From Sistotremastrum niveocremeum HHB9708 (lineage: Eukaryota; Basidiomycota; Agaricomycetes; Sistotremastrales; Sistotremastraceae), in the NCBI GenBank assembly GCA_001630475.1, contig KV419398.1, forward strand, positions 657,825-721,824: 64,000 bases of DNA, read 5' to 3'. The notes under the pieces are model-generated. The model saw only the letters and a program-made list of their open reading frames with translations. It was not told the DNA's origin and searched no databases. This document shows positions 1 to 64,000 of this stretch, one piece after another. Each line of letters begins with the position of its first letter. Positions within the stretch are counted from its first letter, which is position 1. A program made the translations under genes and the position numbers.

Positions 1-420
1 GCGACGCGTTTGACGCGTCGGGTGCACCTTCCCAGACACGATTCAGCGGTGTTCGACGCGCGTTGGGAATCGTAGGAGGCGCAAAAGGGGGCGTATCATC
101 GCGACTTGGACTGTCATAGCGTATAGTCGTTGTCATTAGAACACAGAGTCCTTGAAAATGTGATGAAAGACGTACGCATAATTGATGCTTCTCGATAGCC
201 CAGCTAGAGAGGCGTCACTAGCGCAAGCGATGCTCTCGGCTCTCATCTCTTTATCCTTTTTGCCCCGACTTCCAAACAAAAAGCTAGTCACTGATCTCTT
301 CTTGTTCAATTGGGGCGTTTTGGCTTTGTTCCAGCTGCTAGGTGGGATATTGGAAGATGATAAGTGCCCTCTTGGAATAGGCGACATCTCGCGTGTGTCG
401 CCGCGTGGAATACAGGACAT
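1..420 (-). CDS. Partial gene of unknown function (N-terminal part only)
   Basis: The ATG lies at 418-420. Exon 1 (420-176) encodes a Ser/Pro/Lys-rich, probably disordered N-terminus beginning MSCIPRGDTREMSPIPRGHL. A GT-AG intron (175-111, donor GTACGT, acceptor GACAG) joins in frame to a second exon, rich in Pro, Arg and Asp, that stays open to the window edge. The clean in-frame splice and the coding-like composition argue for a real gene running off the left end. The phrase 'PRG' occurs twice near the start. No domain is recognised. The antisense ORF at 182-445 has a less convincing composition. The function cannot be given from this fragment. Confidence 0.5.
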
Positions 421-743
421 GTCGTTTGATCTTGGACTGAGTTGATGACTTTAATATGAGAATGAAATCGCAGTGGTTCAATGATGAGGCAGTGGAATGA
501 AAGTGGGCGTATGAAGCTGGAGTGCGGTCGATCGCGGCGGTAGAGGTTTTTAGAACATATCACGTGTAAGCGAGAACGAGGCGCATATAGACGCCGTATA
601 CACGATGCATTTTAATTACATTTTGAACATTCCAGAACATAGTCCTAGGCTATATCTGGAAGCGAGTATCAAAGCAAGCAGAACAATGAAAACAAAGGGT
701 CAGTATGCAGGAAATGAAAGCGATGGGTGGTGCTATAAGGAGA
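421..743. other. Intergenic, nothing recognised
   Basis: This is the spacer between the end of the peroxidase gene and the start codon of the partial gene, both on the minus strand. It presumably holds the 3' UTR of the former and the promoter of the latter. No repeat, RNA gene or further exon could be supported. Confidence 0.4.
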
Positions 744-1900
744 CTATCGAAGCATTTGCTCTTTCATGCTAGCCCTTACAAATTTGGGATCGGGCTCTTC
801 GACGGCCAATTCGACAGCGAGCACATGGCGATTGAAAGACAGCATCGAGACACCGAAACGATCTCGCCTTCTCGGTTCCCAGCCCTAAATGAGCACAGAT
901 AATTAATTTTAGTCATTGTCTCGACAAGTAAGGGTATAGTGGGCTTACATCAGGGAGTTTCTCTTCTTTAAGCCAGACGCTAAGGTCATCCAGTTTTCCG
1001 CCGAATATTGTCGTCATCGTCGCCGCACTGAAGCACAGAACAGCATTCAGCGGAATCTTCTCCGGATACATATTACGAAGACTTACTTATTACTTCCGAA
1101 GAGTTTATGGAAAGTATCAAGGGTGTATTGAGGATTCGTAAGGCGGGATTCGACACGGCGGATACCGCTAAATACGGCGAGATCGCTATCCGTCAGAAGC
1201 TTTCGTCCTCTGGAAGAGAGCGGGTCGATCCCGGTCGCACAGTTAAGGAGGCGATCAATGGTATGATGGTGAGGAGGGTGCTGCTCAGGCTCATGACAAT
1301 GATCCATGCCTGGAGTTGTGGATATGAGCCTATCCCGTCGGAAGAAAGAAATGTTCAAACTCACGTGTCAGACTCGCGTCGTGTTCGATACCATTATGCA
1401 CATTAAAATCGTTCAGATCGACAGTATCTTTGAAGTAGTCTCTTCCTAGCATTTGGGCTGCATAATGGGGTACGAAAAATGAGAATGTGGGCGAGAAATT
1501 GTAGGTGTCTTGGATGGCAGCCGATATGTCTTTGAACGAGAGTTTGCGGCCGTCTCGAGCAAGAATTCCGTGATTGCACATTGCATTCAAGGCAGGACAG
1601 GCACTCCTATTATAAATCGATGAGAATCGGTGTCGATAAAACCCCTATCGATGGCTAAGAGCACGACACTCACCGCGAGTCAGACTCGAGAGGGGCTCGA
1701 TATTGAGGCCAGAGTCCTTTTGCTCCTGGCTTCGGGTACGGGATGACCTTTCCCATGGGCTTCTGTGGTAGGACGACATTGAGGATGGTTATGACGAGGT
1801 CGACGCTGAAGAACGCGGTTGCGCTCAGGACACGAAAAACGATCGCAGCAGCAGCGAAGGTCAGTTTTCTTCCCGCTACCAGCAGAAATGGTCGCGGCAT
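744..1900 (-). CDS. Heme-thiolate peroxidase (chloroperoxidase/unspecific peroxygenase family), copy 1
   Basis: This is probably a heme-thiolate peroxidase or peroxygenase (peroxidase family 2) that uses H2O2 to oxidise organic substrates. Exon 1 starts at ATG 1898-1900 and encodes a hydrophobic N-terminal stretch (about residues 13-45), possibly a membrane anchor or uncleaved signal. After an intron comes the proximal-heme motif ACPALNAMCNHGI, with the cysteine as thiolate ligand. About 60 residues later follows the family motif EHDASLTR, whose Glu-His-Asp is the distal acid-base site. Further exons give a C-terminal part including FGGKLDDLSVWL and end at a TAG (744-746). There are five introns, all GT-AG. 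A paralogue lies at 24277-25420 in opposite orientation with the same motif order. The length, about 280 residues, fits the short members of the family. The substrate is unknown. The start codon is the least certain part. Confidence 0.83.
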
Positions 1901-2082
1901 TCTGGAGTCACTGGGGGACGCTTGGAAAGAGGCTTGGGAAGGAACTGGGAGGCAGGTCGTGGCAACGAATTCATGGTCTTTGTGAGATTAAAAGTGATCA
2001 TAGGATGCCGGTGAACAAGAAATGACCGACGCTTGGAAGTTTCCGATGGTCTAATTCCGTCTGCTACAAATCCCGCTTTGTA

Positions 2083-3307
2083 CTAGATCAAGCCTACTAC
2101 GGTGTCAACTAATGAACGCATGAGCTCTGCCTTCTGTCTTCCAACTGTCAAAACTTCTTCATGCGAAACAACTGCTTCAGGCGGATATTCAATCGGCTTC
2201 CCTGCCAGCTGCACATCGAGGGTGATCAGCAAAATAGAATGAAAACGAGAATACCAACTCGCCTCAGCTGCTACTTCGGCCTTGATACTGCGATAGGTAT
2301 CCGGAATAACAACAGCATTCGTCGCAAGACTCAAGACGCAGACCTCCAATCCAGCTTCCCGTCCAGCCAAGACTTCAGGAACAGTGCTCATGCCAACCAC
2401 GTCTGCACCGGCTGCTCTCAAAAATCGGCCTTCGGCAGGGGTTTCATAAGAAGGCCCGGAAACCCAAGCATAAGTTCCTTCTGTCAACGCGGAGTCCGGT
2501 AATGACAGCTTATGAGACGCCAAAAAAACTAATCGACGGAGCGACCTCGAATAGGCATCACTTAAAGGGAGGAAGCGCGGTGTCAATGCAGAGATTGGGG
2601 GGCCGAGGAGAGGATTGAGGGGCCCAGTCAGATTAGGGAGGGCGATATGGTCTTGGATAACAACAACTGTTATAATAACATCAGTGTAGCTTCTTGACAC
2701 TAGAAAGTCCAATCCGTACTGGTTCCCACTGGGATGCTTGGATTCAATGCTCCAGCGGCATTGGTGACTATAAGAAAGTGCAGGATGAGATCAGCCTTTC
2801 TGGTTCGATAGTGGATTCCTGACATACTGATAAGGTTCTTTATGCCGAGCTTCGCGAGAAATCGGATGGGGTAGACTACTGTCGATAATGGGTGACCTTC
2901 ATAAGGATGAAACTATAAATCCACACGATATTTTCGAATGTCAGCAGTGATCCATGTGGCCCAGTAAATAAAGGCATACTCTTCCCAACATTGCAACGAC
3001 GGGGACGCCATCTCCCGGTCCCATAAGTCCAAATGCCAGAACACTCTTGTGACCCAGAACTGCGAAGTTATGAGAGATCTCTGACGCTTTCGAATATCAT
3101 TCAGGCCGACATACCAGTACTGCTCCCGAATCCATCGAGCAGAGAATAAGGTACGCTATGAATGTCCCGCATGCTATCTGCCAGCGTACTCAATCCAGAA
3201 CCACAGACGATGCCCACTTTCGGTGACAGCAGACGTTCTGGAACATGGCTTCGAAGTGTTTCTAATGAAGAAGCAAACAGCTGGTCGATGTTGATCGTTG
3301 GGCTCAT
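2083..3307 (-). CDS. PNP1: Purine nucleoside phosphorylase
   Basis: A purine nucleoside phosphorylase cleaves inosine or guanosine with phosphate to the base plus ribose-1-phosphate in cytosolic purine salvage. The start is ATG 3305-3307 and the stop TAG 2083-2085. Exons encode, in order, the phosphate loop GSGLSTLAD (about residues 36-44), FHPYEGHPL with the phosphate-binding His, TNAAGALNPS, then IQDHIALPNLTGP. These are followed by GPSYETPAEGRFL with the base-binding Glu, ADVVGMSTVPEV with the ribose-contacting Met, and SLATNAV with the purine-selecting Asn of the trimeric (mammalian-type) class. The exons are separated by short GT-AG introns. One more probable short intron lies near the C-terminus, where a stretch without family similarity (about 2210-2260) interrupts the alignment. 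The mature protein is about 310-330 residues, close to yeast PNP1. It is transcribed in the same direction as its neighbours, with no sign of co-regulation. Confidence 0.92.
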
Positions 3308-3666
3308 GGTAGACGAATTAAAGGATGATTCACTGCAACTCCGTTATCGAAGACGACTGAGCGCTTAGGGGCTAAGCGCTCGGCTACACGTCTCGGCCCG
3401 GATCCATGGCGATAACGGATCTATAGCCGAAGTAAATGTTGCCGAAATATTCAATTGACTGGACCAGGCATTCGCGAGGGGAAGTATCGAAAACTCAGAC
3501 AGGTTCAAGTCATACTGTATAATATATGGCATGGTTACCTTGTACGCGTTATCTGTGCTGTGCGCCATAATAGACATTTTTTTCCCTTTCCGCTTACTAT
3601 GGATACATCCCTTCGGGCACAAGGATACACCTCCAAGAACTTCTCAGTGTCAAGAAAATTAGCCCA
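3308..3666. other. Intergenic spacer between VIT/VWA gene and PNP
   Basis: Both flanking genes are on the minus strand, so this 359-bp stretch must carry the VIT/VWA 3' UTR and the PNP promoter. No conserved element was recognised. The ORFs here are short and unconvincing. Confidence 0.4.
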
Positions 3667-6600
3667 TCATATCAAAGATCGTGCTTCCTCAACAAGCCTC
3701 TCAAAAACGCCGACCTGACCAGGCATTGCTCGCTCGACGAATACCCTCGCTTTCTCAAAAAGCCCAACCCAAACATCTTTCTCGTCAGCGAGCCTATCGT
3801 GCAGATAAGCAGCCGCGAGCGCCGTAGCCCAAACTTTATCTGCATTCGGCGAAGATTTGATGAATGACGGTGTTGCTAGCTTAAGACTTTGTAAGCGAGC
3901 ATAAGTGTTTTGATAGCCCTGATTCATAGTAGGACTAGACGAGGTAGAGTTCGGGGAGAATATGAGAGATAGAAGCGAGTTGTCGAAGTTGAAAGATCCG
4001 TCATAAGATTGGAGAGTCGCAACAGCAGTAATGGAACCTTGTGGAGAAGAAGAGACTTTTGGAGTAACGCGAATAGGCTTTTGGATTCCGACTGTGTCGC
4101 CGGGTTGAGGAACGGTGCAGTTGTGATGAAGGACACCAACGACGATCATGGGCGCTTGACGCCGTTTCAAGTGAGGTGGTTTAGATGGCGACTTCTTGGG
4201 GACAAATTGACCCCCGCCGAAAGTCTGGAAGGGACCGCTCTTCCCCTGTCGAAGCTTCGATGCCAATAAACCGGGACGACTGGTTCGTTGAGCTCGAGGG
4301 ACCGTCGGACTGGGAGGATCTGTGGGATCTGCAGCACTCGAGGCCGCTACATTTGTAGCTGGTGGGCTAGAAGGCGTAGATTTCACTGGCAACGGCGGAT
4401 CCGAAGCCGAAGGGGCAGGCTTATCCATCGCTGGACCAGTCCCCGCGGAAACTGGAGGGTTGTCTTCAGGCGGCTGCGTGACCTGCGGTGGAGACGCTGA
4501 AGACGGCTCTACTTTGGGCTCTGCCGACTGGGGGCTAACCCTGGTCGCCGGAGCGTCCGCATCAGCCAACTCCGGCTTGGACTTGTCGACGGCATCCTTC
4601 TGCTTCACCGGCGTATTAGAAGTATCCTGACTGCTGTCGGGAGACGCCGCTATAGGAGTTTTAGGACGCGGTACTCGCACTCGAGGTGTTCGATCTACAG
4701 CGATGAAGGATGTGAACCGGCTGACAAGCTGATATTTTTCTCCGTATAAAACAGTAGCTTCTCGGATCACATCGCGATAGGTATCGGCACCTTGTGAGGT
4801 CGCAAGGCCGATACAACGAACGTCCCCGTCCTCCAGCTCCTGGATGAGACGTTTGGCGGCTAAAGTGTGAATCGGGAGTCGAACGCCGACGGACTTCGAT
4901 GTGGTCGTCGTCGTTACGGGTACTTCGAGTTTGAAAGAATGACCGCTCGAGCTTTGTCCTTGAAGCGTGATGAAGGAAGGCACTTCTGTCGTACCCGAGA
5001 GAATCGCATAGACCAAGAAGCGATTTCCGGGATAGACATCAGGTATGTCGAAGGGAACCTGGCGGAGGCTCGGTATAGTCGTTTTAGCGAATTGAGGTGA
5101 TTGGGCACCCCAGTCTATGGAGACACTGCCCATCGTACCAAGAGGCGGAACACGAGCGGTTGCGAGTAATTTGATGCATTTCTTCTCGATTTCTTCGCTC
5201 TGCGTCGTCATGATGCAAACGCCATTGCCACTTCTCGCAAGTCCCTCACATAAGGCAGTAGAGGCTCCATGTCCCACGCCCAGGGTAAAGACTCGTATCT
5301 GTCGTGGAGAATCAACACCTCCTGCTGCATGGACTCGTTGCGACACAGATCCGATAACTATTTCGGGTTTATGAATCTAGAATAAATCAGATGATGAACA
5401 GTCTGCAGTAATCAAATCTTACCGCACCGTCAGTCAAGACGAACATGGAAGTAGGCAAGTAACCCAGCCTGGACATGAACGCAACATCTAAAGCATTGCC
5501 AAGTTCAGTGCCTCCCATGTTTGCGTTCATAGCATTGACGTGGCCCATCTACATAGATGTAGCGGGATGAGCAGGAGACTGTGCGCTATAGGGTTGTAGA
5601 AGGCTTACCGCATCCGCAACATTCCACTGATTATATGGCTGACTGGATCCCCAAAGACGAGCAGTAGTACTCCCGAAGCTGATGACATTGAAGAATGTGT
5701 CCTCTTCGTCAGGCAAACTCTTGAGAAAAATCAATAAAGCGCTCTTTGCATAAGCCATGTTTTGCCCGCTCATGCTACCGCTCCGATCGATGATGAAGAT
5801 GTACTCTTGTGCGGATATCGTCTTGAGACCGAATTGCGGGACCAGCGTCAACATCATGGCTACCGAATCCTTCTCATAATCGACTTCGCTCATGCACCTC
5901 GGTTCGTCCAACTTCTCAGCTTGAATAGATAACACGAAATCTCGATCGAGGGTAGCACGCTCGACACTCGGATCTAGAATGATGATCTGAGTAGTGGATG
6001 TAAGGTCCGTCGACGTTATTTGATGCGATGGAGAGAGAACGCTGAGAAGGTTGGAAGACATCTGTATATTGACCGTGGCAAGGAATTCGGCTCCTTTTGA
6101 GTCGGAGGATTCTGCGTGCATGACGGCGGGTGCGCGGCCGTATCTCTGACCGAAATAAGTTGGGAGAGCAAATCGGACTTGATGGAGAAGATCATTTTCC
6201 ATCAGGGTTTCAACATACTACGATGAATTAGTAAATTGTGTATGTTTCTGCGTAGTAGACTTACAGTGACGATGATATCAATATCCTCCTTAGGTGGAAT
6301 AGCCCCAACCGAGAGGACGAATACTACAGAACAGTCAATATCAATACGACTTGTTTCAGATATGACGCACTATCGGAGGTCACTTCCTTCAATATGCCCG
6401 CCCATTTATCATCCGCGATCGCCGCTTGAAATTCTTTCTCTGCTTCCGCGGTATCTTTGACGATGCCTTTGATAACACGTCCCCCGGATGACTTCATCTC
6501 GAAGCCACATACAGCGGCATGTGCAGGGATTGGAAAGAGGTATTGGGCTGCCGTAGGAATCGATGTATTGATGACATTAACATATCTTTGCGTCAATGTC

Positions 6601-6763
6601 ACACGAGCTGCGACTATGAGAGGGGTCAGATTCGGCGTGGTGCCTGGGGGAAAGACTGACCATCGGCAATGAATGCGTTGACAGTTACTGATTTAAGAGG
6701 TAGATAGATGGGTGTATCTTTGCTTAGGGTGACGAGACCAAATGGCTGAGAAAGATTGATCAT
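3667..6763 (-). CDS. VIT and von Willebrand factor A domain protein (VWA5-like)
   Basis: The start is ATG 6761-6763 (MINLSQPFGLVTL) and the stop TGA 3667-3669. The N-terminal 130 or so residues form a VIT domain, including the stretches ARVTLTQRYVN, FPIPAHAAVCGFEM and GRVIKGIVKDTAEAEKEF. A VWA domain follows with an intact metal-ion site, IFIIDRSGSMSG (D-x-S-x-S). Later comes a long Pro/Ser/Thr-rich linker, then a C-terminal module with LQSYDGSFN and WATALAAAYL, as in the vertebrate VWA5A/VWA5B and fungal VIT-VWA families. There are at least five short GT-AG introns. The protein is about 900 residues and probably an intracellular protein-interaction scaffold; no enzymatic motif is seen. A broken copy of its 5' half, with homologous upstream DNA, lies at 26101-27500, so this locus is the likely donor. 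Confidence 0.85.
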
Positions 6764-8828
6764 GGTTGGGACGTCAAGACGTGGAGGGCGTTACATCCTG
6801 ATTCCTGACACCTTTTAAAGGAATCCACTGCAGTATTTGCCTAGGGCACTATGGCGTCTGATGATAGGATAAGAGTCAGCTGAGAGACGGAAGTAGCAAG
6901 GGCATGAGGCAGTACCATTTGGAGGATCGAGTGTCTCTGCTATAGGCTATAGGGGTTGAGAACAAGAACCCTCCATACACCATAGGCCGCTCCGTACGGC
7001 TCGATGACACAGATAACGATATGTATTCCTGACATGAGGCAGATGCTTGGGACACCGCAGTCGTCCTATGAGCGACGATTGAGGAACTCAATGTACTGTC
7101 TGCACAAACTCGGAGATGAAGCCGCACCCATCGTTATAGCATTTTTTTCCAGGCAAACGCCCACCGCAGCTTATACTTGAAAGGATAGGTTTACGCGCAG
7201 TTCATAGTGTATTCGACTGAGATGGTGTGCGGTATAATACTGCGTGGCATGAATCAGCGATGTTGTGGGTCACGAGTCGCTTGATTGGCTCCCGTACATT
7301 AAAATTATATCCAGCGAGAGCTTTGAGAAGAGCATCTTCTTATCATGATAGCAAGCATCAGCCGTCACTGGACAGTCTACGTCGAAGTCAAGATTAACGC
7401 TTCAGATAACGAGCTCGGCGTCCGATGTCGAATTCTTCGTATTGATCGCTCAATCGCAATAAAAACAGCGCCTTTTTGTTCGAATACTTCCACGAGAAAT
7501 GACACCGTGTCGTTTCCCGGGCAAGTGATGGATACAACAGATACTATAGAGGCAAATCAGCTCGTACGCCAGTTGAGTTGAGGCGATTTGAGCTGGTGGC
7601 TTCCACAAGGAGAGGTTGCCGAGTTCCGATCCGATAACCCTCGTCCGCACCACCGTAGAGCTAGTACCGTCTCAAAGTTCTGAATCTAAGAAATTCAAGA
7701 ATCGTGGTCAGGCAATGGTCTCTTCGTCAAATGTCTGTAATTATGGCTAAAATTGGAAAAGTGACGAATTTTTATAAACTCAAAACAGAATGATGAGTGA
7801 ACTGATTTATAGGTGTAATTCACGGAACTTCAGCCCAAGCAAGTTGCCCCGAACTCGCAGCTTGAAGATTCCCAGTTGAAACAACAAGGTCTAAAATGAC
7901 TCCCTTCATCACTTGGGCCTCAACGACACGTAGAAGACGTTCCACAAACTACCTGGATGCACGCAACATGACACCTCTTTCGTACGTCTTTTGTCATGTC
8001 GTTTAAATACCTTGGGTCGATCGTGAGCTTATTATCCAGCAGCTGGACTATAAGCTCTATATTCTTCCAACTAAATGCTTATATTCAATGGACGTCCTAT
8101 TGTTCAACGAGCAACACTTTCCTTCCATCGATGCAGGCCACACCTAGAAAGGGCATGCGTACAAGCATAGGTATCTTGCCTTTGTCCTTATCAGAACTTC
8201 GCTCCTATTTATACGTTCCGGTTTTTAGAACAATTTGCTAGCTTCTCCAAATCTACGTCTGACGAAGCTTATCAGTCGCATCCTTGCCGGCTAGATTGAC
8301 TGAAATTGATCTCGGCTTCATGAGCCATGGCACTTCTCTCTCTCTCTCGCGGTTCGGATGAGTCATTGTGACTCGATGCCTTGAACATAAGATATGAGAT
8401 CCGTCAGCCGCAACATAGCACCGTTCATACTACTGGTCAATGTGTTACTTTGGCAGTTAGCCTTTCAGATCATCCCTCCAAATCAATGTCGCGAAGCCCG
8501 CCTCTCATCTCACATCCATTGGGGAGATGATGACTCTGTCTCAGGTAAGACCTTGCATCTCGTTCTGGACTCCGCGTAATTTTTCATGTACCAGGAAAAC
8601 AATTGCGTGATTGGAGAGGAACCCGCGATTCGCGAAAACGCGTAGTTTGACGTAGCTGACGAGGTGAGTAGGCCACTTGAAATCTTCGGGAGGGGGACAT
8701 GACACATCTTAAGATAATTCCAGGATTTTCATGCCATGAAGAGCTTTCAACTGGATCAGCATCGTCGAAGCATTTTCAGAAAACGGAAGCACTTTCGGAC
8801 GTCGGGATTCGGAAGCGCATCGCCTTTC
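6764..8828. other. Long non-coding spacer with VIT/VWA promoter
   Basis: The segment 6764-7135 is the upstream region of the VIT/VWA gene. It is recognisably conserved at 26101-26455 in front of the broken copy, which shows that the duplication included the promoter. The rest (7136-8828) holds only short ORFs. One at 8394-8579 (+) begins MRSVSRNIAPFILLVNVLLW and looks signal-peptide-like, but has no supporting continuation. A CT-dinucleotide run lies at about 8334-8347. No RNA gene was recognised. Confidence 0.45.
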
Positions 8829-9215
8829 ACAAGGGCAGAAACAAATGCTTATAGGACTGGGACACACATATAGGATAACGTCGGGCGAGGTAGCCTGGTT
8901 GGAAAATCGCTGTATGCCACGGGGCTGAGTAACTGGATGTCGCGACCCAGGTTCAACTCAGTCAAGCGCTCTTAGGAGCGCAGTGGTATATGGTCGGTTG
9001 GACGGCCCGGTGAGACCGTTTGGCGGTGGTCGAGTCACGCCTCCCCCTTGATAACATCAAACTGGCCACCTCATCCTTCGGGGTGACGCCCTATCCGCGT
9101 GGGTAGGGGTAGTGGCTACTAGGTGCGGGGTGTCGGGATTCTCGTCTGCTTCTCATTTTATTTTTTGTATTTTTGATGCATTCTCTAGATGTTGTGACTT
9201 CTAGACTTCTAGTAC
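8829..9215 (+). repeat. tRNA-derived SINE, copy A (subfamily 1)
   Basis: This is a near-complete SINE read on the plus strand. The head carries a Pol III A-box-like TAGCCTGGTTGG and, about 48 nt later, a B-box-like GGTTCAACTCA, the signature of a tRNA-derived promoter. The body follows, then a T-rich 3' end (ATTTTATTTTTTG). It shares the diagnostic body string CCCCTTGATAACATCAAAC with the copy at 27775-28120, so both belong to one subfamily. Its 3' end abuts a repeat unit that starts at about 9219. Confidence 0.8.
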
Positions 9216-9218
9216 ATT

Positions 9219-9795
9219 CCAGGGTCATTGAAATATATTTCTTGATGACTTGAAGCCGAAAGCTGTGAATTTTGATCTCATTGGACGTACCGCGAGTCAA
9301 GTCAGTCTCGGGTCTATCAATTCCCTCGAACGGATGCCCCATGGTGCGTTGAAGACTGAAGGTATTGAATGCAGCATATCAAGGAGGCTCTTATACCGGT
9401 CTTGCCTGGTCATACGTTCATGCCCTTCCGTCACAAAGGTCGTCTTGAAAATAATGTCCGTATTAACAGCAGGCCCCGACAACATTGGACGATGCGACAG
9501 AATGGTGCGAGATAACTTCTTCTTTCCATGTGGTTAGCAGAACTCATTCTATCTCAGAAGCCAATCGCGGGATCGAAAACGAACTGGTGAATTACTAGAA
9601 AAGCGTGCCTTGACACGGCCAAGGATATCGATCGGCCTCACGGCAAAATAAGAGAAAACGAGCGCAGAGACAAACTTGTGATGGGAAGTCATGATCGGCG
9701 GCCTAATGAGTTCATGAATAATCAATTTTGAAGCATCCTTGACTACGGAAACATCTATTGGAACCGGAATGCACCGCCTCGTACAAAGGGACGCT
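9219..9795 (-). repeat. Decayed duplicated block U1
   Basis: This block matches, in inverted orientation, the segments at about 40962-41565 and 46054-46720. Shared landmarks include GATGACTTGAAGCCGAAAG with the following ATCTCATTGGACGTAC, and the phrase translated in reverse frame as SQVSLGSI. Only about the first 600 bp of the roughly 3-kb unit found elsewhere is present here. It lies between two SINE copies. The ORFs in it are fragments of an unrecognised decayed gene. Confidence 0.7.
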
Positions 9796-10145
9796 ACAAG
9801 AGGAGAAATAAGTGCTTATAGAACCGCTACACACCTATAGGATAACGTCGGGCGAGGTAGCCTGGTTGGAAGATCGCTGTATGCCACGGGGCTGAGTAAC
9901 TGGATGTCGCGACCCAGGTTCAACTCAGTCAAGCACTCTCTATGAGTGCAGTGGTATATGGTCGGTTGGACGGCCCGGTGAGACCGCCCGGCGGTGGACG
10001 AGTCGTGACTTCTCCTTGAACACGCCGAACTGGCCATCTCATCCCTCGGGGTGACGCTCGGCCTTCTATAGGTCGGGGTAGTGGCTACTAGGTGAGGGAA
10101 GTTGGGATTCTCGTCTGTCTCTCATTTTATTTTTCGCATTTATCA
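9796..10145 (+). repeat. tRNA-derived SINE, copy B (subfamily 2)
   Basis: This is a complete-looking SINE with the A-box-like TAGCCTGGTTGG at 9858-9869 and the B-box-like GGTTCAACTCA at 9917-9927. The 3' end is ATTTTATTTTTCGC. The body has the subfamily-2 string CTCCTTGAACACGCCGAACT, shared with the minus-strand copies at 40618 and 45714. The SINE sits directly downstream of the STE6-like gene, in the position where a SINE also follows the duplicated STE6 flanks at 27.5 and 36.0 kb. Confidence 0.82.
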
Positions 10146-10443
10146 TGCTCTCTCAAAATGTTGTAGTTGCGAGTTGTAGATGTATCTGCTCAGGCCGCTC
10201 ACACGTTCAAGTCATTGATATGAATTCTTTTTCTTCTTTAGTTGTTTAAGTTACATGAGTCAATGCATATAAGAGTACAATGAGTTGTTAAGAATAAAGT
10301 AAAGTTCCTGGACGAAGTCGAACGAAGATTCCAAGATACAAAAGGAGAGGCGGTGAGGACAATCAGCATCCAAATCAGAAGTGTCTATGCAAAAGGAACG
10401 TGATAGCGTCGTGGAGGAATAATGTATCGGAAGGGTCAAGAGA
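10146..10443 (-). other. 3' flank of the STE6-like gene, duplicated elsewhere
   Basis: This is non-coding DNA after the ABC transporter stop codon. Read on the minus strand it contains CTTTTGTATCTTGGAATC followed by the string TTCGTCCAGGAACTT. Recognisable copies occur at about 27535-27775 and about 36040-36248 on the plus strand. It therefore marks duplicated STE6 loci. Confidence 0.65.
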
Positions 10444-13400
10444 TCAATCGGTGGCCCATTCGCCACCGCTCGCCAGCTGCGAAAAGACACCTTTCTTCCT
10501 CGTCAGGGAATCGAAGGTGCCTTCTTCAGCGACAACGCCATCGTGGACAACAAGAATGCGATCGCACATCTTCATCAAGGCAAGTTTATGAGTGACCACG
10601 ATTGTCGTCCGGCCAACTTTCACTTGACGAATAGTGTCCATAACGGCAGCCTGGTTCTCGGCATCGAGGGCGGATGTGCATTCATCGAGAATGAGGATAC
10701 GGGCTCCGCGAACCAGCGCGCGAGCGATCTGCAGACGTTGTGCTTGGCCGCCAGAAATAAGTGAGGCGTTTTCGCCGACTTGCGTATCGTATCCTTTGGG
10801 AAGCGACATGATGAAGTCATGAACGTTGGAAGCCTTCGCAGCTTCTTCGACTTCTTCGTCGCTGATAGGACGATCACCGTATGCAATGTTGTCTGAGATA
10901 GTCATCTCGAAGAGGTGAGGATCTTGACTAACGACCGCGACGTGATCGCGCAGCCAGGTGACGTCAGTCATGGAGAGGTTGGTATTCTCGACAGTGATTG
11001 CGCCGGAGTTGGGTTCGTAGAGACGTTGGAGCAGAGAAGTGATGGTAGATTTTCCAGAGCCCGACGAGCCGACGATAGCGACGCATTCGCCGGCGGAGAC
11101 ATCGAGCGAGACGCCCTTGAGGATTGGGACATCGGGGCGTTCGGGATATGAGAACTCGACGTTCTTGAATGAGACAGAGCCGGAAATCAAAGGCTTGCTG
11201 TTTCCTCGAGATTCGTCGGTGTCGGTGGTCAGCGAGAGGATGCGATAGAGGTCACGAGTGCCTTGAACGGCTTTCGTAACGCTTCCAGCTAGTATTCGGG
11301 ATTAGAAAAGGCTGATATGAGAAAGGACAGATACTTACTGAAGACCATCAACTGCGATGCGATTGATACGGAGAAAACGACCAACTGTAGAACTTGAACC
11401 ATTCGGAGATAGGTGTAAGTACCGTTAGCGACGAGGACAGCGCCGACGTAAAAGAGAAGAGCTAGAATAATGTCAGATGATAATGTCAGACGACGAAAAG
11501 TAAAGAGAAGACTGAAATGCTTACCTTCGGCGAGGTAAATGAGAGCACTAGCAACACCAATGTTACAACCCTCGACGAAAGCGCTCTTCAAGCCAGTCCG
11601 AAGAGCAAGCTGCAACGCCTTCTCGTACTGTTCATGGAAGATACCCTGGAAAGCCATCGACCGAATGCCGCGGATATTCGAAATGGCTTCGTAATATCCC
11701 TTGGCGATGTCTTCTCGGCAAAGCTTGTTGCGCTGATGGAATCTCGAGACGAAGGTCGATTGAACAGACATGACACCAGCGAACACGGGTCCGATAGCGA
11801 GACCGGCGAGAGTGAGCTGCCATCCGAGAATGAGCGCCCAAATCAAGCCGACGCTGAGCATCGTGAAAACGACGGTGGCTTGTCCGATAACAAGACCGAC
11901 AAGACCCTTCGCATCTTCCGAGTCCTTGAAGAGAGTCTGGACGAGAGCCTGAGACGAATTCTCAGGCTTATCGAACCACTTCTTATCCTGAGCGAGGATG
12001 AGATTGAAGCACTTCTTACGAAGGTTCGTCATCCACATCAATGCGGAAGTCTCCATGAGCCAGAATTTCGATCCACCGAATATTCCATCAGCAGCTGCGA
12101 TGGCGAGAGTGATACCGCCGAGTTTGTTGATGTACGAAACGTCTTTGGCCCCGGTGGAGACTTCGAAGAGGAGTTTGGAGAGCATGAAGGAGAAGAGGGG
12201 TGTCATTGCGCCGGTAGCGATACAACAGAGAAGGCCGATGAAGAGGATATATTTCTTGGGGATGGTGGGATAGATGGTGCGGGCGAGCTGGAGTAGTGAT
12301 ACCTGCGGCGAATGCTTCTCGACCTTTTCCTCCTTTTTGGTACGTTTCTCGACCACGACGGACTTGAGCTGAGGAGCGTTGGCGGGACGATGATGCCAAT
12401 GAAGCCGCGAAGGCTTCGTCGCGAGAGGATCGGTGGTGGATCTGAGCAATCGACTGCGAGAAGCCGCGACACCACTTCGTTCCAAAGCCTGTTTCTCATC
12501 TTCGAACTGATCTTCCTCCTCCAATGCCGAATCCGAATGCGTCGACAACGATGCAGCCGACAAAGGGGGTGGCTCAAGTGTATACATGAAAGGCTTGGAG
12601 AATGAGATCGGGGAAGTAGGCGTGAATTGAAGACTGGCAGGTCGAGGAATACGATAATGAGCTTCCTGAGGAACAGTCAGAGTATCCAATCCAGGCGTGA
12701 AACTCATCCTCCTCGGCGAAAGAGTAGCAGGCTCCACAGAAACAGGTCTCGTCGTCTCCGGAACCGCACTCAACCGCTTCGAAGCAACAGGAGGAATAGG
12801 CGTAGGAGCATGCGACCTTGTGAGATCCGAGATAGCCTCGAACATCCAATTACTCATCGTAACAGGACGAAGCATCTGTACACCCATACTATGATGTTTA
12901 CTCTGCCACGCCGTATTGAGTTGATTCTTCTCTTCGGCATGTTCGAGGATCGCTTCGACTTCTACGTCTTTCTCGATCTGGATCTGGACGTCAAGTCCAT
13001 CGTCGCGAGAGGGAAACCCGTTGCTGCTTTGCGCATCGGCCATGCGTCGGAATTCGCCTTCGTCCATCTCGAGGTCGAGTCGGTAGCCTTGTTCGACGAC
13101 TTCACCGTTCTTGAGGACGTAGACGAAGTCGGCTTGGGTGATTTGCGACAAGTCGTGGGTGATGACGATAGTCGTGCGGTTCCGTCTCCAAGCTTTAAGT
13201 GCCTCGAAGACGAGAACACGAGAAGTAGGATCGAGAGCGGAAGTACATTCATCTACAACCAATCAGTCATCGTAATCTCGATCAATAAAGGGAGACATAC
13301 CAAGAATGAGGACGGTAGGATCACGCATCCTCGCGCGAGCAATCGCAAGTCTCTGCTTCTGCCCTCCCGAAAGACTAGCTCCTCCATTCCCAAGTCTCGT

Positions 13401-15310
13401 ATCATACCCATCCGGAAGATCCCTAATAAACTCGTGCATAAGCGCCGCACGACAAGCAGCAACGACCTCCTCCCGCGTCGCATCCTCCGGCTTCCTCGTT
13501 CCAGATCCCGCAAGTCCCATAGCGACGTTCTCATGAACCGTCATATCAAACAAAATACAGCTCTGCGAAACGAGAGCTACATTCTGAGACGTCCATGATT
13601 CGTCGAGATGGTGCAGGGATTGATCGTCGAGGTCTATTGAGCCGAATTGGGGTTCGTAAAGACGGAGAAGGAGTTGCGCGATGGTGGATTTTCCGGACCC
13701 GGATCCTCCGACGATGAATGTCGTTTCACCAGAAGGGAGGAAGAGGGAAACGTCGGTGAGGACGGGAGCAGTAGGTCGAGAGGGATAAGCGAATGTGACG
13801 TTGTTCAAGCTGAATTCGCCTTTGCAAGGAGCAGAAGGAACGATCTTCCTCAACTCCGGGAAATTATGGATAGATTTCGACCGGGTGCTAATGAGCGAAA
13901 TAGGCTTCGCACTATGCAGCGGAACGTCGTCCAAATCCTCCATTTCAGGCTGAGGAGCAGGAGCCTCGATGAGAGTGATGAGAGCGACCATTGCTGATTT
14001 GCCTTTGGTGAGAATGACGAGATGAGGAAGGATGAGTTGGAGGTTATTCGTGGCAATAAGACAAGCCCAAAACACAGCCATAACCCCTCCAGGCGTCGCC
14101 TTCCCATCTCTCACAAGCTTACTCCCAAACCAAAATCCCTGCACGAACATCGTCATACAAGTAAATTGACTCAGTCCGGATGTAAGACCCCACAGCGCAA
14201 CACATTTCTTCATAGCACTTTCGAGATAATCCACAATAGCTTCGATTTGGTCGAATTCGCGTTCGGCGGCGTTGAATGCTTTTACGGTGGCGATTTTCTT
14301 GAATGCGCTGTCGGCTTGATCGCCGCCTTGAGTGAGCATTCCGCGTTCGACTGCGAGGAGGGGAGTGGCGAATATTTGGGAGAGGGTTTGGATGATGAGC
14401 ATTATGGGGATGGTGGAGAGGATGACGAGTGTGAGGGACCATGAGCCTCTGAATGCTAGAGCGAGAGCTGCGATGACAGTTACGAGATTCTGGATGATAA
14501 TCCCAGTCGTCAACGAACTCGCAGTTCGTACGTCATCCGTATCCCTATTTCTCATTAGATTTAACTCAATACCGTCGAAAGAATAACTTACTTGGCAAAT
14601 TGAGCCATAAGCCCACCAGCACCAGTACTGGCATCATCTCCATTCTCTTTCTCAGCACCTCCCATCTTCAAATCAAACCACTCCATATCCTTCCCCGTGA
14701 CAACCTCATAAACTCTTCTCCTAAGACCCAACACATTCCTCTCCCCCACCAAAATCCAAAGACTCGACATAACAGTCGAAAGCGCCAGTGCACCCACAGA
14801 AAGTGCCACCAACTCCAACGCCGCTATTCCGACATTATGAAGTAGAGTGTCTTTTGCAGATTGGGGTGGATTGGGAGTTTGGGGGAATGATGAGAATGCG
14901 TCGAAGCCTTGGCCTAGGACGACTGTCATGAATGGGGCTACGCCGCCTGCTATTACTGAAGTTCCGATAGCAGGGAGTAGGACGAGCCATAGATCTCGTT
15001 TAGAGCAGAATGAGAAGAGGAGTTTGATAGATGGTGCAGGGGGTGTATACGTTCGTGATGAGGGCGCATGAGAGGGGTGAATGGATGGTGGTCTTGAGGT
15101 TTGAGGAGGGACGGGGGTGGTGGGGAGGGAAGCTGGAAGGGGGTAGGTGTTCGTGTTTGTGTAATGGGAGTGCGTATCACTCCCGTCGTGTTCTAGTTCT
15201 TGTTCGTGTTCGTGGTAATGTCCAGTTTCATGTAATTCAACGTCGATATCATACGCATCGTTCGCCGCAGGGACATCCACAGCGAGCTCATTAACAGGCG
15301 AGCGTCGCAT
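10444..15310 (-). CDS. STE6: Full-length ABC transporter, ABCB/STE6-type exporter
   Basis: The start is ATG 15308-15310 and the stop TGA 10444-10446, in five main exons with GT-AG introns near 14570, 13280, 11490 and 11315. The layout is TMD1-NBD1-TMD2-NBD2. NBD1 has Walker A GGSGSGKST, signature LSGGQKQR and Walker B TVLILDECTSALD, with the Walker B region spliced across the intron at 13314-13250. NBD2 has GSSGSGKST, ISGGQAQRLQIARAL and ILILDECTSALDAEN, followed by the H-loop VVTHK. Both nucleotide sites look catalytically intact. The N-terminus is His/Glu-rich (HETGHYHEHEQELEHDG), and a long Pro/Ser linker separates NBD1 from TMD2. The GGQAQR form of the second signature is typical of STE6. 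Family members export farnesylated a-factor-like pheromones across the plasma membrane, but a general ABCB exporter is possible. A deleted copy lies at 34890-35960. Confidence 0.88.
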
Positions 15311-16089
15311 AGCGTAGTCGTCGTCGTGCTATCAGCGGGGACGTCGGCGAGATGGAAGGGGACGTCGGTGAAGTGGGGGCGTCGATGAGCTGGTAGTGGT
15401 GGTGGGGGAGAACAAGAAAGCAACGAGCAAAATCGTATGTGTGTCCATTGTTCAACTCGTTCAAGTGTACAAATCCTAATTGTCCCCTTTCCTAATCCAG
15501 CCGACAATAAGGATCGTGAACAATAAAGGATCTCGGACCAAATTCACACTCCGACACTGACCCTGATCGGGAGTCTCATGCCGAGGGCTACCGAGGTCCG
15601 ACAGTCCATGCCGAGAGGCAAAAAGAGGATGCCGGAGTTGTGCCGATGCTGTTTTAGGCAAGCCGACCCCTTCACTACTGTGTGAATAAGAACGACGAGG
15701 CAGATTCGTAAAGACAATAAAGTTCCGGTGGTAACCTGCTTTTTTGTTCCGCTCGTTCAGACTCTCAAGATTCGGGCACGGGCTTGCTGAGCACATGCTG
15801 GTGTCTTTGCGAGTCTGGATGAATCGAGGGGCTGCGGTGTCGTTGCGTACCTCCTGAGAATCTTGCTCCTGTTTTTTCTAAGTTTCTAAGGAGCGATGAT
15901 GGTCAGTTTAGGAGAAGGTGGACAATAGCATCATGCATCGCCGATCCCAGTTCCGGAAGCGAGAAGCGTATAGCAGCATCGGAATCCTTCCGTATAAACC
16001 AGCAGAAATATCGGTAATTCCGGAGCCAACGAATGAAATTCCGAATACCCTAGTTGAGAGCCGATAGCATCCAATATCAGGTTTGAAAG

Positions 16090-16330
16090 AAATCGGGCTT
16101 GAAAAGTGAGCTATAGATATCCGATAGGCCGAGTGGTACGACTGCTGTCGGAATCGATTTGCAAACCGTAGCCATAGCCATAGCATGAACGAACAAAAAG
16201 CCTCTCCGAGTCGCTCGAGTCAAAGCCAACGCGCAACGTGCAGCAGAGGAACAAAAAGCCAAAACCAAAGCCATAGTCCAAGATAGTCTCCAAAGCCAAA
16301 AACATGACAATTCGCATTATTGTCCTCATA
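16090..16330 (+). repeat. Direct repeat, left unit
   Basis: This segment recurs about 363 bp to the right. Landmarks shared by both are GATTTGCAAACCGTAGCCAT, AAAAAGCCTCTCCGAGTCG, TCAAAGCCAACGCGCA and the terminal GATAGTCTCCAAA. The body is itself rich in AAAGCCA/CATAGCCATAG short motifs. It is non-coding and of unknown origin. Confidence 0.65.
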
Positions 16331-16429
16331 GCAAGCCCACGAGTTGCGAAGAACAAAATGGGAAATGAGTTGAGAGATGAATTAATAGAACAGATTCGGA
16401 AAAGCTGAATTGGTAGCCGATGGCATCAG

Positions 16430-16680
16430 AAGTCCCGTTTGAGATAACTCCGTCGTGGAGAGTATCGAGTCATCGAGAAGCGGAGTGGTACGACCCCTAA
16501 GTCTCTAGTTGCGAAGACGATTTGCAAACCGTAGCCATGGTCTTAGCACGCTCAAACAAAAAGCCTCTCCGAGTCGTCGAGTCAAAGCCAACGCGCATCG
16601 TACAACAAAGAAACAAAAAGCCAAAGCTATAGATAGTCTCCAAAAATAGCACAGGACAAATCGCAATTGTTGAAGTAGAT
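16430..16680 (+). repeat. Direct repeat, right unit
   Basis: This is the second copy of the repeat at 16090-16330, in the same orientation and with the same landmark order, diverged by scattered substitutions and small indels. It is most simply a local tandem duplication that has decayed. Confidence 0.65.
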
Positions 16681-17494
16681 GAACAGACTGGCAGGTTGTC
16701 GAAGATGATTTCGGAAATGACTCGAGAGTTGAAATAATAGACCGATTTCGAGGGCGTGCCAATCGCTGAGACGGTGCAGAGAGAGAGTATTGTACTCCAG
16801 TATTGTCCTTGAGAGTCGAAGGCATAGCGCCCTGGGATAGACAGTGCGAACAATAAAAGAACGAAGTCTTAGTTGAGCACATTTTGTTTGACGAATGCTA
16901 GTTCGGGTATTAATCGTCCACAACGGCAAAGGGTTAGACTGGATTCGTATTGTGCATTGCGCGTTCCCAAAAGTCAAAATCCAAAAATCAGAGCGCAGCA
17001 TGACAAAAGAGCATAAGCAGCTTCGACCACCGTAGCAAGCAAGAACAATTGATACTTATTCCTCAGTTGAGTCAATGATGGGTGAACAGAAAGGGTTGGT
17101 CGCTATCACTTGTCGCGACATGCGGTGGCATCATCCTCGAGGAGGACGTTATAGCGCAGGAACGAGTGAATGACTCTTAGAATCGAAGAGGGGCACGAAT
17201 TTAGGGGATGCCTTAGGAGTAAGGAGTTAGGAGTAGCCCTCCACAGACATTTTGGAAGGGTATTGTCTCAAGGTCAGTCGAACCTTGACCCGATCGACAA
17301 GGACGGGGGAAGTTGGAAGCAATTGCAACCTGAAAGAGAACCTACAAAATCACGAATGGTCAGAATTCAGAATTAGAATCTCCTTCGACAAAGAGCAGGA
17401 GACACCTCGATATTAATAAATGGAGATCACCGCGAAAGTACATGGACTCGAACGAAGAGGACGAAGTTGAGAGTGTTGAACACGCCAAAACAAG

Positions 17495-17615
17495 AAACTC
17501 AACCAACCAACCAACCAAACACCGCACACCAAGCGCGACGAATTCGAACACCGGACCCACACCCCAAAATACCCCCAAACACCCCCAAACATCCAAACAT
17601 CCAAATCCAAATCCA
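17495..17615 (+). repeat. C/A-rich low-complexity tract
   Basis: It contains four AACC units (AACCAACCAACCAACC), then several ACCCCCAAA/CATCCAAA units. It is a strand-asymmetric purine-poor tract in an otherwise empty spacer. Confidence 0.7.
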
Positions 17616-18353
17616 GAAGCTCAACTTCAGGCACGCAAAATTACATGTAAAAAAGGGAAGTGCTTCCTTCGCTCCTCGGTCCGGATTTCCAGGATTAAGG
17701 AGGGGCGCTACGAGCTTGAATAAATTGAATAGATTGAATTGGCCAAGAGTCGCGCTTTGCCTTTTTTGACGACACCACTGCAGTGCTGGGTCTTGGCGGC
17801 GTCATATCGATGGGTGCATGGATGTTGTTTGTATGAACGGGGTGGACATAGACGGTCTTCATGGCACCTCATTACATGCATGCATGAATCTCATACCTCT
17901 TTGATCGGATAGCGAACGATGATATGACGAAATAAATCACTTTTTATAATAACCCATTTGGCAAACCTCAACGACTGGGCGTACGAGCATCGATGGATGA
18001 AATAAACAACAAGACAAGACGAGCAAAAAATGAGAAAGAGGAAGAGTAGTATACACTGAGAACTTGAAAGTTGAGAATACACGGAGGATCAGGGGGGACA
18101 GATATTAACTTCGCATTCGGTTGGCGGCAGATGGCCTCGCAGGAGCAGGGCAGAGTGGAGTGGAGTGTCTATGAATGAAATAATTGATCGGGTTATCGAG
18201 CGTCGAGCGTCGAGTGTGCTGCGTATGAGGTCGCATTCGAGGGTTCGACGTGTCACTGTCGACAGCAACTCGATCGCTCGCTGGCAAAGCCCGGGAGGAA
18301 TCCAGGCGTCGAAGTGATTCGGTACTTCGATAAGGAGGAGCGCTTGGGGGTCG

Positions 18354-19763
18354 TCATCCTCTACTTATAACAGGACTAAAACTCGCCCCCCTAGGCTGCC
18401 TACACACAATCACAACACACGATCAGCATTGTTTAGATGTAAGAGAGAATGGGGGACGTACCCGTCAAAGTGTGATCCACGTTTCGGATCCGCTCTTCTT
18501 TTTTCTATCGTTTTGCGTACTTTACGTTCGGGTCTATACCATCGCGTTAGCATCAACATATTCAAATAACGAAAGAAGGGAAAGAAGTGAGGAAACCGAG
18601 TCGAAGAAAGAGAAAGAAAGAGAAAGACCGACCTAACAACAATAACAGGCACCGGCGAATGACTCAAACACCACTTACTAACACTCCCCACCCCCTTCCC
18701 TACTCCTTTTCCTCCCACAAGTCCCCCCACACCAAGTGCATTTCCCCAAGAATGCATAACCCCCGTTTGTCCGCGAGTGCCGACGACGAGAGAATCGGGT
18801 CTGTAGAGAGCTATGAGACGTTCGATTGAGTTTGTTATTTTTCCGGCTACGAATTCGACTATTAGGGATATTCGACGGGGGGGCGAGGTGGTAGCTGAGC
18901 CTGAGTGGGGCGAAGACGAAACGATCATCGAAGAAGAGAGGTTAGATGAGGAGATAGATGAGGGGAGGGTAGAGGGGGCGTTACCTGAGCCTGGGGAAGA
19001 GGAAGAAACGTTAGAAGAGAGGTTATATGAGGGAAGGGGAGGGGAGGGGAGGACGTACTGGATGAGGTGGAGAGGATTTGGGATTGGATTTGGTGCAGGA
19101 GGTCTTTTGCGGAGTCGCGGATTTGTGATTGAGATTCCGGGGTGTCTATTCCACATTAGCACAGGTCACTCTTCGATCAAGGTCGGGGTCTCCCTGCGGA
19201 CGACGCCCTCGCTACGCTCGCCCTCCTTACAGTCGGGACTCACCAAGTTCATCCTGATCAAACCCCCTAAGCACAATAAGTTCATCCGAATCCTGCACAA
19301 GACTCTCAATACACCAATCCAAACACTCTTTCCCACTCTCATCATCACTCGCCGCACATAGAAATACACGCGTTGAACGTGTTCGAGTGTAATGTTCTGA
19401 TTTTACTTGGAGGGTGAGTGAGAAGAGGGCTTGGTCTGATGGGTTCTCGAATGTGTCGAAGGAGACTTTTGGGGTGTAGCCGGATGTTACTGTCCCTGCT
19501 CCCGCTCCTGCACCCGCTGTAGATGAAGGGGTCGAAGAGTTGATTGGGGTGATTGGGATACCGGATGAGATGGGCGAAACGAGGTTAGATGGAGAAGGAG
19601 AAGGAGAGAGAAGAGGGAGAGAAGAGTTATTTGGTGTTGGTGATGTGGCGGATGGATTTGGAGTCGTAGGTCTTGAAGGATGTTTAAGTGCAGAACGTAA
19701 CGTTCCATTCGGATTATGTGAGTGGAAATGATTCCGCGAATGAGGTGGAGGTGAAGAGGGCAT
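18354..19763 (-). CDS. Universal stress protein (UspA) domain protein
   Basis: The start is ATG 19761-19763 and the stop TGA 18354-18356. Exon 1 encodes a disordered Ser/Pro/Thr-rich N-terminus followed by the start of the domain (TRVFLCAASDDESGKECLDW, then ELIVLRGFDQDE). After introns the domain continues with DSAKDLLHQIQSQIL and FVAGKITNSIERLIALYRPD. Then come VVGTRGQTG, the nucleotide-binding loop region, and a GSVSKWCLSHSPVPVIVVR strand typical of Usp folds. The C-terminus RKVRKTIEKRRADPKRG is shared by fungal homologues. A Ser-rich insertion and a Gly/Val repeat loop (VGGLVGGKGVGKGVG) interrupt the fold. It probably binds nucleotide; its role is unknown. Exon junctions near 19230-19150 are less certain. 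Confidence 0.8.
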
Positions 19764-20094
19764 CCTATCTTTCTTGACTTGTCTTGACTTGTTTCAGTCG
19801 CTTTGAGCTGGCGGTGAGTCGATGCCAAGCTGATATCGGAGTTTGAATGGACTTGGGTGTTGGAGATGTAATGTACCCTGGGCAAGGGCTTGTACGGAGT
19901 TTGAGAATTGGTAGTGCTATAGAGGAGATGCTATGGGAGATGAGGAGGAGATGGTCGCGTGTCCGCTTAGATGGGACTAGAAGCTACAGAACGTGAACGT
20001 GACAAGTCTCGTGGCACCAAGCGCTGTGAATTCTCTAACGTGCTTAGCAGCCGAATAGCCATCTACTTCATACACTACAATACATTCTCTTACT
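19764..20094. other. Intergenic spacer, nothing recognised
   Basis: This 331-bp stretch holds the USP gene promoter and the WW gene 3' end, both minus strand. No repeat or RNA feature was seen. Confidence 0.4.
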
Positions 20095-21033
20095 TCAAGT
20101 CCTCAACCAAGCAGTCTTTGCAATCTTCTTCAACCTCTTCTGTTCCTTAAACCGTTCCTACCACCACATTAACAAAATATAATATTTTCGAGTAGAAGAA
20201 AGACTCACCAAATCCTTCTTACTAATCTTCTTCTTCTTCCTCACCCCCTCCTCCTCCTCAGCCTTCCTCTTCGCCTCCCTCTCAGCCACATCCCTCTCCC
20301 AAGCCTCCACATCAAAATAAACACTACTCATCCTCTTCGCTCTCTCCACCTCACTTAAATGACTCGGATCTCGTCCGTCGAGCGCTGTAAACGCGCCTGT
20401 GCGTGCATTGAACTTTGCGGTGAATGCACCGGAGGGAGCGGAGGATGTGGATGGGAGGAGTGTAGGATCGAGGTATGCGAGGTCGGGGTCTATGCCTGCT
20501 GCCAACGCTGCTGCTTGCAGCGCTTCCAACTCGTTCGTCTGGCCCGTCTGGCCTTGGCTCTGTCCAGGTAGTGATCCAGGTTGAGAAGAGGATGAGGGGA
20601 GTGTAGATGTGGAAGGTGATGAAGATGAAGCCACAGGATTATTCCACGTCGTCTCCCCCGTCCGACTATTATAGAAATAATAAGCGTTATGAGGCGCTGA
20701 CCAGACGGCTTGCCAGTCTCCTGCATTGTACGCTCCTGCCACTGCTCCTCCTCCTCCCGCCCCTGTTGATGCCGGTGCTGGTGCTGGGTTGGCTCTTTCG
20801 TCGGTGTTGGTTGGTGCGTCTGCGTCGGTTGTGGATTCTTGTTCGTCTTTGCCCTGGTCGCTGTCTTCCTCGGTGGACTCAAGAGCTTTCGAGCCCTCTC
20901 CCTCCTCCAGTGCAGTCGATTCCTGCCTCGATCCAGACCCCGAAGCGACTTCTCCAGCAGGGACATCCTCAGCACCCTCGTCCCGAGTATTCGAACCAGA
21001 CGCAACCGGGGACGCAGAAGCAAGTGTAGTCAT
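20095..21033 (-). CDS. WW-domain protein, lysine-rich C-terminus
   Basis: The start is ATG 21031-21033; a GTG two codons upstream is not a plausible eukaryotic start. One intron (about 20207-20159, donor GTGAGT) separates the last exon, which ends ERFKEQKRLKKIAKTAWLRT and stops at TGA 20095-20097. The first third is acidic and Ser/Glu-rich. A single WW domain follows with both tryptophans and the aromatic block (WQAVWSAPHNAYYFYNSRTG, then ETTWNNP). Downstream is FNARTGAFTALDGRDPSHLS and a charged coil with KRKAEEEEGVRKKKKISKKD, a likely nuclear signal. This architecture resembles fungal WW proteins linked to mRNA processing, but the assignment is inferred. It is divergent from NOP53 with about 255 bp between start codons. 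Confidence 0.85.
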
Positions 21034-21288
21034 TTCCACAGTAATAGAGGGATTGATTATCGCGTCGCTGTGGCAGACAGAGTACGAGTGATTATCGTAT
21101 GACCTTTACAGGAACGCTTGGGGAGACGAAACGCAGTGACCAAGAGACGTCGGAGATTCAATATTTTCTTCACCCTTCCGATCCCAAACTCTCCTCGCTT
21201 TCCAAGTATTCCTAATTCTCTCAGTCAACGCCTGTTACTAGTAACAAAACTTCCAACACCTGAATAAATCAAAAGGCAAAAGAGAACG
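21034..21288. promoter_or_regulatory. Shared divergent promoter region WW gene / NOP53
   Basis: Only 255 bp separate the two start codons, which point away from each other, so one short region must drive both genes. No TATA box is obvious. Co-regulation of two probable nuclear RNA-related genes is an inference. Confidence 0.5.
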
Positions 21289-23484
21289 ATGCCGAAGATA
21301 AAAACAGGAGCTCCAGCGACGCATACTCAATCGTCGAGGAAAGGCAAGAAAGCGTGGAGGAAGAATGTGGATTTGGGAGAGGTGGAGGAGGGACTTGAGA
21401 ATTTGAGAGAGGAGGAGAGGGGGGTTGGGTGAGCGAATTTCTTTCGTTCTTGAGTTGTTTCGTTTTGGGTTTTCCTGTTTTCTTTTGGCGTTTGGGGGTT
21501 CTTGGTGTTCTTCTGCCATTCTCGGGCCTGGGTTTTGGATTTATTGGATTTATTGGGAGTCGTTTCTCTATTCGAGATCCATAATGGAGGTTGACGACAT
21601 TACTAAGTACTAAGTACTTCGGATTCCCTGTCCCTCTATCCCACCGATTTCGACATTCATCTTTCGTCGGATTGCTCTAATCCTTGTCATCTCACTTCTC
21701 ACTTTGACCCTCTTCCCTTCCCTTTCTTTTCGTCACTTCGTCACTTCGAAAATCGGTGGGGATAGGTGTTACGTTCATCTACCCCCATCCGCATCCCCAT
21801 TGCTTTTACTGTCGCTATTCGTTTCCTTTCCTTTCGTTCACTTCACATTCGCGCTTCTTCCCATTTAACCCTCAATTTTACCTACATTCCCCAATATAAC
21901 CCTCAATATGATCACTAACTAACACTTACATTTACAGAACATACCTCCATAAAAAGCCCGACAATCAACTATTCACACTCGACACCCACGGCTCAGACAC
22001 AATCCGCGCCACCCACCCTCACTACAAAAAATTCTCAATGTCCTCTCTCACCTCCACCAAAATCCTCTCTCAACGCTCTGCAATCCCCGCCGTTCACTCA
22101 CGTACAGTCCAAGACCCATCAAAAAAATTGAAATTGAGTAAAAGTGAGAAAGAAAGATTGGCGAAGGGACGTAGGATTAAGGGGGGTATTGTGGATGTGG
22201 AGAGGAGAGTTGTGGATGTTAATGTTGAAGCTGTACGAGCGAGTGGGACGTATGATCCTTGGTCCTCCACAGACGCTCTCTCCCCGTCTCCCGAAGACGA
22301 AGTCTCGCAGAACTCAAAACTGCCCCAGGTACTTCTCCCCCTCCCCTCTTCCATTCATCGCCAAGTAGCTGATTATGGTGTATCGAACAGCCCCTCCCCC
22401 GCACCCACAACACAATAACACTCCCCTCAATCCCAAAACCGCACGAAGGAACATCCTACAACCCACCCGTTCAGTCACATCAAGAATTATTAGACGAAGC
22501 TGTGAGGAGGGAAGAAGAGAGATTGAGGGAAGTCGAGAAGTGGAAGGGTGTTAAGGAGAGGATGGAGGAGGCCAGGAGGGACGTAGGTGAGGGTGATGTG
22601 GATGGTGGGGCTGAGGGAATGAAAGTTGACGTGCCTGGCGAAGGGGTAGAGGAAGATGATGATGGTGAAGAAGAAGGTGAGGGTGAGGAAGGAGAAAAGG
22701 TGGAGAAGAGTGCACCCGCCAGGAAGACGAAACAACAGCGCCGAAAAGCCGCAAAGGCACTCGCAGAGGTACACCCCCCTCCCCCCCTCCCCAAACATTT
22801 CAAACCCACCACCAAACAAACCGCTAACGCATCCTATTTCTCACAGAAACGTGCAAAACTAGCTCTCTCAGCAAAGCGCCGTCAACTATCCCATCTCTCA
22901 TCCCTCAAATCCCTCCGACGCTCTCTCTCATCCACCACAGCCTCATCCACTCTAGATCGTCAAAAGAAGGAAGAAGCCAGAAAGGAAAAGATGAAGGAAG
23001 GACTGGGAGGGACGAGAGTTGGGAAGTGGGTGGTGGGGGAGGGAGGGGTTGATGTACTTGTTGGGGAGGAGTTGGTTGAGAGTTTGAGGGAGCTGAAAGT
23101 GAGTTTCGATTCTCGTACTTCCTCTTTCCTTGATTATGGGGTGTGGGAGGCGTTCACCCCGTTTTCTACTTCGTTCAGTTCACTAAGAGGCGTTGATCGA
23201 ACTAGCCTCTCTCTTTCTTGTCGCTTTCCGAGTTTCAAGGACTTGCACTGATTTTCTTTTGTTGCAGCCTGAAGGAAATCTATTCAAAGATCGTTATTTG
23301 AGTATGCAACAGCGTGCGCTTATCGAGCCTCGTGTGAGAGTTATGTACGTCCCCTCTCCTTTCTCTTCGTATGTTCGAGTTTGTTAATGATTTTTGGTGT
23401 TTTTTTGGGTGGGTGTGTAGACCTAAGAAGGGGAAGAAGAAGGTTAAGGATTATGAGAAGCATGCTTGGAAGAGGTTCGAGTGA
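21289..23484 (+). CDS. NOP53: Ribosome biogenesis protein NOP53 (60S assembly factor)
   Basis: NOP53 is a nucleolar pre-60S factor that recruits the exosome through Mtr4 for 27S/7S rRNA processing. The start is ATG 21289-21291 and the stop TGA 23482-23484. Exon 1 encodes RKGKKAWRKNVDLGEVEEGL, the conserved N-terminal motif. Exon 2 gives LFTLDTHGSDTIR. The next exon has IPKPHEGTSYNPPVQSHQEL, the hallmark block, followed by an acidic/coiled stretch. The last exons give LKPEGNLFKDRYLSMQQRAL, then KKGKKKVKDYEKHAWKRFE at the C-terminus. The family order is complete and looks intact. Six exons are inferred. Intron 1 (21429-21937) is 509 nt, roughly ten times the local norm, and ends with a good branch site (CTAACTAAC) and TTTACAG. 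Confidence 0.92.
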
Positions 23485-24276
23485 GCGACGTCCGAGTTTT
23501 TGTTCGCGGCTCGAGTCTCTCAGCGGGTCCTTGTACTTGGATTTGGCGGGGCAATTAGGTTTTTTCGTTGAGGAGATGGCGAGGGGTTATTGTTATTTTG
23601 CATTTAGTATACTTGCATTTGGATCGGCTCAATGTTAATGTCATGAAAAAGATGGTGGTTCCGCCATCGACTCATCGTTGGTTCACTGGTGCAAACACTA
23701 ATAGTACTGCACGCTTCGGCCTCATCTCAACTTCAATTCATTTAGGAGGACTGTATCGCCGGTGCAAACACCATACACCGAGAACGACTAAACCTGCTCC
23801 GATTTTCATTCGTCTGTGTCCAACGTGCAGTCCATTTGCATTTTTATTCTGTTTTTCATCTCATTTCCGTCGACTTTACTTCGGTAGCAAATCCCCAAAA
23901 ATCTAAATCCGCTATCTCCATGACAGGCACCACCCTGACGATGCCACGATGCACGCACCCTCGGCAAATTCGGCTTCATCACCTTGAACCCGGCAATGAA
24001 TGACATCCGTCTCATCCGTCGGATTCTAATTCGGCAGCGAGAGCCTAGAGTTTACAAGCGCTGTCATTGTTCGTAATGTAATGTATTTGGGTATATAAGG
24101 CTCGAGTGAAGGTGTTCACCCTTTCTCCCTCCGCCGTCTTCTTCCTCCCTTCATTTCGTCTCTGTTAACGTTGACGGTTGACATTGACATCCATAAGGCC
24201 CCACCATAACCTCGACAGACGACAGACGTCAAACGTTGAACGTCCACACGACCCCCACAACGACACCGACGAGACG
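23485..24276. other. Intergenic region between NOP53 and peroxidase copy 2
   Basis: This 792-bp stretch holds the NOP53 3' UTR and the promoter and 5' UTR of the downstream peroxidase gene. No other gene was found. Confidence 0.45.
24092..24099 (+). promoter_or_regulatory. TATA box of peroxidase copy 2
   Basis: TATATAAG lies 178 bp upstream of the start codon, followed about 25 nt later by a pyrimidine-rich tract (CCCTTTCTCCCTCCG) suitable as a fungal transcription start region. Confidence 0.55.
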
Positions 24277-25420
24277 ATGTCACGCATCTTCGGAGCCCTC
24301 AAAGGCGCCCTCTCAGGCCTCCTTTCGACACTTTCCAAAATCCTTTCTACAGGCTATGTATTCACCTGGGATTTCGGGTTGACATTTATCAACCTCGTTA
24401 CGCCGAATAAGAAGAGTCGGATTGGGACGTTGAGTGATGGGGAGAGTTTATGGCCTCCTTATGTTCCGCCGCAGGAGGGGGATAGCAGGTATGCTCTTGT
24501 CTCTATCACTCCTTTTTGTGGTAGCTGACGAGGTGTAGATGTTCATGCCCTGGTTCGTTTCACGACTCTAGTCTGAGATATGGACGTGATTAAATGGGCC
24601 GATAGCGCTCAACGCAATGGCGAACCACGGAATCCTCCCCCACGACGGCCGCAACATCAAATTCACAGAACTCTCCAAGCTAATCCACGAAACCTACAAT
24701 TTCGCCCCCTCATTCTGTTATTTCGTACCAAATTACGCTGCTGATTTCCTCGGGAGAGATTATAAGACCGATACGATGGATTTGAATGATTTGGATGTTC
24801 ATAATTGTATTGAACATGATGCTAGTCTTACTCGTACGTCCCCCCCTCCCCTCCCCCTCCTTTCTGTGGAGGGTTTCTTTGAAGGCTTTTGGACTGATGG
24901 CTGTGGATGTGGTGGGTAGGTTGGGACGCGAAGAAATCGCCGGATCAGTCAAAGCCTGCTTTGGAACTCGTACATGCTTTGTTGGCAAATGCGACGGGAG
25001 ACGGAGGGAAGACGCTTACCGTTGAAGATCTGTCTCGATTCACTGCTATCCGTCGCGCACATTCCAAAGCTACAAATGGCCAATTCACACTTTCCTCTAA
25101 TTCCAAGTTCTTTGGGAGTAGCAAGTACGTCCCTTCTTCCCTTCTTTCCATCTTCCGCTTGCCTCGCCCTCGCCCTTCCCGTCGTTTTCCCCGCCGTTTC
25201 TGGCTGATGCTGACTTGTGCTTCGTACCAGTTCCGGAACCCTCGTCCTCTTCTTCGGCGGAAAAGTCGATGATCTCAAGATTTTCCTCACCGAAGAACGT
25301 CTCCCTGAACGCTGGGAATCGACCGTCCGCTCAAGGACTGGTATGACCATGGCTTTGTTCAATATCACAGCTGCGAAGATCGAATCGGGTATTGCGGGTG
25401 CTAAAACTCATGTTGAGTAA
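24277..25420 (+). CDS. Heme-thiolate peroxidase (chloroperoxidase/unspecific peroxygenase family), copy 2
   Basis: The start is ATG 24277-24279 and the stop TAA 25418-25420. The N-terminus (MSRIFGALKGALSGLLSTL) continues into a hydrophobic stretch aligned with copy 1. The proximal motif CSCPALNAMANHGI is assembled across two introns, one splitting the CP region. The distal motif EHDASLTR is intact, as is the downstream VEDLSRFTAIRRAHSKATNG. The C-terminal exon has VLFFGGKVDDLKIFL and ends in KTHVE. Family members use H2O2 with a Cys-ligated heme for peroxygenation or halogenation. Both catalytic sites are retained, so activity is plausible. It is in inverted orientation to copy 1, 22 kb away, and the two are clearly diverged, so the duplication is not recent. 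A TATA box is visible upstream. Confidence 0.87.
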
Positions 25421-26100
25421 TTCTGTTTTGAGAATCGGAAAGCGATCTTGGAACGTCTTGTTGGGGGGATGGATGGAGGCTTTTTTGGCGGACCTGGACG
25501 TGGATGATCGATGATGGATGAATGTTATGACTCGACCTGCTATTTGCTTTGGAATGAATCGATGATGATTGGACCTTGTGGTCTGCCTATTTAGGGAACT
25601 CCGTTTTTGAGTCAATGTCCCGACGATCGGCAGGGTGAGCTCGGCTCGACGTGCCGACTCTGCCGATTCAGTGCCGAAGCTGTTGCTTCAACCGCCTCAA
25701 CTTGAACTCTCAACTGGCTCAATCATATCTGTCACACCTCTCACGTACTCGAGAAATGGGACGATGTCTTTTCTCCTGGACGAAGAAGCATCAAATTTCC
25801 TGTGATCAAGCGATCTCTATCAAAATGTCAACATCGGAGGCGAGTCAGGCGAAGTCGTGACAAAATTGTGATCAAGGCTTCAAGGTCGACTGGCCAATTG
25901 TGGTTGATGCTTGTCTTCGATACTGGAAGACAGAGTCTTCATTGGATACCTCGTATGGGACTCAATCAAGCGAATCGTGACTTACATCATCGCTGATTCT
26001 TGTCCAGGATTCTATCGCGCGTCATCTCGCTTGAATACACTCTGGAATTCGCGAACGTATCTTTCGGACTAGAAGCTGTGACAGACGCTTGATGCAATAC
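25421..26100. other. Intergenic, nothing recognised
   Basis: This stretch runs from the end of the peroxidase gene to the start of homology with the VIT/VWA promoter. The ORFs in it are short and unsupported. Confidence 0.4.
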
Positions 26101-27500
26101 ACTGAGCTATCGATGGGTGAGGGTTCATCTCCGGTTTTTGGCAGGCCAGGCATTGACTTCTTCTACCATTCCTGGTAGTATTAATATGAGTGCGGTAACC
26201 CAGGCCTTTGCCTCTTGCCAAGGATTTCTCTCGTTATCTGTACAATCAAGCCTTACGGAGAGGTCTGCGGCGTACTCTACAATTTATACTATAGCAGAGA
26301 CAGTCGAGCCTTCAAATGGTCACGCCTCTTGCCTTTGCTACTTCCGTCCCTCAGTTGACTCTTCCCTCATCATCAGACACCATCTTTCCCTGGACAAAGT
26401 CCGCTCAAAATCTTGTCAAACGGACGTCAGGATGAAGAGCCCTCCAAGCCTTGAGGCCTCAACTATGATCAGCCCTTCTCAGCCATTCGGTCTCCTCACC
26501 CTTCGCAAAGATGCACCGTTTATCTACTCCTTAAATCAGTATGCGGCAATGCATTCATCGCAGATGGTCAGTCTCCCTCAGCGCGCCATAAATCGAGTTC
26601 AGACCTGACTCTTCTATAGTCGCAGCTGGTGTGACATTGACACATAAATATGCTAATGAGATCGATCCATCAGCTCCTACCGCAGCTCAATCCCTCTTCC
26701 CAATTCCTGCACATGGCGCCTTATGTGGCTGTCATCAGAGGCATTTTCAAAGTTACGGCGGAGGCAAAGAAAGAATTTCAGGCCGCTATCGCGAATGATA
26801 AACGAGGGGCATCTTGAAAGAAGTGTCCTCCGATGGTGTGTCGTTTCTAAGATAAGGCGTATTGACATTGACTGTCCTGTAGTATTCGTCGTATTCGTTC
26901 GCTGGCGTGCTATTCCGCCCAAAGAGAATATTGAGATAATCGTTACTGTGAGTCTCCTTCGCAGCACTAATCTGCCATTAACTCATATAAATGAATTCAT
27001 CGTAGTACGTTTGGACCCTGCTCAAAAACGATTTTCTCCATCAAGTTCGATTCGCGCGGCCAACTTACTTCGGCTAGAGAAACGGACACGCACCCGCCAT
27101 CATGTACGCAGACTCCTCCGACTCAAAAGGTGCTTAATTCTTCGTCATAGTCAACATCCAGATGTCTTTAACTATATTATCGTCGTCGTCGTTCCATCAC
27201 ATTGAGTAACGTCCACGGACCTCAGGCTTAAATCCACCACTCAGATCATCACTTGGATCCGTCTGTCGGACGTGCTACCCCAATCCAGATTTCCGAGGTG
27301 TATGGGCGAAATCGATCATGAGAGGCATTCGGTGGCGGTGGTTTTGACGCTGGTCGGGCAATTTGGCCTCAAGACGGTATCCGCTCAAAGGATACATCTT
27401 CATCGTTGAACGCAGCAGCGGCATGAGCGCACAAAATATGGCTTCTGCGAAGACTTCCATGTTTTCATTCATCCACAACGATGGCACGTTCGTTTTGCAT
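26101..27500 (+). pseudogene. Broken copy of the VIT/VWA gene with its promoter region
   Basis: The upstream part (26101-26455) matches the region in front of the intact gene (7135-6770). Coding homology then begins at ISPSQPFGLLTLRKDAP, against INLSQPFGLVTLSKDTP in the intact gene. It continues with AGVTLTHKYANEID, LFPIPAHGALCG, RWRAIPPKENIEIIV, and later FGLKTVSAQ and a remnant of the metal site (SSGMSAQNMASAK). These pieces fall in different frames with stops and deletions, and much of the VIT-VWA intervening sequence is missing. Homology ends at about 27500, inside the VWA domain, and STE6 3'-flank sequence begins at about 27535. The copy is not functional as VWA protein. Confidence 0.8.
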
Positions 27501-27534
27501 ATGTGCTTCTCAGTTAGATTCCGGATGTCCTCCT

Positions 27535-29760
27535 GACCTCTCCTTTTGTATCTGACAGTCTTCGTTCGACTTTGTCAATTAATTCGCTCTATTATTAACA
27601 GCTCATTTGTACTCGTCTATGCATTCATTCGCGTAACTTTAACCACTGAAGAAGAAGAAAAATCATATCACTTGAGGTGCCTTGAGCCATATATGTACGA
27701 CTTGCACAAATAACTTGAACCACGCAAAGCCCGAAAGGAGCGCCGCATTGCGAAGAACATCTCGATAGCAAATAAAAATATAAGAAAATAAAACAAGAAG
27801 CAGACGAGAATCCCGACACCCCGCACCTAGTGGCCACTACCCCTACCCGATCGGATAAGGCGTTACCCCGAAGGATAAGATGACCAGTTTGATGTTATCA
27901 AGGGGGAGCCGTGACTCGACCACCGCCGAACGGTCTCACCTGGCCTCCGACCAACCATATACCACGGCACTCATAGAGAGCGCAGACTGAGTTGAACCTG
28001 GGTCGCGACATCCAGTTACTCAGCCCTGTGGCATACAACGATCTTCCAACCAGGCTACCTCGCCCAACGTTATCCTATAGGTATGAAGCACTTCTATAAC
28101 CATTTGTTTCTGCCCTTGTTCAAGCTCTTCCAGAATTCTGAGAGGCGGTGTTGTTCCGAGGTTCCGAGTCCGAGAATGCATCTGCTTTCTGACTGCTCTG
28201 ATAATATTATTGGACTGTTCGCCCTTCAGGCCGTATAGGTTACAAGGTTATTCTGCATCTTGTTAGACGCTTCTTATGAGGTATGATAGTTTGTCGTGCT
28301 TACCAATCAAGTCAAGACATATATTTCCGTAGTTCGCGTAACCGGCGTTGGTCCATTCTGAGACCTGACACATATGATAGATAAATTTCGCTGGCGTCAG
28401 ACAAAGTCTCCTTTACACAGCTGATATTTTCTGGAGACATCTCCGCCAAAAAGGAGAGTTTTCACCATGGGGGATAATTTCTAGAGTGAAGATATAAAAC
28501 ATCCAGCTTCCACAACAAGAGACAAGGCTCACAAACATGGCGCAGTCCTCCAGATTGGGTCTGCTTTCTTTGATTTCTGACTTTTCTTCAGTTCTTTGAC
28601 TCAGGGGAGGCATCCAAGTCACTTTCGATGGCAGAGAAGTGCCGCCGAAGTGATACATAATAGATTACTCAGCACATCTGAGGGACTCGAGATTTAATGT
28701 GTTCAATCCGGTTGTCAACCATCGCAATGACCAGCAACGCTATTGCAAATGATTCTGAAACCAAGAATTAATGGGCAGTGGCATGACAGCGAACTCTTCG
28801 TACCACGCTTCAGAGGACCTCTGACCTAGCTGTCCTCGAATGTGGCGGAGGTGAAACAGATGACAAAGTTGATTGTTGAAGAAGAATGATATGCGGTGAA
28901 TATGGTAAGGAATGAATGGTCCCAATTGACCCTCAGCGGCCTGATACGTTCGACTGGGTGGTGAACGCAGTTGGATTGACAAGGACATACAGCAGCTCAG
29001 CGATCATTCATAAACATATGGAGCCTAACGATCAGATGAGACTGAGCCCGAGATTCTGAATATAAACCGTACGCACAGCGTGACAATGAGATACAGCTGG
29101 CTTCCACCAGTCTCCTAGCTCTCCCGCCATCTCCTCGGAATCCTCTACATCACTTCAAGCCACTTTCCATGCGGGGAGATTTCGAGATCCGAAGTGCCAC
29201 AATGACTTCGCATATGAAATGTTCGGTGCAGAGGCTGCAGTTGGATTGCCACAGTACAAGTCGAACGGCAGCTGAGGGTACGATCATCAGAGCGAACTTG
29301 TGCAGGTCGAAGGGGCAGGACAAGATATTTTCGTTATTTCGAGTCAATGAAATCTTCAGTGAACCGAGTCAGTCCACATCGAGTTGGCCAGTCACTAGTA
29401 CTGTGCCGCACAACGCTGTCAGTCAGTGTGAAAAATGGAGGAAAGGGCCAGAGAAATGATATCTTACATGTAAGTTGACAATAGCTAACTGCACAACATC
29501 AGGATGATTGTGCTGCTCAATTTGGTGCCGGAATTGTTTCTTGAACGTGGTGGGTTGAAACGACGAAGCTAGCTTCTGGCAAAATCCGAAAAGGATTGAA
29601 AGCATCAGCGATGCACCAAAATACTTCACCAATGAACTGAACTATAACTCTGTCTATATCCCGCTCTTCTCATGCTTCAAGATTATAGGAAATCCCCAGC
29701 ACGAATAACAAGAATTCGGGATCTTCCAAAAGCGATGCCGCCGCGACCGTGCTTGCCAAT
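27535..29760 (+). repeat. Duplicated block R1: STE6 3' flank, SINE C and decayed sequence
   Basis: It begins with a copy of the STE6 3' flank (CCTTTTGTATCTGACAG, then TCTTCGTTCGACTT), then SINE copy C. About 1.6 kb follows that matches block R2 at 36350-37730 in the same order. Shared landmarks are TTTCCGTAGTTCGCG, GAAGATATAAAACA, AATGTGGCGGAG and CGAAGTGCCAC. The matching region has open stretches on the minus strand, such as 29423-29632 (KLASSFQPTTFKKQFRHQIE), suggesting a decayed gene that I do not recognise. Confidence 0.65.
27775..28120 (-). repeat. tRNA-derived SINE, copy C (subfamily 1)
   Basis: This is a minus-strand SINE. Its B-box complement TGAGTTGAACC and A-box complement CCAACCAGGCTA are both present. 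The body carries the subfamily-1 string, as in copy A, and the tail is AAATAAAAATATAAGAAAAT. The sequence just beyond its 5' end resembles the DNA just beyond the 5' end of copy A. Confidence 0.8.
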
Positions 29761-30137
29761 AGCTGGCGACCGATGCCCTTCTGGACTACTTCTGGACTAC
29801 GCTACGAGGTCACCCTTGAGGTCACCTCCTGATATAGGCAAATAATGAGCCTTGACTACGACACTGTCGAGCTTGAGATCACGCAATCAAAATAGATCAT
29901 CTTGCGTCAGTTGTCTGCAGTTGGCTGGCTGCATGCTTTCATCGAAATACTGAACCTTGGTCTCATCAGTGTTCTGTCTATCTTCTGCTTTGCTGAACAA
30001 GAACGACCACAAGGATCTGGATCTCTCTTGTTCGCTTTCACTCTGTAGCATGCTCGATTTCTCAGTCGCTTCGGAACCTGCTCTCAGAAGAACTTGCTCG
30101 GTCTTGGTCTCGGCTGTGTAGCTCGCCCGATGGCGAC

Positions 30138-31141
30138 TTGAAATCCTCGGTCTGGATCATCCTCAGTATCCTAAGGAGCACCTTCGACGACCTCTGGTGT
30201 CTGTCAGCTACTGAAGAAAGTCGTGGAGAGGGATTCTCTCAACCCTCCCCCGCCGTCTCTGTCTCAATCCCGACATCCTCGATATCCATACCAGGCCTTC
30301 CAGTCGATGTGGCTTTTAGGCTCTGGCAAGAAAGGCCAGGATTCGTATATCCCTTTACACTGCCTTCGTTCCTGAATCTTCATCCTTTCGCAAGTCACGA
30401 CGTGGATGGATCCGATTGGATAAGGTCAGATTGTTCGCAGCTCAGATTTAACCGTTCTCATCATATCACAGATATGTCGAAGATATTTAGAGTCCTGGCA
30501 GGACAGCAACAAGTTATATCTAACGTCTTTCCTCTAGTCCCATAAAGGTTTTGCGTCATTGGTATTTACGCGAGACAGCCGAGTGAGACGTTCGAAAGAG
30601 GAGGAATGGCCTGTGATCGAGCTCATTGAAATATCGAGCAACGTATGTCGTATCAGTCATGAAATTTCTTTTTCCTGTCGAGTACCGAGCGATGATGCTG
30701 ATACCGATTCTTTCCCTTTCAGACGGCTCAATTTATCCACGTCACGTCTTTGAGAGCTAGAAAAATTCACCAGTGACAACACTGTCATTCACAGAAGGAC
30801 GATCGGTTGTCTTACCCTCTGAAAGTCGGCGACGCTGATATGCATCATAGAGGAATCGAGGTCAAAGATACTGAATCCGTACGTCAACTATTATTATCCC
30901 GAAGCATTATCTGACTCTCGGCAAGACTTGCAAAGCACCGCCCCGCCCAACCATCAGCTGATCTTGTCTTATAATGTGCATGATCCTGGCCATGTCATCC
31001 TGGTTCTCGTGGAAGGAGAGACGGACAATATTAAGCGGGGAGTCCTAGATCTGTCAGTCAATTGTGCTTGGACATGCTTTTCATCACTGACTTCAGCTTA
31101 ACAGGCGCGATTGGACGAAATATAAGCTGTACTCGAGCTGA
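30138..31141 (+). CDS. Possible unknown gene or decayed gene
   Basis: Several stretches look coding. The first is SSISIPGLPVDVAFRLWQE and the following PGFVYPFTLPSFLNLHPF (30138-30420). The second is FTRDSRVRRSKEEEWPVIEL (30541-30640), ending at a good donor GTATGTCG. The third is KDDRLSYPLKVGDADMHHRG (30795-30880). The fourth is LILSYNVHDPGHVILVLVEG (30955-31050), then a GT-AG intron into RDWTKYKLYSS and a TGA at 31139-31141. I could not join all pieces in one frame without an in-frame stop near 30540 and a phase conflict near 30880. It may therefore be a pseudogene or contain introns I misplaced. No family was recognised. Confidence 0.3.
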
Positions 31142-32034
31142 ATGTTAAAGAACATGTCACCACTTGTCGCGGCATGTGAACCTGACAAATCTAGCCTCTG
31201 TCAGAACACTAGTCTTGTGGTACGGATATTTATCTTATTACGACAACTTGTGTCCACCGGGCGAATCCTTGCAATCTTGAGCCATATATCGTAGTATCAA
31301 TGAGTTCTATTGGAGTTACCAGTACTGAAAAAGCGTTTTGTTTCTTTGAGTGTGTGTGACGCAACTCGAAGGAACGCCTGAGTCCTGGGGTACATATGCT
31401 CGTGTGCTCAACTAAATTGAGTCATGAAACGCGTTATCCTTTTCTGGCAATGCATCTCGCCAAATTCAGGCAAAAGGCGACACCTCGCCCCGAATCTAAC
31501 CCGATTTAGTATCCCCGGCTGATCTCCGATCATGAAGCTTTCCTGATCGACGGGATCAAATTGAGGATTGCCGATCGGCAAGATCTAAGCGAACTTTGGC
31601 GATTTTCAGCGGAGCGGTCTAAATATTCGTATTTGAGCTCTGTAGTCGGAAATGACTCAGAATATCGACAGGAATCAATCCAATAACAGTAAAATTTAAT
31701 CTCAGGAACCAAAAATGATCCCGCAAGCATCACAGAATTGATGAGCGGTTTTGGGGCAGTCGGTCTTGGTCGACATCTTGGCTTTATGGGCCTGAATCAC
31801 GGATATTCCTTCTGCCATGGTCAATTTGGGTCCGCAATTATGATCCACGATCGCTCTCCGCTTTTGAATCGGCCGAAATCGAATAATTTCCAACTCAGCA
31901 GCAACAAAGGACGGACCTACAGTCACCCGCTTTGGGCCAACGCTTTTCTCTTTCTCTCTCTCATCATCCCCTGTACATCGACATCGACATCACACCAACA
32001 CCTTTCCCCCCTCGTATACCATCCATACATAAAG
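31142..32034. other. Upstream region of unknown paralogue 1
   Basis: It includes the block at 31490-31640 that is conserved upstream of paralogue 2, and a pyrimidine-rich 5' leader just before the start codon (TCTTTCTCTCTCTCATC). No gene was seen. Confidence 0.45.
31490..31640 (+). promoter_or_regulatory. Upstream block conserved between the two unknown paralogues (copy 1)
   Basis: Landmarks shared with 48815-48920 are TCTAACCCGATT, CCGATCATGAAGCT, GGGATCAAATTGA (GGCATCAAATTGA in copy 2) and GATCTAAGCGA (GATCTAACCGA in copy 2), in the same order. It lies about 400-540 bp before the start codon. It may be a promoter element or only part of the duplicated unit. Confidence 0.5.
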
Positions 32035-33827
32035 ATGGCTACAACATCTAGCCATGGTAAGCTTCTTTCATTGATTGCCGCTTACAACTCACCTATGTTG
32101 CCAGTGTACTCTGATCCAGAACCCCTCGCAATGCCCCCCCTATCACCTTCGACAACGGCCCAGGCTGCTCCGATCATCACGCCCCAGGGCGCTCTCTTTT
32201 CTGACCGCGACGACTGGCGCGACGGACGACATGTCGAAGCTTCGATGCTTTTGCACCTCTGCAACGAAAGTCTCGCGTCGGGAAGCCTCAAGATGTTACT
32301 CGTGACCGTAGACACGATGGACCTGATTGCGGCGGACATGGTCACGGCGACCCCAGATGGGATGAAGATTATGGAAAGCGTTGCTGTAACCGTCGGCAAG
32401 GCCGTCCGCGAGGAGAAAGTACCGAGAGAGGCTCTTCCGGCGGTTCAAAAGTTTATCGGCAACACGGTAAACAAACTGATCCCCAGGATCGCGAGTGGTG
32501 AAGACGAAGAACTTCTCAAGAAGGTTACGACGTTGATCGCCTGCCTTGACGGGGACTTTGAGGATTCAGAATCCTTCAGGGCATTAATCGATAAACTGTT
32601 GAGGCTAAATTTTCTTTCATCGCTGTTCAAGTTTTGATGAATTTGTAGGATGACGCATGTGTATAGCATGCCTGAGTCCACGAGGTTCAAGCTGTTCCTC
32701 ACGGTCACGCACCAGTTCACATCACTGCTCCTGCGATCTACGGATTCATCCCTTTACTGTGAGAAGATTTTGGAAATGATATCCAAGGCCTCTTCAGCGC
32801 TGCAATTCGACTGCGCGGAAGACTGTCTGGAAATCTTCCTTACGGGATGCAGCAAAGGGGACGCCGCATACAGGAGCCTCGCAGCGACGACTTTGCGAGA
32901 CGCTGCTCTCCAGATGGAGGAACAGCACGACCGAGGCAACAGTCATGCGTTCTCTTTTTTCCCTCGGCTTCTCGCGCGCGTAGAGAAGTTGAAAGATCTG
33001 GGTTGGGACTTCTCCACCGAAGACCTATCACCGGTTTGGACCACCGCCGTAAAATGTGGCGCGAGGATGGTCGTTGACTCTTTTCCTTGCCTCTCCCCTC
33101 GACTCGAAACGGTGATCAATCAGCAGCTCCTCAACAGCTGCAAAGGGTGCACGGATGCGCTCATCAAAAGAGCTAAGCGCTCACATGGGGTAAGTCCAAT
33201 ACGCTCTCTATCCTCATCCGCGTTACTCATATTCACAATTCCACGCAGCTGACGGCAGGAGAAGCTGCCAGTATCAGACATTGGTGCGCAAAGAAGGCGA
33301 CGATTTGGAGTTGTTTTGTGGTTGTTGGTGATGAAGAAAGTCGGAAGAGGCTCCTAGGCCAGTATCATCATACACTTTATAAGATGATGCAGTGGGATGC
33401 GCCGGGCTCACATCGCCACGATATCGAAGTACCGCAGAGCACCATCGCCCCCGATGTCGTCAATACGCCAGCCCTTACTTCCGCCATCTCGATCGGTACC
33501 GTCCCCCGCAACGCAGCCGATCCCACCCCCTCTACCGATGTATCTCGTCCTCTTCCTCGCATTAAACAACAAGCTGGAAGAGGCCGTCAAGAGGTGATGG
33601 CGAGGCAGGAGCACCTGGAGGAGAATCACGAGACACACGCTGGACCTTCGACTTCAGCAGCGCGTACTACTTTGGCGGCACCGGTTTTCTCTGCTGCGAA
33701 CAATGTGGATGCGCCGATGGAAATTGTGCCCGAGGAAGAAGCCGACGATGAACCTCCTCTTCGGCGATCTGCTCGTCTTTCTGGTCCTCCTAAAGCCCAA
33801 GCCGCAATTCACCCTTCAGGCCCTTAA
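32035..33827 (+). CDS. Unknown-function paralogue 1 (544 aa, helical core plus disordered tail)
   Basis: Four exons: 32035-32056, 32105-32597, 32649-33189 and 33249-33827. Introns are 48, 51 and 59 nt; intron 2 has the unusual donor GTTGAG. The total length is a multiple of three (544 codons plus stop). The start MATTSSH is supported because intron 1 falls at the same place and phase as in the paralogue at 49361. The core is rich in predicted helices and carries WRDGRHVEASMLLHL, WDFSTEDLSPVW, KCGARMVVDSFP, CKGCTDALIKRAKRSHG and RHWCAKKATIWSCFVVV. The last 130 or so residues are disordered, with an acidic patch and RRSARLSG. There is no recognised domain, signal peptide or membrane segment. 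The repeated helical pattern could be an ARM/HEAT-like fold, which is an inference only. See paralogue 2 for comparison. Confidence 0.8.
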
Positions 33828-34889
33828 GAAATTTGCCTTTCAATTCTGTCGAACATCCCATTGCGGAGCATTGCCTTTCGTAACGGTTTTGCGGGGAAAC
33901 CTGCATCGATGCATTCCTATCATTATCTCTCGAGTATTTTTTCTCTGCCAATGTGACATTCGTTTTGTACACTCTCTTTCACGCACATTGTATTTTTTCA
34001 AATTTCATCACAGCGAGATGAGCGAAACTGAAAGAGTCCGGATCCGACGTGGTCCAACTTGTTTCGCGCCGTCATGTCCTCGCTCGAGAGCGCTCCGTTC
34101 ATTCCATACCCAAGCAACCTCCTCTCATGATCACCGCACTATCACTTCAAATACAACCAGAAGAGTAGGACGAGCTATTGTCAACAAGAATCTTTGAAGG
34201 CAGCCAAAGAGTCAGCCGTTAACCAAATTCACATTCACGTCAACGACTCAAAGTACTGTAATTTTCAGTCTCGTCTGTCATCATGCTGATCACCCAACAG
34301 GGAAATACCTCGAGCCTTCCGGAATCTTCGGAGGACAGCATCGGACGAGCGAGTGCTTTCGAGAGATTCATGATCTGGAAGGAAACGTTGAAGATTCTGG
34401 AGGCTTGCGACAGGACGTCATCTGGCTCGCAATGCCGCCGTACGTGAGAACAATTTGAACTGTCTTATATCGACCATTCACTCCTTTCTTTTCAGACGCA
34501 CCGTATTCGTTCCACCTCTCGCCGCCGACACACAAAGAAAGCCAAAACGATGATTTGTACCAGATCCCCAGCAGCACCCGGCACAATGGCAATTTCACAG
34601 AAGTGCGAGGGTGTGGGATATGATTGGACTCGGTGCGTCACTAGTGCATCTTTGATCTTTGCACGCAAATCCTGATACAGTCCTCGTAGACACAGAAATG
34701 ACACAACGGAGCATGTTCGAGCCTCACCAATCAATTCGTTCAACCTTCAGCATCCAGCGTTGTGGACTGGTTCACGCCCAGCAATACACTGGTCAAATCC
34801 CAAAAGGACGCGCATGTATGTCTCCAATATAAATGTATAATGATCTTTGCGCTGACTCTGGTAGGCTTCATCCTGTCAGGAAATCATCC
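33828..34889. other. Intergenic, no supported gene
   Basis: It contains the 3' UTR of paralogue 1 and unassigned sequence up to the STE6 remnant. The continuing ORF at 33703-34197 overlaps the paralogue 1 tail in another frame and is a shadow. Nothing further was recognised. Confidence 0.4.
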
Positions 34890-35960
34890 CGCCTGTTGTA
34901 TCGACTTTGAAGAGAGTTGTCGGTGCATTCCCTCCACCTCCGTTGGCTCCAAATCCGACTCGATCAGAGAAAGACGCTCTTCTGAGAGTTGCTGACATTG
35001 CAGCTCTCTTTTGATGGCTCATTTGTGGGTGCGCTCGCGCTGTCGACTATCATCATACCTCTGTCAATTCCGGATGGGAAGAGGAATGCGTTCTGGTTCA
35101 GGAGGAGAGTGGCACGGGGCAGGATATGGCGTGATTTGACTCTACGATGGGGATAATGCAAGTGCTGATCATACACACTTCGCAAAGTTCGTCGTCTTCT
35201 GAACGATATAGCATTATGCTGATGAGATGTAGGGATAGGAATATTGTCCGGACTGCCAGTTGGTTGATGACTGACATGATTATTCAGAACCTCCTCACGA
35301 TTCGCGGGGCTCGCTTTGCTACTCAGAGGTCCATGGTCCCTCACATTCGTCATCTTGTCCACGATCTCTATCTCGCACATTATTCTAATTTTGTCCCGAA
35401 TGTTCGCCGCTCTCCCGCTCGCAGTTGAACGCGGAACGGTTTCTCAAGCCGGCAGCGCATTCAACGGCAGACACGCGGAATCTGTCATGTGCATGACGAA
35501 CTTTCGTAGCGAGTGCTTCAATCTCAGTTCGGTCAGGACAAGGAATGATTCAAAAAGCCTGAAAATCTGTCTCAAGCTCTTGTGCAGACTCTATTAGGAC
35601 TTGGGAAATGCCAGGGTCTCGTGGATCTCGTCATCGGACAAGCTACAGTTGGCTTCACGACGCCTAGCGTCGGCTCGATCTGGGCGTTTTTTTCGGTTTC
35701 GCGATTCAAGCTTACTGGTCTCGCCATCGGGCTCGTCTTCGCAGGTGTCATATTCGTCCAATCGACTCTCGAGGGTTCATCAATGCAACAAGCTTTGCCA
35801 AGAAGACATCACTGAAAAATGTCACGAAGCCATCTGGTATTCTTTCAATGGCGATTTGGGGTATCTTCCGCGAACACCGGCGGTACGAAAAGGCGTTGTA
35901 GCTTGCTCTTCGTACAGGTTTGAAGACGGCGTTCGTCAAGCGATGTAATTTCGCGCTCGC
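34890..35960 (+). pseudogene. Internally deleted copy of the STE6-like ABC transporter
   Basis: Homology to the intact gene begins with a Pro-rich loop (PPPPLAPNPTRSEKDALL, against PQTPNPPQSAKDTLL). It continues with VGALALSTI, FRRRVARGRIWRDLTLRWG, DRNIVRTASWLMTDMIIQNL, GPWSLTFVILSTI and LPLAVERGTVSQAGSAF. The next match, CMTNFRSECFNL, belongs to the second transmembrane domain (MTNLRKKCFNL). It is followed by LVDLVIGQATVGFTT, LAIGLVFAGVIFVQST and YLPRTPAVRKGV. The end of TMD1, all of NBD1 and the linker are thus missing, and the frame changes several times. The copy ends before NBD2, and the STE6 3' flank follows at about 36040. It is a non-functional relic in inverted orientation to the intact gene. 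Confidence 0.85.
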
Positions 35961-36039
35961 TTTTGCTACCGATCGATCCCGGTTTGAGCCTTCCAATGTT
36001 CGTTAATCCTCGACGCTATGACGGTCATTTGCATAGAAA

Positions 36040-37730
36040 CGTTTGATTTTGATTTTGATTGTCCTCGCCCCCCTCTATTTTTGTATCTTGCAATCTTTGT
36101 CCAGGAACTTCAATGTGATTTTGAACAATTTCTGTGTATGCAACTTAAGCAATTAAGGAAGAAAAAAATTCATCTCGACAACCTGAATGTATGAGCTGCT
36201 TTGGCAAATGCATCTACTACAGCTTGCACTAATTTAAAGACCATCTGTATAGCGAATAAAAATATAAGAAAATAAAACAAGAAGCAGACGAGAATCCCGA
36301 CACCCCGCACCTAGTGGCCACTACCCCTACCCGATCGGATAAGGCGTTAATGGATTTCCGTAGTTCGCGCGTTCGAATCCACTGTGCGGGATGACTCCTG
36401 AAGTGAAGATATGAAACACACAAAGCAAGGCTCACGAATATGCCGCTGTCCACGTTCTTTTTTGCGTTCCTTTAGGTTTTTCTTTTCTACTCGTAGGAGG
36501 AACAATTTCGCTTGCGGTGACAGACACACATAGTCGAGTTGAAGAGGGGGGAACGTATCTGAGGTGTAGCTTGAAATCCTGTACGCTCGTCCCTGTACGC
36601 ATTGCAACGAGTGGTAGAGCGTTCGCAAATTATTCTGAAAATAATGAAGAAATGACGGTCTCAAGACAGCGACAGCGTCGTACCGTGGCATCAGGGGGTC
36701 TCTGGCCCTCCTGTCATCAATGTGGCGGAGTAGCATGAGATGATATAGTTGATGGTTGGAGAATATGCTATTTATTGAGGATGATCCAGAAGGAAGAGTG
36801 CCGATTGACTCTCGACTGCTTGATAAATTTGACAGGATGATGGATGCAGTCGGCTTGATTAGGAGCTGCAGCTCAGTCATCGTTCTTCGGCACATGGACC
36901 TGAATATTAGATGAGAGTGAGTCGAGCATTCTTGACCCCAGAAAGCATGAACGCTCACGCGCACAGGTCATGAAACTCATCCAGCCTCCGCTAGTCCCTT
37001 GACTCTCGTCGCAATTTCTCTTGCTCACCCTAGAAGCCACGTTCTCGCCGAGGATATTCACAGAGAGTCGAAGTGCCACGAATGAGTTTAAAGATAAGAC
37101 GTTAGATCGAGAGGGTCCAATTTGAGCCCCAGGCGAACGATGAAGCATGTTCATAAGCGAGGACTTGTAGCCGTCGAAGGTGTTGGACACAAATGAGCGA
37201 ATGGCAGGCCAAATCAATGCAGCTTCACTGAACATATCCATCACACATAAACACTCGGAGAAGAGTTGATCTATTCCTGGACATGGATATCAGCTGAGGG
37301 TAAGGTCAAGAATAATGCCAGAATGACGACACCTGATAAAATATTTGACTAGACATCGTCGTCATAAGGGTTATCCCAGAGGCAGATTTGAATCAAAATT
37401 CGTTATCGAACAGCATATTTTCGTGTAGAAACCTTGCTTGAAGCAGCTCTCGACTCAGATGCCAACTGGGAGAGCGAGAGTCTGGCAAAACCCGAAACGC
37501 ATCGAAGAAATCCGTGATCTTGCGACCATCAACGTTCCACGGACAACTCATCCTCCTTCTCCATGCTTCATGAACGACCAGTACAAATTACCTGAGGTCA
37601 AGAGAAATCAGGCACTTCTGTTGCCGCGACCGTGCCCCACCGCACAACGCTCCAGAGTCCAGAGCCACTGCGCAGGATCCCGACGCCGACCGTGTAAAAC
37701 TGGAGGCCCTGCGACCAAACGCGTTCTGTC
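36040..37730 (+). repeat. Duplicated block R2: STE6 3' flank, SINE tail and decayed sequence
   Basis: It starts with the STE6 3' flank (TTTTTGTATCTTGCAATC, then GTCCAGGAACTT), continues with a truncated SINE tail, then with about 1.4 kb that parallels block R1. Compared with R1, a segment from inside the SINE to the TTTCCGTAGTTCGCG landmark is absent. The 205-residue minus-strand ORF at 36347-36964 lies here; it does not match the equivalent frame in R1 and is probably accidental. Confidence 0.65.
36248..36352 (-). repeat. SINE copy D, 3' tail only
   Basis: The stretch AGCGAATAAAAATATAAG, then AAAATAAAACAAGAAGCAGA and the adjoining 3' body up to GATCGGATAAGGCGTTA, is nearly identical to copy C and then stops abruptly. 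The whole promoter-bearing head is missing. Confidence 0.8.
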
Positions 37731-38198
37731 TTAATTCGTCTTATGGTCGAGATCCATCCTGAGGTCCTGAGTGCTCATTTTCAATGCTAACCGCACTCTA
37801 CAAGGTCGAGATGGTGAGGCCCAAATATTCAGGACTCGGGGATGGACCGGGAATTCAACAGTCCTGCGGTGCTGAGGGTCTCTTACCTGGATAGACGGAA
37901 CATTGGCCAGAGCTTGAGCAGGGGTACCGCGGCTAAGCGATTGACATGGGCCGCTCCAGTGAAGACACGCAATTTTCACATGCCACTAGTGCAGCAACAC
38001 GATGGACGAGGTATCGAGAAGCATCTGAATCCCTCTCTTGATTCTTCCCAGTCCGCATTCAAGTCGGTCTCTTGCTTGGGACACCGATTTAGCATGTCCG
38101 ACGACACTGAGCCCCTTACATTCGCCAAGGTCAAGCCACCCCCTGGTCTGTGGATTATATATTGTCGATTCAACATCACTGACTATTCCTAGACTTCT
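37731..38198. other. Upstream region of the membrane protein gene
   Basis: This 468-bp spacer precedes the start of the four-pass membrane protein. ORFs in it on both strands are short. No element was recognised. Confidence 0.4.
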
Positions 38199-40298
38199 AT
38201 GATGCAGCCAAACGAGAAGCCCTTGCATAACACCAGAGTGCCTCCGATGCCTTGGCCTCCTGATCCGCAGGAGACGCATCTCCTATCGGACTATTCAGAT
38301 CCACCAAATACTCTATATCGTCATTTCTTTTTCAACAACTGGGAGACAGCTTGGCGATATCTGTTTGCCATCATACAATATGCCATTGCCATTGTTCTCC
38401 CTACCGCGTTCATCGGTGTCCTAGCAACAAGCAATGGAGGACTACGCGCTCCCAGCTCTCTTGCAGACTTAGCGACCAACAAGCCTCGTACGACCCTTAT
38501 CATCGTCACCATCATCGCCACAATTTTGTCCTGGCTGGCTCGAAATCTATTCTCGAGAATAATCTCCTTCGTTGCGCGAAAGCGCGCGCTTCGGTGGTCT
38601 ACGCTTGAGACCATCGAAGTCTTGGCCGCCCTGAAGTCTGGGAGAGCCCTCCAGTCACGCACGCGTCCGATGAAATCCGTCATGACCGTCGTCTCAGTAG
38701 TCGTTCTCGCGGCGCTGACGGCTGGGTACACAAATATTTTCAATCCGATTTCAATTCTTCTGGCACAGCCTTTACTGGGTTGGGAAATTGATTTCCTGTC
38801 CACGGACACCCGGTGTCCTGCGTGGTTTCAACAGTATAATCTATACAGCACAGGAAGTTGTGATTGGAAGGTACGAATTCACTTTCCCCCAATTAAAACG
38901 TCAATCTGATTAGTCCTAGACTGTTTCGGGTCTGACGGTCAACACTTGTTGGGCTTCCGGTAGGAGGCTCGAAGTTATGATCGCCGGTCGTTCTGCAGTG
39001 CGTCTCTCAAAATTGAAGGATATATTCATCCAGCGCTTACACGATACTATCCTAGATCGTCCGAAAGTACAAGAAAGAGCTCGACGATCTTGGTGCTCCG
39101 GAGCTTCAAGAAGTCGTCGAAGTCTACGAAATGGGAGGATCAACATTTTATGGATCTACAGGAGGCATAGTCCCGCAGGGCCCGGCCAGCGACAAGCATC
39201 TTGACACCACCTCTTCGTATCAAAAGACCGCCAATTCGTCGCTCGAGCTGCAAGGACTCCAAGTCTCAGTCTCCTGCGCATATATCGACCAATCTCCCAT
39301 GACATGGATCCCTGCCGACGCTTCGGGAAATATGGTCAATTTTACCGGAAAATGTGCCAGCACAGGCGATCAATCCTGGCAGCTTCCCAACAGTAATTTG
39401 CTCATCGGAGCATACAGCTGTCCAGTATCATCCGACAACGCCAACGTCGAAACGCAGATGTTATATTTTTCTCACTTTGGCGCCGGCTTGGATTATCAGA
39501 TGATTGGCAATATCAGCTGCGAGGTTAGCGGATCTATCGCCACCGGCAATCTCGAATATACCACGTCCATGTCTGCCTTCTCGTGGACAGCTGGTACTCC
39601 GGTTGAGACGCAGACACCAAGCTTCGATGTCGTCGCCATCGCCATGGACGCTCTGGTATATGTTTTGGAGACCGGACAAAGTGCCGACGGGAACTTGTTC
39701 ATCGATGCCATTAACTCCATATATATCCCATTCGTGAAGGACCAGATCGCGGGCGAATCAAACCCACCACTTAGCTTTCTCTCCATGCTGGAAACGATGA
39801 CTCAGGGGGTCGTCGAGTATGAGGTATGTGCTTCTCTGCGATGTTCCGACGATGTGCTAACTGATTCCTTGAATGAAGGCATCATTTCTCCGACTTCTGT
39901 TCACACTACAAATGCTCAATCAAACTTCCGTTTCTACTAAACCAGACTATTGCGCGCGTTGGATCAACGGTAGCATGACCTGGCCGACATTTGGATGGAA
40001 TGCGAGCTCACACGCCTTGCTCGCCTATCTTCCTATAGGTATAGCAGGCCTAGTAATGCTCTTCCTTTTACTCTGGATTCTCTTCGGCATGATATCCTCC
40101 CGCCTGGCACATTTTGATCCAACCGACTTGGTTTCGTTGGCTGTCGCTTCCGCTGGGTCCACTTCAGTATTCCCGGAGGGTGTCACTCTTGACCCCGACG
40201 ATGAAAGACCTCGACTGACAAGTGTCAGATTTGAGAGTGTTCCTGGCGGAATACTTCGATTCGTCGGTAAGCCTTCTGAAGGCTCGTTCTCTGCATGA
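38199..40298 (+). CDS. Four-pass membrane protein with large Cys-rich, N-glycosylated loop (unknown function)
   Basis: The start is ATG 38199 (a second ATG follows directly) and the stop is at 40296-40298. Exon 1 (38199-38870) encodes three hydrophobic segments (IIQYAIAIVLPTAFIGVLA, TLIIVTIIATILSWLA, VMTVVSVVVLAALTAG). An intron follows (38871-38919), then a short exon TVSGLTVNTCWASG. A second intron into IVRKYKKELDDL is placed at about 38962-39055; that junction is the weakest. A long extracytoplasmic region follows with several Cys and N-glycosylation sequons (NFTG, NISC). Intron 39824-39878 precedes the last exon, which has more sequons (NQTS, NGSM, NASS), the fourth membrane helix (LPIGIAGLVMLFLLLWILFGMI) and a cytoplasmic tail. 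It resembles a large basidiomycete-specific family of membrane proteins without known role. The gene looks intact despite lying among relics. Confidence 0.75.
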
Positions 40299-40549
40299 CG
40301 CACCCTGTCGTGCTTTCTTGTATCTAAATTTATGGGCTCAGACCAAGTCTTATTTGAGAGTTATTCTCATCTTTGCAGCGTAGTATCACTATACATGTAC
40401 GCGTGTACGACGTAGTTGCTTTTCTTCTATGTTACATATTTTGAGTTGCGAAGCAGTCTTATTCTATTCTCACCAAAATCTTGTCATCTACTGACTCTAG
40501 AAAAATATATGAATGTACGCATCAAAGATATATAATTTGGTTCGTGACT
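40299..40549. other. 3' region of the membrane protein gene
   Basis: This A/T-rich stretch lies between the stop codon and the start of duplicated block U2. Nothing was recognised. Confidence 0.4.
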
Positions 40550-43500
40550 GTGGCTACACTTGAGTCTCGTTGGCACATCCTTCTGATCAAAGCTTTGAAC
40601 TTTAGCATCGAGTAATTAAGCAAAATAAAATGAGAGACAGACGAGAATCCCAACTTCCCTCACCTAGTAGCCACTACCCCTGTCTATATATGAAGGCAGA
40701 GCGTCACCCCGAGGGATGAGATGGCCAGTTCAGCGTGTTCAAGGAGAAGCCACGACTCGTCCACCGCCAGGCGGTCTCACCGGGCCGTCCAACCGACTAT
40801 ATACCACTGCACTCATAGAGAGTGCTTGACTGAGTTGAACCTGGGTCGCGACATCCAGTTACTCAGCCCCGTGGCATACAGCGATCTTCCAACCAGGCTA
40901 CCTCGCCCGACGTTATCCTATATGTGTGTAGCCATCCTATAAGCATTAATTTCTCCCCTTGCAGCGTCCCTTTGTACGAGGCGGTGCATTCCTGTTCCAA
41001 TAGATGTTTCCGTAGTCAAGGATGCTTCAAAATTGATTATTCATGAACTCATTAGGCCGCCGATCATGCCTTACCATCACAAGTTTGTCTATGCGCTCGT
41101 TTCCTGTTATTTTGCGGTGAGGCCGATCGATATCCTCGACTGTATCAAGGCACGCTTTTTCTGGTAATTCACCAGTTCGTTTTTTATCCCGGGATTGGCT
41201 CCTGAGATATAATGAGTTCTGCTAACCTCAAGAAGAAGTTATCGCGCACCATCCTGTCATACAGTAGCGTTCAATATTGTCGAGGTCTGCTGTCACTACA
41301 CCCACTACCTTCAAGGCGACCATTGATATTGTGACGGCAGGGCACGAGAGCATAACCAGACCAGAACGGTATAAGAGCCTCCTTAATACGCTGCATTCAA
41401 CACCTCCAGTCTTCAACACACCGTGAGCTATGCGTTCGACTCGGAAGGATATGATAGACCCGAGACTGACTTGACTCACAGTACGTCCAATGAGATCGAA
41501 GCTCACAGCTTTCAGCATCAAGTCATCAAGAAGTATATTTCAATGACCCTGTAATGAACGTAAAATTGTTATTCCATGCGAAGATCTCAGGATGAGGGAT
41601 GCATCGCACCATGACTTAGGATCACACCTCTGATGCTACCCCCGGAGATGGTCCCTCGCGCAAGGAGAAAGGGTTCATCGCAGTGACAGTCTGATCCTCA
41701 GTAGAAAGTCCAGCATGTCCATTGTTAGATTGGCAGTAGCCTCTTCTTACTGGGTCTGCTTGTGCTGTAGCGATCTCAGTGAGCCGATGATACTTCGAGC
41801 GAGAGAAATAGGCAGGATGAATGACTTACGGGAACACTGTCAAAATGCCCCAGCCTGGTGATCACGAAGTCCAAATAGTGTCCAAATTCGATAACTTGAG
41901 TCCTCAAGCACGCCTGATCTCGAGACTGAACGTGAGCGAATGCTTTTGAGACGTGAGGCAAAATCCGAAAGTCCGTTATCTTCACCAAGGACGATTGAGA
42001 GTGACCGTCGCACACCGTTCTTTGCTTCCACCTAATCTCATACCATATGAAGAAGCAGGGCAATCCAGAAGAGCTCTCAAAACGACTGGGCTCCTGGCAA
42101 TATCCATGCCAAAAGAATTCCAAAAGTGAAGACACTCAAATGCGGATATTCCAGGACAGCTGGAACAGTCGAAGCGTCCTGGCTTGATCACCCTTAGGGT
42201 CGATATCTCACCCAAGTTATCCCCTAGCACCCTCCAAGACCGTTCTGACTAGGGCACAGAAGACAGAAATCGTTGGGATTGAACACCGTCAAATAATTTC
42301 AAGTCGGCGATCCTGTGGGCTCGTACCGGCGCATTTGATACCATCTACGCTCCGGCTTAAATTTCGTCAGAGAGGAGAACCGGGACGATTGTCACTGAGA
42401 TGGGTGAGTTTAACATCATATCATCTGATACTCTCAGAATTGATGCGTTGATCAGAGCGATATTTGTCTGCTGATCCTTTTCTGTCCCCATTCAAGCCTA
42501 TCGCTCGTGGCCTACAGGTCAATTATCATTCAAGAATACTCAATGGCACGACGATTCTTTCGCTCGCTAAAGACATCAAATTTCACATCATGAATTACAT
42601 GGAAGACTGTCCGATCTCTGTGGTTTGTCAATGCATTCCTTCAGACTTCCCGACACTCACAGTGCGGTCAGGAGCAGGTGATCCTCTTTCTAAATGGTCT
42701 GGGCTCTCATACTGTCCAGCAGCCGCCTCCACCATAGTAAGTTCTTCGCCTGCTCTTCTCACTCACGGGCTAACCACATGGAGTCAGTGCCATCGCTGCG
42801 CGACTCGGATGCGCAGGTAAGATCACTCGTACCATACCAACATATGTTTTCATGAGCTCTGGATCAGACTTCGTGTTTTGCCCCAGTAGCCACCCATGCC
42901 GCGTATCCTCTTTGTGTCATAAGGGATACCGGAACAAGACGCATCAGCGATCAAAGATCATCGGATACTACAGGAAATGGTCGACTTGAAATCCGAATAT
43001 GCGCATATTAAGGAATTGAAGTATTCACTACCGAATAGCGAAAGTTTTATGATCTTGAGCTACTGTGTGCATAGTCCAGGTATGTCTTCGTTCAACATGA
43101 GTGGTCAACCTCTCAACAGCGATATCGAGCAGTGGATACTATACTCCGAAAACACTTGCACCGAAAGCCATCTTCCAAATCGCTTGAGCCTCTAGACGCT
43201 GACATCGACACCTTCATCAACAATACCTGCGTTTCCGCTTGTAGATAGTTGCCTTTCTCTCATCTCAAGCCACTACATTCCTGGCGCTCCGTTTTTCAGG
43301 TCTTGAGTACTTCGTTCGATTCTACAATGCACCGATGACTAAAAGTTCTGTCGCCATTCCTTCTACGACCGGCGGGCATCATGTTCTTGGACTTTGGAAG
43401 TTATTCTGCGGTACACTATCATCGGTCCTCACTCCGCTGTGTCGACGGACACGATGTCCAAGGAAAACACTTAGGAAATTTGTAGTCATCGCTATAAACT

Positions 43501-43560
43501 TAATCTGTGGATACGGATGAGGAGGCTAGCTTTTGGATGGGATACAAGGTGTGCTTACTG
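40550..43560. repeat. Decayed duplicated block U2 (with SINE copy E)
   Basis: This roughly 3-kb unit is repeated in the same orientation at about 45635-48600. Shared landmarks, in order, are CTTGAGTCTCGTTGG, the SINE, GCGCACCAT, TGAGCCATTCGTTCGA-like sequence and CAATCCAGAAGAGCTCTC. Then come GCGTCCTGGCTTGATCAC, AGAATTGATGC and TTGAGCCTCTAGACGCTGAC-like sequence. Short ORFs on both strands match between copies (for example VLRALLDC and ILPHVSKAFAHVQ on minus, LEPLDAD on plus), so it probably contains one or two decayed genes. I recognise no family. Confidence 0.7.
40618..40961 (-). repeat. tRNA-derived SINE, copy E (subfamily 2)
   Basis: This is a complete minus-strand copy with A-box and B-box complements and the subfamily-2 body, ending CTTAAT/TTCTCCCCTTG at its 5' side. 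It occupies the same relative position in block U2 as copy F in U3 and copy B beside U1, so the insertion predates those duplications. Confidence 0.82.
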
Positions 43561-45634
43561 TTGGTCTTGTAATGGTACGGATGCTCATGCACTTCATTGA
43601 CGCGTTTAGTTTTGCATTGAGACAATACCACGCGCTTCGGCGATAGTAATCATTTCTCGTTGGCCGCCACTTTCTCATACGTCACTCTAGATCCCTACGA
43701 GATAGACCTCGCCTCACAATCGTCAGATTCAGGATGTTCTCGTAGGTATGTTCCAGCCTGTTGATATCATTCCCCCGTCCTCCCCGCGCGGGGAATTCGT
43801 CTGGTCTGTAAGTGAAAGGAGCACGCAATATTTGTTGCTCTCTCATTATTTCAGCACTTCTTAGGCCCTTCATTGCGACCCCTGCATGTGGAATATGAAA
43901 ATAGGAGAGTCCCAGATAGCAGACTCATCAAGTCACCAAAAGCTCGATTCAAGACGGTCTCTTCTGGTTCCTGGAGATATCATTCAAGATCAGCTTCTCA
44001 ATTTTCTTATACAGCAGTGTGCTGAACCGGAATAGTCCAAATAGAATGCGATCTGCAATCCGCCCCCAACCTCCCACAGTTTTCAATTTGGTAGTTGTTG
44101 TCAATTTGTCATCACCGTATTCAGAACTAGAGATGAACGACTGATTTGTACAAATAAATACATGTACTGTACGGCATCGGTCCTTCGGACGATTTTTGTA
44201 TTTGGGCCCTATTGTAGAGCAGCCGTACCTCAAATTCAAGAATAAATTTCATGTGGATATGACACAGCACGAAACGGATCTACTTTGAATTTATCAGATT
44301 TTACTGACCTTTTGTGCTCGAGGAATCGACCAAAGAACTCAAGCAGTCAGCGTGGGAAAATCCCTACTCGTTCGGACGCCCCGCCTAGAGCCCGGTTTCG
44401 CAGCCCAGCGCACCATCGCCTCTTTGTTGAATATGGCCTATTTATTGCTTTTCATAGCATGAAATGATGATATAGACTACCATACACAGGCAGACATCAC
44501 AAAAAAAGAAAAGCGTATCTTTGTAGAAGCATACGGATAGCATAGAAAACATATGTTTTTCGCATACAAGTAACCGATTTCTTATCACGAAATGCAACAT
44601 TTCCGACCAGTTAAATCAAATAAATGTGGAATAATGCCAGTTTAATCCTGCCAAAAGGGACGCAGAAGCTCGCTTACTCCAATAATTGCCTTATTTGGTG
44701 TTTATAATGAGAGATGAAATCATAAAATATATATTATTCCATGCTAGGCTACGCACTACATCCTATCGTTATTGGTGCTACTGCGCGGGCACTCCTAGCG
44801 GTCTTCGTATTCGAGCGTCATACCGGTACTGCACACTTCTCCGTGGCACCCCCGCCCTGTTCCAAGGGGCCCGACTAAGCAAGCGACCGAGGGCTCAACT
44901 ATAGGTGAGAACTGCCGTATCCTTCCACACTACTCTCCAAGATCCGTTTGATACCTGTGTCGCCTCCATACCACGGATTTGGTGCCTTAGAGAGGAGATG
45001 CCGTGGGTATTATTTTTACCGCTTGCCTGATGGAATGGAACGAAAGGTGGAGCCCAGGGCGAGATACTAGAGGCAGCGGAGATCCACAGAGAAGACAAAC
45101 TGGGACAGTCTGGCACAGAGAGAGACAGAGAGAGCTCGAGTCGAGGCGCTGAGACATACCGGTACCATGAGAGTGACGAGACACCGACCAGGGTGGCGGA
45201 GACGTTGAATGAGACGGTGACCAGGTAGCGAAACTTGAACTTGAGTGAGGACCCAAGACTCTGATGATATCGATGAGAGTGATGCAGCTTAATGCGGAGG
45301 GAGGGGAAGACTCAGCGAGTTGCGTGAGGAGAGGATGACGGGCTGATGAGGGTTAAGGAAAGAGAGAAGTTGATGCTCCGACGCCAAGTTCAACTTGCTT
45401 TGCTCAGGCATTTTTGGTTGAAGAAAGAATTTGGTGATGCAAAAAGTGTGAATTTAATTTCTTCAATCTTGGATGATGACACATCTTCGGCTAAGTCTCC
45501 TTTACGCCGTTCGAAAAGTGCTGGGGGGTTCGGAACCCTGAATTATGCCAGATCTAATAGAAAACAAAGCATTTCGCTCAGACAAATGATCTCAAATGCA
45601 CTTCATGGGTTTCTTTTTCTGGGATGTCTGGCCG
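43561..45634. other. Spacer between blocks U2 and U3, no supported gene
   Basis: The stretch is A/T-rich in the middle (about 44200-44720). The ORF at 45346-45690 (MRVKEREKLMLRRQVQLALL) is uninterrupted for 114 codons, but its 3' end enters the repeat U3 and no splice partner was found, so it is not called. Nothing else was recognised. Confidence 0.4.
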
Positions 45635-48600
45635 TGTACTTGAGTCTCGTTGGTGCATCAATGACAGCATCATTCCAATCAAAGCTTTAAACCGGTCAAC
45701 ATCAAGTAATTTAGCAAAATAAAATGAGAGACAGACGAGAATCCCAACTTCCCTCACCTAGTAGCCACTACCCCGACCTATAGAAGGCCGAGCGTCACCC
45801 CGAGGGATGAGATGGCCAGTTCGGCGTGTTCAAGGAGAAGTCACGACTCGTCCACCGCCGGGCGGTCTCACCGGGCCGTCCAACCGACCATATACCACTG
45901 CACTCATAGAGAGTGCTTGAATGAGTTGAACCTGGGTCGCGACATCCAGTTACTCAGCCCCGTGGCATACAGCGATCTTCCAACCAAGCTACCTCGCCCG
46001 ACGTTATCCTATCGGTATGAAGGTGCGCTATAAGCACTTTCTTCTCCCCTTGTAGTTTCCCTTGTGAGCGGCGGTGCATTCCGAGTCTCCGTTTCCGATA
46101 GACGTTTCTGTGCTACACAGAGATAGCTCTGTAGAAAATAATCGTGCTTAATAATGAACTGGATAAGCCATTTTTCGTGGCAAATTTAATACTAAGAGGA
46201 TTATCTTACATAATTTATGTGTCCCTTTCTTCACCCTTTGCTGAGAGGCAGTCCCCACCCGATGTGTCGAAGCAGGATTACTTGCTAATTCACTATTTCG
46301 CTTTCGATCCTGAGATTGGCTCCTGAGATAGACTGAGTTCTGTTAAACACAGGAAAAGAAGAAGTTATCGCGCACCATTCTGTCACATCGTCCAGTGTTG
46401 TCGAGCCTGGTGTTAACATTATTTTCGAGAGGCCTTTCCCAACGGCGACATAAAAGCATAACAAGACCAGAACGGCATGGGAGCCTCCTGGATAAACTGC
46501 TTTCAATGCTGCCATTCTTCAACAGGCCATGAGCCATTCGTTCGAGTGATATGATGGACCCGAGACTGACTTGACCTGCAATACGTCCACTGAAATCGAA
46601 ATTCACAGCTTTGGACATCAAGTCGTCAAGAAATGCAATGACACTGGAATAAACGGACAAATTGTTATTCAAAGCGAATATTTCGGAGAAGGGATCCGTC
46701 GCACCAAGACTCCAAGTTAGCATCACATCTCTGATACCACCTCCGGAGAAGGTTCCTCTTGCATCGAGAAAGGATTCATCGCAGTCCGCAAGCTAAGACT
46801 CAGATACCATCAGAAAGCTCAGCGTGTCCGATGTTGAACTAGAAGTAGCCATCTTCCTCTCAATGGGTCCGTTGTAGCCATGTGCCATTGATCGTGGGCC
46901 GCTGATAATACTTCAAGCGAAAAAAGGGGGAGTGAACGACGGACGCAGGTAAATCAGAATCCGTCATCCTGGGGATTACGAATCTCGAAATCGATAACTT
47001 GATTATTCAAGCGCACCTGCTCTCGGAATGGGACGTGAGTGAATATTTTCGAGAGATGAGGCAAAACCCGAGAGTTCGTGGTCTTCACCGAAGACGATTG
47101 ACGGTGACCATCCTTTGGCTTTGCATACTCTGACACTACCCGAAGAAGCAGGCAATCCAGAAGAGCTCTCAAAACATTTAGGAACTCCTGGGTATGTCTA
47201 TCACATACGTGAAGACACTCAAATGCGATTAGTAGTAGTCGTCGAAGCGTCCTGGCTTGATCACCCTTCGCCTCGAGATCTCACTCAAGTTGACCTCCAG
47301 TACCCCTCAAAACCGTTATTTTGAGGGCTCGAAACACAGACATCGTTGGCATGGAACATGGTCAAAATAACTTCAAGTTGGCGATCCTATGGGCTCGACA
47401 CGGGAGACAATTGTCACTGGCTTGGGTGCGTACCACGTTCTAGTATCTGATAGTGTCAGAATTGATGCATTGAACAGAACGATATTCGTCCGCTGACCGT
47501 TCCCTATCCGTTCAATCTTGTCGCTCATGGATTACACGCCGATATCCGTTCAAGAATTTTCAGGGCTCTTTCGCTCGCTAAATACCTCAAATATCCTCTC
47601 CGTCATTTCGGCATGGAAGAATGTCATATCTCTGTGTTTTTCATTGCATCTCTTGATTCTCCCAGATGCTCACAGTGCGATCAGGAACATTCGATCCTCT
47701 TTCAAATTGGTCTCGTCTTTCACACTATTCCAGCCCTTGTCTGCTGAATAACCTCTTCGTCTAATCTAGCAAGTCATGCTCTGCCGACATCGCATGAATG
47801 TCGTTGCACGCGACTCGGACGGCCAAGGGAAGATCACCTGTACCATACGTACTAGCATATGCTTTCCTGAGTTGTCGATCAGATCTACGCGCTCTTACCA
47901 TGGCACAAGCAGCCGATCTTGTTACCAGTCCTCCCGGGTCTCAAGGGTTGTCTGAACAGGAAGCCTCCACAATTGAAAAATATTGAATACAGCAGGAACC
48001 AGTCAAATTGAAATCCGAACTTGCCCATTCCAAAGAGTGGAGGTATTCACTGCTAACGAACCGAAGTCTTATCAGTTTGAGCTTTTTAATAATCCAGGTA
48101 TTTCTTCGGAGAACACGAGTGGTCGACCTCTCAACGGCGATATCGAGTAGTGGATGCTCGAAAAACACGTGCACCCAAATTCATCCTCAAAACCGCTTGA
48201 ACCTCTAGACGCTGACCTCGACACTTTTTTCATCAACGCCTGCATCGCGGCTTGCAGATTCTCTTATCTCCTGCTCCCAGATTCTCCTCTATCTCTTTTT
48301 CAAGCTTGCAGTACTTCGCTCTTCTGCGTCGCTCTGCTGACTGGGAGCTCTGTCGCTATTCGTTATACAATCAGCGGGATTCTTGGTTTCTGACTCTGGC
48401 AACGATAATATTCTCCTGTGAACCATCATCGGTCCTCTGCGTCCACGGGCACCCGAAACTCTATGATCAATGAAATCACTCAGAAAGCTCCCTTCATTGC
48501 CGTAATTTCTTGATAGGGATAGGGATGACGAGGCCAACCTTTGGGATTCAATGGGAAGCAAGGCGTGCTTGTTTTTGGCAGTTCAAGGCTACAAATTCTC
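45635..48600. repeat. Decayed duplicated block U3 (with SINE copy F)
   Basis: This is the second long copy of the unit described for U2, about 5.1 kb away in direct orientation, diverged by many substitutions and indels. Its best-preserved reading frames are minus 46954-47172 and 46343-46726, and plus 48154-48393 (LEPLDADLDTFFINACIAAC). Frames are broken relative to U2, so both units are relics. Confidence 0.7.
45714..46053 (-). repeat. tRNA-derived SINE, copy F (subfamily 2)
   Basis: This is a complete minus-strand copy, very similar to copy B. It includes CCACTACCCCGACCTATAGA and the B-box complement TGAGTTGAACC, with 5' end CTTTCTTCTCCCCTTGT. Confidence 0.82.
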
Positions 48601-49360
48601 ATTCACTTCATCTAGGCGGTCTCATTTTCGAGATATATGTATCAATGGTTTTGGTCAAACAAATATGAATAGAAACTTGATAGTTGCAGACGCAGCTGAT
48701 TTGACTGCATGTACTACAAGTAGCACCTCTTTGGGCCGAGTTCGAAAAAATGACAATTACCTTTCTCGGCAATACCTGGAGCTATTTTTGCGATCTTTCG
48801 TCCTCGATTCCAGATTCTAACCCGATTAGGTAGTCCGATCATGAAGCTGTTCCGATGGACGGCATCAAATTGACCCTGATCTAACCGAGTTTAGCGAATT
48901 TTAAGCGAGCCGGCCGGAAAGTCATCTCTCATTACAACGCTAGAGCTTGAGTTCGAGAGAGTGGACTAGTGGACTGCTCCGGAATTGTAATCGCGGTCAT
49001 GGACGCTTTTTCGTCCAATGTGGAAGGCAGAGGCGCCTCAGGAGTCGGAACCGCAGATCTCCTAAATAATTGGCATTTATTTGACGCCGTGATGTCTGCG
49101 GTTTTGGACCTAGATCGAAGCATCTCACATCTGTAGTGGATAAGATTCGTGCTTCGCGATACTTTGGCCTAAAATTGGTTCTAAACCCTCGAACGGCAGA
49201 AAATTGAACAAGTTCGGGTTCGAACTTCGTACCCCGCAAAATCGAGGAATGGAACCATTTGGCGCCCAACTGTCGTTCACCTCCTTCATCCCCCCACCCA
49301 CATCATCCCTACCTCGACAACGTTCGAGCACATCATCCACCTACCTAGCACTATCATTCC
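48601..49360. other. Upstream region of unknown paralogue 2
   Basis: It carries the conserved upstream block at 48815-48920 and a C/T-rich leader close to the start codon. No gene was seen. Confidence 0.45.
48815..48920 (+). promoter_or_regulatory. Upstream block conserved between the two unknown paralogues (copy 2)
   Basis: The landmarks match those at 31490-31640, in the same order and at a comparable distance (about 440-545 bp) from the start codon. It is slightly shorter than copy 1. Confidence 0.5.
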
Positions 49361-52070
49361 ATGCCTTCCAGCGCAGCCTCCGCAGGTCCAAGTACCAGTG
49401 GTAAGCTTCGCTGATATAAATCACTCTCTTGAATCTTGCTAAGGCGTGTCCTAGGAACGAACGACAATTTTTTGTCAAAGCAGACGCGGGGAGCAGATGA
49501 AGTAGAAGACGAGGACACTCTGGGATGGGTTCCAGAAGACTGGGACGCTGGTCGACACGTCGAGGCGTCCTTCCTCCTAGAGTTCGCAACGCGAAGCATC
49601 AGGTCCGGCTCCCTCGATATGTTTTCTGTCACCGCGAAGATCGTGAACAGGATAGCCCGAAATCCTCTCGCCCAAACCCCCGACACACTGGACATTATGG
49701 GAAGAGTTGCGGAGAGTCTTCGATTGGGCGTCTGCGAGGGAACCGTGCCTCTGGGTGCTCTGCCTCAGGTTAAGATTGTCATTAGGAACGTCACTGCCAA
49801 CATGGTCTCGAGAGTCGTCACGGAGCACGATGAGAAGCTAGTAAAAGATGCGGTTATGTTGATGTCGTGTCTGGCAGTGGACCTAGGCGAAGTAGGTGCT
49901 GCGCTGACGCTACTGAGTGACCTGTTGAGTCCATTTCCTCTAACTGAATTTGCATCTCAACGTTCACTATTTTCCTCAGCATGCACCTCAAAATCTTTCC
50001 AATGGCGGATATGTTAAGATTGAAACTTTTTACTACCCTCTTCGACGCCTTGATGGTATGGCGGTTGCGCCCAGGCGAATCACATGTCGCGACGGCAATC
50101 AACCAGTTTCTCTTTCAAATTCTCGTAAACTGCGCCAGTGCTTTGGACTTAGGGACGGCCCAGAGATGCGTTGAGAGAATGCTGTTCCGGTGTTCCAAAC
50201 CCCCATATATGCTCACTGGCGGAGCTATGCTCCGAGAAACCTTTTCGACCATTCAGGTCCTACATCAAGAAAGCGATCCTCGGGCTTTCTCTCTGCTTGA
50301 ACGAGTTCTCATCAGCGCGGAGAAAATGGTGGCCGACGCAAACTGGGACTTTGCCAGCCCTGAACTATCACCAGTCTGGAAATTGGCGCTACACTGCGGC
50401 GCACGGATCCTTACAGAGACTTTCCCAGTACTACCGCCAAATTGCCAAGGGGTCATCACTCCCGAGAAGTTGGTTCAACACTGTGGTTTATGCACGGATG
50501 CGCTGCTCGGCCGAGCTAAGAGAGAACACGGTGTACGTTGCCATCGAATTGTTCTACCTTTACTCTACTTAATTTGGCACAGCTCTCTGCGAACGATATT
50601 GCTCGCATCAAGCATTGGTCTGCGCAAGTGGGGAAGTTGTGGAATTGGTATATGGTCGTCCCTGACGAGGAACGAGCAAAGATAATCTTAGGTCATTATC
50701 ACAAGAAACTTTGCCTGGGGATGGGATGGGAGATGCCTGCGGTGCACCACCACGGTTATCGAGATTTGTCTCAGGGAGCCCTTCCGACGCTGCCTATCAA
50801 AACGCCGACCCCAACCCCCACGATACCCCCACCTTCCACTACTAGTATTCCCCACGCTATTCCCTCAGACAATCATCCTCCATCATTCACCGCACCTCGT
50901 GCACCCCTCTCGAGTAAGACCAGAATCTCGAGGCCGAGTACTTTGAGCGCCGTGGCTGAAGTCGACACCTTGGATGAACAACTTGAGAAACAGCTTGAAA
51001 TGAGAAATCCCGCCCCTGTACCAGCCACGGTCCACCCATCGAGTGCCATTCCTCGTTTACAACCAGGCTCTTCCGCAGCAGTCCCGTCCACACCGACTTT
51101 CGATACGAAAAGGCCAGACGCCGGAGTCCTCTTACCTCTGTCAAGAAATACGCAAGCACCATTGAGGTGTGCATCGCCACCTCCCGAGATCAAGACTCCC
51201 CCTTTTGCATACAGGGGGATGCATACTCCACATAAGCCTGGAGGAAAACCAGGACATGGTAACCCTAGTAGCTCGAAGAGGAAAGATATGGAGTCAGCGG
51301 CTGACAAGGAAAATGCGAATGCTAATAAACGGGCCCGCTATAATACGACTTCCCCGACTCCGACAAAGAAAACTTCTCGTCAACGAGTCGCACCTCCGAA
51401 ACCAACTCCCGCTCTTCATGCAGCTATCGCTGGCCCGAGTCAGCCAACAGGGTCGACTTCAATCACTCATCCGGTGCTGCCGCATCACATACCTTCCCTC
51501 CTGCCACTTCGTACCGCGTCGCAGCCTGCCATTTCGCTGCAGGGCTATGGAACTTTCGCTTTTGCGAACCCTGGGCAGCTGCACGAGACGGACTATAGGA
51601 GTGATTCATCGTCTGGGCCTTCTCCTCGACTTCCGCGTCCATTAAGCTTCAGTCCTCATATGAGTCCCAACCAGCCCGGTATCGATCTGGATGCCATGCG
51701 CTCGCCTGGCCACCGTCTCGGGGATGGGTTTGCAATTCGATACCAGCCGCCAGCAGTGTCCTGGGACCCAGAAACCATTGCTCGGATGAGTTCTCAGGAT
51801 TTTCTACCCACGGAACCGCAGGGAGGACTTGGGAGCACGCAACACGTCAGTGAAGATCACGATGCCCAGGCTGGGCCCTCGAACAGGACGTCGCAGTTAA
51901 CGAAGGACCCCGCTGCGGCCAACGTGGAGAACCTTCCAGAGGCGACGAGAATTACAGCAGAGGCTGCCCCTATGAAGGTTTTAAGTGAGCAGCTCATACA
52001 TCCGCCGTTACTGCCGCGTGCCGACGCCGTGCCGTGTGTGGCATCCAAAGTACCTGTCACACTTTTATAA
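49361..52070 (+). CDS. Unknown-function paralogue 2 (849 aa, helical core plus long disordered tail)
   Basis: Four exons: 49361-49400, 49455-49923, 49980-50532 and 50583-52070. Introns are 54, 56 and 50 nt at the same positions and phases as in the gene at 32035, again with a GTTGAG donor for intron 2. Exon lengths sum to 850 codons. The core aligns with paralogue 1 throughout: WDAGRHVEASFLLEF, MADMLRLKLF, WDFASPELSPVWKLAL, HCGARILTETFPVLP, CGLCTDALLGRAKREHG and IKHWSAQVGKLWNWYMVV. The tail of about 450 residues is unlike that of paralogue 1. It is Pro/Ser/Thr-rich, with basic clusters SSKRKD and NANKRAR that could form a bipartite nuclear signal, and short motifs such as RLPRPLSFSPH. No known domain is seen. 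A nuclear scaffold or regulator is conceivable but unproven. Confidence 0.82.
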
Positions 52071-53559
52071 TATCTATCTATTGTCATCTTAAGTGTCCAT
52101 ATACGGACATAATCTAAGTACATCTTCATTGTCGTCAGATCCCCGAGATTAATTGCGATCACCGCCATGATCCAGATCATCCTCTCGACAACAACTCCAA
52201 CAGTGTGGTGACTTCGCCATCCATGCACTGGGTTAACTTTAAGGATGGTGGCTACCAGTAGACCATGAACGTAGAGCGCTTTTCAAATGTATCTATAAAC
52301 CATTCCCGAGTCGCGACGATGCAAGCCGGAGTAGGGGAACTACGCGACCAATGTGCGATAGCAGCGATACTAGAAAAGTCTTGTCTGTGGTTCGCCCGAA
52401 GCATCGCGCATAATACGAGACTCAGAGAGTTGCGGTCAGAGTTGCGGTCAGAGAAGAACCCTTCAGGGAGAAGATACTGTAGACGCTTCTGATAGGTCCA
52501 TCTGCTCTACATGGTCGGCTGTAGAACGGTTTCATTTCGAACTTGGAGGGGAAGGCAGACAACATTAACAGAGACAACTTGCGCCATTGAGAGGAATGCG
52601 TGACATACGATGCGATGCCCGGTGTGTTCACACAATTCTTCCATTGCTCGATCAGGTCTTGAGCGGTATCCCTGTATATTTTGACGGAGGACTAATTTAC
52701 AGATTGGATGCTGTCGGGTCTGGATTTGTTCTTGACTGGCTGACTGACAAAGCAAACGAAGCGCGGGCTTCACTCAAGTTGAATAGAGTCACAACACCCA
52801 ATACTTTACTCTGGGGGGATTAAGAATACAATCATTCATGCTTGTACTTGAAGAATGATTTTGAGATTCTTGCGGTGCACTGGCGGCTAAACGTAACAAG
52901 TGTTTTGGGTATCTCATCGAGACATCGCCGCTTTCCATCGACAGGAGTTTGCGGATCCGGGTGGCGAGACTGCTCACGAAGACTAATCACGAAGAAGGTC
53001 TTGAAGTCGAACAAGCATGAACCGCCGATCCTGAGTTTTCGTCGAGAAGCTCGTTTCAAGTTGATGTAAACGCGTGTCATGCAGACTCCAGGCAGTCTGA
53101 GACGATTTCAGACGGATCCTCCAAGGCGCCAGACGCCAATATATGTCAAGACTTTGAAGGGGACAGAGGACTCACGTGTTCCCTAGAAGTGGATCTTTAG
53201 GATAGCAAGGTTGAAGAGGCTTAATATCTTCTCTCAATTGAAACCAGATTGCGACAGGTAATGGCACACCTTCAAGATCGAGAACCCAGCAACCGTGGGT
53301 TCAGGGAGCGCAGGCGAGACAGCAGGGAATGGGCGAGAGGCTTGGAAAGGTTGTGCATTGCGTATCCGGGAAGCCTAGCGGACTTGCATTCAGGTGTGAA
53401 TCGGATGAAAGAGAAAGAACGCAAGACTCACCAATAAGGTCAACGCCACGATCCAAGATCGCTGAAGATCGCGGAAGAGTCAGGAAGAGAAGTCAGAGAT
53501 CTGAATACTATCGATAGAACAGGATTGCATGGCTTTAATCCCACAATACCACCGAGTCC
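52071..53559. other. Intergenic, no supported gene
   Basis: It contains the 3' UTR of paralogue 2 and unassigned sequence. A small direct repeat (TTGCGGTCAGAG twice) lies at about 52431-52455. ORFs on both strands are short and lack splice-supported continuation. Confidence 0.4.
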
Positions 53560-55030
53560 GCACGAGTCAAGACCTCTTCGAGCTTCAAATTCAACTTCGA
53601 CAGCTCCAGCACTGGATCATAATGGGTTTTGAACGAGGAAGGAGATGAAAGACAGTGCAGTGGCGTCAGCGTCGTCAACAAGGAGCGGAAAGAGTGACAC
53701 ACCAAAGGGTGGGAGTGCTATGGATGGAGTGACGTTGACGCAGGTTCTCCTAGGAATGAACGTGAGGGAGATCGAGAATCAAGAGACTTCGAAATCAGAG
53801 ACGTACCAAAGAAGAGTGCAGGTCCCAGACTCAGGCGGAAAAATGTAGACGGAGGCCCTTTAGTCGATCCTTATGATGACGATGCGGACGATGAGTATGG
53901 TGCACCACGACCCGGGAATGGCTCTCCCAAAGGACTGCCTGCAGACGCGGCACCTGCTCCAGGAAATGGGGCACCTGCGGGTGCGAGCCCTCAAGGGCGC
54001 ACTGGAAGAAGAGATGAGGTATATTTGGATCTTAAGATGAAATTCGAATCATACCTCCATGGAACGGGGATTCTGACACGCTGGTGCCATGGATCCTTAC
54101 GGTTAATTCTCTGGGAACAAGATCAGCATTGATCGTCGCTGAATTAGGGACACACGTACCGTATCGACTCAACGGAGGTGCTGAGATGTGGTCCTTCGTG
54201 AAGCGGTGAATATGCGTCTTGCCGCAGGGGGCGATTGGGGCACTTCAAGAGATGCGGTATACGCGTACTGTATGGATCGTGATTAGTTGAGCAGAGGGGT
54301 AGGGCGAGGAGCCATACGTGGAACGAGGGCATGCGAAACAGACGCTCAGCGGGTATGATCTTCGGGGAGCAGAACTATTGACACTGCTATTCCAATTAAA
54401 CGACTCGGACATGATCATGGATATCATAAATAGCGCACCTGCTAACTAGACCCGCAATTGGACTTCACAGCTTTGTGGGAGCTTCCACAATTCCAACCAT
54501 CAATTCCAACCATGAGTCAAGTCCCAAGATTGTTTGGTGCGCAAAAATCAAAGGTCTTATCGAAGGCTTGAGGCTCACGTTTCGGCAGGTGAGGCGAACG
54601 AGAGAACAGATAGACCGGCTTATCTAAAGAAAGAGTCATCATTGCCATGTTCTCAGGAACAAGGCAGAGCGCACCTGATAGGCCAATCGCCCAATCTCCT
54701 CAAGCCTCAATGCCCTCGTGATGACTGCAACGTGTCTTCAGGACTGCGTCCGGAAACATGGGGTGCTTGGGCGTGCAAAGATGGGGGCAGGGGCTTTTGC
54801 GATAAGGGTTTTAAAGACGCCAGGGAAGAGGAGAAGACGCTAAAAGTGAGCCAGACATCAGTTGGCGGAGAAGATATGGTAGCGCAAATGCTCAACGACG
54901 AGTTGTATTACTCAAGTTTTCTGACAGGGACGACGTCGGAGCGCAAGTGTCAAACATCGAGATGCAGGACGTCGACGATGAGAGATGATAAACTTGATGG
55001 GGATTACCTAGAGTGTGCCGAAGACGACTG
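53560..55030 (+). mobile_element. Fossil gag-like fragment of an LTR retroelement (Ty3/gypsy-type)
   Basis: Stretches on the plus strand resemble the capsid-type gag domain common in basidiomycete Ty3/gypsy elements, for example the block around WILTVNSLGTRSA and the block around GYDLRGAELLTLLFQLND. A Gly/Pro/Asp-rich region precedes it and a Cys/Gly-rich region follows. The element is broken, with several disruptions. No flanking LTRs, reverse transcriptase or integrase were recognised here. It looks old. Confidence 0.65.
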
Positions 55031-56393
55031 AAGCTAGTGAAGTGGACACGACGGAGAGGGGATGAAGGTGCCCCAGCCTTAATTCCGAAAGTCCGAAAAC
55101 TACAGAAACAGCACCAAGAATAATCAAGCCGTCGATTGAGCCCGCAGAGGCAATATTTCTCAAAAGTGGACTGGCAATCCTCTATTGCATTTGATTTCTT
55201 TTAAGCAGTTTAAGCAGGGGTCGCTGGGAGGAGGGTGCTTGCGGGCGGTTGCAACGGACTGCTGCTGATGACCTTAATCGACAGATCTGAACAGCGGCAA
55301 CGGTAGAGTCGGCCTCTGGCATCACTCTTATATGAGAAGCGGCGTACAAGAAAGTATCAAAGGATGCGATAAAGGTTCAAGCCGACGAAAAGAAGAAACT
55401 TACCTGGAATTCGCGGACACCGGACCAAATTGAAAACGCAATTTCGAGACGACGAATGGACGAAGAGGAAGGGCTATCAAGTAGATAAGTAAAATTGGAT
55501 GTCATAGTTCGAGTTTGAAAAGGCAGCGAGACGCACCAGGACAACGACGAAAGAATATAATAAGGCCCTGTTGGCTGAGACGGAGGTGGGAGTTGCGAGC
55601 ACTACTAGTAGAGGTGTAGTACAGGAGACTCCAATCTGGCTATGAGGAGGAATGAGCATGGGAGATTGCTGTGAAGTTTGATCGGCCATCCTGAAGGCAA
55701 GAGGTTGACCTTGAGCCGTACGTATATACTTGTGCCCTCTTGGGAATAGCCACGAGCTTGATCGAGCGACAAAAGGAATTGTTGGTCAAGAAGAGGTTCC
55801 GTCAGGTTTGCAAGGTGAGGAAGAAGACGATCGTGGTTGAGAAGGGCCAGGTCTTGGGGAAAGCAGGGATGTATTTTGATCTGAATGGATCAATGAACGA
55901 AGGATAACTTGAGGCAGCTCAGAAGCGGGCACACGCGATGAACTCGATGACAGGGCCAATGAAGACGAAAGACTCTCAAGAAACCGAATTGCGAGGAGAA
56001 GAACCCATTCAACGGGTACTACTAGCAAGGACTGCGGAAACGCGAGGGGACGGCACGAAGGAAGAAGAACTGCTTACAGCAGTTGATGCAGTACTGATTT
56101 AGTGAGTAGATAAAGGCCGACGGATGGAAGTTGGCGTTTGTGCCCGTGTACACGGGAATGCGGAAGCCATTGTCAGGTAAAGGTTTGCATCTTATTCAAC
56201 CTGGACATGACGATATATAATTACATGACATGAAACGTCAAGCAATGAGTATTAATGAAGGCTAGTGAATGTCAAGAGAGTACAGATTGAACAACATAGA
56301 TTATGAGACGGGGAGGCGTGCGACCGTAATAAATTCGAATCAAGATTCGAATTGATTCGAATTGAAACTGGAGAGATTGAGCAACACAAGGTA
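55031..56393. other. Unassigned region before the alpha-kinase gene
   Basis: No gene was supported. A short minus ORF (55477-55689, MADQTSQQSPMLIPPHSQIG) has no recognised relation. The right end (about 56200-56393) is likely the 3' UTR of the alpha-kinase gene, with a near-palindromic AATTCGAATCAAGATTCGAA tract at about 56332-56360. Confidence 0.4.
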
Positions 56394-59300
56394 CTAGTTG
56401 ACTTCACTCTCGAGGCGGGACAGTTCAGAGTTGGGATGACTAGGATCATATGGCTTCGAGGCGGTGTTGGGTTCTTCTCCGAAAGGGACAAGGCCGTACC
56501 ATCTACACCAGCGATTGCAACGGTGTTCTATGGGGAAACGTTCATGCGCAGCGCTGACGTTCCCGGCCGCGAAGAGGTTGGCACCTAGGGATCTGAAGAT
56601 ATGGGGATGCGTCAGCTTAGAAAAGTCTCCAGACAAAGAAATGAAGACTTACGCGTTGGTCATGACTTGGGCATCGGTCAACAAGTCACCGGCACCTAAT
56701 TGAACAGCTGATAAGAAGGGATCTGACCGCCAACGAATCAAATGAAATATTTACCTTGAAGGTCCGACACGTATAAGAGACCCTTAGTCTTATTAAAAGT
56801 GATGTGTTGCTGACAGACAAGCTGGTCGGCAATCTCAGTTTCGGCAGCATTCAGGCCAGGACATGGTAGAGCGCTGCCGTTGTTGATGTACTTTACGAAC
56901 CGAGTGTTGGAGGTGTCGATGACTTCCTCCAAAATGAAGTGCTGCGTCCTCTCGGTATTAGCAATGGCGAGGGCGAAATTGACGAAGCGGAGGTTGGCGA
57001 GAGGGGCGGGAGGAGGATGGGTTTGGGCACGTCGCTGCATAAGGCTCCTGCCATGATCATGGATGGCTCGAGCCCAGACCATGGTGGTGATTTCGCCTTG
57101 AGATTCGGGAATTTCGTTCTCCGGTAGAAGTCGGAGGGCTTCACCTTGTTGGAATTGGCGGGCATGGAAACGTTTGACGGCGACTTTTGCCTGGCCATGT
57201 ATGTGTTGCCCGAGTGTGTTAGATGGGTTGGCGAAGAGTGAATGAGCGCCAACGACAGTGCTGCGGGCAAATCGAGTAGTCAGTTGTCCGAGGTAGCAGG
57301 TCTTGAATGATCCGGGGGAACCGAGGATGTGCTTGTCGTTCCACCGTAAGTGGCAATTGAGTGGTGTTCCTTCTGAGAGCTCGAATGCTGGCTGTGTGAG
57401 TGTTTGCAACTGTTGCCATGTGAAAGGCGCGTATTCTTGCAAGTGAACAACACAGAATTTGTCTCCTGAGGGTCACGATGGCGTCAGAACTGCTTATAAG
57501 TTCGATAGGGAGGGTATATGGATTTACCTTTTTGTCCCTGGCCTCGGGTTTGAAGACCGAGAGCATTACGCAAGGCATCGTCGTGGTCGTCTTCGGCTAG
57601 AAGATCTTCATGCGAGGACGATGGCAGCGTGCCAGAGGGCTGGGTGATGTGTGGACTTTGTGATGGCGAGGGATGAAGTGTAGAGCCACCATTAGAACGG
57701 GCGGACGGGATTACAGCGGAGTTGGTGGGGAGGTGTCGTGAATTGTGTGACATGGTTGTTTCCTTGGGCGGAATCTCCCCCGTCGTTTGATTCGGCAGGA
57801 AAAGAGGATTGGATTCGGAGTGAGCGTTCCGAGATTGGGAAGGAGTGGAGTGATGCATTTGGGACGAGGGCGTGGCAGTGGCAGTGATGGGTTTGGTCTG
57901 CGGTTGTCGGGAGGCTTGGAAAAGAGGAGGGGGGGGAGCTGGACATGATGCGGGGGGTTCAGAAATGAGATGAGCAGGGGCTGGATTGGCAGAAGTTGGG
58001 TTCGGCTTGCGTCGTTTGGTTGGTCGAGGTTCTTCGGTGGGCTGCAGGAGCTCTTCGTCGGCGTGAACTTGGTCCAGGCGGCGGCGAGGAGCCTGGGCTT
58101 CGAGCTGTTTCATTGAAACGTTAATGGCGCTTCTCATTGCATAGTGAGCAAGTGTCCGTACCTCTTGATCCCGCTTCATTTCCAGAAGTCGATCGTTCTC
58201 CTGCTCAGTCAGACAGAGGACGATGGTGGGAGACTTCCGGGCAGGGACTTTCTTCTGGCCCTTCTTCCTCTCCACAACTACTCCGTACGCCGCTAAAGGC
58301 GCTGTCCCATTCTCCGACTGCTCGTACGCCATGTCGACATAGCCGTCAGTGATGTCCCGCAAAGAGAGCTCGGCGTCAACCATTTCACAGCCAAAATGAC
58401 TCCGAAAAGACTTGGAATATTTTCGTATGAGAATCGCACGTAGTTCGTCGCAGGTGGAGTTGACTGGGATACTGGTGAACGTGTCTTTCATGTTCTAGGG
58501 GCTCGTGAGCGAAATTGTTGTAGAGGATAGAATGAACTTTCACTTACCGATAGGATCTGCGGCTTCTTGGAAGAGGCCCCATTTTTCAAGTATGCCACTC
58601 CCGCGGTAATCTGAATCTTCGCATTAGACGCGAGAGACGCACGAGGTGGAGGTGGTGGCATGGGCGCGGGAATGGGATCGAGACGGGCTTCAGCGATCTT
58701 GGCGTTGCGCGTCTCTCGATATTGCAGGTGGTTAGCTGTGTATCCTGGCACCCGTGCGTGAGCCGAGGATTGCGCTGCAGGAAACATTCCCGGTGCATAT
58801 GGATATGGATATCCTGGAGGGATCGCATGGGGATGATAAAATTGACCGTACTGAGCAGGATAGGCGGGATAGGGGTTAGGTGCGACAAGAGCAGGGGTGG
58901 GGGTGAGAGCAGATTGGGCAGAGACTTTCCGAACAGGGACATTTTCGCCTGTCGATAACAAAAGGAGTGTGAGTAATATGAGTTTAGGGCGATCATATTA
59001 GGACTGACCACGCTGAGCGGCGTTGACATTGACACGGATGTCCTCGACGTTGGCTCCTAGGGATAAGAGTGAGTCGTTGTGGTAGATATTGCCGAGAGAT
59101 AGGTGCTTACCTCCTGTTACTGCTGAGTCCTGTCGCAGAGTTCGCCTGACGTTTTGGCGATTCTTGGCATCGTGGTAGCAATCCAAGCAGACTGAGCGAT
59201 GATTGGGTACCACATCAGTTTTTGGCGCCGCAACAGGAGGAGGGGCCGATGTAGGATGTGGAGATTGAGGGTCATTCGGAGCGCGAGGTTTCAAAATGTT

Positions 59301-59411
59301 GACTAGCTTGGCATCTTTGGCCTTGATGACCTTATGGCAGCGTTGACACTCCACGGGAACATCTTCGGGGTCGGTCATGTCGGTGACATCGAGAACAGAG
59401 GGTGCTGACAT
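56394..59411 (-). CDS. Alpha-type protein kinase with N-terminal zinc-ribbon-like domain
   Basis: The start is ATG 59409-59411 (an upstream TTG is not used) and the stop TAG 56394-56396. Multiple exons join by short GT-AG introns (for example 59114-59059, near 58550, 58160, 57530, 56750 and 56640). The N-terminus has C22-x2-C25 and C75-x2-C78 (CQRCHK and CLDC), probably one zinc site. Next come a Pro/Tyr-rich segment (PYPAYPAQYGQFYHPHA) and an unrecognised middle domain (FTSIPVNSTCDELRAILIRK). A basic signal PTKRRKPN and a disordered stretch precede the C-terminal alpha-kinase domain. That domain shows VAVKRF (ATP-binding Lys), FILEEVIDTSNTRFVKYINN, LQGAGDLLTDAQV (catalytic Asp) and HRCNRWCRWYGL (structural zinc). 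All key alpha-kinase residues appear present, so it should be an active Ser/Thr kinase of the eEF2K/MHCK class. The substrate is unknown. It is divergent from the integrase-like gene. Confidence 0.86.
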
Positions 59412-60206
59412 AACGGCGTGATGGATGAGGGGAAGTTGCAAGTTGGATGGCGATGTAGTGGATGTGGTGAAGAAAATGGGGAGAAATTTGGGGGCGAGTG
59501 GATTGATGGAGGTCGATATGTGTTATGTGATGAAGGACATGGGACAAAATTTTTGTCTAAGTTCGATGTGGCAGAGATGAATTGAGAACTGTGGGTCATT
59601 CTCTGTGGGTGGCCTGCAAATCATCGGCATAAGCGAGTTCCGGGGACAGGAGCGGGCTCATTTGGGGATGGCAACGGGTGGCAAAGGATTGTTAAACAAG
59701 TGGATTTCATGCGGAACGAGGTGAAGCCTGGATAATGGCCGTTGATTGAGATCGATTGAGCTCGAGCCTTGAAGGGACACGTCGTTCGGTTACACTAGCC
59801 GAGCTCCCGGAGAATGCCGGTCGTGCCAGCCTGAGCCTTGAAGCCACCTCTAGATCTGCTTGCCACGATTAATGTATTACCGGAGCAAATCTCATTTGGA
59901 TTCTCATTTCGGTCCAAAATTCGCAGAGATCGTGAGTCATCTCGAACAATTGCATCTTGATCTCGTGAATATTGATGTCTCAGAGGACGCGTCATGGGTT
60001 GGCCTAAAATGGCAGAAAGACAGTCCAGGTACCTTTGGACCAGACAAGGACGGTGTGGCTTGTTGGTCGACAATGCAATAGGAGGGACAATAGGATGACG
60101 GCGCACCGCAAAGGATTGTGCTCGTACTGGATTAGTCCAAGTCCCTCCAAGTCTATCTGTCCCAACTGTATCAACCATCGCTCTCAGGCCATACGCGCTC
60201 AAATCC
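59412..60206. promoter_or_regulatory. Divergent intergenic region between alpha-kinase and integrase-like gene
   Basis: These 795 bp lie between two start codons pointing apart, so the region must contain both promoters. No TATA box or clear motif was picked out. Short ORFs within it are not supported. Confidence 0.45.
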
Positions 60207-62059
60207 ATGCCTCGTGAGCCCAATGAGCCCCGGAGACGTCAGCCGAATCAACACAAACCTCGACGTGAGTGTTATGCGTAGTTTGTGTATGAGGACTAAT
60301 TCAAGTTATCCTGCAGCGAGCGACGCGCTCATGGAACTGATACTGCCGGATATTCTGGAGAGTCATCGATTGAACATACCTGACACTGAAGCCCGGCGTG
60401 ATCTCCTTGAGGACTTTCCAGAGCTTGAGAACTGTGCTTTCAGGTGAGTTGGCACTTGAATTTCGAAGTCCCAACCAATCATGGACCTCCCCTTGCGTAG
60501 CATCTTCACTTTCCGGAAAATCAAGAAGGATCTGGATTTGATTGGCACCAGGGGGCAAGCACATACGGTGGAAAGTATTGATGCGGCTATCAGCCGTATT
60601 CGGCGACACTTTCCGGATATCGGTTTTCGTGATTTGAAGAGGCACCTGAATCTCGACGAAGCCATGAAAGTACCTATGTGAGTGAGCAACCTCGTGCAAA
60701 TATTTTTCTAATAGGGATCGATTTAGGCGAGTGATCAAGGAGTGGTGTCGAGCTGTTGAGCCGGGTCGGATTGCTCAGAGAAAGAACAATCGCCTGAAGC
60801 GGCGCAGGTTCTGGTGTGCCGGTGTTCATGACTTATGGTGCGTCGATCAGAACGACAAGTTCATGAGATATGGACTCCGACTTCACGTTGGTGTTGACCC
60901 ATTCTCTGGCTACGTACTGTGGCTGAGAGTCTGGTGGACAAACAAGAACCCTATCCTGATCGCGAGATACTTCTTTGATGCGGTTGCCGAACATGGAGGT
61001 GTGTCAGCTTTCCCTAGGATTTTATTCAATATTTTGGGATCTGACAATTTCGACCATGCAGTCATACCAATGATCACGCAAAGTGACCCGGGCACGGAAA
61101 ACTATGGCATCGCCAAAGCTCAGACTCTCATGCGACATACGCTCGACCCGACTCTCGAAGGTACACTCCAGCATCGGTTCATGCGAGATCATCAGAATGT
61201 CAAGCCCGAAATTGTTTGGTCTCAAATGTCGCGCCGGTTTACTCAGGGCATGAAGAACACTCTTGATATCGGTCACAACGGTCAGTTATACCAAAACATG
61301 GATGTGACGCAACAGTAAGTTTCCATTGTCTGTCATACCACGGTTCTGAAGTTCCTTGCAGGATGATGTATCGTTGGCTTGTATTCCCTCTCATGCAGGC
61401 CGAACTAGATCAGTGGCGCATGCTCATCAATGACTCCAAGAAAGAGCCCAACAAGAAGAGTCTCCTCCCCCAAGGTATTCCGTCACGAATCTTTCGGAAA
61501 CCACAAAAGTATGGTGGTTTGAACTTCGGCGTACGTGCACTTTTGGATCCCAATAGTCCCTTAATCTGATGTTCCCCAGATTAATATCGATGACGAGACC
61601 TATCAAATGGCCGTGAACCAGCTCGCTCCTCCTGATGACCCGGTCTTCCAATGTGTCCCCCCTGGTTTCGCTGCTAAGGCCATGGAGTTGGCGGAGACGT
61701 TGCCACCAGGCTCATTCCCAGTCCATCGTGAGAATGTTTGGGAGACTTTTGCGGCAATGATGGACGCCTACACCCACTGGCAAGCCCATGCCCCCGCGGA
61801 CCAGACGCTTGGAATGCAGACAGCACTCAATGAGCGACGCGCCTTTGAGGATGCTCAAGTTGAGGTGCCTTTGGATCCCGAACTGATGCCAGCTTGGGGT
61901 CGGCAAATCATGGATCTGCGAGATGGTCTCCCCTACCTCGATGAAGACGGTCGGGCCGTCTTTCTCAGAGAACTCGAGCCTCCGTTACCTCAATCGCTGT
62001 ACGTGCAGCCAGACTTACAGCTCTCTGCGGGAGCGTGGGAGGAGTTTGTTGACGAGTGA
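60207..62059 (+). CDS. Integrase-core-like (rve/DDE-fold) protein, intact copy
   Basis: Six exons: 60207-60264, 60317-60443, 60501-60677, 60727-61314, 61362-61530 and 61580-62059, with introns of 47-57 nt. The reading frame totals 532 codons. The N-terminal part (SDALMELILPDILESHRLNI, then RIRRHFPDIGFRDLKRHLN) is helical and could bind DNA. A basic hinge RLKRRRFW leads to the core. This has LWCVDQNDKF with the first Asp, VDPFSGYVLWLRVW, TQSDPGTENYGIA with the second Asp, and NVKPEIVWSQMSRRFT with a Glu 41 residues after it. The C-terminal region is conserved in a family found widely in Agaricomycetes. No terminal inverted repeats or other transposon genes are seen here, so it may be host-domesticated. 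Whether it cuts DNA is unknown. Confidence 0.82.
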
Positions 62060-62520
62060 TACTTCACCGTTGGACTTGTGTTTAGTTCGATAAATTGAAA
62101 CTGCTCTTGTAATAGATTGCCTAATGAAATGTATAACTATCGTCCTAGTATACTCAACCCAAAGCAACGCCGCCTCTCGTTTGTAAACTTCGAATCGCGT
62201 CTCGTGTCCAGAATACAAGTTTACATACCATTCCTATAATGCATTCTCAGAGCTTCATTCATTGACATCACTGCGGATGCACGGCAATTCATCTTCCTAT
62301 CATATCCAAGGCCTTTGCCCCACCATTTGTCGTCTAGGCCACGCGCCTTTCTGCCGATCTCAATCCAATCTCGATTCCAGACAATAGCCTCGAAATAAGC
62401 GCCCGCAATTCTCTTCTTCCTACTACCGTCTCTGAGCCACCCTCAATCTCTCCAACGCCTTCGGCACATAAATGCATCCCTCAACAATGCCTTGTCGCTG
62501 TTCTGCCTTTCCCAAGCAAC
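62060..62520. other. Spacer between the two integrase-core-like genes
   Basis: It holds the 3' UTR of the first gene and the promoter of the second, with pyrimidine-rich stretches before the second start codon (CTCAATCTCTCCAACGCC). No other feature was seen. Confidence 0.4.
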
Positions 62521-63750
62521 ATGCCAAGCCTCCGACACTCCAGACCTCAGGCGATTGAGGCTCTTTATCGCACTATCGCCAGACACCCTCTTGACCGTTC
62601 ACTCGCTCTTATGCACCATGTTCGCAGTGAAGAGAGGGTATTCGACTTCACACTGTGAGTCAGCCGTTCTTCAAGCTCAGGCACACGTATGCTCATTTCA
62701 ATGACATGCAGCGAGGAAATCGACTATGTGCTCGCTCGCATTCGTCGCAACCTATCCCGATTCGCACGTCAAGAGCCCCTCCCCACCATCCACCAACCTG
62801 CTCGAGCGGTCAATCATCGGTGGATCTCAGACGTCACCGTCCTTTCCCACAGGCACCACCTCTCCCTGTCCTACGGTCTTGACGAATTCTCCGGGAAGAT
62901 CCTGTGGCACGACGTACACGTCAACTGGGATTATGACACGTGTGCACGCTCGATGTTGGAGTACGTTGGCCAAACGGGCAGTAAGTCAAACATCTATACC
63001 CTATAACCGTCCAAGATCTCACTCGCCTCCGACATAAGTGGCCCCGTTGGAATATCACTGTATAGCTGATCCCAGCATCGCCATCAACGCTCTAGCCTTC
63101 CATTCTCTTCAGCAACATTTTCCTGCAGACGTGCAGCCATTAGCTCATTTCCAATGGATTCCCCCCTTCCAGAACCCTCGCCACGCGAACGTTCATTCGC
63201 ACCTCCGTCACGCACTCCTGGATGTCCTTCACCGTGACCTTGCCGTGGCGAGCTTGAGACAATCCCATCCCGCTTTTGAGAGCCTCCCAGCCGAGGTGGA
63301 CGCTCACGACGGCACGCGTTATGGGTAAGTCCAGTTCAATTCTCGTGCGACCATCTGTTTCGATAATCAATTTTGCACATCCACAGAGACATCCTTCTCG
63401 GATACCTCAGCGCTTATACCCAAGTCCAAGTCGCTGCCCGAGTGCATGAGTGGAATCACCAACTCCCTTCTCAACCTCCTCTACCTTTCCCCACCGCTCC
63501 TCCCTCCATCGTTTTTGAAGGACCTCACGATTTTGGCACTATGAACGGTGGCGTGCGTACTCACTTCCTTTCGGATCCTCACCCCATTAACCTATCCACC
63601 CCTTTACAGGTGGATGTCGATCGTACTCACATCCGTACCCTCCTTCCGCGCCAACATCAGACTCATCCCAATCAGGCGATGCTCCTGAAGCGGGTCCAAT
63701 TGCGAGCCCACACTTGGTGCGATCGCCATGGTGTGCCATGGCCTATATGA
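62521..63750 (+). CDS. Diverged, shortened integrase-core-like protein
   Basis: Four exons: 62521-62654, 62712-62980, 63039-63324 and 63387-63750, sum 351 codons including stop, with introns of 57-62 nt. It starts MPSLRHSRPQAIEALYRTIA. The core is alignable with the upstream gene: NHRWISDVTVLSHRHHLSLS corresponds to the LWCVDQNDKF region, and GLDEFSGKILWHDVHV to VDPFSGYVLWLRVW. CIADPSIAINALAFHSLQ corresponds to SDPGTENYGIAKAQTLM, and NPRHANVHSHLRHALLD to the Glu-containing helix. The acidic triad is not evidently retained, so catalysis is doubtful, yet the frame is open across four exons. This suggests a conserved non-enzymatic role. The alternative is a recent loss of function not yet visible as stops. 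It lies 461 bp downstream of the intact copy, on the same strand. Confidence 0.7.
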
Positions 63751-64000
63751 ACTTCTCTATAACGCTTCCACTCCTGGGCCTACGATGCACTAGTCCGACG
63801 TCAATGCCTTTGTTACCTGTGCCTTTTACAATTAGATCTCAGCGTTATTCTCTTGATTTGCCGTTTCCATCATTCATATTATACGAACCCTATGCCCAAT
63901 ATATTTCGCTTCCCGCTACGTCCAGACTTACTTTCGTTGTTGTTTGCAATTGAAGAACGAACTCCTCATATTACGTCACGATCTGAGGCCAATCTACCAT
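63751..64000. other. Right edge, nothing recognised
   Basis: This is the 3' region of the last gene. A short ORF at 63714-63953 overlaps the gene end in another frame and is not called. Confidence 0.4.

Follow-up and report, generated by a model that had tools for sequence, protein, structure and literature searches.

What are the two similar genes that lie open at 32035..33827 (A) and 49361..52070 (B), both on the forward strand, in a 64,000-nucleotide window (the whole stretch of DNA analyzed here) that is otherwise littered with repeats and broken gene copies? We consider them two old, probably working copies of one gene in what is probably a basidiomycete, to judge by the alpha-kinase, the rva_4 integrase, and the Nop53 gene in the window. 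Gene A is modeled with four exons (32035-32056, 32105-32597, 32649-33189, and 33249-33827; 22, 493, 541, and 579 nt) encoding 544 aa, and gene B with four exons (49361-49400, 49455-49923, 49980-50532, and 50583-52070; 40, 469, 553, and 1488 nt) encoding 849 aa; both spliced frames are open. A third copy was not found within the window.

The two proteins share a core in which 137 of 373 aligned positions are identical (37%; blastp E = 1e-77), a similarity far above chance level. Splicing and alignment thus bear out the proposal of a first-pass annotation, made from the sequence alone, that A and B are paralogues with a common core, and the islands by which it had recognized that core (GRHVEAS, DLSPVW/ELSPVW, CGAR, and CxxCTDALxxRAKRxHG) were all found. 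The most conserved part of the core runs from WDF..(D/E)LSPVW to HxH. Gene structure tells the same story: as had also been proposed, three introns are common to both genes, with phases 1, 2, and 0 in each when derived from exon lengths. Intron 2 (32598..32648 in A, 49924..49979 in B) splits one and the same codon of the alignment (residue 172 in A, 170 in B) and opens in both genes with the GTTGAG donor that the first-pass annotation had noted (at 32598 and 49924), and intron 3 (33190..33248 and 50533..50582) falls directly after the same HG. Intron 1 lies at 32057..32104 in A and at 49401..49454 in B. In A it has a GTAAGC donor and an alternative acceptor at 32119, and is not required by the frame, which is open if the intron is retained and open with either acceptor (32104 or 32119); its support comes from the donor, with nine of nine intron bases as in B, a resemblance that by itself lies within shuffles (score 18, null maximum 22).

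The divergence of the two genes is deep. Over 365 aligned core codons, pS was 0.70 and pN 0.42 (pN/pS 0.60; bootstrap 0.53-0.69), corresponding to dN of 0.61, dS of 2.0 (saturated), and an omega of about 0.3. When the aligned tail codons were included (459 codons), dN was 0.64 and dS 1.8, and 67% of 82 fourfold sites differed. Random, selection-free mutation of coding sequences of the lengths of A and B (200 runs at each of six settings, 0.3-0.9 changes per site) introduced a mean of 10-31 stops and never fewer than 2, compared to none in the real spliced frames. A and B are therefore an ancient pair under purifying selection: with dS saturated, omega about 0.3, and no stops where the simulation always produced them, the pair is old and at least one lineage has been constrained. 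The selection suspected from the open frames is thus upheld by the core-specific dN/dS that had been put forward as its check. Most likely both lineages were constrained; a recent loss of one copy is conceivable.

To which family might such a pair belong? No significant match to A or B was found among the 24736 models of Pfam. Up to E = 10, A matched a single Pfam model, BROMI_N (Broad-minded N-terminal domain, PF23431; residues 121-183, E = 0.068); at 13.6 bits against a gathering cut-off of 25, and with B unmatched, it was taken as chance. Searched with the cores, the 18950 NCBIfam models gave weak matches and none that was significant, PHROGs gave none that was significant, and PADLOC gave no match; the best weak matches in these libraries, phrog_26850 (E = 0.0093) and BagB_FevI (E = 0.021), were each confined to one of the two members and were likewise put down to chance. 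A core profile run against PDB sequences retrieved only two sorting nexin-1 entries at E = 0.5, which is not significant, and the core of B alone retrieved nothing up to E = 10. Viral contigs yielded no confirmed relatives (25 pattern matches for the core, 9 for its C-terminal part), and neither did prokaryote genome contigs (143 and 237, respectively); every scan relied on two short peptide patterns. For a eukaryotic gene, absence from such collections is to be expected and is weakly informative. Five motif strings of the pair occurred in no paper of the literature searched. The earlier statement that the pair fits no named family holds insofar as four profile libraries and the PDB sequences gave no significant match, but the status of an undescribed family, which would rest on negatives in Pfam, NCBIfam, PHROGs, PADLOC, PDB, and the viral and prokaryote contigs, is not established.

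There is an even chance that A and B already sit in a catalogued fungal orthogroup or are divergent members of a known helical family. The contig collections searched were viral or prokaryotic, which leaves room for this reading, and two reports (PMC8893723, PMC10949477) put unannotated mushroom genes or families in the hundreds, one comparison alone listing 172 conserved unannotated orthogroups (PMC8893723); the pair may fall in one of these. The weak, below-cut-off match of A to BROMI_N would also speak for it, and the absence of any significant match among the Pfam and NCBIfam models speaks against it. Even if the pair belonged to a catalogued orthogroup of unassigned function, the functional question would not be settled. 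The conserved unannotated Agaricomycete families (snowball/snb1; Spc14, Spc33, and Cc.ctg1, PMC8893723) resemble our pair, which is probably basidiomycete as well, in that they contain no recognizable domain of known function and are kept by selection. SNB1 differs in that it is reported to have seven transmembrane helices (PMC10949477), compared to at most one borderline hydrophobic stretch in A and B, a comparison made by description only. Most likely, the A/B pair is one more unannotated fungal family. Should that family prove widespread in fungi, the unannotated share of mushroom proteomes would gain another protein that is constrained and open to experiment.

The hydrophobic stretch in question spans 19 residues of B (146-164), contains D and E, and has a mean hydropathy of 1.72; the usual cut-off for a membrane helix is 1.6, and the maximum in A is 1.42. 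No signal peptide was seen in either protein. We tentatively regard both proteins as soluble.

Structure prediction of the core, which had been proposed as a further check, gave an all-helical model, but with low confidence and a fold that could not be named. Two AlphaFold (AF2) models were made of A from exon 2 through exon 3 with intron 2 read through, one from A alone (mean pLDDT 59.9, pTM 0.43) and one with pieces of B (mean pLDDT 63.2, pTM 0.46); they were based on alignments of one and three rows, include 17 intron-derived residues, and lack the last 57 core residues. Both consist of helices with no strands. In the second model, 103 of 328 residues had pLDDT values of 70-90 and none reached 90. 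Foldseek searches with this model returned 1044 matches at E ≤ 10 against the PDB and 362 against viral structures, none of them at E ≤ 0.001. The two best PDB matches were a circular tandem repeat protein and importin alpha, and 29 of the best 50 of the 1044 were armadillo proteins by title (13 importin alpha, 15 beta-catenin, 1 APC); their E values span 0.025-0.14, and many of them are one protein across several entries. Query TM-scores among these best 50 were 0.14-0.30, with rmsd values of 12-23 Å. The armadillo matches are no real fold match and at best hint at a structural class. Like the modeled core of A, the armadillo alpha-solenoids such as importin alpha and beta-catenin are all-helical; however, A and B show no sequence match, significant fold match, or repeat signal that would tie them to this class. 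No ARM or HEAT profile in Pfam matched A or B up to E = 10, in searches where the HMMER filters discard most weak matches, and split self-alignments of the two cores were no better than shuffles (172 and 116 of 200 shuffles equaled them), in a pairwise test that diverged repeats could escape.

It is also conceivable, though improbable, that the core forms a helical bundle with a metal-binding or catalytic role, in which a CxxC-x11-H-x11-H arrangement near the core end holds zinc. The putative ligands are equally spaced in the two proteins (C336, C339, H351, and H363 in A; C338, C341, H353, and H365 in B), but with only two sequences compared this conservation counts as weak evidence. An unbroken helix between C339 and H351 would separate the ligands, and the models are helical there, at pLDDT values of about 50 or lower. 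No zinc family was matched in Pfam.

Our proposal for the function of the pair is a possible reading that we put forward tentatively: a helical, solenoid-like scaffold or adaptor core joined to a disordered tail, present as two copies under common upstream control. The core of about 370 residues would be all-helical and solenoid-like and would bind a partner, with the partner-holding role centered on the part of it that is most conserved. The disordered tail would evolve fast and carry phosphorylation and targeting signals that differ between A and B, so that the two genes, sharing upstream control, would divide labor through their tails. Confidence is low for each of these elements: the solubility, the helical fold, the scaffold role, the shared control, and the tail-based division of labor. 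The analysis does demonstrate the paralogy, the common introns, the purifying selection, and a conserved block upstream of both genes.

The tails themselves, previously put at about 130 and 450 residues, comprise 135 (A) and 438 (B) residues after the core. Their composition is 68-70% PSTAGQEKR, and their share of ILVFWYMC is about half that of the core. Of the 18 SP/TP sites of B, 14 fall in the tail. B also has three S/TPxK/R sites, one in the core (330) and two in the tail (569 and 613), and its tail further carries one KEN (596) and a KRAR cluster (603). In A, two of the seven SP/TP sites lie in the tail and S/TPxK/R sites are absent; the tail of A carries RRSARL, a motif known from nuclear proteins. 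Short motifs such as KEN, KRAR, and RRSARL would be expected to occur by chance. The view that the tails share nothing but disorder stands as far as their disorder-promoting composition goes, but they may also share a weak block, (E/Q)H..E.H...AGPS, at 466-493 in A and 767-794 in B (blastp E = 0.017), ending 51 and 55 residues before the respective C-termini. Its similarity was reached by none of 2000 shuffles of the last 85 residues, a window picked post hoc, and by 151 of 2000 shuffles across the whole tails.

A feature newly observed here is a conserved block upstream of both start codons, about 420-560 bp 5' of the ATGs. In A it spans 31483..31615 on the forward strand (about -552 to -420) and in B 48802..48910 on the same strand (about -559 to -451), with 88 of 136 alignment columns identical and a center (31525-31564 in A, 48834-48873 in B) in which 35 of 40 bases agree. 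Its alignment score of 86 compares with a shuffle mean of 25 and maximum of 47 (200 shuffles), and with a score of 75 for core exon 3, making it the strongest noncoding similarity among the A and B stretches compared. Elsewhere, similarity between A and B exceeded shuffles neither in any of the three introns nor in the 3' flank nor farther upstream, and did so slightly from -300 to the ATG (score 42, null maximum 36). Within the block, a GACGGSATCAAATTGA-type stretch (31545-31564 in A, 48854-48873 in B) has been kept upstream of both genes despite saturated synonymous sites. A 20-base probe with the B sequence (one ambiguous base, up to 3 mismatches) found these two sites only, against 0.03 expected, and a 15-base probe from the block found four matches in the window, two of them with 3 mismatches, which is at chance level. 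Because synonymous sites are saturated, the block has been either retained by selection, in which case it would be a regulatory element, or made uniform by gene conversion, or it is a repeat that was placed before both genes.

A dispersed repeat is not favored, with no third copy in the window and with weak similarity running on toward the start codon; the block may nevertheless be a repeat occurring elsewhere in the genome. A coding exon is likewise disfavored, judging from the letters themselves: stops would lie near the center, and the alignment gaps are 2, 13, and 1 bases long. In one frame read by eye, a stop stands six codons before the 40-base center in A and immediately before it in B, and in B another follows within four codons after it. 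Two shorter motifs were also counted. TCTAACCSGA, which lies in the block, was not enriched in the window (5 matches against 6.5 expected), and CCGATSATGAAGC, allowing up to 2 mismatches, gave 8 matches in the window against 4.5 expected, a count that 6 of 100 shuffles reached. No Rfam family matched at its gathering score in the window, nor up to E = 1 in 31380-32060, and ARAGORN found no tRNA. If the block does confer common control, A and B should be co-expressed. The fullest version of our proposal, in which a new fungal family, with a divergent helical fold peculiar to it, is served by a regulatory block that has outlasted synonymous saturation, the two genes are under common control, and their tails have diverged functionally, is unlikely to hold in every part.

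We rate as quite improbable an origin of A and B from a mobile element, or as selfish or conflict genes among the relics. Both lie within DNA rich in repeats and degenerate gene copies, and an inverted pair (31528-31542/34361-34375; 15 nt, 87% complementary) flanks A, with its left arm in the upstream block. However, arms of this kind (14-21 nt, 81-93%) are near what chance would give over 4-5 kb, in our judgement, and none of the six inverted pairs listed encloses all of B and its upstream block. Neither protein contains a transposase, integrase, or reverse-transcriptase domain from Pfam, only two copies occur in the window, and no shared terminal repeats were found; a 5' flank is common to A and B, whereas the 3' flank is within shuffles. 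The nearby repeats are, moreover, less diverged than A and B (69-96% DNA identity). The broken neighboring copies share about 71-74% DNA identity with their partners (VWA-gene and ABC-transporter regions) and are by inference younger than the A/B duplication, and gene A is open although it is placed between broken pieces. That we are dealing with chance frames or decayed relics, as the antisense and alternative ORFs present in the same stretches might suggest, is a negligible prospect; in one lineage or both, this reading of the core is refuted by the omega of 0.3, the long intact frames at saturating synonymous divergence, and the shared introns.

In the DNA around the pair, a broken VWA-domain gene region at 25953-27453 corresponds to 5743-7297, and a broken ABC transporter gene region at 34967-36002 corresponds to 11292-15328 (aligned parts 35487-35948 and 11563-12038); gene A lies between these two broken pieces. 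A further stretch, 24175-25417, is a broken copy of 916-1987. All three copies run in the opposite orientation to their partners, but their left-to-right order is kept, and therefore they are not one simple inverted block. A 3-kb direct repeat (40558-43597/45638-48611), 69% identical, looks like a decayed mobile element. Its first ~900 bases recur inverted at 9212-10133 (88% identical to the first copy), and shorter pieces of it lie at 8829-9195 and 27774-28119. Between A and B, on the forward strand, three open pieces at 38193-40298 form by eye a possible membrane protein; they had no Pfam match (two of them searched up to E = 0.01, the third up to E = 1). Beyond B, the reverse strand at 56741-57472 matches an alpha-kinase (Pfam PF02816, E = 3.2e-06), and just upstream of this match is a long ORF (57487-58494) with no Pfam match up to E = 0.01. 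An integrase core domain (rva_4, PF24764, E = 2.5e-06) lies on the forward strand at 60686-61315, and the window also holds a Nop53 gene.
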